The position numbers and the translations under genes were made by a program. From contig CAIIXF020000007.1 in NCBI GenBank assembly GCA_903813345.2, forward strand, positions 7,259,730-7,323,729: DNA of 64,000 nt, in the 5' to 3' direction. Shown piece after piece: positions 1 through 64,000 of the stretch (position 1 is its first letter; the number at the start of each line of letters is the position of its first letter). The DNA comes from Owenia fusiformis (lineage: Eukaryota; Annelida; Polychaeta; Sabellida; Oweniidae). Under the pieces are notes generated by a model. The model worked only from the letters and a program-made list of their open reading frames with translations, was not told the origin of the DNA and ran no database searches.

Positions 1-3000
1 CTTTGATATTTTAGAAAATTGTCTGAAACAGAAATGACGGTTATAAAAATCCAGGTCATGCAAATCATATGTGGAAGTGGAACTAGTTAGATTGCCTGGA
101 GGTTAAAACAGAACTCTGTTATCTTTGTTTAAAAATGTCTAAAAATGCAGCATGTTTTGTCACTTCCTGTTTTGACATTTTCTGTTAAGTACCATGGCAC
201 CTTAAACTGCCAATTTATGAACCTGAACACATTTGAGTAAATCCCTTTGTTTTCCCCATTTCAAAAATGTTTGGAAAATCTGCCAAAATTGCCGCCATGG
301 ACCTTCTGATCCTTTGTCCAATGTTATTTGAATGCCTTCTATATAGCTGCTATAACAGTGAAGTCCGATCTTGTAGGATGGAACCTATTATTAAATCAAC
401 TTAGAACGAAAAAAGCCCTAAGCCGACGTGGTCACCTTGTCTCCGATTTTCAATACATGTGTGAAAGACATTATGGTCCTCCAGGGATTATAGTCCCCCC
501 TTTTAAAGGCCCTTACTGGCCCTGATTGTGTATAAGATAATAAGGGAAAGAGCACAAAGAGGTCACCATATGAATCAATGGTGTACTGACGATATAAAAG
601 ATGGTGTAAACATCAATATCACTTAGTATAGTCAGCCATATATGTACAAAACATGTATTTTTAGACTATATGAGATTTCAGTTTAAAAAGATGGCATCTA
701 AAAACTATCTAATGAATCTTCTTTTAAAGATCATGGTTCGTTTGTATTGATACCATATAGACGATGATAGATGGCATAACTGTAAATTTTATCTTATATG
801 TAAATGTGTGGGAACTTTGTGTTAAAGCGAACGTTTCGTTTGTATACGTACATGTAGTCTCGCTCATATCAATTCAAACGGTGACTCTTAACGCCCACTT
901 TTTCAATCTACCATATACTAGATGCTGGATGCTAGATGCATAATTTACCTAACTAGGCTATTGATACTGGAAAGTCAATCCTCTGATTAATTATAAATTT
1001 ATATTTTGATACGATTATTCTCAATAAATATTTTTAATAAAAATTAAATTAAAAAATAATTCGACTTATAAGTCATTCACTGTTGGGGCCAGCTATATAT
1101 CAATACGAACTGAGGCAATATTCCTGAGGGACAATGTTCTATTTTACATTGGACAATAAATATTTAAATATAACTACTGATTAGAAATTGGACAAGGGGG
1201 TGGGAGCTTGTCTAGTCTCTCAGAGTCAGAGGCTCAAAATTCTAAGCTTGGACCAATCAGAATCGAGCATAGACTGAGGATATAAAATTGATTTTTGAAG
1301 TTTTAGTTATTAGACAAGGAGGATTGGAAGCCAGGGTTCCAACTCGATATTCTTTAATCTCCACGCATGCGTCTTTTGCTATTCGTGTCTGTATAATTTG
1401 TACGACTGCATGGAGAATGACCCGATACTCTCCAACAAAGCTATCGCTAGGTGATTGTTTTGCAGAATATCGGTGTTGCATTCTGGGAGCCAATCCTCCT
1501 TGGTTATTAGAAAAAGAACTTGACAATGGTGGAGTTTACAGGCTTTTTGGAAGAACCATAATTCTACTTCTTAATGCAAGAGTATATTAAGTGTAACTGA
1601 TGGCTCAGAGCCGAGTATATAATGACGTCAATTAGAGAAGCAACGTCCCGCATCTTTTGGCAGATATTGTATTTGACACCCGGGATTTGACATCATAAGG
1701 AATAGATTGGTTGGCCAATTGTACATATTGCTTGTAATTTTGTCACCCCTACAGATCTGATATCTGCCTTTAACGTCCTTGTGGCTAGAAATGATGTAAC
1801 AGGTAAACTAGAACAAACATTTTTTAGTTTTCTGTAATTTATTGTTGCATTTATTTACATAAGTTAAGACATACATTAAATAGCCACTGTGAGCCGGTAT
1901 TATCAGACATATTTACGTACGCACGATCCGTGCGACTATATTTGTGTTACCGGTCCTGAAACAGCCCCCTATCATCCCCATCATTTTGAAATAAATTCAT
2001 ATTATTTCTTCTTTCCTTTTTTATACAAATGTCATTATATGAAATCTACATTTACAATGTTTAAATACACAACAGTCCACACTTTAACAAAGAAAGAGTT
2101 AACAAAAAATAAACTTAGTTAATACATATAGACATTAAAACTTGTATATAAACACATTTAAATAAGTAATATCATGTGAGTACAACATAACATGTGATAT
2201 GCAGCTTGGGACTATTTTATAATCACTGTATACGTACATAACAACATTACATTATATATTAAAACCATGCACGTGTCAAAAATAATTATGGACTTTTCAT
2301 TTTAGTATATATATAGAGTTGCAAATTTTGCAACGTGGGACAATCTGAACAATTATATATAAAATACCTTGAGGAATTCACTTTAAGCTTACTTACTACA
2401 ATTTTTACATTGTAAATCCACTGAATATCAATAATAGCGACGTTTACACGGTCTCACAACCATTTGAAACATTGTACAATATGTAAAATCAGAACAAATC
2501 CACAGTACAAAAATAAAAACGAATGCATCCTCGTTTTGAAATGAACACGTGATTTTTCAGTCATAAATACCTACAATTATAAACACTAATTTCTCTATTC
2601 AGATCCCTGATTCACTTGCTATCTTTCCTAATCTACAATACGAATATTCAAAGGTTAATTATTACAACCTTCAGGTATGAGGTGCCTCCGTGAAAAATCG
2701 TACTCGCAGGCTATATACAAGGCGGTATACTTAATATGGGCATTTAGAACGCCTAACAAATTAAATTTTGAATTTACACCTATATTTTTCCATTACTTTA
2801 TGAAAGAGACAACAAACATTGAACAACAATTTTAGAGACAGTATAAAAAATGCGGAGACGTTGAACACTATTTTCGTTACAATAACAATAAGGTATTTCT
2901 ATTTCTTGTCGTATTCCTATTTAAATTGCTATTTAAAAACATATTTATTAAACCACCTTGTATTTCAGATTAAAATTAATTGACGTCCTAACATATAGGT

Positions 3001-3882
3001 CTACAACACAAATTGCATCACAGTCACATATTACAAATAAATTATATTCTTCCAGCATCCATAATATTTACTCACAATTATTCCCAGCGCAGTGCTCTGC
3101 GAAGAAATAATATTTTGAATGTCGGAAATACATATTTCAGCTCTACTTAAAGCAATACATGTACAGAAGTATCATATATGTACACCACTTTACATATATA
3201 ATTAATTATGAACACATGATCCTCAATTGTGTAGTAACAACAACAAATGGAAATTAAAAGCGTCAGAGACGGGATTTGCTCCGTATTCTCTGGAAGCACC
3301 ATCTATTCTAAATTGCACATTACCGGGGACCTCCAACAATACAGTACCATTTAAAAAAGAATTACTCCCCGTCTCAAAAAGAGCAGTACCAATACAATCA
3401 ACCATAAATACTGATTGTTGTAGAACATCTTGTTTAAGGCCAGGTGTATGGATGATGTATTAATCCAACATTTTCCAGCTATAAGACCATGGTCTATTTG
3501 ATGGAAACCTCCGGTACAATATCGTTAATTTAACATGTGGCTTATCAAAAGCAGCTACAACAGGTAAATGTTACATGCATATATATAGAACCACGTTTAA
3601 CATTAAACAAACTGCACGCTATATATGTGTATTGACTGAATTGAGCTAAAATGTCACACAATGTGTTTACTTACAATATCTCGTACATTACATCACGTTT
3701 TTATTTTCACTCCAAATTTTCACCCTAGTCTGAGCAAGTGAACACAACTTGAATTTCTATAGATGGCACTACTGTATTCGGGCCTCTTTGACCTTGACCC
3801 ATTCACCGGACTCATCAAGATTCGGTGGGTAATGACTTGCTATAATATACTATATTAAACACAGCCAATGTGAGTCCTTACT
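1..3882. other. NR4A 3'UTR and downstream intergenic DNA
   Basis: AT-rich, no credible coding exon. The part next to 3882 must contain the NR4A 3'UTR on the minus strand. Around 1310-1515, AAGGAGGATTGG and its inverted copy flank about 170 bp, suggesting an old foldback element. A short open frame at 328-525 has no recognisable homology. Confidence 0.5.
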
Positions 3883-4142
3883 TCAGAATGGTAGCTGACT
3901 GTTCAAAAAGAGAGTTTCTAGAAATAGAGGTACTGGGGTTACTGCCTCAAGTTTGTGAAAATATAGTCTCTGTAAACCCTCCCTACTGAGCGATCTTAGG
4001 TCTGGAATTTTGCCCAGTATTCGAGAGAAGAAGTTTGACACCTTCTGAGCCTGACTATTATAGGTACAATGATCTCTTAAACAGTCTATGAGTTTCATCT
4101 GTAGTTCTTCCATCTTCTTCGGCTCTTTGAGACCATGGCGCT
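3883..4142 (-). CDS. NR4A: NR4A terminal coding exon with AF-2 helix
   Basis: Acceptor GATGTTTTTCAG. Encodes [20 protein letters not shown] through the dimer and AF-2 helices to LFLNSQLPF and TGA at 3885-3883. The LPF carboxyl terminus is the NR4A signature. On the minus strand, AATAAA-like signals appear about 190 bp beyond the stop (near 3694) and again near 2942; I cannot tell which is used. Confidence 0.96.
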
Positions 4143-7100
4143 CTGAAAAACATCGAACACAATTCCGGTAAGAACTTGTCAATAAAACGAATTATGATTA
4201 GGCTAACACAAATATGATCATCCATGACATCCTGTCAGACCCACAGTTTGGATGTATTATGGTCCAGTTATATGATGAGGTGGACAGATAAAGAACTGTT
4301 TGTTGTTGCATCATTACTTCCCTTCAGTTCACACACTTACACAGGAATATTAATTTTATAAACGAAGGAATTGATACAAGACAACCAAATCTCAATATAA
4401 ATAGAGTCATTAAATAATAAAATCTGAATAAAAAAGAATTGTGCAATATTTATTAAAAAATTAATCTACTCACGGGTAACCATGGTGAGAGCAGCCATAC
4501 ATGACAACGATGAGATATCTAGGGGCATTCGGTGGAGATTCAATCCAAACTCAAAGATTGAGTTGATCCAGTCACCAAATGTTTTCAAACATTGATGTCT
4601 ATGCAGCACTTGGCCATTGCAGAATACAATTCGGTCATCATTCGGCTGTACCCTACAAAAACGGAGAATTGCGCTATGAAACCTAATGATTCTCTTGTCT
4701 TTTCATGATAATGGTATTCAAGTTAAAAATAGTAATTAAATTAAACTGGTTATGTGAGCTCAAACACCTATTATTTAACCTCTATCAGAAATTAATTACA
4801 ATTTTCTCATTAAACTAATACTCCAAATGTATGAAAAACACTGCCCTCCCTCCCGATGTCATTTAAATCTTTTTGGAACATTTCGCCAAATATACTTTAG
4901 AGATATGAACCGTCACCTTTAAAGATATTCAAACTACATACACATTCAAAAAACAATTCAACTCAGACGAAAATGCGGAACATAACCTCATCTTGGACGT
5001 AAAATTTAGATTCTAACTTGGATCTTGAATCTTTTAGACCTACCTGTATGCAACTCGCAATATGAACAGCTCTAGAGACGCTGATTGGAACAGCAGCTCC
5101 TGGTCTTCCGCACATAGCTCTGTAAATCCGGGAATCTTTTCAGCCCAAACTTTGATGACGTCCAGACAGGCAATGAGGATTTCGTAGAATTGTTGGATCA
5201 TATCACCTTGACTGTTGTCGATAGTCTCCAAGTCACCAGATTTGAACTGAAAATTAACGATTCATTGCTAGTTATGTATAATTTTGCACTATATGTACTC
5301 AACGGTGACCTGGATGTTCAACAAATGTATTAAATATCATGCGGTTTTTATGTAAATCGAGTGTACAATGTTTAGCATGGAATTTAATGTGAATTCATTT
5401 GCATGATAAATTATATTTTATCATTTTTATCCACTCTTGGATCTGCGCTCACTCGTGGAGATGGGCGATATCCACTCATGGATAAAAATGGTATACTTCA
5501 AAAATCATAGGATATCCTCTATATATGCTAGGCCAAATGGTAAATATAACTTACAGGAGTAAATTCATAAATAATAGTTGCTCAAGCTTATGTTAATTAA
5601 GGTCAAGAAAAGAAAATAACCAAGTACCAACTCCCAAGCATGGCCGTAAAATACTCAGCAACAAGCACCGAGCAGCACTTATTTGAAACGAGAACAATCT
5701 TCAAAACCAAACTTAGTCTCATTCATTTTAACATAGGTGTTCGTTGAGAGAGTTATTGTACACACCTTGGAGTAGTCTAGGTTGGGTATATCGGGGGCAG
5801 TATCAACGTGGGCGCGGACTAAAGAGGTGATTAGGCTGACTGGTGGAGATGGAGGTGACTCCTGAGGACTCTTGGGCTTAGATGGCAACCTCCCTCGTCT
5901 TCCCTTCAACCCTGCTGTTCTCACTACCTCCTTCACCATCCCAGTAGCCATGCATTTTTGAAAGCGACAGAACTGACATCTATTTCGCCGCCGTTTGTCC
6001 ACTGGGCAATTCTTGTCAGCTAAACAAACGTATTTGGCGTTCTTTTGTACAGTTCTCTGAAAGAAGAAAACGTTAATCATCAATATCAAAACGCATTCTG
6101 ACTTTTATACAGTTTTCTATGAGTTCACTAGAAGAATCATCAATTACAAAAACGTATATTACGTTTTTTCCTTACGGTTCTCTGAAAGAAAAGTAGGTTA
6201 AGCATTAATAACAAATTAATCTATGCCTGCATTAGATACAGACGTTGCCTTCATTATATTACTATCAATATGTGCTTCTCTAACCTTTGCTCATTAGGGT
6301 CCTTTGATCTCCATAGACCATTTATTAGCAATTACATTCAGGTTATTCATGAATAATTACATCTGTGAAATCTGCAATATCGTTATTTTGTGCAGGAACT
6401 GTACCTTAAAAAATCCTTTACAGCCCTCGCAAGTTCTGACCCCATAATGTTGACAGGCGGCGTTGTCTCCGCAAACAGCACAAAGCTGGCCCTCTTTGAC
6501 GGGCATCTCTCTGGAGGGGGAGGAACGGGTTGAGGTGGGGGTGGGGGAAGTCCCGGGGGAGTGAAGGTTGCTGTACTTGGCCATATCCATGCTGAAAGAC
6601 AGAGGGAGCCTGTCTGTATGGAAGTTACTCAACGCAAAGGACTAGTAGGCTAGGTCTGATTCATAACAAGTAGTTATATTACTCAAGACTGTTAGAAAGA
6701 ACTGCAATTACTGGGGTGACAGGCGTATTAATTAAGCAGAAGGCAAAGAGTGAAATTACTTTATTGAATTTCAAGAGAAAATTAATGATGTGAAAAAAGG
6801 CTCTTTGCACACTAATGAACTTACCTCGAGTCCGGCGTGAGCGGGCTGTTGAGATTCATCGAGGATCGGCGCCCTGAGAATGGCTGACGGGCAATCTGGA
6901 CGTTCAGATCAGCTCGATATGGTACACCGCCTTGAAACCCTGACTCTTGTGACAGCTTAAAGTCTTGTTCGAACATCCCAGCCTGGTAGCCTTGGTATGC
7001 ATCCCCGGGGAACATTTGCTGACCTGCAAACTGTGAGATCTTAGGTTCTATAAAGCCCGCTTGGAATCCTGCGCATGAGCTGTTACTATAATCCGGGGCT

Positions 7101-10100
7101 TCTCGTTTCTGGAAGAATTCCCCTTGTTCTTGTCCCTCGCCGCCAAAAGGCAAGCCTTGTTTAAAATAATTAGGCACATTGTCAATAGGATATTTTTGAT
7201 AATGTCCCTGATAGTGCATTATGACGTTAGGTTCCTTATCAGACTGAGTGGGACTGTTGCCTTGGGCGGGACGCTCCGATAAACACTCGTTGCTGTCATA
7301 CATGAACGACTGACTGGTATAAGTGTCTTGAAAGCTTGGCAAGGAGTTGGTGGTGGAATAAGATTGAGTGCCCTGCATGGGATTTTCAAATGTCTGTTGG
7401 TAGGACTCACACGGCGGTGTTCCGCTGGTGAAACTTCCCTCGCTTGGGTACTGCTGTGGAAACGACGCTGTCTGATAACTCTCGCCTCCCATATTATTGA
7501 TGCTATTAACACAATAGGCTGACGACGTCAAGTTCTCCACATTGGGCAAGCTTGAGTTGAAGGTCGTCTGAAAATACACCAAATCATGCACGTTAATTTT
7601 GTCTCAACTGAAAAACATGTGATCCGGAACACGATGCAATGTGGAGCACAGATATACATAATTGATAAGAGCGGTAAACTAACATCCTGAATAAAAGCAT
7701 TCTTCAATTCGTACATCCTCTGAAAGAATTCAAACTTCATCATCATCGAGTGTGCTTATCATCATTGGTGATGCTCATCTAGCATAACAATCGCCATCAC
7801 TGATCAGTCTTATGATTCAATTTAACACAGCAAATCGTATTGCCTCATTTCTCAAAGCCCATGTATTCAGTTTCTATAATACTTTGTCTACACATTTGTG
7901 TAAACGGTAAATCAGGCCTGAGAACCAACATGTCCTCGCACAGAACTAGAAAATGGTGAGATTAAATGGCTTAAAGACGCGGAGAATTTCACGGCAACGT
8001 ATAAATCTCTTTTCTTTAGTTTCTGATTGGTTTCTACAGACTTTGTTTAGCCTCCTACTGTTTTAAACATTCCAATATATTTACAACGGAAGGCATGACA
8101 CAAAAGAAAGAACATGCATAATCTGGCTTTTTGAATATTTCTGTCAATGTAATAAATTTTGCACATTAATGCGATGCCAATGTTCCCACGTTTTATAGTT
8201 CTCGTCGCAATTATCTTGTTTTGACTGAAGACGAGACACTAATGCATTTGGAAAGAAAGATATGACTATTGAATTAACTATGACATAAAGCCTAGTGCGC
8301 CCCAGGGGTGAATTTTCTTTCGAATTGGCTTTTTCGATATGAATTTTTGCGATTTCTTAAACTGTGTAATTACCAATTACGTAATAACTAAAGTGACTAA
8401 CTTAATTAGTCGTTTACAATTTTTTAGTCAAGTTTTGGTGTTGTTTTTACTATTTTTCAAATTCGGCTTAGTGTATACTTTCATCGAGATGACTTCAGTT
8501 CCTATAAACGCTATATTGAATAATATAAATGTGGCAAAGTGACATGCCACAGTGCTATGTAACGTAACAGGTAATACAAAATTTAATTTAATAATACTAA
8601 ACACAATCTGATTTTACTATGACCACAGTTTGAGATGTTTGAAACATTCACAAATTGATACATACAAACCTTAGTACTATTCTAAAAAATGAAATAACAC
8701 TGCACAACTTCGTGAAAATTGATCGATTTAATGCATGGTTTAAAATTCATTTCAATTAATTCATTTTCTGTGTTTTGACAATATGAATATTTTCAAAGCA
8801 TTGAAAATGTGACTATTTTCTATCATATTAATCAATTTTTTGCTCAGAATGGTTGATAATCATCAATATATATCTTAATATGATATGATATAATTTTATC
8901 TTTAAAAAAAATTAATTTAAAAATCTTTAGCCGTAGTCGGACGTGATTTTAAAACGATTAAAACATTAAAAATATATTGCATGCCAATTGCGGGCTATAT
9001 AGAATTTTTTCTAAGACGCTTCGCAAATTATATCAATGATTTTTAATTGTTCAAATAATTGTCCTTTTTAGGAGCTCTTTGAATAAAAGGAATCATTATT
9101 TTACGCTAGACGCTCTGGGCCATATTTGTTGAGAATAATAAGATATAATTTTTATATTGAAAATGTCACGACAAGGCCTGGACGCGACATACCTTTCATC
9201 AAAAAGCGAGTTGTATTGTTTTAGTCCAATAGGGAATTGATTTAAACGGGTACATCAAAGCTTAGTAGAGCTTACCTTTTTAAATACGTTTTACTTTTCC
9301 ATATAGGCATTTTATATTCTCGATGTTTTGTATTCTAATCCAAAACGACATGAAATAGAAACACGATGGGCTTTAATAAATTTTAATCATTGCTAATTTC
9401 GGATCAAGACCTTTTGGTGTAAATCAGGATTAAAAAGTTACAATGGAACTTTTTCTGACTCGGATCGACGTTATTGCGTTGTACAGACGCTTTGCTTTTT
9501 AGTTTGTGAAGACAATAGTTGTAACTCTATACCTTTCACGTACTCTCAGGCCATTACTGAATAAAGCAATTTGTCTCTATAGCTTCTTATTAAGACATAT
9601 ATTACTTCTATATCCCCAATATAAGTTGCCAAATTAGGAGTTTTTAATTTTAAGGGCTTTTTAATTGACGTTTGCAGAATGCACGGGGTTAAAAGTCAAG
9701 TCTATTTGTATAGGGTCACATATTACTACGCCATATTGAGAACCGGGTGTCATGGCGCGGGGTATGCACGTGTGTGTTAATTCGTGTAACACTATACTGC
9801 AATTTATCAAACGATTTTTCTGTCTTTTTTTAAATTGTAACATTATACTAACCATTTTTCAAACGACATTTGATTTTTAAATTCTACTTTGAAACAAATT
9901 GGTTAATTCTTATAGACTCCCCATGCAGCATACGCAATACTAGATAGTATAATATGTCCACATCATTAATTGATTCTTATTTAATTTTGGGTCCTGGACA
10001 GGTAGGATCCCCTTTTCCATTTATATATAATTACAACCTTTTTCCTTATTAGTTTATACTCCACCAGGGCATGTAAGAGCTAGACAGATATGGGACGATA

Positions 10101-10344
10101 AACCCTGGGCGCTCCACATCGGATTTTTGAGCAATTGACTACAGGCTCATTGATACTTTAGCCGAAATGTTTTTCGTATTAATTTGTGTTATGTTTACCT
10201 GCGCCTGTAGAACCAACATTGCTGTCGTATCGGAGCTGTTGTTGGGTAAAATAGTTCCGGTACTCGCCGAGTGGGGCGTCAATGCTTCCGCTGAAGACAG
10301 CCTGTTGGTTGTGTTTGTCGCAAGTGGCAGTTCTGGTGATAGTG
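3883..10344 (-). CDS. NR4A: NR4A-family orphan nuclear receptor (core gene, 8 exons)
   Basis: Immediate-early, ligand-independent transcription factor of the Nurr1/Nur77/NOR1/HR38 family; the family binds NBRE (AAAGGTCA) as a monomer in the nucleus. Coding segments, in transcript order: 10219-10199 (start MLVLQAQ), 7719-7684, 7567-6825, 6591-6405, 6056-5766, 5246-5044, 4652-4474, 4142-3883. They sum to 1920 nt, giving 639 residues plus stop, and every junction has GT-AG ends with matching phase. The first 300 residues are S/Q/Y/P-rich, as in the AF-1 region of the family. Zinc finger 1 has Cys304, 307, 321 and 324 with the P-box CEGCKGFFK; zinc finger 2 has Cys340, 346, 356 and 359. [13 protein letters not shown]-box and a ligand-binding domain ending LFLNSQLPF follow. 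Human relatives are about 598-626 residues. At the 4474/4142 junction the usual Glu before RHGLKEP is read as Gln. The frame is also open upstream of MLVLQAQ and can be extended by alternative 5' exons. Confidence 0.95.
4474..4652 (-). CDS. NR4A: NR4A ligand-binding domain exon 2
   Basis: Acceptor TTTTTGTAG, donor TACCC|GTGAGT. Encodes [20 protein letters not shown], then [11 protein letters not shown] and [11 protein letters not shown]. Bulky aromatic residues fit the known NR4A pattern of a ligand pocket filled by side chains. It has no ORF-length signal of its own because it lacks an internal Met in a long frame. Confidence 0.95.
5044..5246 (-). CDS. NR4A: NR4A ligand-binding domain exon 1
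   Basis: Acceptor TTAATTTTCAG, donor TACAG|GTAGGT. Encodes [13 protein letters not shown], then helices with [25 protein letters not shown] and [11 protein letters not shown], closely matching vertebrate NR4A2 in the same region. Confidence 0.96.
5766..6056 (-). CDS. NR4A: NR4A zinc-finger 2, A-box and hinge exon
   Basis: 97 codons, phase 0 at both ends. Acceptor TTCTTCTTTCAG, donor CCAAG|GTGTGT. Encodes [20 protein letters not shown], the Arg-rich loop, CQFCRFQKC, the [15 protein letters not shown]-box, and the start of the ligand-binding domain up to LDYSK. Confidence 0.97.
6405..6591 (-). CDS. NR4A: NR4A zinc-finger 1 exon
   Basis: Acceptor CTGTCTTTCAG, donor TTTAAG|GTACAG. After a Ser/Thr/Pro-rich linker it encodes [20 protein letters not shown] and then CKGFFK, essentially invariant in NR4A receptors. 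The intron after GFFK is a classical nuclear-receptor intron position. Confidence 0.97.
6825..7567 (-). CDS. NR4A: NR4A amino-terminal transactivation exon
   Basis: A 743-nt exon starting [13 protein letters not shown] and ending SPLTPDS. Acceptor GTATTTTCAG, donor CGAG|GTAAGT. It is rich in S, Q, Y, F and G (for example [22 protein letters not shown]), which is typical of a disordered AF-1 domain. It leaves two bases that the next exon completes to Ser. Confidence 0.93.
7684..7719 (-). CDS. NR4A: NR4A 36-nt microexon
   Basis: It encodes [12 protein letters not shown], exactly 12 codons. Acceptor GAATTCTTTCAG and donor GGAT|GTTAGT are both in phase 0 with their neighbours, so the exon can be skipped without breaking the frame. 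An alternative reading is that translation starts at ATG 7746 ([15 protein letters not shown]), with the apparent acceptor unused. Confidence 0.7.
7747..10198. other. NR4A intron, no feature seen
   Basis: Very AT-rich intron between the exon at 10344-10199 and the 36-nt microexon. I see no exon with matching splice sites. Confidence 0.6.
10199..10344 (-). CDS. NR4A: NR4A shared 5' coding exon with MLVLQAQ start
   Basis: Acceptor TATGTTGCAG and donor GCAG|GTAAAC bound this 146-nt exon. The frame that fits the downstream exons is open throughout and contains ATG at 10219, giving MLVLQAQ. This resembles the vertebrate NR4A start MPCVQAQ and is placed similarly. Entered from upstream with one leftover base, the exon adds about 41 residues before that Met ([17 protein letters not shown]...). 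It is therefore either 5'UTR plus start or an internal coding exon, depending on the upstream exon used. Confidence 0.8.
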
Positions 10345-12472
10345 CTGCAACATACAAAAATACAATGTTTTGAGTTTCTTTCTTAAAATTGAACATGATA
10401 TTACTTGTTTATGATAACTGTACCTCTGAATCGTATGCCCTCGCACAATCCTAATTTGTAGTTAGCAAGTCTCCAATTGATATGGAAATTATACCATCAA
10501 GGTATAATCAGTCCTAAGGTTTACACCATTTAATGGATCTCATTTATCTCCCCTACCTATATCTAAGTCATTTTTATAATAAGTTGACGCGTTTCACTTA
10601 AAACCTCTAAATGTTGGAATCATTTATTTGTGTATTTTGGATAAATGTATGTAAATATGGTAAAACAAAAAAATATATTTACTTTTCGTTTTGTTTCGGG
10701 TTTAATATCTAGCCTGTCAGTAATCAAAATACAATTAAGAATTGAGGTTGGGCGGCAAAGCCAGCAAAAACAAAGTTAAATATATTGTATTTCCCAACTT
10801 TTTGAAATGAAGTGAGACTCGAGTGCAAAAAAACACAAATGGATTAATAAAGCCTTTCAGCCGTCTGTTTGTATCAAGAATTGGTAAATTGTAATTGCGT
10901 TCAAAGTTGCTTCAGGTTTTTTCATGTTTGCCTTTGCTTATTTGATGACTGTCCTCAACTTGACTTGACGTTTCGTCGGCATTTCATTCAAAAGAAAATC
11001 AACGATTTTTGTTGGAAACACGTGCTCCTCCTTGTCTACGTCTGTCTCGCTACAGTTGTTTTGAAAGTTTTGCAAACCTACTTCCATCCTTGTACCCGTT
11101 TCTTGTCTCTAAAAATGGTTTGGATTTCATATCTGGAGGGATTAGACAATTGTAGCATAAGTAAAGAAATATGTTTTAAAAAGTAGGTATATAATAGTGA
11201 AAGAATATGAGGATTGTCACTGTTACGCTATATCACTCATGAGTGCCCCTTGAGTTGCCAATTGCCAGTACCGTTCAAAGTCGGCTTGGCATACCCCTGT
11301 TAGCAGGAGATAAACTTTACATGTTTGGGTATACAAACAAGCCTTGACGGCATCCAAGAATAGGGCCCGCTTACTAAAGCCATCACATCACTTGAAAGTA
11401 AACCACTTGATGATGCATTTTACGCTGTTCATTTGTATATAACGACCTTTGTTTGTTCAGAAGTCGCAATAAGCAATAACAAATCAGTAATTATCGGGAA
11501 AATGTTTTAAGTTAATGATACTTTCCGGCGTATGCGAAGGTGATTAAACGTGCTCGGGTAGAATTATGGAGCTCTCGTTTGTTCGCCACCAAGTTCAGCC
11601 TTACACAATGACCCGCATTCTCTACAAGTTGTTAAAAAACTTGACGATCTCCTACACTAATTTGCCACATTTTAAAGTTATGTCCTAAGATATGAAACCT
11701 TTTTTTTAAATCGCGCTAGGTATAAGCCTATCATATCGCTAGGTGTGTCATATTTTCAGCAAACTTGAAATATCGGTAGGAAAGATCTGCTTCATATAAT
11801 ATAAATTTAAAAAAAAATCTTAATTTGGAAAAATCCCACAACTGTTGTTGAGACACTGTTGTAAAATTTTCGCCCAAAAATGGAACTGAACGTATTCACG
11901 AAAGCGCCTATTATAAGTTTTCGGCAAATGAATTCGCGTATATAAATATCCCCATCTAGCCCTCCTTTGAGACTAGGTATTATTACAAGTTAAAACCCCT
12001 CTCACTCAAACGATGATGGGGATATGTTTAAATTTCTTCAATCACTTAATTGACTGCGGTTAAGTCATTATCTTTTCTCACTGATTAAATTCCATCAAAT
12101 ACTCCGCAAGAGACTTGCTGACATTTTACTGTATTGGCCCCCTATTTCGTGACATTTTCATTTAATATCAATTAAATAGTTGTTATAGCAATTACGGGAG
12201 ATAGGCAAGGAACACAATTTATTAATTGATTACTGGATGAAAACTTCCGAAAATTGTGGGTATACTTTTATCAGACACCGTACTTCGGTTAACCCAGCGA
12301 TTAGGTTTCTTTAGTTGTTTGATGTGCAAATACTAAATAACTACTTTGATCATTGGATAATTTGAATTGAATTGAATTGAATTTTGCCAAAAAAATAAAA
12401 GTTAAAAAATAAGAGATCTAGACTAGCTTAAAAGCTAGCAGTGTAATCAGATATATTTTACACTTTATCGAC

Positions 12473-13029
12473 TTAAAGGCCGAGTTCCGGGAAATATTAA
12501 CACAATTGAACATGTTGAACAACTAATATACATACTTTCTGTGGCTTGGTTGAATGGCTATTAATCCCAAGTTCCGATGTGCCTCATCAAGAAGACGATA
12601 GAGTGACAAAGATTATGTCAAGCGGGGTTTATAATTTCTGTGCAAATTTTCTTCTTGGATCGAAAAATTTCATTTTAATTCGATTAACTTACGATAGGTG
12701 GCAAAAGGTCTAAAGGTAGGTCACGTGACACAAAACAACGAATCATATGACACGAAACAATGATTCATTCGCCAGATGGCGCAGTTAAATGAGGTCAATT
12801 TTACGACAAACGAAAACCGTTTAGCTAAGCTTCAATTTTGCTCTCGCAGTCGAACGAAACTGACACTTCTTTCGTTGATATCTAGGTGAGTGATTTTTTT
12901 CAGGCTCCGGTATTTTGACAAAAGTAAGTTCACGTCGTAGCCATTCTTAGGGGCAGGTTTGAGGCACCAACGATTTATTTTGAAGTTTTTCTAAGGAATT
13001 ATTCCCGATTTCCGATATTGTCCCTTTAA
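12473..13029. mobile_element. TTAA-bounded inverted-repeat element
   Basis: Both ends carry TTAAAGG pointing inwards (12473 on plus; CCTTTAA ending 13029), followed by loosely matching CGG/AAAT-rich sequence. TTAA target sites are typical of piggyBac-type elements. No transposase frame, so non-autonomous. It includes a CACGTG E-box at 12722 and, on plus, a donor-like ATCTAG|GTGAGT at 12885. Confidence 0.4.
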
Positions 13030-13837
13030 CAACTTTTATTACATCCGTTATCATTTTAATAAGGAGCTAATTAGAGAAATTAAATACGTTTTTTATGTTC
13101 ACACGGACTCGTAAGCAAAAGAGAAAACGTTATCGGATTCACTTCACTACGTATCACTATAATTAGTGGTTCGCTATCAGAATAAACTAGAAAATAGCTG
13201 TTTTTAGCGTCTTGTGCTGATCTATTATCTGTCATGCGACATTGTACATCTAACTTGTAATTAAAAGTGATAGCGAAAGGTAGATGTAGATACATGGATG
13301 TAAACACATATTACTGTCACGTTGTTTTAGTTATAGTTGGAAATAAAATCATTTTCAAATTCCAAATATGTTCGCTGTATTTGGAGAACGCCTTGTTCTA
13401 TGGTACTAATTGCAATTTTTTTTTAAAAAACAGTAATAAAACTGAACTCAATCCAACAAACATTTGGTTTTCAGCCACAATTTGACCTACGCAATAATCA
13501 TAAAGAATTCCGGTGGTGATTTTTATGTGCCATTTTATTACTAACCATCTGTGAAAATTACTCTTTAACTTACCCGTTTACGTTCTGGTTGCAAAAAAAC
13601 ATTAATTCTCCAAATCTAGTACTTAAACGCAAACAAGTTAACTCGTACGAGCTGCAATTTTTTAAGAGTCGATTAAATAATATTTACAACTCGGCATTAA
13701 TACTCCCGAATCTTGCTCTCTCGGTGATGATGGCGTGGTTAAAGTGCATCATATTATCCAGGTCGCAATACTTACTAACAACCTTGCTTTCGTAAGTTAC
13801 CCCCTCCATGGGTTTCATTGATGGCGAATAAAATACA

Positions 13838-13845
13838 TGACGTCA
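13838..13845. promoter_or_regulatory. Palindromic CRE between NR4A exons A and 10344
   Basis: A perfect TGACGTCA. It could serve a promoter giving the short MLVLQAQ isoform, or be an intronic enhancer site. Confidence 0.35.
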
Positions 13846-14140
13846 CTTTTCATTGATGTTAAGGATCTGAAGACGCTTGGAAAACTTCAGGAAACGAATG
13901 TACTAAGTACTAACCCCCTGCCCTGAATTATTCACTCTTGCCTGCATAGTTGCCGTAAGGATGAACGGATGTGAGGGTAAAAACTGTGCACACGTCTTTA
14001 CAGTGTGCTTATTTGACGCATCATTTGATCGAGAAATACTCTTCCAAGATATTTAAATATTGATTGAAAATACCAAACGAAATGATTAAATTGAAATTAC
14101 TTTTTTATAATGATAAAGCAGTTCTTCTGATATGACTTAC

Positions 14141-14260
14141 CGGAGTTTTGCCGATTCCAGTTTGTTTGCTGTTGTCGAGACCAACTTTGGTCGTGATACG
14201 CCGAATGCCAGTCTCCCAAACTGACTTGACTATGCATAGGCATACTATACATTTTATAAA
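14141..14260 (-). CDS. NR4A: Candidate alternative/cassette N-terminal exon of NR4A (A)
   Basis: Donor CTCCG|GTAAGT is consensus. The frame leaving one base is open from the acceptor-like TATTATCAG at 14261 to the donor. It reads MYSMPMHSQVSLGDWHSAYH and then a Q/N/W/S-rich stretch ending NWNRQNS. The residue composition suits an NR4A amino terminus. With the acceptor, the exon is 120 nt, enters and leaves in phase 1, and could be a cassette between the 22.6-kb exon and 10344. With its own promoter it would be a first exon starting at ATG 14250. Joining it to 10344 continues the receptor frame. No expression evidence is available here. Confidence 0.6.
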
Positions 14261-14646
14261 CTGATAATATAATAACGATAACACTATTTCCCTTAATTGT
14301 ATGCTCATTAACATATGTAAATGTTTCCCTGGTGTATTTTCCTAATTTATTTGTTTTCGTTTTGTTTTTGCAATTATGTTTTATGAGCTATTATTTTTCT
14401 GCTGATCTGAAAGTAATGTGACACGATGGGGGCCCTGTATCCTCTCCCGGTCCATCCACAACTTCTTATTCAAGATGATTTCTCATATGAATTATTACTG
14501 AATATGAATATGTAATGATTCAAAACGTGATGTTTGAATTAAGGAAATGAAGATTAAAGTCAAAACACCGCCAATTTGGAAGAGACGCTATTATCTTGCA
14601 TGATACATGTAGCTAAAGGCAAGTTTTGATTGTCAAAAAAACTTAC

Positions 14647-14713
14647 CGTTATAAGTGATCGCCCTTAAATGATGGTACAACTGCGCCCCAAACGGATAAC
14701 TTAAAGTATGCAT
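14647..14713 (-). CDS. NR4A: Candidate alternative first exon of NR4A (B)
   Basis: ATG at 14713, then 22 codons (MHTLSYPFGAQLYHHLRAIT YN) and one leftover base at a consensus donor AACG|GTAAGT. An in-frame TAA lies eight codons upstream, so the Met is the first available. The phase matches the shared exon at 10344. The short length makes a chance match possible. Confidence 0.45.
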
Positions 14714-15216
14714 CGCATAAAAGCACCATTGTTAGTCACACTATTATCTAATTATTACACATGCTAATTATCTTGATCACTAGCTGAGATAGACCTTTGT
14801 CCAGGAAAAAAACGGAACCTGTTTTAGTGCCGCTGTTAGCACAACTTTATTTGCGCCAAGACTTAAAATGACGAATGGTGAAATGCATTTTTTATTGCTA
14901 ATAATATAATCAATTGATAAATTAAATGTCACAATAAATGTGTAACTTGTAATTTTGCACGTACATCTATCAAGGCATGTCATTTATATAATTGTTTCTG
15001 AAACACCTGTAGACTGGTAGTTACTATTAAAAATGACAACCGTTTCCATAGTGACCTTAAGAATATTCATAGTTCTGAGAATTGTTGTTTACCTGTCAAT
15101 GAAAGTTTTTATTAGAGATAGGCACCTGAATGCTGGTTCCCTTGGTAATCGTTTGATAAAACAATAAATTAAAACAATAAATAAGTACTAACAATCAAGT
15201 GTTTGTTAATTCTTAC

Positions 15217-15280
15217 CCTCAAAATGCTGGTAGAAATTGTGAGGTGATGTGAGTTTTGCAACTTCCATATACATTTTCAT
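15217..15280 (-). CDS. NR4A: Candidate alternative first exon of NR4A (C)
   Basis: ATG at 15280 (further in-frame ATGs at 15274 and 15268), 21 codons MKMYMEVAKLTSPHNFYQHF E, and donor GAGG|GTAAGA leaving one base. The phase matches the shared exon at 10344. A CACGTG E-box (15291-15296) and an AT-rich TATA-like stretch near 15315 lie just upstream on the minus strand. Confidence 0.5.
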
Positions 15281-16537
15281 TCTTCACTCCACGTGCCTCC
15301 CACACACCGCACCATAATATACTACATCATAAATTGCCGCGATTCTTCATAGAGCAAGACCCACGAAGCCTCCCCTCATTAGAAATACCTCAATCAACAG
15401 ACAACACGGGTCTTGTAAACCAATAGGAACACTAAATATTAAAGTGATAATTTGCATAATTAATAATATACTTATCATTTAATAGCGTATCGTGACATTT
15501 TAGCTAGGAATGGTACGATTCATATGTTTTTGAAATTGTCGAATGCTTTTTTCTAATCAAATCAGATTAAGTATTTGACTTTAGCGAAAGAGTGCGCGAG
15601 GGAAAATAGTTCATGAGACGTTAAAATTAGAGCTTTTGCGGAAAAAGAATGATGTGTTAAGAGTTATGTACCAGTAGATCAACTGTAGTAACGATGACAT
15701 TTGGGATGAAGTTATCATACATTGACCGATAAAATGCGGGAATTTGTGTTTTCAAGTGAGACGTTCCCTGCGGGCGGTTGATGTGAACATCGAAGTTGAT
15801 TATAAAAAATATTAAATCATAATGACATTTTATGCCAAAAAATAATTTGTATACAGGCTCCTAAAAGCCAGACGTACTTCTGATCATAAAACAGGCCAAT
15901 GAAGTGATGGCACTTTAGATTTAGAAGATATCTCTGATCAGTAGGGTTCGCCACTCGTGAGCGGGGATATGATTTAGATGCCGACTCATGAGAACGTTAC
16001 TTCACGTGCAACAGTCACTAGGGACCGAACGAGAGACAATCTTAATTAATTAATGTAGTATTTGACTTAAATGGAAAGCTTACGGAACGAGAGTTATGAA
16101 TATCAATTACAATATACATTATAAAATCTGTTACCAAAATGCACAATTATCAAAGTAAGCACATATTACGGTACCCTAGTCCGGTGCCTTGGCTTTTTGT
16201 TTTCATTATTTTATTGTCATTTAGTGATTAGTGATTTCAATAATATTTAAACAATTAAATTTTACTATCCTGGCTCATTCGGCTTCACAAAAGGCTTGCG
16301 TCAGATTTGTAATAAATAATGTGTTCTTATACGGAATAATAATTAACATGGAAACGGTTTTCATATTTTAATACAGCCTAACTTTTGAAACCGATACTGA
16401 AAATGTATGAAATACTGCAAATAAGTGTGTTTTTATCAATTGTAACAATAATTTAAAGATGCGTTTCGGTAGTCATATAACGCCGAACTGGTCTTTTAGA
16501 TAAAATATAGAGAGACCAAATTAGTTAAAATATATAC

Positions 16538-16640
16538 CTGTTGTGTTGTATTGTGTATGAGGATAGTACGATCTGCGGGAGTGGAAATGATAGTCCGGGT
16601 AATCAGGGGGAGTGAGCATTTGAGAGAGAAATGAGAACAT
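16538..16640 (-). CDS. NR4A: Candidate alternative first exon of NR4A (D)
   Basis: Two in-frame starts (ATG 16640, MFSFLSQ; ATG 16619, MLTPPDYPDYHFHSRRSYYP HTQYNTT) run to donor ACAACAG|GTATAT with one base left, the phase needed for the exon at 10344. An in-frame TAG precedes the first ATG. A TATATATA motif at about 16714-16722 sits about 75-85 bp upstream, suitably placed for a start site near 16690. Tyr/Pro-rich composition fits an NR4A activation domain. Confidence 0.55.
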
Positions 16641-16713
16641 GAATGTCCGCCCAATGATTATCCCAACCTAGTTCCGGTCAGTCATGGATTGTTTGACACC
16701 TTCTTATAACTTG

Positions 16714-16722
16714 AATATATAT
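16714..16722 (-). promoter_or_regulatory. TATA-like box for NR4A exon D
   Basis: On the minus strand, TTTTTATATATATTC; distance and orientation suit transcription starting near 16690 into candidate exon D. Confidence 0.35.
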
Positions 16723-16972
16723 AAAAAGTTCGGAATTAAACCGCCGACACTAAAATGTCTCTGCCTTCGCCGTAGAACTTGTATGGCCCTGTTTATTGAT
16801 TACCACGACATCTATTTGAATTCTTAAAGATAATCGATGTCTTTCTTTAGGTAAGATGCAATTCCACTTCTTCAGTAGATGAGACTCTGTATCGATTCCG
16901 TTATTGATCCCTTGCCCTTGAACGCATTCAGCAGACGATCTACTGTATAGTTAAGACGTAGGAGAATGTTGC

Positions 16973-16980
16973 TGACGTAA
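16973..16980. promoter_or_regulatory. CRE-like site upstream of NR4A exon D
   Basis: TGACGTAA, a common functional CRE variant, about 250 bp upstream of the TATA motif that precedes candidate exon D. Confidence 0.35.
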
Positions 16981-17330
16981 GTTCTGTTCCAATCTATCTA
17001 TACCCTGGTGTAACCCCCACGCACTCCTACAACTCTCAGCCTTCGGCGCCTGGATCTTTATAAATTAAAATCACTTTGCAATTTTTCTATATCGCCATGT
17101 AATACTGATACAGTTCAAAAGCACGTGTTGCAGTTTTCGAGAGGTTGTAAAGCTTTGATCTGGATGCCGTATTGTCACTCGAGGATGGGCTCTAAAGCGC
17201 ATCTGTGTCTGTCCCTATCGCCATGATACGTCAACCAAATTTGACAAATTACGCTTAATAAATGACCAACTAACAATAGCGTTTGTTCCTGATTTTAGTT
17301 TTTACAGATAGATATATATCCTACTTCATT

Positions 17331-17344
17331 GTTACCATAGTAAC
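17331..17344. promoter_or_regulatory. Perfect RFX X-box palindrome
   Basis: GTTACCATAGTAAC matches the RFX consensus GTNRCC-N2-RGYAAC at every position. It lies in the NR4A 5' region, about 620 bp upstream of the TATA motif of candidate exon D. Confidence 0.55.
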
Positions 17345-20300
17345 TGATGATATCAGTACTTTAATTAACTGATGTTTTCAGAGCCAGATCTGTCGTTAAA
17401 ATATGTTTGTAAGATAGATGTTGTTCTCCTAGAATCTCCGATTATATCTAGGATTTGTAATTACAATCGTTACAGCTGTATAGATTGTGTATCTCCGAAA
17501 TATTCATGCATGTGTCTCACTATATATTTAACTTGTAATGATTTCAATTTTATAGTCACCACTGTCTGTTATACTCGTGTGTTTACCCACTTGAAGTCAC
17601 GAATTAATGGTAAATTTTGAATAGATTAAAGAATTGATAATTAATTAAACTGATTTCAGCATCGCTTTGTATTGATGTGTACATTGAGTGTTCTGTAGGT
17701 GGTGGTTGTTTGAATGCTTTATCCCCAAAACCTGTAAATGCTTATTTTATACTAGCAACTACTTGAAAGTGATCGCTCATCTACGTATGCGTATATACAC
17801 AGACGTAAGAACTAATAAATTAGGCAAGAAGAGAGATGCTTCTTTTTGACATGAGCCTCAGCGTTTCGCTAATTTATTATCTAAAAAAAGAAGTTCTAGA
17901 AAGCGGTCCGCCAAGTATACGGTAACCATGGCAACGGAAGCAAGTGGCCATGGTAAGTCGGGTGCCCTTACAAAAATGAAACTGCTAACTCATTCAGGAT
18001 GTTATTGTCAATGAGCATAGCATTGAATTGAACAAATAGCAAGCATGAATTACGGATGTTGCAATTATATGAAACCCACGAATTAACCTTGGAATATATT
18101 TTTTCACGTAAACATATCAAAACCTCCAAATATTTCTTGACATTCTGCAGGAGCAATGTGTTAGGTAAGGTAAAGCATTTGGTAAGTCGATGCTATATAT
18201 ATTGAGTCTCAGGTACACGCAGGTAATACGGTGGTACCCCTAATAAAACTAGAATCACTTTAAAAAAGACATAAAACATTAAAATCAACAAAATATAAAT
18301 TTAAAATATAGGCATAATAAAACTCAACCTATAAACCGTTGTTTTCTTACTTAGAGCTCAATATCATGAATTATTTGCAAAACTGTTCGTAGAATGTAAA
18401 AACGTTTGGAAGACAGTTAGGGACAGGTGTGAATAGTCCGATGGGCGACCCCTACTTCGTTCGAAAATAACACCTCGTGCCTATCTGTGAACATCGGTAA
18501 TTGGCACCATGGGCCTCGAGATGAGCTAGTTTCATTTTTTACAAATTTAGTTTGTTATCAGACGCATTTCTACTCATGGTAAATAAATCTCATCGGAAGA
18601 GAGAAGTAATTTAATCTCTCAAATTAGTGAACCTCGAAATGTATTGAAAAATAACAGGTATAAAACCCAGTCATTACGGCAATATCCGATCGTATTAACT
18701 TGGCTGAACTTTTAGGTTCCATTAACCCATTTTGACGTCGATGATTAATTCTCCGTAACTTGGGACAACCCCACGTGGAATACAAAATAAGAAAATCGGA
18801 AAATGATGATCGGTTAAACATTGAGAACATTGTGCGTGAAACTGCGGAAATTCTGTTAGATTTGGGTTACCATCAGACCCGTAGATAGCGTGAATCCCCC
18901 TACAATTGGCCATAAATCCTTTCAAAATCATGCAGTTTTTCACCACTCTGAGCAGTTTCGAGTGGTTTGGGGCCAATGTTGTCAAATGTGAATCCATCTG
19001 GAATTTTTTGAAAAAGGAACCCCTTGGCAAAAGCTGGCTAAGGACCTGATCACTATCCATTGACTTTCACGATGCCGTGAATCGATCAAGATCACGATAC
19101 AATAACAATTGAAATGATCATAAAAAGACACATTCATATTTTCTATTGATTGACTTGCACGTAGTCCGTGCATCGCTGTTTCTAAATACGATAAGCGTGA
19201 TCTGGAGACGCCTACGCCTTGATAGCGCTATTAGTACGTATACGACTGAGACAAGGAATCATCGTAGGATCATCATACATTTGACATTTGCTGTTGGTTA
19301 ACCATGCTCCTTTTTAGTCACATGTTTTAATTTATTGATTTGTATATATACTGACTGGATGTCAGGGCTTCTGATAAATATAAGCAATAAACGTGCATTT
19401 TTATGTTCACGACAAGGCTAAGTCCCATTTACGAACAAATAAAGCTGATTCTAAACAAATTGATGAAGTAAATAATATAATTATCAATTTGCATTTTAAT
19501 CACTCCGAATAACCATTAGAGGAACCAATACCCATGCAATTAATAGTAATAAACAATCTAATATATGACAGATAATATGTGTTATATAGGTCTACATCAA
19601 TAAAAATCGCTCTTGAAACAACAGTTTATTTATGAAATTGTCATTCAAAATGCTATCAAAAACGCCATTGTTGTTCTGGTCGAATACTCAGAAAACATGT
19701 GTGAATTTCAATAAATAAAAAAGGATGCTAGATTTTCCAGGAATAACAAACATCATGAATATTCACGTCGCACTGACAAGAAAGAGACGTAAGGACCAGA
19801 TCAATGTTTGTTTTGCTTCTAAGCTCATAAAACACGTTATAATAAGTACAAATAAAACAATTGTAAAAATGAATACATTCCAAACAAACAACAAATGCAT
19901 CGTTAAGATATGCATATTTCTAATAGTAATAGTCATCAAGTTTGCACGGTTTCACTTGGAAATTGGCCATGGTTCAATGATTATTCACTTGAACATAGTT
20001 GATTACGTTCATCTACCTTTAGTTGTGATGCGAGAAGCAGTTATGCCCAAAGCGACAAATCCATGGTCACAAAATTCTTCTCTAAAATGATCTGATTTAA
20101 GTATTTGGCGCATTTTTGTTCAATGTACATTTTTGCTTTTGTACAGTTGAAATTGTTAGAACGTTAATAATACACCGTGGCTCGTATTTCTGGAATATTT
20201 TTAACTGTAATATTTACAAGGTTTTTAATTACAAAAGTATTCAAAATATTGTTCTAAAATGTGCACTTAAAAAAGATGCTCCTAGGGACTTTAATTAGTC

Positions 20301-22367
20301 TCAAGAATACTCTCTTTTACCAGAATTTTGACGGATTTATCCTTGATCAATGAAAATGTGAACTTAAGAACATAGATATTGAATTTACTTGAATATTTCC
20401 TTGATATTTAAAGGATATAACCAATAAAAATCCTCTAAATCTGAAAAGGCCATCATCAAATGAAAAAGTGTACTGTTACAGAAAGCGACGTCGAACATCG
20501 GCCCACAAAAACGGTGGTTATAAACAATAGGGAGTTTAAGCTTGCAATGTTTTTTACAACCTAAACGTGAACGGAAAATATTTAAGCGACGCATTTGTAT
20601 GGGCGATTGGTCATACGTATAGGTTGGCGTTTCGATTTTATATGCAAACTTAAACTCCCTAATGACGACGTCGAACATCGGTCACAAAGAACTTTGGTTA
20701 TAAACAACGTCACCTCTCACTGTGTGAACAATTTTAAATATCCTTTAATCCTGGTACATCTGATTGCTTTTAAATAAATATATAGAATAGATAAAATTCC
20801 AAGGTAAATCCTTATTGCCCCTTTATTTTGAGAATAATTACCTTCAATATTATCCCCTGGCTTTGTTTTTTCAGTGAGCATCAAATAAGCGTTTATCCTC
20901 TACTGCGTTTAATGTCTCTAAAGTGTGAATGGAACCTCCCAAATAAAGTCACATTGGTACTGTACAATGCCGTCCGCTCTAGTATCCAACACGTAGAACT
21001 TATTGTTGAACGTATATTATTTGATTGATGTAAGAAAACTGTTTCTTAGTCAGTAGTGTAATTATCTAACTAATAAAAATGAGCGATCGACTTCTTCTTG
21101 GGCTGTGTTGTAACTAAGTAGAAACTACCCCCTCAGCTCCTTATGTGTGACGTAGATCAGCCTTGAAGCAGAACCTGGGAGAGGACATCTTCAATGCAGT
21201 GATCGTTTTCTCTCGTATCCTCAGTTCTTAAATACGCATGTGCGCTATAATCGTTTAGTAGGTGATAACATCTAGTCCTCCTAATATGCATATATATTTT
21301 AATGAATCAATTCATAAATGTTTAAATGCAATTATTGTTCAGGGGACCAGCCATGGTGCATTTGTATATGATACTGTTGTTAGAGTCGTATAAGTGGATA
21401 CTCCCCGATTGTGTATACAGTATATGCCGAATGTTTGCCTTCTGACTAACTCCCTGAACGATCAACTGATAGGGCAGTAATCTTGCACAAAATAAACCTC
21501 ATCAAAAGTATAAAACGTGCAAACTAGGTTGGCCCATTTTGGTTTTACTGTCTACGAGTGAATTGATCAAACAAAAATCAACTCCGGATCCACCCATGTT
21601 CTGTCGTGTATCCAAAATGGCTTTGTAAAAAGCAATTAGTTAACGTAATTTGAGAATGCATTAATTACATTTGACCTAGTTCCTGATTTTTTCAATCTTA
21701 AGTTCTAATTGTTTTCTTTCGAATGTCCAAGTTCTGGTTTGGTGCATGTTCCGCTCATACGCACGTCTCGCATCAGTGAAACTACACAAGCTTGCATCCT
21801 ATTCAGTTCACCTTGAATATCCTTCGACTATATATTTTCCAAGATTCCAGGTCGAGAAAAATAATCCATTTCCAAATATTGCGCGTTTACTAGTTCTCGG
21901 TGTTTGTTTACGAATTCTTTATTTACGGGTCCAACTGCAACTGTCTGTTGAGGCCAAGACATCCACGCAACAACTTTGTCTTTCCAATAATACGGCATAT
22001 AATCGATCAGTCCTTATGATTATCCAGTCTTAATTCACCATCTTAAATCCGTTATAATTCCCTCGTATTTTGAATACTATGCTTAATGTTAAATAGATAT
22101 TTTTAATACATATGAACACTTAAATATAGAAAGAACCACTCGGATCGGCTTGTTGGTGGGGGAGATATCGTGTTACATAACAATCTATAAAATTATATAA
22201 GTCACCGGGGAAAACACAGCTAGATTCTCTCAAATAAGCAATAATTCTGGACGGGGATAAATTACTTTAAAAGTGTTCACAAATATACTTTGCAACTAAT
22301 AGTTATCATTAAACTTTATGATTTATGAATCTAAATAAAAAATGACAACGTCTTGTGGAAAGTTCTG
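17345..22367. other. NR4A 5' intron/upstream DNA
   Basis: No exon with both phase and donor support. At 20487-20527 and 20666-20706 a block beginning GACGTCGAACATCGG is directly repeated. Between the two copies, AGGGAGTTTAAGCTTGC has an inverted partner GCAAACTTAAACTCCCT. The 65-bp stretch at 18899-18954 recurs, diverged, near 61850-61904. Confidence 0.45.
17922..17935. promoter_or_regulatory. Perfect RFX X-box palindrome
   Basis: GTAACCATGGCAAC, a full match to the RFX X-box consensus, 577 bp from the previous site. Flanking bases differ, so it is not a recent copy of that site. Confidence 0.55.
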
Positions 22368-22383
22368 AGGTCAGCTGAGGTCA
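22368..22383 (+). promoter_or_regulatory. DR4 nuclear-receptor response element motif
   Basis: Two perfect AGGTCA half sites in direct orientation separated by GCTG. This is the DR4 arrangement used by RXR heterodimers with thyroid hormone or LXR-type receptors. It lies about 200 bp inside the intron after exon E of NR4A. Confidence 0.5.
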
Positions 22384-22578
22384 GGTAAAAAGAATTATGC
22401 TAGAATGCTCTCAAATGAATATTATTTGTCATCGTGCTCGCAGTTGTGCGCTTAAAATCATGTATTGTTTATGCTGATATTATATTATAGTGTATGATTT
22501 ATTTTGTTTATATATTGTCTATGTGTACACGAACAGGTGTGAAATTTCAAAGACAGCTGATAATGATCATAGACTTAC

Positions 22579-22675
22579 CTGGCTTGGGGGGTGAAGTGCC
22601 GTATGCCCTGACCCAACCTCCCGATTCCAGTTCACTATCAGCTCCTGTAATCCACTCGGTGTTCTGATAACGCAT
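22579..22675 (-). CDS. NR4A: Candidate distal first coding exon of NR4A (E)
   Basis: ATG at 22675 begins MRYQNTEWITGADSELESGG, continues WVRAYGTSPPKP and leaves one base at the consensus donor CCAG|GTAAGT. Joined directly to 10344 it extends the receptor to 713 residues; with cassette exon A as well, 753. The frame stays open upstream to an in-frame TGA near 22818. An ACTAAC branch-like motif plus CCCTGAG at 22727 could instead make this an internal exon starting at 22726. The coding-like sequence, strong donor and fitting phase together support it. Confidence 0.6.
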
Positions 22676-22798
22676 GAATGTATTGCCCACCACACACCGT
22701 CCGTCTTCGTGCTCAACGTTACAATTCTCAGGGCAAATTGAAACATGGTTAGTATATATTTCACTATCATCGTAAGGCAGGTCCCGGGGAACCGTGAG

Positions 22799-22978
22799 TG
22801 ACGTAGAGCAGCGTCATCCCTGACGTCACTGCATTACAATATGCATTCCTAGTAATTAGTCTGCTATATGGCGGTGCTACTATTGGCTCATAGATAATTT
22901 CCAGTGTGCTTGTAATACCGCTGTCCGTCAATGCACGACTGCTTCGTTGCAGTAACGTCACTGGGGTATTTGACGACA
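22799..22978 (-). promoter_or_regulatory. CRE cluster at the presumed distal NR4A promoter
   Basis: A perfect palindromic CRE (TGACGTCA, 22821-22828) lies within 180 bp of four variants: TGACGTAG (22799), GCGTCA (22811), TAACGTCA (22953) and TGACGACA (22971). A CCAAT box on the minus strand (ATTGG near 22882) is included. A TATATA stretch at about 22750-22760 lies between this cluster and exon E. CREB-driven induction of NR4A genes is established in vertebrates; use here is inferred from motif and position. Confidence 0.6.
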
Positions 22979-23298
22979 TCGGAGTTCCCCCTCTTGCAAC
23001 TAAACATAGAACAAGCACAACATTAGCACATAATATACACCGTCAGTAATCAATATTATAGTTCTAGGAGAGAAGGTCGATAAAGTATTAACATAAGTCG
23101 GTTCTTCACTTGCCTTCTACCTTACTGCTTTACGTATTCAATCGGGAACTGTCGTAAGGAACGGATATTTTTAGCACCGCTCGATATTTTGCAGAGAATC
23201 TGCTGCAATCGAGTACGGAGTACAGGAATTGATAGCATCCCTGCTAAGTTTCTTCGCGTTTGGGAACTCCCCCTCACCTTATATGGGAACCGCATCAC

Positions 23299-23306
23299 TA
23301 TTTATA
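23299..23306 (-). promoter_or_regulatory. TATA box, possible most distal NR4A promoter
   Basis: TATAAATA on the minus strand, followed about 25-30 bp later by a plausible start region near 23270. The downstream frame beginning at 23233 (MLSIPVLRTRLQQ...) is open to a donor-like GCA|GTAAGG near 23123, but its phase does not fit the NR4A exons. If transcribed, it would be a 5'UTR exon. Confidence 0.3.
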
Positions 23307-23649
23307 CCCAATACTCGTGTTTTTGTTTATTTTTAGCATGTATTGGTACAGATCTGTTATCTTCGCCTGATTTGAGTATTAATTGGAGGTAAATAAAACA
23401 TGGCAATGACCCAGTTAACTCAGCTGAGACTAGCACAACAGGTGGAAATCTCTATTCATGATTCCTTTAAGACTATTTATTGGAAAATTCTTGGTTGATT
23501 GTTTCTATGGCATTTTGTCAGATCGCAACACAGCCAAATGACTCATAACCCATACTTGATTTCTGAACGTGTAGAACAGTGTGTCTTTCTCATCGATTAT
23601 TTTGAACAGACATATAGTATTATTTATATGTCTATAGATTTAATTGTGA

Positions 23650-23663
23650 ATTACCATAGCAAC
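23650..23663. promoter_or_regulatory. Near-perfect RFX X-box
   Basis: ATTACCATAGCAAC, one mismatch (first base) from the consensus. It lies upstream of the distal NR4A exon. Confidence 0.35.
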
Positions 23664-26600
23664 AGTTATTTCTTCGTTACATAGTTAAGACATTTTGAAG
23701 CGCTTCAATCATTAACCAAACTGCATTCATGCATGTCCTTGATAACACACAATGTCACCACAAGTACAGTCCCAATCGAAACAAAACTTACTGTGGAAAA
23801 TCCCAAATCATTCCAAAACGACAGCATGATAAACCATGACATCTCATTTCTTCTCAGCCCTGAGATGTTTCAGGTTAAACAGAAGATGTTATGAGTATCA
23901 GAATGCCCAAACGATGAATTCACCATATTTGTCCATCAACACCAATAAAACACATACAAGGGACATTAACTATATTTGCCCAAACAGCTGACTTCACAAG
24001 CATCATCGATATAGCCTTCTCACCTATATCGACATACTTTTCGAACACCATATTGGGGCGATCAAGAGTGATTTCGTCAACCATCATCATATCATCATCA
24101 ACAAGTTCGACACAAATATTGTCCCATCAATAGCCTTCTAATAGCAAAGTTTCCATTTTATCCACCTATTAACAGTACTATTGCCAAAATTTAGTCCATG
24201 AGGAATTTGACTTTAATTTACCTCATAAAAATATGGTTGTTTTAGCAATGCATTTGCCATTATAAAGTAATATATCAAGCATGGATCACAGAATCGGGAA
24301 ATAGACATGGCTGAAAGAGGTGAGGAGGTTGAGGTCAGGAACAAGTGTTTATATGAGAAAAATGATCTCCAATTTGATTTGTTTAGTGTTTTGTTTCTAT
24401 TCCAAGACTGGGTTTCGTGTCCTATTTACGTATACCTCCCCCGCCGCATATCTATTTTTAGGTTCATATTTCACGGCCAGCAATTTCAGAACCGCGTTAT
24501 AAGTGCCTCGAATATCGGAATGACGTAGGTACGACTGCGAAAGAGGAAATCGATGAAGGGGTTATTAGATTACGGGATAGAACTGGTGATATATTATGCG
24601 GTGTGATGCAGAAGCATTGATTAGAGTACCTCTGACGTAGTCCCGCTAGTTCCCCATGTGAGTGCGTCTACCCATCAGAAGCTCGATGCTATATTGGTTT
24701 CCTTGCATTTGATTCCTTCTCACCAATTGAAATTTTCAAGTTTGCTCTATCAAGCTGCAGGGGCATTTTCATGAGAATTTCTAAACACAATTTAAAGAGT
24801 TAAAGATCGTATGTTTAGATTTATAGTTTCATGTTTTAGCACGATTTTTAAGGCATATGTGTATTTGTTATCACGGTAAGTTTCAAGGGCCTACTTATTG
24901 GCGCATTTACGTCACAAGCAATCAATATGAAACGGGTTGCGTCTGTTCCCAGATCCTCGCGTATCTCCTGTTTTTATGACAAAGTGTTTAATTTTAGCCA
25001 TTAACGGATCGATTAACCCAAAAATATACCACATTTGAACATATTTATATAAGAGAAGTATTTTTAGATCACAGACCATCAATAATTCCTTTGATTCCAA
25101 TTTCGGTGACATGAGCGATACCCCAGCCTTAAAAACTAAATTTGTTTATTGTTTGAATAATTCGTGATTAATATAATTTATATTCTTCTGGTCGTTTTCA
25201 TTATTTTTTCTTTAGATATTTCATTAATAAATCATAACCATACACTTAACTCTGTCAAATGAATTGATTGAATCCTACTCAAGGTATCTGACTGACAAGG
25301 CTCTTCATTAAGACATGCTTTATCTAATAATTTAATAAAGTATACATTGTTCATTTGTTTGTATAATTGCGAGTTGATTAAATATTAATTTATACTGTTG
25401 CAACTGAATAAACGAAACAACCTATAGTGAATAAACGGTCATTGGGATTGTTTGCATTGAAGTGGCCTCGTGGCATGGAAAACACAACCAAGTTGCATAA
25501 AGGTACATTAAGTACAGTGGTCGCACAAATTACACTAATGACCTTGTTGACGGTCATTTGGAAGAACATTGATGATCACGTAGTACAGTTTTAGTAGGGA
25601 GGGTTAAGGTACACGTTTTTTAAAACTTGTGCATGAACGTGTATGATCACGTATTATGATCCTCTATGGATTAGTTCTCCCATTTGTACTGTTCACTTGG
25701 CCGACTGAGTATGAAGATATATATGGTAAATTATTGTAACTAGGAGCAACTACGGCGTATCTGGAGACGTACAGGTTCTCTTGAAAACGTGTAACTTAAC
25801 CTCCCTTTAATGTTGTGTAAGATACATAAAAAACTTGATTCAATGAAGAATAGGTCGAATAAATTACACTCGACCCACATTATCATGAAAACGTGTTGCT
25901 TGAACCACACGGATCGTGCGCATTGGTCATGGATTGAAAAAAGGCTATGAAGGTGTTCGAATACTCAATGCCTTCATAAATGCAAGAGGAAAATCACGAG
26001 TCATAATTAATAAGCACATTAATAAGTAAATATAAACATATATTGCACGTATACACAATCCGGTGATAAAAACTGCACTCGTTCTGAAATCGGAACAAAT
26101 ATCATAAAAATATCTAGGTTTAACAACTGTTTGCGATGTGCATTAATTATGTGGTCATTCTTTTGATCTTAATTTTAAAATACACTCAAATTTCCTAAAT
26201 GTATTAGTCCCCAGTTGTAAAACAAAGACAATCACAACATTAAATTAATACAGGTGTAGAGATAGGTGAGGATAAACTAGTAATATATCCAGAAATAGGT
26301 ACAAAACGTAAAAGGAAACTGGGAAATCCCACTAAGTGCTATTATTAGTTGATATGACGTCGAACGTTTTAAGTTCCTTGTTTATAAATGCCTGTATGGT
26401 CTGCATTGTAGCAGAGGAATTAATAAGTGAGATGCGCTATACGCGGAACTTATGCTTTTGTAGAACTTGCACTGTCTTGCTTCGGTTATTCCTGGTACGA
26501 TTTTCATATGGTTTTCGCTAAGTTGTAGTTCTAGGTTTTTGCTATCTAGGGAACACTTTGCAGACAAATTGCAGAAGTCTTTAATGGGTAAAAGTGCTGC

Positions 26601-26951
26601 CTTGCGTCCTCATTGTTTTTTAAGTATATAATCCAAATTTGATCGCTTTTTGGTGACGTAATATATTCCATGTTATACTGTTTTGTAATCCAAGTGGTGT
26701 ATGTAATAATCTTTTAATCCATAATTATCCATGTGAAGTAAAATCCAACAGGTGAGTCAAGTATATCTCCATTGTCATGTAACTTGTGGTATAATCCATT
26801 TTCAGGTACACTAGCATTTGGTGTATGTATGTATTTTCCAGTTTCATTTTAGAGAACTCGACTTGAATTTTGACTTCGATTATAAAAGTTTTTCCTCAAA
26901 ACAATCTTTACACCATGAAGAAATAAATACAAACAGTTTAATTACACTTAC

Positions 26952-27066
26952 CGTACGTGTTGATAGCACAAGGGAGTACAACCACACCCCCCATCGGTAG
27001 ATTATAACGACGTTGAACCAATTCGTTTTGAGAAATATTAAGTAAAGAGTCTTACTTTAACATCTT
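26952..27066 (-). other. Possible non-coding upstream exon
   Basis: A strong acceptor (CTCTCTCTTGGTCGACAG) and a strong donor (TACG|GTAAGT) lie 115 bp apart in correct order on the minus strand. No start codon in a usable frame; it would be a 5'UTR exon of NR4A if real. Confidence 0.25.
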
Positions 27067-28739
27067 CTGTCGACCAAGAGAGAGACAAATTCCTACTAAC
27101 CTTTAAATGAAGGCTCACCCACCTTATCAGTGGCGCAATTTGCCTCGTCTCCCTAAATGTCACGAGGTGAAATCTCTAAATACACTCTCAATTTTTGTTA
27201 GTATCTCACTTTTGACATTTGTACACGTTGTCTTAGTAGAATTCCAATGTGTTTCGGTTCGATATCTTACGCTGTAATAGACATTTTCAGGGGCAATTGT
27301 AGATAATTAAACATCTAAATCTTAGAGAAATCGCGCTACGAGAAATACCAAGTATTCATTAAATCTTTGTGGGAAATGTCAAAAGCCAACTCGAATGTTA
27401 AGAGACTATTCTTGGATGTGGATAGAAATGCCAACAAGGCAATTATCAATATTCTCGATATATAGCTTTTCTGATAAAGCCAATTACCCGATGATAAATT
27501 CCCAATTATAATAACAGGAGAAAGTTCTATTAAAATATAAAATTGATAACATAATTATAATATATATTTACTTTTCAATACCTTGTCAGCTGCATTATAT
27601 TGAATAAATTCAGTTGATTTAATTCTGTTAAAAACGCACAGCTATAACATAAAACACATATAAATTATTAGACGTAGGTTCCCATGACCTTTCTATTAAG
27701 ATTGTTTATCTACGTCTTAAGGGATATTTAACAGCTTTATCACGCAGTTATGTAACGATACATTTTACAATCGTTTGAATTTCTTTTTTCACTTAGATGA
27801 GTATGCGACTAGAAACATTCGAGACCATCCGCTGAACCGTCATTGACAATAATATCACAAGAAGGACTTAAGTTGTATTGTGTTTCTACACTTGCAACCA
27901 TGTGTTTTACCTTACCATTATTGTACTTTTACCTTACCAAAATTGCATTTGTTTACATTGTATTTCATACCAACATTCACATCTCATTCGATTACTTATC
28001 TATATTTTTTCAATTTAAGTAGACTCCCATTCAATGTATATGTAGCATGTCATCAGGTCATATACTATGTGCTTAACACCTATTAAGGTTAATGTAATAT
28101 TTAAAGAATACTACCTGAATCTGAGATGCCGCAACATTGTTCCAGTATCTTGTGATACCCCATAGTAGGACCACACACCTTTTTACAAATCTGTTGCTTA
28201 AGGAAGAACATCTCGAACCATCACTTGACTTGTACTTTTTGATGACAATTAAAGCAAGATTTAAGTTCTTACCTATGGATCACCCATGTCACCTGGTCAG
28301 ATCTGACAACGTCTTTCCTTGGCGTCGTTGACATCTTCCAACGTTCAAGAATACGGCAATCAAAAGTAGAAATCGGTATCTACGTTTGTCGGAATAGTAT
28401 ATACTATCAGGTTTACGTAGACTCTTCTCCAAGAGTTGGTAGCCGCGCCATGTTTCGTATATTTGCGTCATTTCTTACGTCACTGTTTCCATAGAATCTT
28501 AGAAAATCGATACGCTGACGTCCGTAGGAACCGTAAGAACGTCAGGGCTACTTAAATGTAATCACCATTAAGAGGCTGTCTGCCTCCGAATGTATAGCTT
28601 TATGCAGGGAATAATGTATAAGGCACCATTGATAGGAAATTGTTAGGCAGATTATCCGCTAATAAACCCGTACCATGAAAGATATTAGTAGACATCGATG
28701 CTATGCGGCATTTCATGAATTACTCAAATCGACACTACA

Positions 28740-28753
28740 GTTGCCATGGCAAC
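28740..28753. promoter_or_regulatory. Perfect RFX X-box palindrome
   Basis: GTTGCCATGGCAAC, a textbook symmetric X-box, about 6 kb upstream of the distal NR4A exon. Confidence 0.55.
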
Positions 28754-30372
28754 CAGAGCCAGAGTATAACATTCTTCTGCTTTAGAAATCACAAAGTGGC
28801 AAATCAAACAAGGCAACCTGATAAGAGTATACAGATATGGACAGAGACTTTATATAATCCAACCGTTTAATTAATATTTTTATAATAACACAGGGAATAT
28901 TGATCCTCATTTTTCAGACACCCTTTTTCTCTTGTAACGGTACTAGAAACATCGATTTCACTGCACAACTTATTGCCAGAGTGATTGAGACGAATTCTCC
29001 TGCTTGAAGTGGCCTCTATTCCCGGGCTTTATTTCTATACTCCTCCAGCCATCACAAATCGGCATTCTTTGAAATCTGAAACTAAACAAGAAATGAAAAA
29101 AGTACAATTATGTCAAAAAATCGATGCAATGTTTAGCAGAATATGATCTTAAGCCTACGTGCTCTGTAATATTCTATTCTATGTATCACGGCAGAAAGTA
29201 AGATGATTTTCAACTCAGAATATTTCTTCAATTATTAAGTGTGACAGCCAAGGCAGCGTTACGAGTTATTATTGTCGCATTGTTGTTTAGTTTATAAACA
29301 GATGTAAGTACAATTATAAATCAAATGCTCATCGATTCGACTTACCGACTACTTGATATTTTCCTTACATATAATCTTTTGCCACTCTTGATTTTTAAAG
29401 ATTTTAGATAAACAGATTTGAATATGAATTTAACCAATTGATAAATTGAATTGAATATTTTGTTATCGATTTTCCGATGTTTGTGACTATATATCTAAGT
29501 TTGAGACTCGCTCTTACCTCCAGATACGCCGTAGTTGCTAATGACTGGAACCGTTTCGCAACTAAATTGGCATTTTAAGGATGCAGAGTTTTGTTGAGAA
29601 ATATAAACCCGGGATCAGCCATGTCCATCAAATTAAGTGCGATAGAAAAAGGTCAGAATGATTCGAAATGCCAGGCCATTTAAAACGTATTTACAAAGTT
29701 CTCTCACTACATACATGGCTTAAAACAAAAGGGCACGGGATAAAATTGTGAACTTTATGATAAATGTCGCCCTTGTTGCCGTGTCTGGCTGACACTGTGT
29801 GGCATTGTGTCATTTAGAACCTTATATTTTGCAAAGCAATAAAGGGTAGATTTCTGCTGCAAGGATAAACAATTCTTTAAAGCATAATCAACAAACTGCG
29901 TATATATGATGCTAATTAATTTGCATAACCAGTCTACCGTGCAACTACAAATGCCTTATATGCGTTAAAATACAGACCCGGGACCTTTAGAATTCATGTT
30001 GCTCTTTCCCTTGAATACAATGAATAAATTTATGTTTTCAAAAGGTTGAAATTATAATTGTAGCAATCGTGTATTGCTTTGTCATTGTATATCGAATCAT
30101 AATTGTATTGTATCGTGTTGAATATATTTTCAAATGTGACTTGCTATAAAAATATCTAAGCTTACATATTATATGATCAGAACCAACCTACCACTTGTTG
30201 AACGTTTTCATAATATATAGAGGTTTGTATAATGTTCTACAGGTTGGCACAAAAAAAATGCAACCCTCTTAATTTCTAATAAAAACCTTCTTAATGTAAT
30301 CATGATATGTTCATGTATTTTCGTTTGGAGATTCTGAGATAAAGCGTTTATAATGTGAGAAGCAGTTCTGTA

Positions 30373-30530
30373 CAGTAAAACCTGTAAATGGAACACCTCT
30401 GTAAGTGAAACTCTTTTCCTAGATCAACTGACTTAATGTTAAATGAACCTCTGTAAGTGGAACACTTTTCAGAGTCCAATGACCTATTGCCTTTTAGAAT
30501 ATAAATGTAAGGTACCAAACGGGTTTCACT
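30373..30530. mobile_element. pogo-like MITE, copy 1
   Basis: Starts CAGTAAAACCTGT after TA and ends GGGTTTCACT before TA. Internal GGAACACCTCTGTAAGTG is repeated. No coding capacity. Confidence 0.6.
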
Positions 30531-33170
30531 TAAACAGGAATGCACTTTATCGTCAACAGAATTGAGATTTAGAGAAATTACACTTTCCGTTATGACATGT
30601 TCTCACGCCAGTTATGCAAGCTTCCAATGTGTCACCCTGTATATTATCTTATGATAAATGATAAATCCAAACACTAACTAAAGGTGGCGCGTGGCAATCT
30701 GTGGCACCTGAGACTAATGTCCGAGTCATTTGAATTCAAACACAAATCAATTTTTTCGAACATTATGTCAAATAAGACCCACTCCCCCTGATACAGCCAA
30801 AACCTCAATAAATGGTACCTAGTTTGGTATACCATTGGAAAAATCATCCAAAATTACATTGATTCACAAACTCTCCAAGGAAAGACTCCCTGAAAAGACC
30901 GTACTCTTGGTTTGGACAGTAAAGAAAACAGAATATCACGGATACATTGATGTTACAGGTTTTCTGCACACATTCCACCCTCAATGTTGTAACCTTTGGC
31001 TTTCTCTCCTTCTCAGTCGGTGTGACCTTCCAGGCTCAATTCTTTTAATCTGATGAATGAACAGGCATGTAACGAATTTGAGGATCTGTCGATCAAATTA
31101 CATACAGGTAGTCAGCAGTGACATACTGACAAGTATTTCATTTTTTAAAGTAAACGTTTTATATCAATATAACCCGATCCTGGATCGGATGCCAATATTT
31201 ATTGTCAGTCTGGACCATTCAATGGAATTGGCACCTGTGGTCTGACAGTGTTCAATTGCATTTAGCAAAGGTTGCAGAATCAGCATACCTGGACACCGTA
31301 GCTGGTAAAATGTAGCCTTTGATTGTATCCAAGTCAAATTAAAATCAATATTTGTTACATCTTTTAAATGAATTAAATAGAATGACACGTTGAGCAGGCC
31401 ATCTGCCCTATTCTTGATGAGGCGGGGGCAATGCAATCTGATTATTTTTGATAGAATTAATGGATATTATTTGTTCGCACACCCACGCGTTTTGTTTATT
31501 CCCCTGGGGGACAGCGGAGTCAATATTCAAATGTTGTAGCTTGATAGAATCATGGGAGATAATCCTCCTTTGGTGCAGAATGGATTGAACGTACCTAATC
31601 CATGATCTTACAAAGAATCTCTTGATCTGCGAGTCTGCTGAATTAGATACTCTTGATTTTTATGATCAGAACATATACACTGAATAGAAAAATGTAATTT
31701 ATTACCATTACATCTTCGACTTCCAAGGTGTTATCACACATGACGTTGGGACAACTGAACCCTTGTGAATCAAGATGAAAGCTTAAGACATATATTATAC
31801 TTTCCTGTACATACTATATCTTGAAAAACTCCGAGGGTCCCCGCGAATTAAGGACCGTCCTTAGTGGATGAGATATAGGCTAGAGCGGGACTAGTGGCAA
31901 ATTCCGAGAAATTAAAACGTATAGTGACAAAAAGTGTTGAATGAACAAGATTTGGACACAAAATAATTGAATAATAGTGGTAATTATATCATTAATACTT
32001 GATCAGAGAGGTTTTTCCATTTTTACACTAAACAATCAAAAACAAATTAACAAATTGCATTATAAAATTACCTCAAATACCAATCTTATATTTTCAACCT
32101 TTTAATTGATACATTTTTGATAGCATACATTTAGGGACAGCCTGATAAAAAAATACGCTGAGGAACGTTCTGATGATACTTCAAAATTTGTACTTGATAA
32201 TATGTTTCATATACAGATAATGCCTGGGAAATCACAGACATTGATACATTAAGTTTACTGCAAAAGATGTAATCATTTCAAAATGTGGATTACGCAGTCA
32301 ATAACGTTTCTAGGCAGAGCTTAAAAGCTTATTTAAACTTCCAGATATGTTATTTATCAATGACAAACGCCCAAATGAGATTTGCTTAAAGGATCTTCTG
32401 CCAAGTCTTAGCTAATCAATAATTAAAATTGCGTTTGTTGAGGCTCTGTGGGCATATGGGGCAGTTGATCGCAATGCAGTAATCGGGACTCTATATATTT
32501 ATTATCGAAAATTAGTCCTAAACAAATTCGCATAAAACATTTCACTTATTTTTGCTGCACTTCAAAAAATAAACAAGAATAATTTTATTGGCTACTAATA
32601 TTATTCACTCAAGTATAATATACAAGGCATTAAGCAAAATGTCACTACCTGCCATTTGTTAAAGACGACGACCGCTGAACTCCGACCATTTAACCCTCGA
32701 ACGCCGAACATCATGGTGAGATATCACAGCCTCCTATCAGTTTCCTTCTTGAAGGAGCATCACAATGGCCAAACATCGTTTTCGAAAAAAAGTTAGAGAC
32801 AATAACAATATGTCACCATTCCATCTAGTGGTGACATAATTATATATATTGTATATATGTTGTATACAATATGGGTCGTTGTAATTGTTAGCGGATAAGA
32901 TTTGTGCTATGAATTCATGCTATAAAGCAAACGTACCTCTCTTTATATTTTTGAAATACCATATCATATCGTTGTGAAAAAATTGCTCTTAATCTGATAT
33001 GACAGTCAAGGTTGAAATTCATTAATAAAGCAAAATTAATCTTCTGCTATATCAAGCTATCGAACTGAAACTTTGCAAATCAAGATGAGATTTCATGTAG
33101 ATTGTAGTGCAATGATTTATTTTGTATATTCTGATGTTACACTTTGTGCTGTCTCGTTTGTCAATACTCT

Positions 33171-33243
33171 TTGCATTCGTTCGACTTCAATATTCTTAAA
33201 ACTAGAGAGCTTCGTTTATCGCTAGACTCTGCGCGCGTGGTAT
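33171..33243. repeat. Diverged arm of the 58-kb foldback family
   Basis: TTGCATTCGTTCGACTTC, then CTTAAAA, AGAGAGCTTCG and CTAGACTCTGCGCG occur in the same order as in the left arm of the element at 58009. The opposite arm is missing. Confidence 0.5.
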
Positions 33244-33480
33244 TTTATCAAAGGGGTAACGAGGACTGCAGACGAGTTGTGAGCAACTTCCCAATGCCAT
33301 TTTTCTATAAAGTCCAAATTACAAACTGAAAAATATTTTTATACAGATACACATGCACTATTGAAGAATACCTCCTTGTTTTTACGTATAAATATCAAAT
33401 TGGGTTGACATTTAATAATAGATGCCTTGAAACAAATTCAGTGAAACTTCTACAATATCTTTTGGCCTTTTTCAATATCC

Positions 33481-33906
33481 CAGATGCGAGAAGAAATAAT
33501 CTTGATTTACGTCATTAAAAATCCACAATTCAGTCAAACTGATGTCATATTTGGAATCTACATGTAAAATTACATCTAGAAATGTGGTTTTGAAAAGAGT
33601 TTATCAACTTTTAAAATTTAATTTTCTTTGAAAATGTGACTTTTAGGTCGGTGAGATTCCCCATAGACACCATGTTGTAAAACCACAAAAAGTGAAATAT
33701 CTTTTCTTGTGATGGGCAGATCATATTTTCTTTTGCAGGACATATTTTAATTTGTATAACTATCAGATAGATAAGGGTAATATGAAAAGTTAACCACTAA
33801 AACTGATGCATATTCAAGTTTAAGGGAATTTTGTAATACCCTGCCATGTTAATTCCCCCGAATCAGCCACCTGGTGGCGAAACTGGTAACTACCTACTCG
33901 CATCTG
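33481..33906. mobile_element. Short-TIR element carrying a CTCF-like palindrome, copy 1
   Basis: Left end CAGATGCGAGAAG and right end CTACTCGCATCTG are inverted copies. The body is homologous, in inverse orientation, to 52594-52973. Contains GCCACCTGGTGGC at 33869-33881. No open frame for a transposase. Confidence 0.6.
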
Positions 33907-36900
33907 AGTAATTTACATGAAACGTACAAGTAGTCAAATGTAACAATGTAGCAATACGTATGTAGTCTTTACGTTGTTAGTGTTTGGTCGACTTTTTAAA
34001 GATTAGCAGTTATTAAGGGGCTTTATATGATACATTCCTATTGCAAATACAATGAACAGTATCTTTTCAATCTGGTTCACATGATTTATAGGGGTTTTAA
34101 AAAAATCTGCTTTCTTTCGTAGATGTTTCTATTATCAAATAATTGCTTTAATAAACAGCACTTAATCAAGTAGTAATAGAAAATAACTGTCTTATAATTT
34201 ACAATATTGATTTTTACAACTGGCTTTTTTCAATAATAAATCTTCTAGTAACAGTATAATGAGAAAGTCATATGTTTGCCTATGTATAAGCTACTCAATG
34301 AGGGATAACTATCCCTAACAACACTAAAATCCTCATTATCCGTTTTAATAGCTCTATTTTTAGATATAATTATCTTTTAAAACATTTCCTTGGAGATCTT
34401 GTTCAATCAGATTGGTATTCAAAACATTCGTCTGTTATATTGAATTTGTAGGATGTATTTGTGATTTGGTCCGTTTGATGCGTTTTATCACTTTATATCT
34501 AAATTTTAGAAGATGGAGTTTCAGGAAAAAATAAATTGAAACATTTCCTGTGTGAGCTGTTTAATTAAGGTTGATCGTAAACTCGATTTGTTACATTAAA
34601 CATGTAATATCAGGAATTTCATTTGATCGGCTTTATGTATTATTGACTCATTTAATGTATATTTCCATCTTTCTATATACTACATTAGAAATAATTTTAC
34701 AATGGACCAACATGACCAAAATTTAAATCAGTAAACAATTTGAAAAATCAACTTTTTTACCTTTGGAAGGTCATTTATGGTCACCAAAAGGTCAAATCTG
34801 AAATCCACTTATCAACAATTACACCAAGAATTCAATACACATATACAATCCAGGCAGAGTACCTATCAAAAATCGTATTACACATAAATAAACACAGGAG
34901 AAAGGGAACAAGTGCCAATATAAGGACATTCTTGTAACATTGACTTAACATCAGTAGATGAGTGGAGAAACTGCAAAATATGGCAGATTTCAAAGCAAAT
35001 TAATTAATGGATCGTTTTTTCAATAATTGATGATTAGTATTGATACTAAAGGAGCTCTTAGATAGTGAATATTTGGAGTATTTGAACCCCTGCTACACAA
35101 TAACTTATATATTACATAAACAATGCATTTGTATCACAGTCACCATTTATATGTTTAAGCATTAAAAAATTAATAATTTTTTATGAAATATTGTGTGTGG
35201 TAGTGTCCTCTCTTTAATTTTGCTTTGTATTTAGTTAACTCATTATGGGTATCTCAAGTAATAAAGTTAATAAATCTAAATCTATACATATACATATCGA
35301 TCATCTAGTACATACACACACCCAAGCCTTACAATAAGAAACAGTAGAATATAATAAATTTATTTCACACTTATATTTACTTTAACTTCACTCAAAGAAA
35401 ATGTTATTACATAAACAATACTCTTAATCTTAATACTGAAAACAGTGAGCTTTGGTTTCATACAAATGTTTCATTTTTCAAAAAATATCACAGTTGTAAT
35501 GCTATATGTTTTTATAAGTTTTAAATAAACTTAAGAATATGAATAAATACATCGCAAAAAATTGTAAATTAAACATTTTGACAGTTTTCAATGAGACAGT
35601 TCATAAAAAAGATTTTCCCTAAATGAATGCAACTTCAAAAAGGATTTCTATTTAGGCAATGGATTCTCAGGTAAGGCACATTAATTTCAAGCATAGATTG
35701 TTTTCTTAAATTGATAAGTATCTACATATTTACAATTCTCCATATAAAACAATGCTGATGCACAAATGGATGGACTCATAAAATGTAATATTCAAAAATA
35801 TGTACATGATTATTTACATTATTATAAGCATTTAATACAAAGCAATATGGTTTCATACACTTCAATGAAATTTGTAACATTTCAATTGAACATCACAAGA
35901 ATTTCTTTAATCAACTGTATCTTTCATGAATTTAATCACATCTTAATAAAAATTCAGTTAATTAAGTCAGATATCTGTGTATATTTAATTCTAACATGCA
36001 CTGTTAAGTACATTAAAACCTGCATATAGTGAACACCCATGGAGCCACAAAAAATGTTCACTATAAGTACAGTAGGTGTTCACTACAGAGAGGGTTTTTT
36101 ATACAAGAGTCGATGTCTTAAAGTAATGCTCACTTGACACAGGAATTCATTAGAGAGAGGTGTTCACTAAAACAGGATTTTCTGTATTTGGTTATATGCT
36201 GATCCACCATGCTACATTTTCCAAGTGTTTCCATAACGTATTCTTTTAATAATCTTCAACTCCAGAAAATTAAAGAAAATGAGATTTTAACATTTTAATG
36301 GAAAAAAGCATGTTATAGTTTTACATTTTAAAAATTAATTAAAAATTGACTGTAATTGCTTTTTAATGTCAATTAGATTATGTGTCTAACTTTCAACATC
36401 CTGCTTTGATGGTATGTATAGAGAAGTCAATTTTAGATTTCACACACCATTTACTTAAAAGTTTAACTAATTTCCATAACATTCGCTATGCTCTGGAGCA
36501 TAGAGAGATTGAGATTTCAGAAATTTGAGATCTACAAATAAAGCTATATGTTCAGCTAAATAAATAAGATTTTAAGAAATATAACCGGATGTATCAAAAA
36601 CTCATAAACATTGAATATGAGTGGTACAACAAGTACAAAGTGTATACTGATACAAGATGTTATAGATGATATAAGTAATAGCCTATGGCCTGTGTCTAGT
36701 CCACAAAAATAACAATTATAACATTTTAATCTTATAAACTTCCCTCTGACCGAGGGCAGTAAACATTAAATACTTTGTTCAAGCATTTGAAAAAAGAGCT
36801 GTATTTTGCGAGCTTTTGTCAATTTAAAATGTACACTGTCAAAACTGTTCAAAGATAAACCCTTGACCAGCGAGAGTTTACACTGATTGAATGTCACCCA

Positions 36901-36977
36901 GTATATTGTTCCCATTGAAACCAGTCTGTTTGTTTAAGAACAAAGATGTTCGTTGCTAAGTGATGGCATCAAAATAT
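33907..36977. other. Intergenic DNA and desaturase 3'UTR
   Basis: Very AT-rich. On the minus strand the part beside 36977 must hold the desaturase 3'UTR; an AATAAA on that strand lies near 35358. No gene seen. Confidence 0.5.
36011..36184. mobile_element. pogo-like MITE, copy 2
   Basis: Starts CATTAAAACCTG and ends CAGGATTTTCTG, flanked by TA on both sides; internal GGTGTTCACT repeated. Lies about 0.8 kb beyond the desaturase stop codon, so it may be in the 3'UTR or just downstream. Confidence 0.6.
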
Positions 36978-37032
36978 CTACCCAGTTGTATGGAATGCAT
37001 CGTACCATAGTTCCCCATATTCCTGTAACGAC
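36978..37032 (-). CDS. FADS: Desaturase exon 10 with stop
   Basis: [18 protein letters not shown] and TAG at 36980-36978; acceptor TAACATTGCAG. Too short to stand out as an open frame; recognised by its match to the FADS C-terminus. Confidence 0.92.
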
Positions 37033-40000
37033 CTGCAATGTTACAAAAATAGCAATCATTAGAGTGAACCAACAAAGCCAATTTCAACTTGAGCTGACAT
37101 TTAAGTCTTTAATACCTCTTGGTTCATAAAAACAAAAACACCACCACTAATGCGTTAATATGGAAAAGTTTCTATGGCCTATCATCTCCATTCATAAATA
37201 AAAAAAATTATGACAATAACTGAAATGTCATAAAAGCAATGATGAGGCTCTATTCAAACAATCATCAAATTTATTTTCAAGCTGATTAAAAGTATGAATG
37301 TCAAATCTGAGGCTTGCCTCGAACATGCTGGCTGTGGTAAAAAAAAAGTTCAATGACAATGCATCTATGAAGTTCAATGACTCGACATAAAAATAGTTGT
37401 GTTCGACGGCACGCATGCATGTCATGTGACACATCCTGACCAATCAGAGTGTACATCGTACATGAATAAGTCAGGGGATAACAACATATGCATGGCGAAC
37501 GTGAGCTCAATACCATCGACTAACCTTGGAATATCCGCGAATGCCCGATACAATGTTTTACTAACATATGGGATACCATGCTTCTTTGCCATGGCTTCCA
37601 CGTGAGGTTTAATCTTGATGTAGTTGTGCCTGGGCATCGTTGGGAATAGACTGAAAATAAATATTAGAAACAGGTTTTTAAAATTCTGTTGTGAAACAAA
37701 TTCTGAAAAAATAAACGTGTGAAAAAACAATCTTCAGCTCCAAAATGTCCATAGTTAGTCAAAACTGACAATTTCACCCCAAATAAGCACAAAATAATCA
37801 CAATAGATAGGCAAAAATGACAAAAAGTAAAAATATCATAACAAGAGAGAGGTTCATCATGTAAGAAAGACAACCTGGCCCTGTAAGTTCCATTTTAAGA
37901 ATATTTTCATGATAATTACTGTATCCCTCATGTGAGAGATGTATATTGTATATTTACAGTAGTAGTTAAAATATCAAGATTTTCATTCAGTGTTCATTTC
38001 ACAGAGCAATTGTATTATACACATAGGGGTTCCACCTTTTACATGATAGGGGCTTAAGAGTCCTTCTGCACGAGTAATCATTCTTGATGAATCAACAATA
38101 AACATTTTTTTATAGAATGCAAGTAGGCAAATATTTTTGCATGAACATAAGTCTACCAGTATCTCAAATGAATGACACTATTGTGCAACTGATATTGTAC
38201 ATTGGATGACACTATTCTGCAATTGATAGTAAGCTATTGTACACTGGATGACACTAATGTGCAATTGACAGTAAGCTATTGTACATTGGATGACACTAAT
38301 GTGCAATTGATAGTAAGCTATTGTACATTGGATGACAGTATTGTGCAATTGATAGTAAGCTATTGTACATTGGATGAAACTATTGTGCAATTGATAGTAA
38401 GCTATTGTAAATTGGATGACACTAATGTGCAATTGATAGTAAGCTATTGTACATTGGATGACACTATTGTGCAATTGATAGTAAGCTATTGTACATTGGA
38501 TGACACTATTTTGCAATTGATAGTACGCTATTGTACATTGGATGACACTATTTTGCAATTGATAGTACGCTATTGTAAATTGGATGACACTATTTTGCAA
38601 TTGATAGAAAGCTTTTGTACATTGGATGACACTATTGTGCAATTGATAGTAAGCTATTGTACATTGGATGACACTATTTTGCAATTGATAGTATGCTATT
38701 GTACATTGGATGACACTATTTTGCAATTGATAGTACGCTATTGTAAATTGGATGACACTATTACTTAAGCTATTGTACATTGGATGACACTATTTTGCAA
38801 TTGATAGTAAGCTAATGTACATTGGATGACACTATTGTGAAATTGATAGTAAGCTATTGTACATTGGATGACACTATTGTGCAATTGATAGTAAGCTATT
38901 GTACATTGGATGAAACTATTGTGCAATTGATAGTAAGCTATTGTACATTGGATGACACTATTGTGCAATTGATAGAACGCTATTGTACATTGGATGACAC
39001 TATTGTGCAATTGATAGTAAGCTATTGTACATTGGATGACACTATTTTGCAATTGATAGTACGCTATTGTACATTGGATGACACTATTTTGCAATTGATA
39101 GTACGCTATTGTACATTGGATGACACTATTTTGCAATTGATAGTAAGCTATTGTACATTGAATGACACTATTTTGCAATTGATAGTACGCTATTGTACAT
39201 TGGATGACACTATTTTGCAATTGATAGTACGCTATTGTAAATTGGATGACACTATTACTTAAGCTATTGTACATTGGATGACACTATTTTGCAATTGATA
39301 GTAAGCTATTGTACATTGGATGACACTATTGTGCAATTGATAGTAAGCTATTGTACATTGGATGACACTATTTTGCAATTGATAGTAAGCTATTGTACAT
39401 TGGATGACACTATTGTGAAATTGATAGTAAGCTATTGTACACTGGATGACACTATTGTGCAATTGATAGTAAGCTATTGTACATTGGATGACACTATTGT
39501 GCAATTGATAGTAAGCTATTGCACATTGGATGACACTATTGTGCAATTGATAGTAAGCTATTGTACATTGGATGACACTATTGTGCAATTGATAGAACGC
39601 TATTGTACATTGGATGACACTATTGTGCAATTGATAGTAAGCTATTGTAAATTGGATGACACTATTACTTAAGCTATTGTACATTGGATGACACTATTTT
39701 GCAATTGATAGTAAGCTATTGTACATTGGATGACACTATTGTGCAATTGATAGTAAGCTATTGTACATTGGATGACACTATTTTGCAATTGATAGTAAGC
39801 TATTGTACATTGGATGACACTATTGTGAAATTGATAGTAAGCTATTGTACACTGGATGACACTATTGTGCAATTGATAGTAAGCTATTGTACATTGGATG
39901 ACACTATTGTGCAATTGATAGTAAGCTATTGCACATTGGATGACACTATTGTGCAATTGATAGTAAGCTATTGTACATTGGATGACACTATTGTGCAATT

Positions 40001-43000
40001 TATAGTAAGCTATTGTACACTGGATGACACTATTGTGCAATTGATAGTAAGCTATTGTACATTGGATGACACTATTGTGCAATTGATAGTAAGCTATTGT
40101 ACATTGGATGACACTATTGTGCAATTGATAGTAAGCTATTGTACATTGGATGACACTATTTTGCAATTGATAGTACGCTATTGTACATTGGATGACACTA
40201 TTGTGCAATTGATAGTAAGCTATTGTACATTGGATGACACTATTGTGCAATTGATAGTACGCTATTGTACATTGGATGACACTATTGTGTAACTGATAGT
40301 AAGTTATTGTACATTGGATGACACTAATGTGCAATTGATAGTAAGCTATTGTACATTGGATGACACTATTGTGCAATTGATAGTAAGCTATTATACATTG
40401 GATGACACTATTGTGCAATTGATAGTAAGCTATTGTATACTGGATGACACTTTTGAACTTTGGATCACACATTATTGTACATAGGGGCATTGTAGAAATA
40501 TATAAGAAATGAACATTAGCAGTTTATATTATTTTCTATCATTAACTTGATTTCTGACCAGTATATATAGTTTAGAACTATAAATAGAGTACCTTCCTGA
40601 GTATCTTCGAGGTCATGAGAGCTTTCAGGTATTTTTTCTAAAGCATAATTGTTTTACCATGACCATTAGTAGAGTAACAGATTTATACTCGAAATAGACT
40701 GAACTAAGGCCAAGGGACCAGGCCAAAATTTCAATATTGTTTCTCAAACATAATTAAGTACATGTCAGATTGATCGCCATTCTCTCCCAAAATGTAATTG
40801 AATATTCATTGATTTTAAAAAGTATTAAAAGTTGCTCCCTTTTGAAAATCAATGTTCCGAAACAAAATGAAATGGATTTTACCACATACCCCTAATAAAA
40901 CAAAACATCATATTTATGGATGTACATCAATTTATTGACCCGCTCCCTTAGAGTTACTAATTATAGTAACATAATCTCCCAAACATATTGCACATTATCA
41001 ATGTAAAAATCGCAGTGATATATTAAAAAGTCATTAATTAAAAAAACATGAATGGCTTGAAAAGCAATTGCCGACTGAAAAAGTTCTCTTTTTAACAGAT
41101 CAGTAACCAAATGAGACTGATAACATTATACAATTAGGCATATTAATAATCAATATTCTTTTATATACAAGGTTTGTAAATCAAACATTCAAGCAAGATA
41201 ATTTCTCATCTTCAAAGAAAGTTAATGCAAGTTTATATTAAGTTTTAATTATAGCATCATTGATGATGAAATGAGCCAGAATGCTTGAAGTTTTATGAAT
41301 TTACCATTTAGGTTGATTTATGAATCAATTTATGCTCTTAAATTATTATTTCAATTGAGTAAAACTGTTTGTGTTGTGTTGTGGATTAGCTCTGTAGCAA
41401 ACTTTACTATCTCGGATACTCAAAATGAGACTTCTAGGCAAAATATGGGCTTCAATCTTCTTTTAATGGCTACATATTTTTCAAAAAATGAGCTAACTTT
41501 TGAAAAAGGGACCAAAAATGTTGACTCGAATTTTCAAAAAGAAAATGTTAGCACCCCCCTGTCATTTTTCATGTTTACCCCTGTTTTGTAATTTTCAACT
41601 TTGGATGTTTTCAGAGAATAGGATTCAAAATTATATTTTTAATATATTTTCTAGAGATATTTTCTGGGTGGTTTTAAGTATGTTAATTGAACATAAAATG
41701 TAATTAGAAAAAAAATTCAAAACTGAAAATATATTATGTATTATGTATTATGTATATATTATGTGAAAAACTAAAAACATATATAAAAAAAATATCAGAG
41801 CTTACTTAAATCAAACAATTCAAAATTTACTTATTTGATAAAGCAATGAGAGAGATCTATGTAAAAGCTAGATTTTATCTACAGATGTTGAGATATCATC
41901 CCTTTGGGACAAGTAATCAATGGAGATGTAAAGGGCAAAGTAATTAGAGTAAAATATTGAAAATACTACACAAAAACTGTCAGATATTATCCTATTGATG
42001 GTATAGGTTTTTTGTTTGGAACCATTTGTGTTTTGTACAATACATTTAATCAATGTTGAGTTGATGATGCTTCAAATGTACGTAATAAACTACCTTGTAT
42101 ATTGACGATGGTTTTCATCAAAATCGCTATCACCAAGGAGGAGAAAATAAATAAAAATAAAACAATCTGATTGATTAGCTAGTACCAAAAAACATCTTAA
42201 ATCAATTTTACTATGATAATCAGCCGTTTTTGGTCCATTAACCAATATTCATCCACCATTGAGATTTTAAGAACAACTGATATGGGTACAATGAAGTTGT
42301 TGATTGGAAAAATTGATATACCACCTAAACTTGTTTTCTATAATTTGAACAAAGGCCATCTTTTCTAATAAACTGTATAAAATGGTAAATATACCCATTT
42401 CTTTAATCAAAATATAGATACCAGAGACACCTTTAAATCAATAAATAAAGCAAAAACTTTTTTTGAAACTGAGATGATAAAGAGATTTTATGCATGGAAA
42501 CAGTTCACTTTTAACAGGTGACTTTAATTAATAATCATAGAAAATAACAAAAGCACATGTTATATCTTTCTTAGAGCAATGGATAAAGTTGATGTTCTGT
42601 TTGGGGGTAAGGATTGGTGATAAGAGGGATATGTTAAGACACTGTTTCTTTTTAAGTTAAATCAGTGGGGAATTATTTCCTTGCTACCTGTTGTACCATT
42701 TCTTTTATATCTGTGTTTTTGGCCTTCAGGCTTACACCACTTCCTTGCCGATTTTGTACATGAAAGTAATCTTTTGGCCCCAACCTGTGCTTAATGAATA
42801 CAGTCAACTGTTTGGCCCATCCTGAATATGAAGTATTTTTAGGCCTACCCTTTAAGAATGCAGATTTGTTTTAAGCCCATTTTGTACCTTCTTTGTTCAT
42901 GTACATGAGAAATGTATTGTAAACTACTTGTCTGGCTTACAATGTACAAAGTAGTCAATCATTTGGCACACTCTATACACGATAAAATACAGTCAACTTT

Positions 43001-46000
43001 TTTTGCCCAATCTGTATACGAGAAAATTAATTTCACTTACTGGTGTTCGATCTGAAAGTTGAGATGTCCCGTGAACCAATCATTGAACAAACTTGGATGA
43101 ACATTACACGTTGACTTCAACTGTGATGTGAACCAATCAGCTTGTTGATCCTTCTCAATCTCCATGGAGATGTGAGACATCTGTGTGACCCAGACAAACC
43201 AATGAGATTCTAGAGATCTGAAACATAGCATCGATATTTGTAGAAAGGATTTACAGAGTGGATTACTTATTTTAAATAAAAAGCTACTGGTAACTAATTA
43301 GAGTTACCTTGATTGCGATTAAAAGGGAGTGTGTTATCTAATGGCCGATTATCCTTGAAGGACTTTTCACACAACCGTGTACTCACCGTACTAACATGTA
43401 GAACCAGAAAGCCCCCCATCCTCCTAACAGGGGACCATAACACACAAACCAACGAACGAAGAAAGAAACAGTCGCAAACAAATCCTGGAATATAAAATTT
43501 AAGATTTTAAGACTCATTTTCAAATCATTTTGTTATTTTGTAAAATAAACATAAAAATAAAATTTAAAGCACACCTGAATAAGATTTATTCACTGGCACA
43601 GCCAAATGACAAAGCGACATATTGATTCCATGTAACATTGAATATACTGTACATGTATTTGTCCGGAGGTCCAGTAAGTCTGTTAAATTGGTGCCTATAT
43701 CAAATCATTGGGTAAAGGTTAATAAATATAATTGAAAATCAAAAAATGGTCTACTTACTCCCCAAAGTTTTCTCTTGATGACAAAGTAGATGTTTTCAAA
43801 ATGGAAGTAGGTGGGAAGAAGTAAGGGAGGTCCAACTGAAAATATAAATATAAAATAATGTTCTGTTGAAATCTACAAAGTGGGGTTTATAATGGACCTG
43901 GACCAGGTATCCGGCCGTAACGTCTTCAGGAAAATAAGATGAAAACAGGCTCATAATTTAATTATGAGCAATGGATCTGTTGGATTTTGTTACATACAAT
44001 AAGGTGAAACTAAAATAAAATAATAAAAACTTGAGCATGCTTTTTCCATTTAAAGGACATTTACGATTGCAATATCATTTTTGGGATTTGACTTACAAAC
44101 AAAATAGTATATATGCTGAAACTGGTATGGTAGAAATCCTTCTCTCTTTTTCTCTCCCCAAACTCTCGCAAGTCTCTTTCCAAGGATGAAGACATATGGC
44201 AGAGAGATATCGGGATCCATGAGGGCAACGTTGGGCTTTGCGTGATGCTGGTAGTGCCTATGGTTCCACCAATTAGAGGATGCACCCTGGAATCATGACA
44301 AGGAACAGTCTACTATTTTCATGACAGAATCACAAACTAACTTTAAAATATTGTAATAAATAATTTAATACATTTAACCTAATAATATCCAACTTACAAA
44401 TAGTATTTGATTGTGGTAACGAAATTATACAGCTATTCACATTGGATAAATTTGGTCATTTAAAACCATATAAATAAATCAAGGGTATATAATGCGTGGT
44501 AATACCCTTGGACCAATAATGAAGGAGCCATACATACCTTGAGAGTACCAATGACAAAGTGGTGCATCAAATGGTTGAGTTTACTGTTAGGAAACACACT
44601 GAGATGACCGTAGTCATGCTGGGACCAGCCAGATTGGGCCTACAATAAAAAAAACATGAAAAGTTAGTTTAAAGGTGAGGCCGATTGTCCAAGTTTCTTA
44701 GTATGTAAAGTCTTGCTTCAAGCTTTTGTAGCCCCCCCCCCTCCCTTGTCTATACAACCCTCCTTCACATGAAATTTTACAGCAGATTAAAGTAAATTTA
44801 AAGTAGATTCAAACTTGCGGGAATGTATTGGTACTTGTACTTGGTAGCACTTGTAGACTTCACAAGAAAACACCAGTCAATAGAGTTGATAATTGACATA
44901 AGATGGATAAACCCAAACAAATATTACTCTTGATTGATAACTAATAATAATGACCACAATGTCAATGTCAAATAATGGCATAAATTACTTTATTTCAAAT
45001 CGAATCATTCTGAAGTCAACACATTGCAATGACTTAATGCATGTAAAATTCCACCTTCTTCTTTACTTGAAGGTCAACCCGACATTATTCTGCACTGACT
45101 CACAAGTCATAACTATTTATCAACCCTTCAAATAATTCAATTATTTACTCAACAAATACTCATTCATGTTATCTTTGGTAAATAGTAGGTTCATAAACTG
45201 TGCCTAGTATGGGTATATCTATCTAGATTCCTTATCAATAGAACCACATAATACTTGGTATTAGACAAGAAAATGATGATACATTCATGTATGGGTCTAG
45301 TCCCAGGAAAACACAGCCACTAGGATATAGGAGCATTGCTTAATTTGAGAGTTCCTTCATTTGAGAATTACTTTATTTGAGGGTTGCCTCATTTCAAATT
45401 TGCTTTATTTGAAGGTTGCCTCATTTCAAATTTTCTTTATTTGAGGTTTGTCTCATTTCAAATTTGCTTTATTTGAGAGTTGCCTCATTTCAAACTTGCT
45501 TTATTTGAGGGTTGTCTCATTTCAAATTTGCTTTATTTGAGAGTTGCCTCATTTAAGCAATGACTTGCAATTAAAATTGACAGGAAAATTAATCCTACCT
45601 GAGCAGTAGCAAGAATGGCAGCAGCCAGTAACCAAGGTCCCCATCCAATACCATAGTATTTGAGGAGCAAATATCCGATAACTTCTAAGGCAATGATGTG
45701 ACCAATGTGGGCCAGGTAGAATGGAGTTTTCACTTTGAACAAGTCCATTTCTTCAGCTTTCTCACGCAGCTTGCGGAAGTCTCTTTTGATTTGTACCTAT
45801 AATATTAATAATAAAAAAATTATACTTTATTAAATTAATTTTACTTGTAGCGCTATTGCATATGTTCAGTGGTAGATTATTTTTCATTTTTATATTTTCA
45901 AGGGCCAACTCCATTTAAAAATGGCACCATTTGGTGGGCTCAGATGGTGATTCCTTGTTTTGCTATTTTGCCGTCATAAAAGATTTCTCAAAAATGAGGC

Positions 46001-48870
46001 AAAAGAATGAGCCGGGATCAAAAGAGCCCCATTAATTGGATCAATAAATTAGTTCTGATAATAGGCAGTTTTTAATTTGCCTCAGCATTGATAATGATCA
46101 GACTAATGGACAGATAAACAAATGAACAATGGACAGGGGGTGATTCATAAACTCACCAAATGAATCGAAAATATACATAAAATTGGATGCAAATTGTCTA
46201 GATCCAACCCCTAGAATTTCGCATCCATATCATTTTTAAACACAGTGGCCCAATATGAATCTGAGTTGTGAAACTGAATGTTTGAAACATGACATCTCAA
46301 AATAATGTCCATATGGCCTATGGTAATGTAATAACAGCACTACATGATTTGGAGGCTTATGGAGGCTCATACAAGAGTCAGAAGCATTTTATTACTTTAA
46401 TATTTCATACAGTCTAATGCACAACCCCAAAAATATGCTTAAATTAAAAATGAATGAATGAAGGCATTGAAAGGTTGCCTCGAGTCAAGACCCTGGACCC
46501 CCCCCCCCCCTTACTTCAACAACAGGGAGGATCTTGAAGCAAGATTTGAAGCATTTCCTGAGACTATGCATTAAAGTGCTATGATAACTAAGCAATTCAA
46601 ACTTAACACCAACCTGTTTGTCATTGCACAGGGTTCCAACCTTTATAGGCTTCATGTATTTAGACACCATGTCTTTGTGGTCATGGAAAGCAGTCCAAGC
46701 ATCCTAGAACAGAAATATTAAATTAAAAACACACGAAATGATACATCTAATATTACTGATCTCCCCAGTTTTGAAGTGAGTACAGTAAAACCTGTCTAAT
46801 ACAAACGCCAAAAGTATTTGGATTAGCAGGTGTTCACATTTTAAGGTTTTATAAACCTGAAAGTCAATGAGAACACATGGATCAGAGAAAAGGCTTTGAC
46901 ATTGTGAGGTGTTCGGATCTGAGAGGTGTTCGGAGATACAAGTTTCTCTGTAGGCGTAGCCACCACCTGAGATCTTGTCTATTGTTGGATTTATAAAAAT
47001 GAGAAGTTAAAAAGTTCCTAGGAAAAATTGGAACATAAGCACTGTATTATATACTACTGATAACGTAAATAAATCTTATATGTTTTGGCAACTTCATCTA
47101 TTTCAAATCAAATGTAATACATAGTCCCATGTGGCATTTATTGATATCAACTCACAATCGAATATTTTTTCCAGTGATTTATTCATGAAGCTGAGAGTTT
47201 AGTGCAAAATATAGATGGCATTACTGTAAATTCATCCCATTAAAACATTTACATATTATAAAGATGAAGTCTCATCATCCTCTCTCAAATACAAGATTGA
47301 AGAATACTCAGCTTAAAATTCTCTCACCTAAGTTACCATATAATCAAGAAGAAAATCTTTTGTTTTCTGGGATTTACATAAGCATCTGGGGATATCTAAA
47401 ATTATAGGTTTGCTGTGGCTAAAGCCTCTTATAACTGGCTTAACTTGAGAAAGGATAAGAATTTGGTCACTAAAGGGTTTATTTAACTTGTATTTAAGAA
47501 TCTAGAATACAGTAGTCAGAATGGATTAGATATACACCATGTTATAAAACGAATGTAACCATGTTATGCCACTTCATTAATATGCCGCAGCATCATGTTA
47601 ATATTATGTTATTTTTATGTTTTAGTTTAGTTTGCACTAGTTTTTTAGTACATGTATCTACTAAAGGGTAGTCATCACTAGCTAGGCATAATGTGCAAAT
47701 CTAATCATGATGGAAAATGAGTCTTCCTGCAAATAATTCAAAACAATTCAAAACTCAGAATCAGAAAAATATAGATGATCATTTCCTAATTTCATAAAAA
47801 TATGGCAACGGTTACCATAGCAACCCATGATCATGTATTCTATGATAATACATTGTTGTTAAGGTAGTTCTTGTAGCACACAACAAACATCAGATATCAC
47901 AGAGTTGCAAGTCTATTTGAATTATAAATAATATTATGTCTATATGAACCATAAGACCGGTTTCCAGTTGTAAACATGACTTTTTGCATGTAATTCATCC
48001 ATTAACTAGCATTTCGTCATAACCTCATAAAAGCAATTATAACCACACTCAGTTGACTTCTTTCAGGAGAAGCACAGCACAGTTTCAACTGTCGTATAAG
48101 AACCCGAGGTACCACCAGGGAGCTGTCAGATACAGAGTGTGCAAAATTCAAAGCCCAATGCGGGAACTGAACTCAGAACCTTCCGGCTCAAAGTCCGATA
48201 CTGTACTGCTGAACCATAAAGACTTCAGCAACTAGTAAATTGCTATCCAGGGTCTTTTAGAGTGTAAAGTAACTATGGCAACTGAGATATAAGACATTCG
48301 AGAATCAAAATTACAATAATGAACAAACCTTGATTGAATTCCACACCTGTACTTTACCTTACATAGGTCTAATACATATCAGACTTAAGACAAATCTTGT
48401 CAAGTCAAACCTCTCTGGACTTAGATACTTCCTATTTTATCTGTTTTGTTGTAGTTATAGGGGAGCGATAGCCAGAGGGAATCTCCATGACTCCTGGCAC
48501 CAGATAAGGGATCGCCACCAGGGGCTTGATGAAAGAATTCTCAAGCGAGCTTTGAATATTAGTATATTACTACTTTCAGCCTTCATTCCGAGGCTCTATA
48601 GGGGAAGGAGTAAGGTTAGAAGAAGGATAGATTACTTTAAATTTGAGTGTATTCAATATCTACAGAATTAGTACTCACAGTAGCATCTTGTCCAGCAAAA
48701 TGTGAGATCAACCTTGCTCCACCAGGGTGCTTTTTACTGAAGTGTGTAATGTCATAAATATCATCATTTACAACGATCCATTTGTCATCCATGTGAGTAT
48801 GTTCACCAACCTCATCCCAGGTATATGTGGGATAGTCTTTATGTCCATTTTTATAACCACCTTTCCCCAT
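36978..48870 (-). CDS. FADS: Front-end fatty acid desaturase (cytochrome b5 fusion), complete
   Basis: ER membrane desaturase of polyunsaturated fatty acid synthesis: inserts a double bond between an existing one and the carboxyl end, using electrons from its fused cytochrome b5. Ten exons, in transcript order: 48870-48679, 46703-46614, 45796-45599, 44639-44538, 44286-44097, 43835-43759, 43484-43387, 43217-43041, 37650-37525, 37032-36978. They total 1305 nt, so 434 residues, against 444 for human FADS2. Cytochrome b5 heme ligands are His48 (HPGG, 48-51) and His71. Histidine boxes are HDYGH (168-172), HYQHH (205-209) and QIEHH (371-375); the Gln of box 3 marks front-end desaturases. Hydrophobic segments lie near 120-160 and 280-320. 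The C-terminus [12 protein letters not shown] aligns with vertebrate GKLWLDAYLHK. The sequence alone does not tell delta-5 from delta-6 or delta-8 activity. Confidence 0.97.
37525..37650 (-). CDS. FADS: Desaturase exon 9
   Basis: Completes QIEHH, then [20 protein letters not shown] and [21 protein letters not shown]; acceptor TTATTTTCAG, donor CCAAG|GTTAGT. Confidence 0.95.
38171..40455. repeat. 42-bp satellite array in desaturase intron 8
   Basis: About 54 tandem units; a unit reads TATTGTACATTGGATGACAC, TATTGTGCAATTGATAGTAA, GC. Because 42 is divisible by 3, all unit copies stay open on both strands and create long low-complexity frames ([14 protein letters not shown] on plus, [14 protein letters not shown] on minus) that are not genes. 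Three units at 38761, 39255 and 39665 lack the same 10 bp and mark higher-order blocks of 494 and 410 bp. Seven successive units after 39265 are repeated identically after 39675. Confidence 0.97.
43041..43217 (-). CDS. FADS: Desaturase exon 8: up to histidine box 3
   Basis: [20 protein letters not shown] ... [16 protein letters not shown]; donor ACACCA|GTAAGT splits the last His codon of QIEHH. The following intron contains the 42-bp satellite. Confidence 0.96.
43387..43484 (-). CDS. FADS: Desaturase exon 7
   Basis: [20 protein letters not shown] then [12 protein letters not shown], a membrane segment; acceptor TATATTCCAG, donor TACG|GTGAGT. Confidence 0.94.
43759..43835 (-). CDS. FADS: Desaturase exon 6
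   Basis: [25 protein letters not shown]; acceptor TATATTTTCAG, donor GGGGA|GTAAGT. GPPLL(L/I)P is conserved in FADS proteins. Confidence 0.94.
44097..44286 (-). CDS. FADS: Desaturase exon 5: histidine box 2
   Basis: Begins [19 protein letters not shown] and ends [13 protein letters not shown]; acceptor CATGATTCCAG, donor GTTT|GTAAGT leaving one base. The longest open frame here is in another register and is a shadow. Confidence 0.95.
44538..44639 (-). CDS. FADS: Desaturase exon 4: histidine box 1
   Basis: 34 codons containing [15 protein letters not shown]; acceptor TTTTATTGTAG, donor CAAG|GTATGT. Confidence 0.96.
45341..45556. repeat. ~32-bp minisatellite in desaturase intron
   Basis: Six to seven units alternating TTTATTTGAGGGTTGCCTC and ATTTCAAATTTGC. 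It lies on the intron side of the exon 3 donor. Confidence 0.85.
45599..45796 (-). CDS. FADS: Desaturase exon 3: first membrane region
   Basis: 66 codons, [20 protein letters not shown] then a hydrophobic hairpin ([30 protein letters not shown]). A 32-bp minisatellite begins about 45 bp past its donor. Confidence 0.95.
46614..46703 (-). CDS. FADS: Desaturase exon 2
   Basis: 30 codons [20 protein letters not shown] through CNDKQ, phase 0 at both ends; AFH supplies the second heme His. Confidence 0.95.
46783..46950. mobile_element. pogo-like MITE, copy 3 (desaturase intron 1)
   Basis: Starts CAGTAAAACCTGT after TA and ends ACAAGTTTCTCTG before TA. About 80 bp from desaturase exon 2. Confidence 0.6.
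47811..47824. promoter_or_regulatory. Perfect RFX X-box palindrome
   Basis: GTTACCATAGCAAC in the first intron of the desaturase gene, about 1 kb from its start codon. A one-mismatch relative, GTAACTATGGCAAC, follows at 48269-48282. Confidence 0.5.
48056..48225 (-). repeat. tRNA-derived SINE
   Basis: On the minus strand, TGGTTCAGCAGTACAGTATC (A-box-like) is followed by GAGCCGGAAGGTTCTGAGTT CAGTTCCCGC (B-box-like), then a unique body. This is the layout of a Pol III SINE head. Confidence 0.5.
48269..48282. promoter_or_regulatory. Near-perfect RFX X-box
   Basis: GTAACTATGGCAAC, one mismatch to the consensus, in the first desaturase intron. Confidence 0.3.
48679..48870 (-). CDS. FADS: Desaturase exon 1: cytochrome b5 domain
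   Basis: 64 codons from ATG 48870 ([20 protein letters not shown]) to DAT, donor ACT|GTGAGT. Carries the heme-binding HPGG. Confidence 0.95.
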
Positions 48871-49770
48871 TTTAAATGAAAACCGTGCAATTCCAAGCGG
48901 CTTCCTTGAGTAACAGTTAATCTCTCATTTAGTTTGCTTTGGAAACTATAGGAGAAGTAGGTCAAAGTTCACCTGCTTATGAAAACCTTTCATCGGCGAC
49001 GGGAATAACCAATTTAAATATACGCTATTTTATCATTTCTAATTGACTAATTGGAACAAAATGATGCACAACAAAGTAAAATTTAAATTATTTTTAAATC
49101 ATTCAAAATATAAATGTGATTGATAAATCAATTAATCGGTTATTGGTCGATTAAAAACACTGGGAATATTTGTGTGAGCGGTCCCCAATTTTCAGAATGA
49201 TCAGCTCCCCAAGTCTATTCAGGGGGAGTGAATAGAACAGCCAATTCCAGAATCCGGCTGCACGTTTTGTCAATCTAAGGAAATCTACATCATTTGATCA
49301 AGCTGAAATCATTTAATCGTCTAAGACCAATAAAAGACACAAGTAAGTAAAAGTCCACCTCATATACTTTTAATCATGTAAGAGAATTTTGGCCATACCA
49401 GATTGAAAAAGTTCGAAATGAAAGTTCTTTTGTTGAATGATGAATCTTGAGGAAATGGATATGAGATATGACAGTACAATGGTTGAATACTTGAAATATA
49501 AACATTGCACAGTGGTTTAATTCTCTAACTGTTGCACTTTTAATTGTTTTTCTCTTGATGTGATTAAAATATTTATATGATATCAAATAGATAAGTGTAA
49601 ATAGATCTTTTGTGTGCCAAACAAACAACAATGTCCAGATTAGAAAATCTGCAAGTACAAAATGAAATCATTTGATTTTATCAGCAATTCCATGTCTGTC
49701 GTCTGATCTTTTACTTTAAAACATTGATGATTACTTTCGCCTTCATCAAATGATTCTCTCATTTTAGATA
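48871..49770. promoter_or_regulatory. Bidirectional intergenic interval between FADS and UBE2E
   Basis: The two start codons face away from each other across 900 bp. On the minus strand, ATATTTAAATTGG near 49005-49025 is a TATA/CCAAT-like pair about 140 bp before the desaturase ATG. On the plus strand, CTCTCATTTTAG|ATAATGG at 49756-49773 could be an acceptor, so the UBE2E promoter may lie at an upstream non-coding exon. Confidence 0.4.
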
Positions 49771-49874
49771 ATGGCATCAACAAGTGGAAGGGGACGTGGT
49801 GGAAAACGACCAAAAGAAGACTCAAGCTCAAATAACAATAAGAATGCGAAGGTGATGAGCACAAGTCTCAAAAG
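49771..49874 (+). CDS. UBE2E: UBE2E exon 1
   Basis: 34 codons plus two bases, from the only ATG in frame; low-complexity R/G/K then S/N-rich extension. Confidence 0.9.
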
Positions 49875-52800
49875 GTATGAATTACTTTTATTATTAACAG
49901 TCTAAGATTTGTACTCGTTCAGTGGTTCGGATATAAAAATCAAATTGATGGGGGGCCAAGGGCGTGAAAAAGCTTTGGGCCCAATTTTGAAATTTTGGAT
50001 CCGAAATCTGAATTTTTACAATTAGGCCAAAAATTAAAAACAATGCCTAGTTATGCTAATTTGCTACCCCTGGTCCACCCCTCCCCCAGATCCCTGCCTC
50101 CCTCCTCAGATGTGTGTCTTGTGTAAGCATTTTTATGTTCTTGTCATTTCCCTTCCCCCCTCAGATGTGTGTCTTGTAATTGCATTTTTTATGTTCTTGT
50201 CTTATCCCTTTCGCTGCTATTCATATATTTGTTAATGGATACTCAAGTACTGGACCAATGGGGTAATATGTAGAAATCTACCCATTTCCTAATTTTATAA
50301 TTTCTCCGTAAAACAAAGACTCGATAATTTGAGATAGGATGTTCCAGTAACGAATTTGTTGTTTGTAATTATTTTCAATAGCTGCCACAGCTTTCTTGGA
50401 AAAGTATGCAGTTATAGACTATCTAATTGATAAAATAGAATGATGTTTTCATTTTAGTTGCCAATAAATACCAATCATATTGTATTTAAATGAGAATCAA
50501 TGACATTAAAAATTTACAACTCATGTACCTTGGGCAAAACTGAGTAAACATTTGGATGTTAACCCTATTAAGGGCTATATGGCCAATGAAGAAAATAGTT
50601 AATTGACCACTAAATCTTATTTAAAATTTCAGGATTTGTTTCATATAAATCACTCATATACTTTTCCACATGAGAAATATATTTTATGATTTAATTTCTT
50701 TGTTAATTCAACTTGCACTACAAGTGGTTCAAATTATGTTATGTTATATTGATATTCAGGTTTCTGCCAAGGGTTTATTTGCTATAGAGCGCAGTCTAGC
50801 TCATTTGCATATAACTTTCTAGCAACAATTACATCAAACCTGATGAAAATTTTCAAAATTTTTTTCTACAGATATATTCAGTATGGGTAATACTCTATCC
50901 GTAATAAATTTTGTCTGAAAATTTTATCTTAATATGGAGATTTGATTAAAAATGTTATTTGCTGGAGTGTCTATTAAGGGTTTAGTTGAGGTTTCAATCC
51001 ATATTACTGCTTATAAAGCTAAAGTATGCTTGAGCCACAAATGTACTTCTGAATCGTTTTCTTTGGTAGTTCATCTAATGTTAACAAGATATAACACTAT
51101 GTAATTTAAAAACTGACACAAAGATTTAGATTATAATTGACTTGCTTGTCTGTTTATCCGTATAAATGAATGTTTTTGTATTTATTTTTTGTAAGAGTTA
51201 ATCTTACAAGTAATATATAAACATTTGGGTTAAAGCCTGATTAATGTTATGCACTGGTTTGACATACAGATATCAAATGGTCATTGAAACTGATACAAAA
51301 ATGATTTGAATAGGTGAACATGTCTTTGTATTTATTAATTTTATTTTTTGGTGATATTGTTCTCACTTGTTTAAGTAAATGCTGCTAACCCTTGTGTTTT
51401 GCTGGGGAGTACTTTATCACTTGAGTTATGACTGTTTTCTGGTTACTGGATATAGTGAATGCAGAGTTTGATTTGACTTTTGAAATATCTTTAACATACA
51501 AATAAAAAATTAGGATGAAATGGAAAAAAAGAAACAATAATATGTGACCTTGATATGTTCATTTTGTGGAAATTGAACATATAGCTCTACCTAAGTGACT
51601 AATATGTCATGATATGACATCTAAAGAGTCGATAAAAGATATATATATATATATTCATTATCTTTTATTGATGCATCGTATCATTACATGATAACATCAG
51701 TCATATTTACTCTCTTAATATGTACTTAATAATCTACTTGACTTCTATTGGAAAATATGTAAAGATTTTATATGCAGACAAAAACAAACAAAATTTATCA
51801 TGACATCGTACAACCTATATGCTCTAAAGGAGCCTTTTATCACAAAAATATCACTCTCCTCTTCTGACCCTATAATTAAATTTAATGTCAAAGCAATCAC
51901 AAGTATTCCTTGCTTCAGTTTATCAGAAAAGATATCAATGAGATCATAGGTTAATAAATAGTTGAAGGTTATACCATATTCATTTTGTATTCATCTTACC
52001 ATATGTCTGCTTAAATGTGCAGACTAACTTTGGCTTTTCGATTCTAATAAATAGATAAATAGACAAATTTGCTCCTTAAAATGACCATGTTCCATATTTG
52101 ATCATTTATCTAATTCTTTTTAGAGATTACAACATGATTGTCATGGAAACAGAACCATTGGCATGCGGTTTGAAAAGATTACTGTTTAACATTTAACACT
52201 CTTTTCTTTGTTGTGCCCACTTCAAATTATTTTATAGTGAGGTCACAATTTAAAATATCTACCCTCTCATGTATGGTGTTACCCTTCACATATGGTGTTA
52301 CCCTTCACATATGGTGTTACCTTTCACATTCGTTTGATTTAGCTTCTTAAAAGACAGCTTCATCTACTCTCTTTCAGTTTAAGAGAAACCTTTGAACTCA
52401 AAAGCCAATCAGAGCTTGTCATTGAAACACATGGACGATTTCTATATATGGTCATTTCCTCTGTAGTCGTTCCCTAGTTTTGACCAATATTGAACATTAT
52501 ATGCGTGTTTCTTTTTGCTGATTGGAGAAAATGTCCACGCGGTTGGTTTGAATCGATTTATTACCTGGACTGTCATTGCCAGCGTCAATTACTCATATGC
52601 GAGTAGGTAGTTACCAGTTTCGCCACCAGGTGGCTGATTCTGGGGAAATAACATGGCTGGGTATTACAAAATTCAAATTACCCTTATGTAATAGTTATAC
52701 AAATTAAAATATGTCCAGTAAAAGAAAATATTATCTGCCCAACACAAGAAAAGATATTTCACTTTTTATAGTTTTATAACATGGGGTCTATGGGGAATCT

Positions 52801-55800
52801 CCCCGACCTAGAAGTCACATTTTCAAAGAAAATTAAATTTTCAAAGTTGATAAACTCTTTCCAAAACCACATTTCTAGATGTAATTTTACATGTAGATTA
52901 CAAATATGACACCAGTTTGATTGAATTGTGAATTTTATTGTAAGATTTGTAAGATTATTTCTACTCGCATCTAGGATATTGGGCAGGGCTGCTGACTCTA
53001 ATGTTTAGAGGCTCCTTTAGAACTAACCTTTGTGGTCAGGGTAGTCTGGTCTTTACAGCCAAAGTTGTAACAACATTTCAATAAGTATTGTAACAGATCT
53101 CCCCGGCATGAACATATTCTAGTAGTACAATGTACCGTCTTTGATCCCTTCCCCATATATTATTTTTCCAACCTTATATACTGTCAAGTTAAAGGTATAA
53201 GACCTCCCAGAACATTTAATACAAGACTCACAAAACCATTGGTTTAAGGCATCACTATATTTTGTAAATTTTGGTTTAGGATTTGTAAATTCTCTATATT
53301 TTGGTCTTTCTAAAACCCTTTAAAGGGTGACGCATATCGTTTAGCAAATCGAACGCTCGTTTCTGGTGTTGCTCACCGTTTAGTATAAAAGGCTCGATCC
53401 CGGAATAATACTCAAGGGTTCACAGGCTCGAGGTCGTTGTGTCAACACCTCTAACTGTTATATAGCATAAGTATATTATAGATCGTCACATATTTATGAA
53501 ACGGTGATTTTTATTTTGACAAATCAATTCCACATTTATGGGTGAAGTTTCAGGATCTTCTATTTGTGTATAATAAGGAAAAATTGACATCTAAATTTCC
53601 CCATAACGTAATAGCCCACAGCTTGGTATATGAAATATCCTACAAATGAAACAAAGCAGTTCTAATACAAGGATTTATATTGGCTGTTGTACATATTCTT
53701 TGAACGCAATCAGTCTATGGATAATGTTTTCAAAATCATTATAAACGGATTACTTTATCTCAAAGACAATTTCAATAAACTGGATTTTACAGAACTCCCC
53801 TTATTTCTTAAAAATGGACTGATCCAGTCGATTCGCCTGGAGCCGCCATATTGTTTTTATACGGGATGCTTATCGGAACCCTTTAAATGTAAGGTTGAAG
53901 CTTGAATTAATTTTAAAATATGGAGTGACAGAGAAAAGTGTATTAATTTTGTTAAAACCCATTTCATGTCGCTAGCATGATGACCCCCTGGCCTAATATA
54001 ATATGATTTATAAAAGTTAATAAGACAGGTCATTTAATTTTGGTATATTTGAAGAACAAAGTTGAGAGTTAAACCAATTTAAGATAGCATTCTATAAGTT
54101 TATCTCGGATCTCTGGTCATCATATGTTTGATACTATATTTTGACATGGCATAGTTCTTCTATTCTTCAGTTATTGTGCTAATACAACAGTTCGCCTTTT
54201 ATACCATATTGATACACAGAGTTATTTCATAGCCAATGGAATATTCATAATAAAGGTCAATGGCACATCTTAATTCTGAAAGGAATAAAAATGCTTCATT
54301 ATTAGACAACTTGCTTTTGAGCTCATGATTAATTGACTCGGCTAGTATGGAACTGCTATAACATAATGAGCTCAAATCATAACATGCTTTGTTATCAAAT
54401 AGCAGTTCAAGCTTCTTTATAATGCATCATTTAAACATATGTATCTAGTAAAACCAAGACAGTGAAACCTGTATATCCAAATACCTCTCTAATCCGAACA
54501 TTATTTCAATGTGAACATTTTTTCTTGGTTCCAATATTGTATACTCCCATTGACTTACATGTTTAAAAATCTGTGAAATGTGAGCATCTACTAATCCAAA
54601 CATTTTTTCTGGTCACAGAAGCATTCAGGTTATACAGGTTTTACTGTATACTTGTATTTAAACTATATAGTTTCCAGTATTGGGATTACTTTAATGCTGG
54701 TGAAATCAATCTTAGTCATATATTGAATATGTTCCAAGAAATGGTATCACTAGGGACGGTTGTTCACTGGAGAGATGTTCGGTAGACCATTTGAGATATT
54801 GTAGAAACCATCGATATGTGCATTTGAAATATACAGTTGAAATCATTTGCTGTTGAAACCTGTGTTGGATTTAGAAAGTCCAAGGCACTAGCGCATCAGT
54901 ATTCTAGTTTGCCCTTGTGTTAATTATCATCCTCTGTACACTTAACCATTTTCTTGAAAATACATTTAGTTAGGTGTTGTTGCAATGCTTCCCTTGCTAT
55001 TCCTTTAGCAACAGTCAAGCTTGTGAAACATAATCGTTGTTAAGTTTTTCACCAGACAAGGGAACATAATGATTAGAATATAATAATTTGCTTCATTCTG
55101 CAAGAGAAGTCAATCCAATGTTAATATATCTTTAGTAGTATAAAGCTGAATTATTCACACTTGTAACGAACCTTTGCAGGAATGATTGACTCTATATTAA
55201 GTAATGAACTTTTGAATGTTGGAGCCACTGAACTTTTGAATGTAGGAGCTTTTCGTGTTTCTGTCATTGTAATAAATAAGTAGCTTATTAGTTTGTGGTA
55301 CTCCCTGATTGGTTGAATGAAAAACAAAAATTGATCTGTCATAGTCAGAGATTGTTATTCTTAATAGTAATCCAAGGGTTGTATAACCTGCAGTTGAATT
55401 ATTCTAAGGAGCCTAAAGGTTCTGGTTTGAAACCCAGATATTTTCATTGCACTTAAAAAGTGCTATCAATAATGTAGTCATCTTGCGCTGATAGAGCATG
55501 TAGACTTATGGTCGGTATTAAAAATTTGTCACTGAGATTGCAAGAAACCATTCATCTGTTTAACTTGAAACTTTAACAAATGCAAAAACAGAGTACTGAC
55601 TAGTGCGGCACTCTAACTAGTTTTTGGGCATGCTGGGTAATCAACAAGGGGGCCATTTTGAATCTGAAGTGCAATATTTATGTATGTGTGTCTTGTTTCA
55701 CAATCTAGTTAAAGCTGCTGTTTGCCCCGAAACGCAATCTTGGGTTGTTTCGGGGGTGAACTTTATCATTTTGAGCCTAATGAAAGATTTTGGAATGATG

Positions 55801-57174
55801 AACAAATGGGGCAAATCTTATGTATAAATACTTACGATAAATGTGTCATTTCAAAGATTGTTCATTGAATTGCTTCGATTGGTGAAGACGATATGATTTT
55901 GGAAAGGTTTCTAAATTAAGAACGTGACGTCACTTCCGAATTATAGCATCCAACTTAACTAACGTTTAATTACTCTTACCATTCAAAATCGCTCAGCACG
56001 CCTAGGTTCAAATCCCACACTCACTTTTTTATTTTTTTTGACTAAATGATTGTTCTTTGACATTACGCAGAAAAACAATTTTTATTTCCGTAAACTTTAT
56101 ATTAGAGCTTGAAAATGTAAAAACAATATATGTCAACATATTGCGTTTTGGAGCGATGTGCAGGTTTAACTAAAAAGGATATAGATGAGAAATTGAGATG
56201 TTTAGTGTATAATGCTAACTGGTTAACGAGTAATAGATTGCCAAACATATCAAACAGTCTGTGTTACATTGACCTAATGTTCTTTCGTTTTGTTATGATG
56301 TACAAAAAGAACAAACTAAGCTATAGTGCCCTTTGGTTCTCCAATTTCTATAAGGACTTCCAAGAGAACAGATGCAGGGGCTAAGATCTGTAAATTCACT
56401 CAAAATCCCTTCTGAAAAAACTGTTAGATTATTATTTTAATGAGGCTTATTCTCCCTCCCCCATGCTGAGATGTGCCAGTTGAAGAAGTGATAAAGATTA
56501 AACTTCACATGCTCGTTCTTCACCTTGTTCAGACAATGGAAGATGGGGTTAATACCATGATATTGACTAATATCACAAAATAAAATAGTCTTTACTGTCA
56601 TATACCTAAGTAGCATCTAAGTAATTTGATATTCAATATCATCAGTACTGTAGTATATTATAAGAGATCATGTTGAAGTTCATTTGAAGTGATTTATGAA
56701 TTTTGTAAGAAGTATGAGATTTATTTTGAGCAGACTTTTTAGTTAGTGAGATTGTCAACTTGTCACCGTAATAAATTGTTCAACGATGCCCTTGAGAAAC
56801 AATAACAAATGGTCAAAATTTCAAAGCCAAATGTCTACCACTAGTAGTTTAATACATTAAAGCATAAGAATATCAAATTCAACTAACTATAAACACCGTC
56901 ATTTTGAAAAAGAAGGTAACAGCAGTGACTTTCTTCCCATACTGACTCCTGACAATATATAAATAAAGATTAAAGTGTATTGAATTATAGATAAAAGTGT
57001 ATTGAACTGTGGATATCCACTGACCACACATCAGGATATGAGAGCTTCTTCCTTAGAATTTTATTGCTATAACAAATTTTTGTTAATAACATTTATAAGA
57101 ACTTGTATATTTATTTTTTGCAGGATTCAGAAAGAACTGGCAGATATTACCTTGGACCCTCCACCAAACTGCAG
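49771..57174 (+). CDS. UBE2E: UBE2E-family ubiquitin-conjugating enzyme, 5' part
   Basis: Class III E2: transfers ubiquitin from E1 to substrates with RING E3s, and has an N-terminal extension before the UBC core. Exon 1 (49771-49874) encodes MASTSGRGRGGKRPKEDSSS then NNNKNAKVMSTSLK, a basic/Ser-rich extension like those of UBE2E1-3. Donor AAAG|GTATGA splits the next Arg codon. Exon 2 (57124-57174), acceptor TTATTTTTTGCAG, encodes RIQKELADITLDPPPNC, essentially identical to vertebrate UBE2E, ending GCAG|GTAAAT with two bases left for the expected Ser. I searched 57.2-64 kb by eye for the next exon (AGPKGDN...) and did not find it. The active-site Cys and the rest of the core must lie beyond the right edge. 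Confidence 0.95.
50080..50205. repeat. Two-copy ~62-bp tandem duplication
   Basis: CCTCAGATGTGTGTCTTGT followed by GCATTTTTATGTTCTTGTC occurs twice in succession in UBE2E intron 1. Confidence 0.75.
52270..52327. repeat. Three-copy 19-bp tandem repeat
   Basis: TATGGTGTTACCCTTCACA three times; it runs straight into the foldback-family fragment at 52321. Confidence 0.85.
52321..52366. repeat. Fragment of the 58-kb foldback family
   Basis: CATTCGTTTGATTT, CTTCTTAAAAGACAGCTTCATC: same order as the arm of the element at 58009. Confidence 0.45.
52594..52973. mobile_element. Short-TIR element carrying a CTCF-like palindrome, copy 2
   Basis: Left end CATATGCGAGTAG and right end CTACTCGCATCTA. It is the inverse-orientation relative of 33481-33906, with long blocks of near identity (for example AAGAAAAGATATTTCACTTT). 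Contains GCCACCAGGTGGC near 52622-52634. Confidence 0.6.
54460..54646. mobile_element. pogo-like MITE, copy 4 (UBE2E intron)
   Basis: The clearest copy: CAGTGAAACCTGTATA at the left and TATACAGGTTTTACTG at the right form near-perfect inverted termini around 155 bp. Confidence 0.7.
55375..55450 (+). repeat. SINE-head fragment
   Basis: GAGCCTAAAGGTTCTGGTTT GAAACCC resembles the B-box part of the SINE at 48056. A second isolated B-box match, GGTTCAAATCC followed by a T-run, is at about 56007. Confidence 0.3.
57124..57174 (+). CDS. UBE2E: UBE2E exon 2: start of UBC fold
   Basis: 51 nt, phase 2 in and phase 2 out; encodes the first helix of the UBC domain, IQKELADITLDPPPNC. Confidence 0.95.
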
Positions 57175-57289
57175 GTAAATGATCTCACTTCTATATTACT
57201 AGGGTTTGTTGATATTTAGTCCGTACTTAAAGCAGTGATTTAATTGACCTGATAAACATTTCATGGACGTTTTCTTTCTGTTAATCTTC

Positions 57290-57630
57290 TCTGGTAGTTT
57301 TGTTTCTGATAATATTTTCTTTGGTAATAATCTATCTGGAAATCTTCTCATCAGTGATATTGCGTTTGTTAACCTCTGGAAATCAGCTTTCTAATATTCT
57401 TCTCTTACCATCTTGTCTTTGATAATCTTCTCTGATAATATTCTCTCTGGAAATCTTCTCATTGGTGATACTGCGACGCATTTGTTAACCTCTGGAAATC
57501 AGCTCTCTAATATTCTTCCAATCTTCTCTTTATTAATTTTCTCTCTGAAAATCTTCTCTTTGGTAGTTTCTCTCTGAAAATCTTCTCTTTGGTGATATTA
57601 TGTCTGTTAGTTTTCTGTGATAATCTACCT
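57290..57630. repeat. Degenerate TCTTCTCT/CTCTGAAAATC repeat block
   Basis: Two ~115-bp blocks (each with GGAAATCTTCTCAT, GTTAACCTCTGGAAATCAGC, TAATATTCTTC) followed by shorter CTCTGAAAATCTTCTCTTTGG units, just after UBE2E exon 2. Confidence 0.65.
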
Positions 57631-58008
57631 GAAAACCACCTGAAATTCTAATCAAAGCTTGATTGGGAAAAGATAATTATTATTTATTTTCTTTGCTCTG
57701 TAACATTTATTAATAATAAGTAATAACCAGAATATATGTATCTCCATTTAATAAGCTGATATGCATCGTGATGACTCTAGTCAGATGATAACATCATATT
57801 GCGAATATGAATCCTATAAGATGACAGCTTTTAATTTAATTTCCTTCTTGTAAAACAAGAAAGGAATCATTGATTCTTGAATAATGTGAAGTTGAATCAA
57901 AAGGTACTTATATAATGTACCAATAACTTCAATTCAAAGGCCAATTTTATGAAAACACTGAATGAAATGAAATTCTTTGCTAAGGGCTGATATGAAAAAG
58001 ACCAAAGG

Positions 58009-58295
58009 GTACCCTTTGCATTCGTTTGACTTCACTTCTTAAAAGAGAGCTTCGTCTTCGTAGTTTAACTAGACTCTGCACGCAGGGTACCCAAAGGGCT
58101 ACATACTGGAATCTTGTCAGCCGAGGGCCGATTATCACCACCTATTCAGTACAAACTCATTATCTGTTCTAGACCAGGGTGGATAATGACCACTATGGTT
58201 CCACCTATTGCTCTACCCTGCGTGCAGAGTCTAGTTAAACTACTGAAGATGAAGCTCTCTTTTAAGAAGTGAAGTCAAACGAATGCAAAGGGTAC
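58009..58295. mobile_element. 287-bp foldback element
   Basis: The 81-bp left arm (58009-58089) and 82-bp right arm (58214-58295) are near-perfect inverted copies, beginning GTACCCTTTGCATTCGTTTG and ending with its complement, around a 124-bp centre. No coding capacity. Confidence 0.85.
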
Positions 58296-58644
58296 TATTG
58301 CTCAAGTCAATATCATAAAATATAAGCCTTCTAAGCTTGTACTCATACCCTGAGACCAGGCTCACAATGTGGTGATAATTAATATTTCTACCAGTACAAA
58401 TCATAACTATGAGGCGAATCCAAATGTATAATAATTATAGTATCATTATTACATAGTATTGCATCCATGATTCCCTTTAAGACCATAGTTCAGAAAATTG
58501 ATGAGTGCAAGATAACCTCTATATAACCAGGATGGTATAAATATAGTGATTTTTAATACCAAGAAATATTGACAAAATAATGTAGAGAAAATTGATATAT
58601 GTAGATTGACTCCAATATTAGCACACTTTATGGCCATTAGAGTA

Positions 58645-58724
58645 CAGTTAAACCTCTGTAAGTAAAGCAACCTTGGGATCATGAAAAGGTGTTCTGTTTA
58701 CAGAGGTGTTCCACTTTTCACTAT
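58645..58724. mobile_element. pogo-like MITE fragment, copy 5
   Basis: Left end CAGTTAAACCTCTGTAAGT after TA, then GAGGTGTTCCAC; the right terminus is eroded. Confidence 0.45.
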
Positions 58725-61521
58725 ATATTCCAGTTTTTACTATATATTCATATATCACATATTTTGCAATTTGAATATTACCTTGAATGTTTTTGTTATC
58801 AAGTATTTTACTCTTTGATTCATCTATAGAATTTATAAGGGATGGTGCTCAATTTTCGAAATCGCTGTTCCCTCTTCAAAAGAGGAGACGCGAAAATCTT
58901 TCCATATAAGGTCAAAATATTTCCCATGATGCAGTTCGCGGAGGAACAAATTTATACTTCCTTGTTTTCCCTCATTGGTTTAACATGGGGATTTTCACAC
59001 CTATTTTTCAAACGATATATTCGTTCATATCCCCGTACGAGGGTACAGAAAAAATTATTAGAAACGATTGATCTCTTATTAATCTTAATATAACAGCTAT
59101 TTTTTTCATTGTATTGATTCATAGCGTGGTGAAAACGATGATTGAAAAGTGAGAAAATATTCCGGAAGAGAAGGTCACATGATCAGTTGACTAGTCGCCA
59201 TATTGGAAAAAACAATTCCATTCGACTTTCAATACTTTCATGCCAATCTTACCGCACTACAAACTGCAACATCGATGCAACAACTGAATAAAAGTATTCA
59301 TCTTCAAATTACATCATAGAGTTACGTTGAAAACCAACAAATAACTGAGCAGTAGACCAAAGAAGAAGCGTCGCTATTATCTAGGTCACTCTGTTCAGTG
59401 GTTCGAAAGCAAAGCTATAGTACTCGTTTCCGAATTTTGTTGTTAATTGTACAATCTTTTATTGATTAAAACTCGGTATACTGACTATTAAAGCAATGAC
59501 AAAGAAGAATACTTCCGATGTTGTCATTGTTTTATTTAGCGTGCGGGTGTAAAAACAAATTGCGTAATTAGTTTGATTTAGAACTTTCGGGTCACGCAAA
59601 TAGCTACGCGGAATGCATAGTGAGAAAATATTGACCAATCAAATTTTGTCCTTTTTGATTGCTTTTTCAGGACATATTTGCGAACGTTCTGATTCAAAGA
59701 GCGAATCGCGAAAGGGAGAATTATCAACAATTGTAGAAGAACCTGGAACAAGACATTGTGCTTGTAGAAATGTTGATTTTTCAATTTAAATGAAAGCAAA
59801 ACAACTTTTTCGAATTCCAGTCTTCATCAAATTATGATGAATGGATGAGAGAAAATATCAAAATCAAATTTCATTTACCACAACTTTTAATATTTAGATA
59901 TCATCCATAAGTAAACCTTTGCTGTCAGGAAAGATTAATACCAGGCTTACTTATAAATATTCTTGAATTAATGTAGCTGATATTACTGAACATATTGCTT
60001 GTTGCATAACTGCCTGGTTTACCTGTCAAAAGTGAACGCCTTAAACTGTTCATATTCAGAGAAGAATCTACTCCTTGATTAGCTTTTAGGCCCATCAGTA
60101 ATTTCAGAATGGAGATTTAGCACTAACTATGCCTGAGTTGTTTTAAAGAGATCGAGTCGTCCAGATTTCTATTCTGGACAATCAGTAATGTCCCAATATA
60201 ATTGCTCATAAAACATCATATATACCTTAGATATACCTTGAGACCAAATCATAAGCACGATATCAACAATATATTGAGGATATCAACAGGACAACCAAAA
60301 GAACAACCAACTGTCAGAATTGAACGCAATAAGTCGAAAACAGAATACAATGTTTTTGGGGGGATTTATCTATATTGTAACCCCTTAGAAGTAATAAATA
60401 TGACTTCTCTAAGCCAAAATAATCTGAAGGAAAAAGCCAATCAGGCTGGAACAAACAGCAGGCTTTTTAAATTTAATTTGAATTTCTATTGATGAAAGTG
60501 GAAATTCATGGCTGGGAACAATCATCGAATTGATACAGTTAACAAATTAATTCAAGCCTCAGAATTGATAAGTTGATAAACAAACTTGTTTTACATCAAA
60601 TAACACGAAAAAATCAGGGGGTTACTCTAATTGTGTTTTTAAGGAGACCCGATCTCTTTAACAATTGGCTATTATTAAGGCGGCTTTATTGTATATAGAG
60701 ATTTATAACATGAGTCTGTGACCATGTTGTAGTCTTGCAAAAGCCTCCATCCTCCCCCTCCCCCACTATATATTTCAATACCCAGTGGCTGAAGGTTTAT
60801 GCTAGTAGCCGAACCATAAAAATTTGCCAAGCACATAAAGCCAATAGACTTTGATCTTATATTTATCATCTTTATATATGAACAAATTAAACTTTTTAAT
60901 AGGCAGCAGTTACTAGTTTTTCTTTGCTTTTAGATAAAAAAAAAGTCTACTCGTACACTTAAAGAGTAATAGTCTTACTCAAGACTGTCAATCACTACTC
61001 AAATATGGGTGATGCGTATATGAGGCCACATTGCCTCTGCAAAACTAAAAATCAAAGTCCATTAGCCTTATTGGCTTTATGTAAATATGTTGTTCAATTT
61101 CAGCCATTTCTTTGGGGTTTGATCTTCATTAACTGTAATCTCACTTGATACTGTCATTACACTATTTTGATAACCCATATTTTCTAATTTGTATATTCTA
61201 TACTGCATATTCCAATAATCAATCAGTGTTATGTCAGTATCATCTATTCTGCAGTACTGACATTATTATAAAACTGCAAAGGTAAATGTTTGGGTAGCGA
61301 TCATTCAGCATCAGTTTTTGTATTCCATCCATGTACAATTGACACATATGTTTTGATTAATAGAAACAAAGTCTTACCTTAATGCTGTGCTTTATGTTAC
61401 TTTGCGTTTCATGACCTTTTGTGTATTGATTACCCTGTCCAATAGTTTGATTGTACATATTTAAAAGAGAGCTTCATTGACACATTTTGAATTTGAGATG
61501 ATCCTTTGATCTAACATAATC

Positions 61522-61597
61522 CCCGGGGGGTTCACTCCACATATTTGGGGCGGCACATAGGTATTAAGAAGTATATTGGAGTGAAACCCCCAGGACA
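61522..61597. repeat. Small G-run foldback repeat
   Basis: CCGGGGGGTTCACTCCA is faced by TGGAGTGAAACCCCC about 40 bp away, around GGGCGGCACATAGGTATTAA. It looks like a dispersed foldback repeat rather than a gene part. Confidence 0.5.
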
Positions 61598-62417
61598 TAA
61601 TCCAGTCAACATTGTTTAGGCTGATAAAAATCCATCTCCATAATCATTACTGTAGTCTCAGAAGTTTATATCTTGGTAAGTTACTGGATACATGTTCATA
61701 CTTCTAAGATCATATTATATGTTGTATCAAAACTATTTGTTTGAATTATTCAGAGCATAGTTAGTTCTAGGCTAGGTGTCCCAGGGTATATATCGATATT
61801 AACATGGTCATCATTTTCCACATTAAACTCTCTAATCTGCAAGCCAGTAGCCAGTCCCCTAGCCAAAATTCTTTCTAAATCATGCAGTTTTTCACCATTC
61901 TGAGTTCAGGGTGCATGTTAGGCCTGATCTGATTGGAACATGGGCGGTGAACAATATATACAGTCTACCTCAGTCCTGTGACCTCTAGTCTCCGTCAAGA
62001 TGGCCATATAATTATCATACTGTACCTAACTGTCTAACTTTTGAAAGTAAAACACATTCTCTAATTACCAACAAACATGAAATATGCTAAATGTAATCAT
62101 GTGGTGACTTTTAATGAGACCTTAATTATTTGAACTGTAGCATCCACTTCCTAACTGTTAACTCCTATTGGTAATCTGCATGCATCTAATGCATTACTGT
62201 GATGTATTCCCTACCCGCTGCTACCATGTGTCTACAAGTTGTAGGTCAGGATGACCTCAGTGATAACATTGATTATTGCTATTTAGAATGATTTACTTGA
62301 AACACTGAGTTTTTTTCTTGATGCATTGTTTTCAAACAAGGCCCCTCAATATTTAGAATGCCTTATTTGCTTTATTGAATCATGTTCTTCCAGATTTTTA
62401 AAGTCTATGTTTTAAGT

Positions 62418-62516
62418 CAAGCTACTAGCCCTTGTCATACCCCCCCCCCCCATCTACATATCTCCGAACCTGGTGGTAAAGTAGATAAGAGGGGTCCAGG
62501 GATTTAAAGCAAGACT
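62418..62516. repeat. Poly-C containing dispersed repeat
   Basis: A 13-base C-run between AAGTCAAGCTACTAGCCCTTG and GTCCAGGGATTTAAAGCAAG. Related C-run contexts occur at 44700-44760 and 46480-46535 (CAAGACCCTGGACC next to the run; CTTGCTTCAAG nearby). Confidence 0.4.
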
Positions 62517-62898
62517 ATGCAAATGGGCATCTTTAATTTAGGAGAAATTTTATCAATGCACAAAAAATATATGATGAATCGTTGATGGTCATAAAAGGAT
62601 TAAAAGAAATTACTTTCAGAAAGTGACATGAGCATCTCTTTAGAATGTTACCTGAAGATAAAAGGAAATTTTCTGTCTACTCTGGCTCATAGATGAGATT
62701 AGGCACAAACCACATACATATATTATGTGTTGTATACATGTACTGTTTTATTTAAAGCTTTTAAAGAATTCTTCCCTCAAAAACCGCTACAGTTTTTAGA
62801 ATTTGGCGATAATTTTTACAATCATCTTAGGAATACTATAAAATAGGCATACTGCTTTTACTGCATTCTGTTAGTTCATCCTGAGAAGGATGTTACTA

Positions 62899-63050
62899 CA
62901 GTAAAACCTGTTTGGTCCAAACACCACTGTGGGACTGACCAAAACATCGAAGTCTATGGCACACTCCTATGGCAGATTGAAAAATGGGACCAAAAAGTGT
63001 TAACATTGTGAGCTGCTCAGATAATAGAGGTGTTCAGATGAACAGGTTAA
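62899..63050. mobile_element. pogo-like MITE, copy 6
   Basis: Starts CAGTAAAACCTGTTTGG after TA; the right end GAACAGGTTAACGG is a degraded inverted copy. Confidence 0.55.
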
Positions 63051-63866
63051 CGGTCATTTGAAATGAGAGAAATGTGATCTGTGTCACAGTGTACTTCCTT
63101 ATCACTTTGGATTTAATATGGAAATGTTATATCCTATAAATCCAAGATATGTAAAAGGAATTGTCTAAAGATTAGCAGTAAGAAATTCTACTTACTGTGA
63201 AAAAATCAGACCTTTGAACCAGACAGTTTAAATTCTACATATTTCACAGTTGTTCCTATGAAAAGTTTTTATTAGGCTCAGTTGTGATGCCTGAGATAGG
63301 ATGTAATCAAATATAATGGCAGAATAATATATTGTTAGAGATGCTTAGAAGACATTTCCAAACACTTATGGGCATCAGAAAGTATATCCAGAATTATCAC
63401 TGTTCATGTAATTCTGTTTTTATCTACTATATGTTATAGTTTAAATCTGAAGATTAGGGATGTTTGGCTTCGAGATTTTGGTATTTTTAGTGATGAATAC
63501 AACTCCATTATGTTTTCTTAGGGACAAGGTCAATGTATGAAATACGCAACAGGGCTCTCACAAGGAAATATTTGGGTTGTGGTGGAAACATCTTCAGCAT
63601 AACCATTTATTCATGATAAATCATGTTTATTTTTTATGTTATATTTTATCCCTTTAGCCATAAGTGGTGACATATTGTTATTAGTCTCCAAATTATTTGT
63701 GGACAGTATTTGGTGGTGGGTGTCTGTAACAAATGGCAGGTGGTGACATTTTGTATGTTAATGCCTTGTATATAGGAATTCGAATGATGCAATAGCTACT
63801 TATCAGTCATCAAGCCCTTGTGATGCACCTCCCTCATATTCTCTCTTATGGGTCGGGGGGGAAGTA

Positions 63867-63940
63867 CAGTGAAACCTGTATTTCGAATACCTCTCATTGT
63901 GAACACTTTTTTCAGTCCTATTTTCAGCTCACACAGGGCA
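63867..63940. mobile_element. pogo-like MITE fragment, copy 7
   Basis: Starts CAGTGAAACCTGTATTTCG after TA near the right edge; the right terminus was not found in the window. Confidence 0.45.
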
Positions 63941-64000
63941 GGGGAGCTATTGTAATCACCCACTTGTTTAGTCATAAACCTCCATGTTAAAAATCCTTGA

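Follow-up and report, generated by a model that had tools for sequence, protein, structure and literature searches.

Does this nuclear receptor gene of the annelid Owenia fusiformis have one beginning or several? The gene is complete within the 64-kb stretch of DNA analysed here (the window), on its minus strand, and the original prediction gave it an array of at least five short, interchangeable coding exons, all spliced to one shared exon and each supplying its own start to the activation domain. Our answer lies in between. One distant promoter seems convincing and several further first exons seem possible; these extra exons may give the protein different beginnings.

The gene has seven exons and seems to be an ordinary invertebrate NR4A nuclear receptor. 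Exon 1 (10199–10344; acceptor ttgcag, donor CAG/GTAAAC) is common to all candidate starts. Exon 2 (6825–7567) encodes the N-terminal domain and has one stop-free frame; the others contain 5 and 17 stops. The first zinc finger falls in exon 3 (6405–6591) and the second, with the hinge, in exon 4 (5766–6056), as placed by the C4 zinc-finger DNA-binding domain match of the joined protein (PF00105, E 5.5e-30). Exons 5 (5044–5246), 6 (4474–4652) and 7 (3883–4142, which ends the domain and carries the stop) encode the ligand-binding domain, as placed by domain (PF00104, E 1.3e-23) and structure matches. The best solved-structure match is NR4A2 (7wnh, E 8.5e-153), and the HR38 structure 1pdu is fourth among the best 60 listed. 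The weakest donor of these exons scores 5.2. RNA families and tRNAs were looked for and none was found; single pattern scans of prokaryote-genome and viral-contig collections, for orthologous loci present as animal contamination, gave 19 and 6 pattern matches respectively, none encoding a relative.

NR4A proteins have a conserved start, M-x-x-[ILV]-Q-A-Q, and NR4A1 usually begins at MPCIQAQ. The shared exon contains a start of this type: its ATG at 10219 opens MLVLQAQ and gives a receptor of 627 residues. The resemblance to MPCIQAQ comes from one comparison, with the NR4A1 peptide in an excerpt of PMC8564633. The original prediction correctly identified the acceptor exon (10344–10199) and missed this start, which means that an upstream coding exon is not required. 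Ahead of the ATG lies an open lead of 41 codons, with a 30% probability of being open by chance. The claim that only one phase reads on into the receptor held up: frame 0 of the shared exon has a stop inside the exon, and frame 1 is open throughout, but the sole stop-free frame of exon 2 joins the third.

All five upstream donors lie exactly where they had been placed, each with a GT after it, and each ends a Met frame in the usable phase (longest versions 37, 22, 21, 34 and 32 codons at 14141, 14647, 15217, 16538 and 22579). The candidates are of unequal strength. The best, and a convincing one, is the 32-codon coding part at 22579–22675, MRYQNTEWITGADSELESGGWVRAYGTSPPKP: its donor (CAG/GTAAGT) scores 12.9, the top among the 42 sites listed in 10.4–37 kb, and its coding score, the best of the five, is equalled by 0.9% of 321 background frames. 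The candidate at 14141–14252 has a 37-codon frame rich in Tyr, Gln, Ser, Asn and Trp (CCG/GTAAGT, 11.3). Weaker are those at 14647–14713 (22 codons; ACG/GTAAGT, 10.4), 15217–15280 (21 codons; AGG/GTAAGA, 9.0) and 16538–16640 (34 codons; CAG/GTATAT, 5.9). The last of these is non-consensus, a correction to the prediction's wording, though it still scores above the weakest donor of the gene itself.

Are so many in-phase frames more than chance would give? We scored minus-strand donors with an approximate frequency matrix, from the shared exon to the last recognised exon of the upstream gene (10.4–37.3 kb), and called those scoring at least 9 strong. A donor passed if it ended a Met frame of 21–46 codons in the usable phase, and expectations came from local dinucleotide shuffles. 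Five of 14 strong donors pass against 0.87 expected (P 0.00095); the counts in the remaining phases are 0 and 1. The 46-codon limit leaves out phase-0 Met frames of 58 codons at 14141 and 64 codons at 22579, which suggest that both places just contain few stops. With the limit dropped, the phase counts become 2, 5 and 1; for the plus strand here they are 0, 1 and 2 of 9. At a threshold of 5.9, 10 of 70 donors pass against 3.66 expected (P 0.003); the remaining phases have 3 and 8, and the 8 is itself somewhat high (P 0.045). Between 10.4 and 23.4 kb, a boundary set post hoc by the finding itself, four of six strong donors pass against 0.43 expected (the six become five when the first 300 bases, with donor 23278, are skipped); a control region at 41–63 kb gives 1 of 9 against 0.59. 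We dropped the idea that all five are mere chance because simulations and local shuffles show a phase-specific excess, and on this the prediction was right. Its counts were less exact. It had reported three failures between 13 and 30 kb, where 7 of the 12 donors scoring at least 9 fail, and its list of five, each confirmed, omits a further passing donor at 24024.

The five peptides had been described as unrelated in sequence and alike in kind. Unrelated they are: no ungapped DNA repeat of at least 22 bases links two candidate exons, and the best of the 10 peptide pairs (14141 with 22579), equalled in 17 of 500 shuffles, is no convincing similarity. We therefore rejected the possibility that the exons are duplicates of one another. 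Likeness in kind is true of part of the set. The pooled Tyr/Ser/Gln/Asn/Trp/Pro content is 0.447, where the background averages 0.281 (P 0.0006, GC-matched), for residue classes that the author of the prediction picked after viewing the peptides. Taken singly, 14141 (P 0.003, reached by 0.3% of GC-matched frames) and 16538 (P 0.028) are unusual; 14647, 15217 and 22579 are ordinary. The codon evidence for the claimed frames is weak. A codon model that took its amino-acid part from exon 2 plus the final seven codons of exon 1, applied with the longest Met, ranks the claimed frame first among the three forward frames in four of five segments; under a generic protein model that frame is best in just two. 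Codon scoring is not decisive here, because in the shared-exon lead a wrong frame outscores the right one.

Above the 22579 exon lies a cluster of CRE half-sites that marks a candidate immediate-early promoter. Eight half-sites fall within 250 bp (22799–23045, minus strand), two of them counted from a full CRE, TGACGTCA, at 22821. This density was reached in none of 300 second-order simulations; the half-sites contain CpG and the cluster sits in a CpG-rich region, and the simulations preserve its region-wide CpG frequency. In the 350 bp above each Met, half-CREs number 0, 1, 0, 1 and 7 for the five candidates (14141, 14647, 15217, 16538 and 22579). TATA[AT]A motifs are frequent, with 32 on the minus strand between 10.4 and 23.4 kb, and a TATATA lies above the 16538 candidate at 16723. 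Full CREs number four in the window. A CArG box, one of nine in the window, lies further upstream at 23277. An excerpt of PMC7156746 describes Nur77 as an immediate early gene that carries CRE sites.

Could this be the only true beginning? It is possible, though unlikely in our judgement, that the sole real first exon is the one at 22579, or an unseen one, and that the other four are chance frames and donors in an AT-rich 5′ intron. The 16538 donor is weak, the promoter-like cluster is found at 22579 only, and some 3.66 of the 10 matches at scores of at least 5.9 are what the shuffles predict. Moreover, the 14647 and 15217 candidates are ordinary in composition and each has an out-of-frame ATG (at 14729 and 15315, respectively) that overlaps its start. 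However, strong donors other than 22579 still pass in 4 of 13 cases against about 0.7 (the sum of per-donor chances), and the rare composition of 14141 also stands against this account.

We favour, with about even confidence, an NR4A gene that has a main CRE-rich promoter and one to three further first exons. The main immediate-early promoter would lie at about 22.8–23.0 kb, and the first exon ending at 22579 would splice some 12 kb onward to the shared exon at 10344. Of the other candidates, one to three, likeliest from the 14.1–16.6 kb group, would use the same acceptor as alternative first exons. Where a transcript includes an upstream in-phase Met, the receptor would be extended at its N terminus by 21–37 first-exon residues plus 42 residues from the junction and the shared-exon lead, before the ancestral start; where it does not, translation would begin at MLVLQAQ. 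The extension is perhaps an option offered by some of the extra first exons. Splicing of alternative first exons into 10344 is a plausible part of the prediction, given the phase excess (P ∼0.001) and, independently, the CRE-rich stretch above 22579.

The leading alternative, though a doubtful one, is that the upstream exons, though alternative, do not code for protein, so that every isoform starts at the ATG at 10219 and yields the same protein. The NR4A-type start in the shared exon is what this account expects. Other features also suit it. TATAAAA at 14258, above the 14141 candidate, would place the transcript start near 14228, which is downstream of each of that exon's three Mets. Another strong donor, at 13574, has a full CRE at 13838 and does not pass the phase test; only as the end of a noncoding exon would it make sense. 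Human NR4A genes reportedly have multiple noncoding first exons, as the title of a 2011 paper by Demura et al. has it. Those genes likewise have several first exons, but theirs are called noncoding whereas several candidates here have Met frames in the receptor phase. Neither the phase-specific excess of such frames nor the in-frame score of 22579 is predicted by noncoding exons.

Some points about the start codons speak against the favoured reading. The frames at 14141 and 22579 are preceded by out-of-frame ATGs that stay open as far as the donor (14314 and 14308 for the former, 22770 and 22746 for the latter). T at −3 is a poor start context, and both the Met at 16640, in the 16538 exon, and that at 22675, in the 22579 exon, have it.

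We consider it improbable that the locus swaps the start of the activation domain among at least five interchangeable coding N-terminal exons, all with separate promoters. The phase-specific excess and the pooled residue content both speak for such an array. Against it are the start within the shared exon, the weak 16538 donor, three ordinary peptides, the TATA at 14258, the out-of-frame ATGs overlapping two of the exons, and the restriction of the promoter-like cluster to 22579.

How does the favoured arrangement, a main promoter with a few further first exons, compare with known systems? Clustered protocadherins and UGT1A have duplicated, homologous variable exons. Like these clusters, the candidates here would place many upstream exons before one common acceptor, but they are very short and lack the DNA repeats or convincing peptide similarity of homologous tandem duplicates. 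The NR4A family itself offers closer parallels. Excerpts of three papers list NR4A1 and NR4A2 with the human genes that have distant alternative promoters (PMC9308330), give an NR4A1 peptide with residues ahead of MPCIQAQ (PMC8564633) and describe two NR4A3 isoforms whose N termini differ by 11 residues (PMC12275858). Such N-terminal variation therefore occurs in the family, although in these excerpts as one difference per gene against up to five candidates here. Since both multiple first exons and N-terminal isoforms have been recorded in human NR4A genes, an arrangement of this kind is nothing new. Among the matches listed from open-licence papers, no title deals with alternative first exons in an invertebrate NR4A gene. 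Insect egr (stripe) has two alternative promoters, according to an excerpt of PMC6140108; it is likewise an activity-induced transcription factor with CRE/SRE elements, but belongs to a different gene family and has two promoters.

What would several beginnings mean for such a receptor? An excerpt of PMC7883379 describes NR4A receptors as regulated through their expression level and not by ligand. If the extra coding starts are real, a choice of N terminus coupled to the promoter would be one means of giving a single ligand-independent receptor several activities, and NR4A alternative first exons would look older than vertebrates. At its fullest the idea is a long shot: at least five coding first exons, short and unrelated, would be spread over 8.5 kb under separate promoters, and a stimulus would pick the N-terminal peptide placed before a constant activation domain. 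The more modest reading, in which a distant promoter rich in CREs lies some 12 kb upstream of the first conserved coding exon, would already aid annotation, and the insect counterpart is activity-induced: in the cricket, hr38 is strongly induced by neuronal activity (PMC6140108, in part).

On its minus strand the window contains a complete NR4A nuclear-receptor gene, whose seven exons span 10344–3883. Exon 1 (10344–10199), exon 2 (7567–6825), exon 3 (6591–6405), exon 4 (6056–5766), exon 5 (5246–5044) and exon 6 (4652–4474) are each bounded by an AG acceptor and a GT donor, and exon 7 (4142–3883), the last, follows an AG acceptor. Translation from an ATG at 10219 gives a 627-residue product in which Pfam recognises a C4 zinc finger and a ligand-binding domain; among the matches listed, the nearest solved protein is NR4A2, with HR38 in fourth place. 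This is an animal gene. Read by eye, intron 3 appears to contain a degenerate duplicate of the beginning of exon 4 at 6135–6190 (minus strand), some 125 bp upstream of exon 4 itself: ttctttcag is followed by AGAACCGTAAGGAAAAAACG..., a short reading and then a stop.

The original prediction, an array of at least five alternative N-terminal exons feeding exon 1, overlooked a receptor-frame start codon inside exon 1 itself, from which the protein begins MLVLQAQ. The usual start of NR4A1 is MPCIQAQ, and the residues that precede it in one printed peptide are an N-terminal extension. That peptide is printed as KADGIMWLAKACWSIQSEMPCIQAQ (PMC8564633). Judged by sequence, the ancestral start appears to have been kept within exon 1 of the window's gene, and a normal receptor needs no upstream coding exon. 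The 41-codon lead before this start is open in the receptor frame, as is another frame; the probability of an open lead is 30%. It is well supported that this is an ordinary NR4A gene whose own start looks conserved.

The five candidate first exons are named here by their minus-strand donors, at 14141, 14647, 15217, 16538 and 22579. For each of them, the donor, its phase and the length of the Met-initiated open frame agree with the original description, and a single frame does continue from exon 1 through exon 2 to the zinc fingers. An approximate donor matrix, applied to every GT site of the minus strand, gives the gene's own donors scores of 5.2–11.9 and the five candidates 12.9 (22579), 11.3 (14141), 10.4 (14647), 9.0 (15217) and 5.9 (16538). 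The upstream region was taken as 10.4–37.3 kb, because a separate minus-strand gene probably lies beyond. Each local upstream stretch was shuffled with dinucleotides kept, and Met frames of 21–46 codons were counted. At scores of at least 9, 5 of 14 donors carry such a frame in the one phase usable by the receptor, against 0.87 expected (P 0.00095 from shuffles, the true significance being lower because the finding was chosen for this very property); the other two phases give 0 and 1 of 14. At a score of 5.9 the usable phase accounts for 10 of 70 donors against 3.66 expected (P 0.003, shuffles), while the other phases give 3 and 8 (P 0.045 for the latter). A control region at 41–63 kb yielded 1 of 9 donors where 0.59 were expected, and 6 of 55 where 2.83 were (P 0.063). 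Third-order Markov simulation of the upstream region agreed with the shuffles: at score 9 the simulated mean is 0.5 and none of 400 simulations reached the five observed, and at score 7 the observed 6 of 42 stand against 2.06 (P 0.0175). Without the length limit, phase counts at score 9 are 2, 5 and 1 of 14 on the minus strand, the plus strand giving 0, 1 and 2 of 9. The in-phase pattern is not trivial.

The evidence that these frames are coding is mixed. With codon scores weighted towards the N-terminal domain that exons 1 and 2 of this gene encode, the fraction of 321 background frames scoring as high is 0.009 for 22579, 0.028 for 16538, 0.04 for 14141, 0.115 for 14647 and 0.115–0.206, depending on the start, for 15217. 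Under a general protein model with the same background, 22579 stays at 0.009, and the others are at 0.302–0.402 (16538), 0.202–0.246 (14141), 0.312 (14647) and 0.377–0.449 (15217). In a comparison of the forward frames within each segment, for which the amino-acid part of the model left out the lead, the claimed frame ranked top of three in 4 of 5 segments when the longest Met was taken and in 3 of 5 when the shorter Met of 16538 was; the general protein model placed it top in only 2 of 5. The proposed richness in Tyr/Ser/Gln/Asn/Trp/Pro holds for 14141 (P 0.003) and 16538 (P 0.028), the other three peptides being ordinary (GC-matched P 0.25–0.39); pooled, the five give P 0.0006 for a residue class that the original prediction itself had picked. 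They are indeed mutually unrelated: 17 of 500 shuffles equalled the best of the 10 pairs.

NR4A genes belong to the immediate-early class, and CRE sites are described for nur77 (PMC7156746). From its sequence, a distant immediate-early first exon ending at 22579 is a well-supported and convincing candidate. Eight CRE half-sites fall in 250 bp from 22799 (a full TGACGTCA at 22821, one of four full CREs in the window, counted as two), a density reached in 0 of 300 second-order simulations of 10.4–37.3 kb. Within 350 bp above the Met, 22579 has seven half-CREs, 14647 and 16538 one each, and 14141 and 15217 none. A CArG box, one of nine in the window, lies at 23277. Two earlier ATGs of the 22579 exon (22770 and 22746) are out of frame and open to the donor; a TATATA at 22758 would set the transcript start near 22730, past both, so that 22675 would be the first ATG, and another at 16723 would let transcription begin upstream of the Met at 16640 in the 16538 exon, this TATA-type motif occurring 32 times on the minus strand of 10.4–23.4 kb. 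The 14141 exon likewise has earlier out-of-frame ATGs open to its donor (14314 and 14308), and a TATAAAA at 14258 would start transcription near 14228, past all three in-frame ATGs, so this exon would be noncoding. Out-of-frame ATGs at 14729 and 15315 overlap the starts of 14647 and 15217, respectively. Position −3 of the start context is T at 22675 and 16640, and A at 14252 (14141 exon) and 15280 (15217 exon).

On this reading of the sequence, the gene probably has one to three further alternative first exons, some of which may contribute an N-terminal extension. The set of five interchangeable activation-domain starts originally envisaged is possible but improbable. Such an arrangement already has precedents in NR4A genes: multiple noncoding exons 1 are the subject of one paper's title, distant alternative promoters are described for human NR4A1 and NR4A2 (PMC9308330), NR4A3 has two longer isoforms 11 N-terminal residues apart (PMC12275858), and the printed NR4A1 peptide (PMC8564633) also counts among them.

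A strong minus-strand donor, CGG|GTAAGT at 13574 (score 11.5), failed the phase test; a full CRE, TGACGTCA, lies 264 bp upstream at 13838 (13574–13845, minus strand), and the segment, if an exon, is possibly a noncoding first exon. Of the 40 500-bp bins flagged for many CpGs or an observed/expected ratio above 1, 31 lie in 8–30 kb (8001–30000), a concentration suggestive of an unmethylated regulatory domain surrounding the 5′ end of the NR4A gene. A 114-residue open frame at 18722–19066 (minus strand) has no credible Pfam match (best E 0.046, under the cut-off).

The upstream neighbour, at 37422–48924 (minus strand), resembles a front-end fatty acid desaturase gene, in which a cytochrome b5 exon (48638–48924, Pfam E 1.6e-17) is accompanied by two desaturase-like pieces under the Pfam cut-off (44051–44292, E 0.00077; 37422–37733, E 0.042), all on the minus strand, and the two pieces stand in the correct order along the profile. 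Among the pieces of this gene lies a large minisatellite (38193–40455; 54.6 copies of a 42-bp unit, 92% matches) with long open frames on both strands. At 20486–20707, a 42-bp direct repeat (83%), its copies 180 bp apart, flanks a 22-bp inverted repeat (91%); this may be the remnant of a small mobile element.
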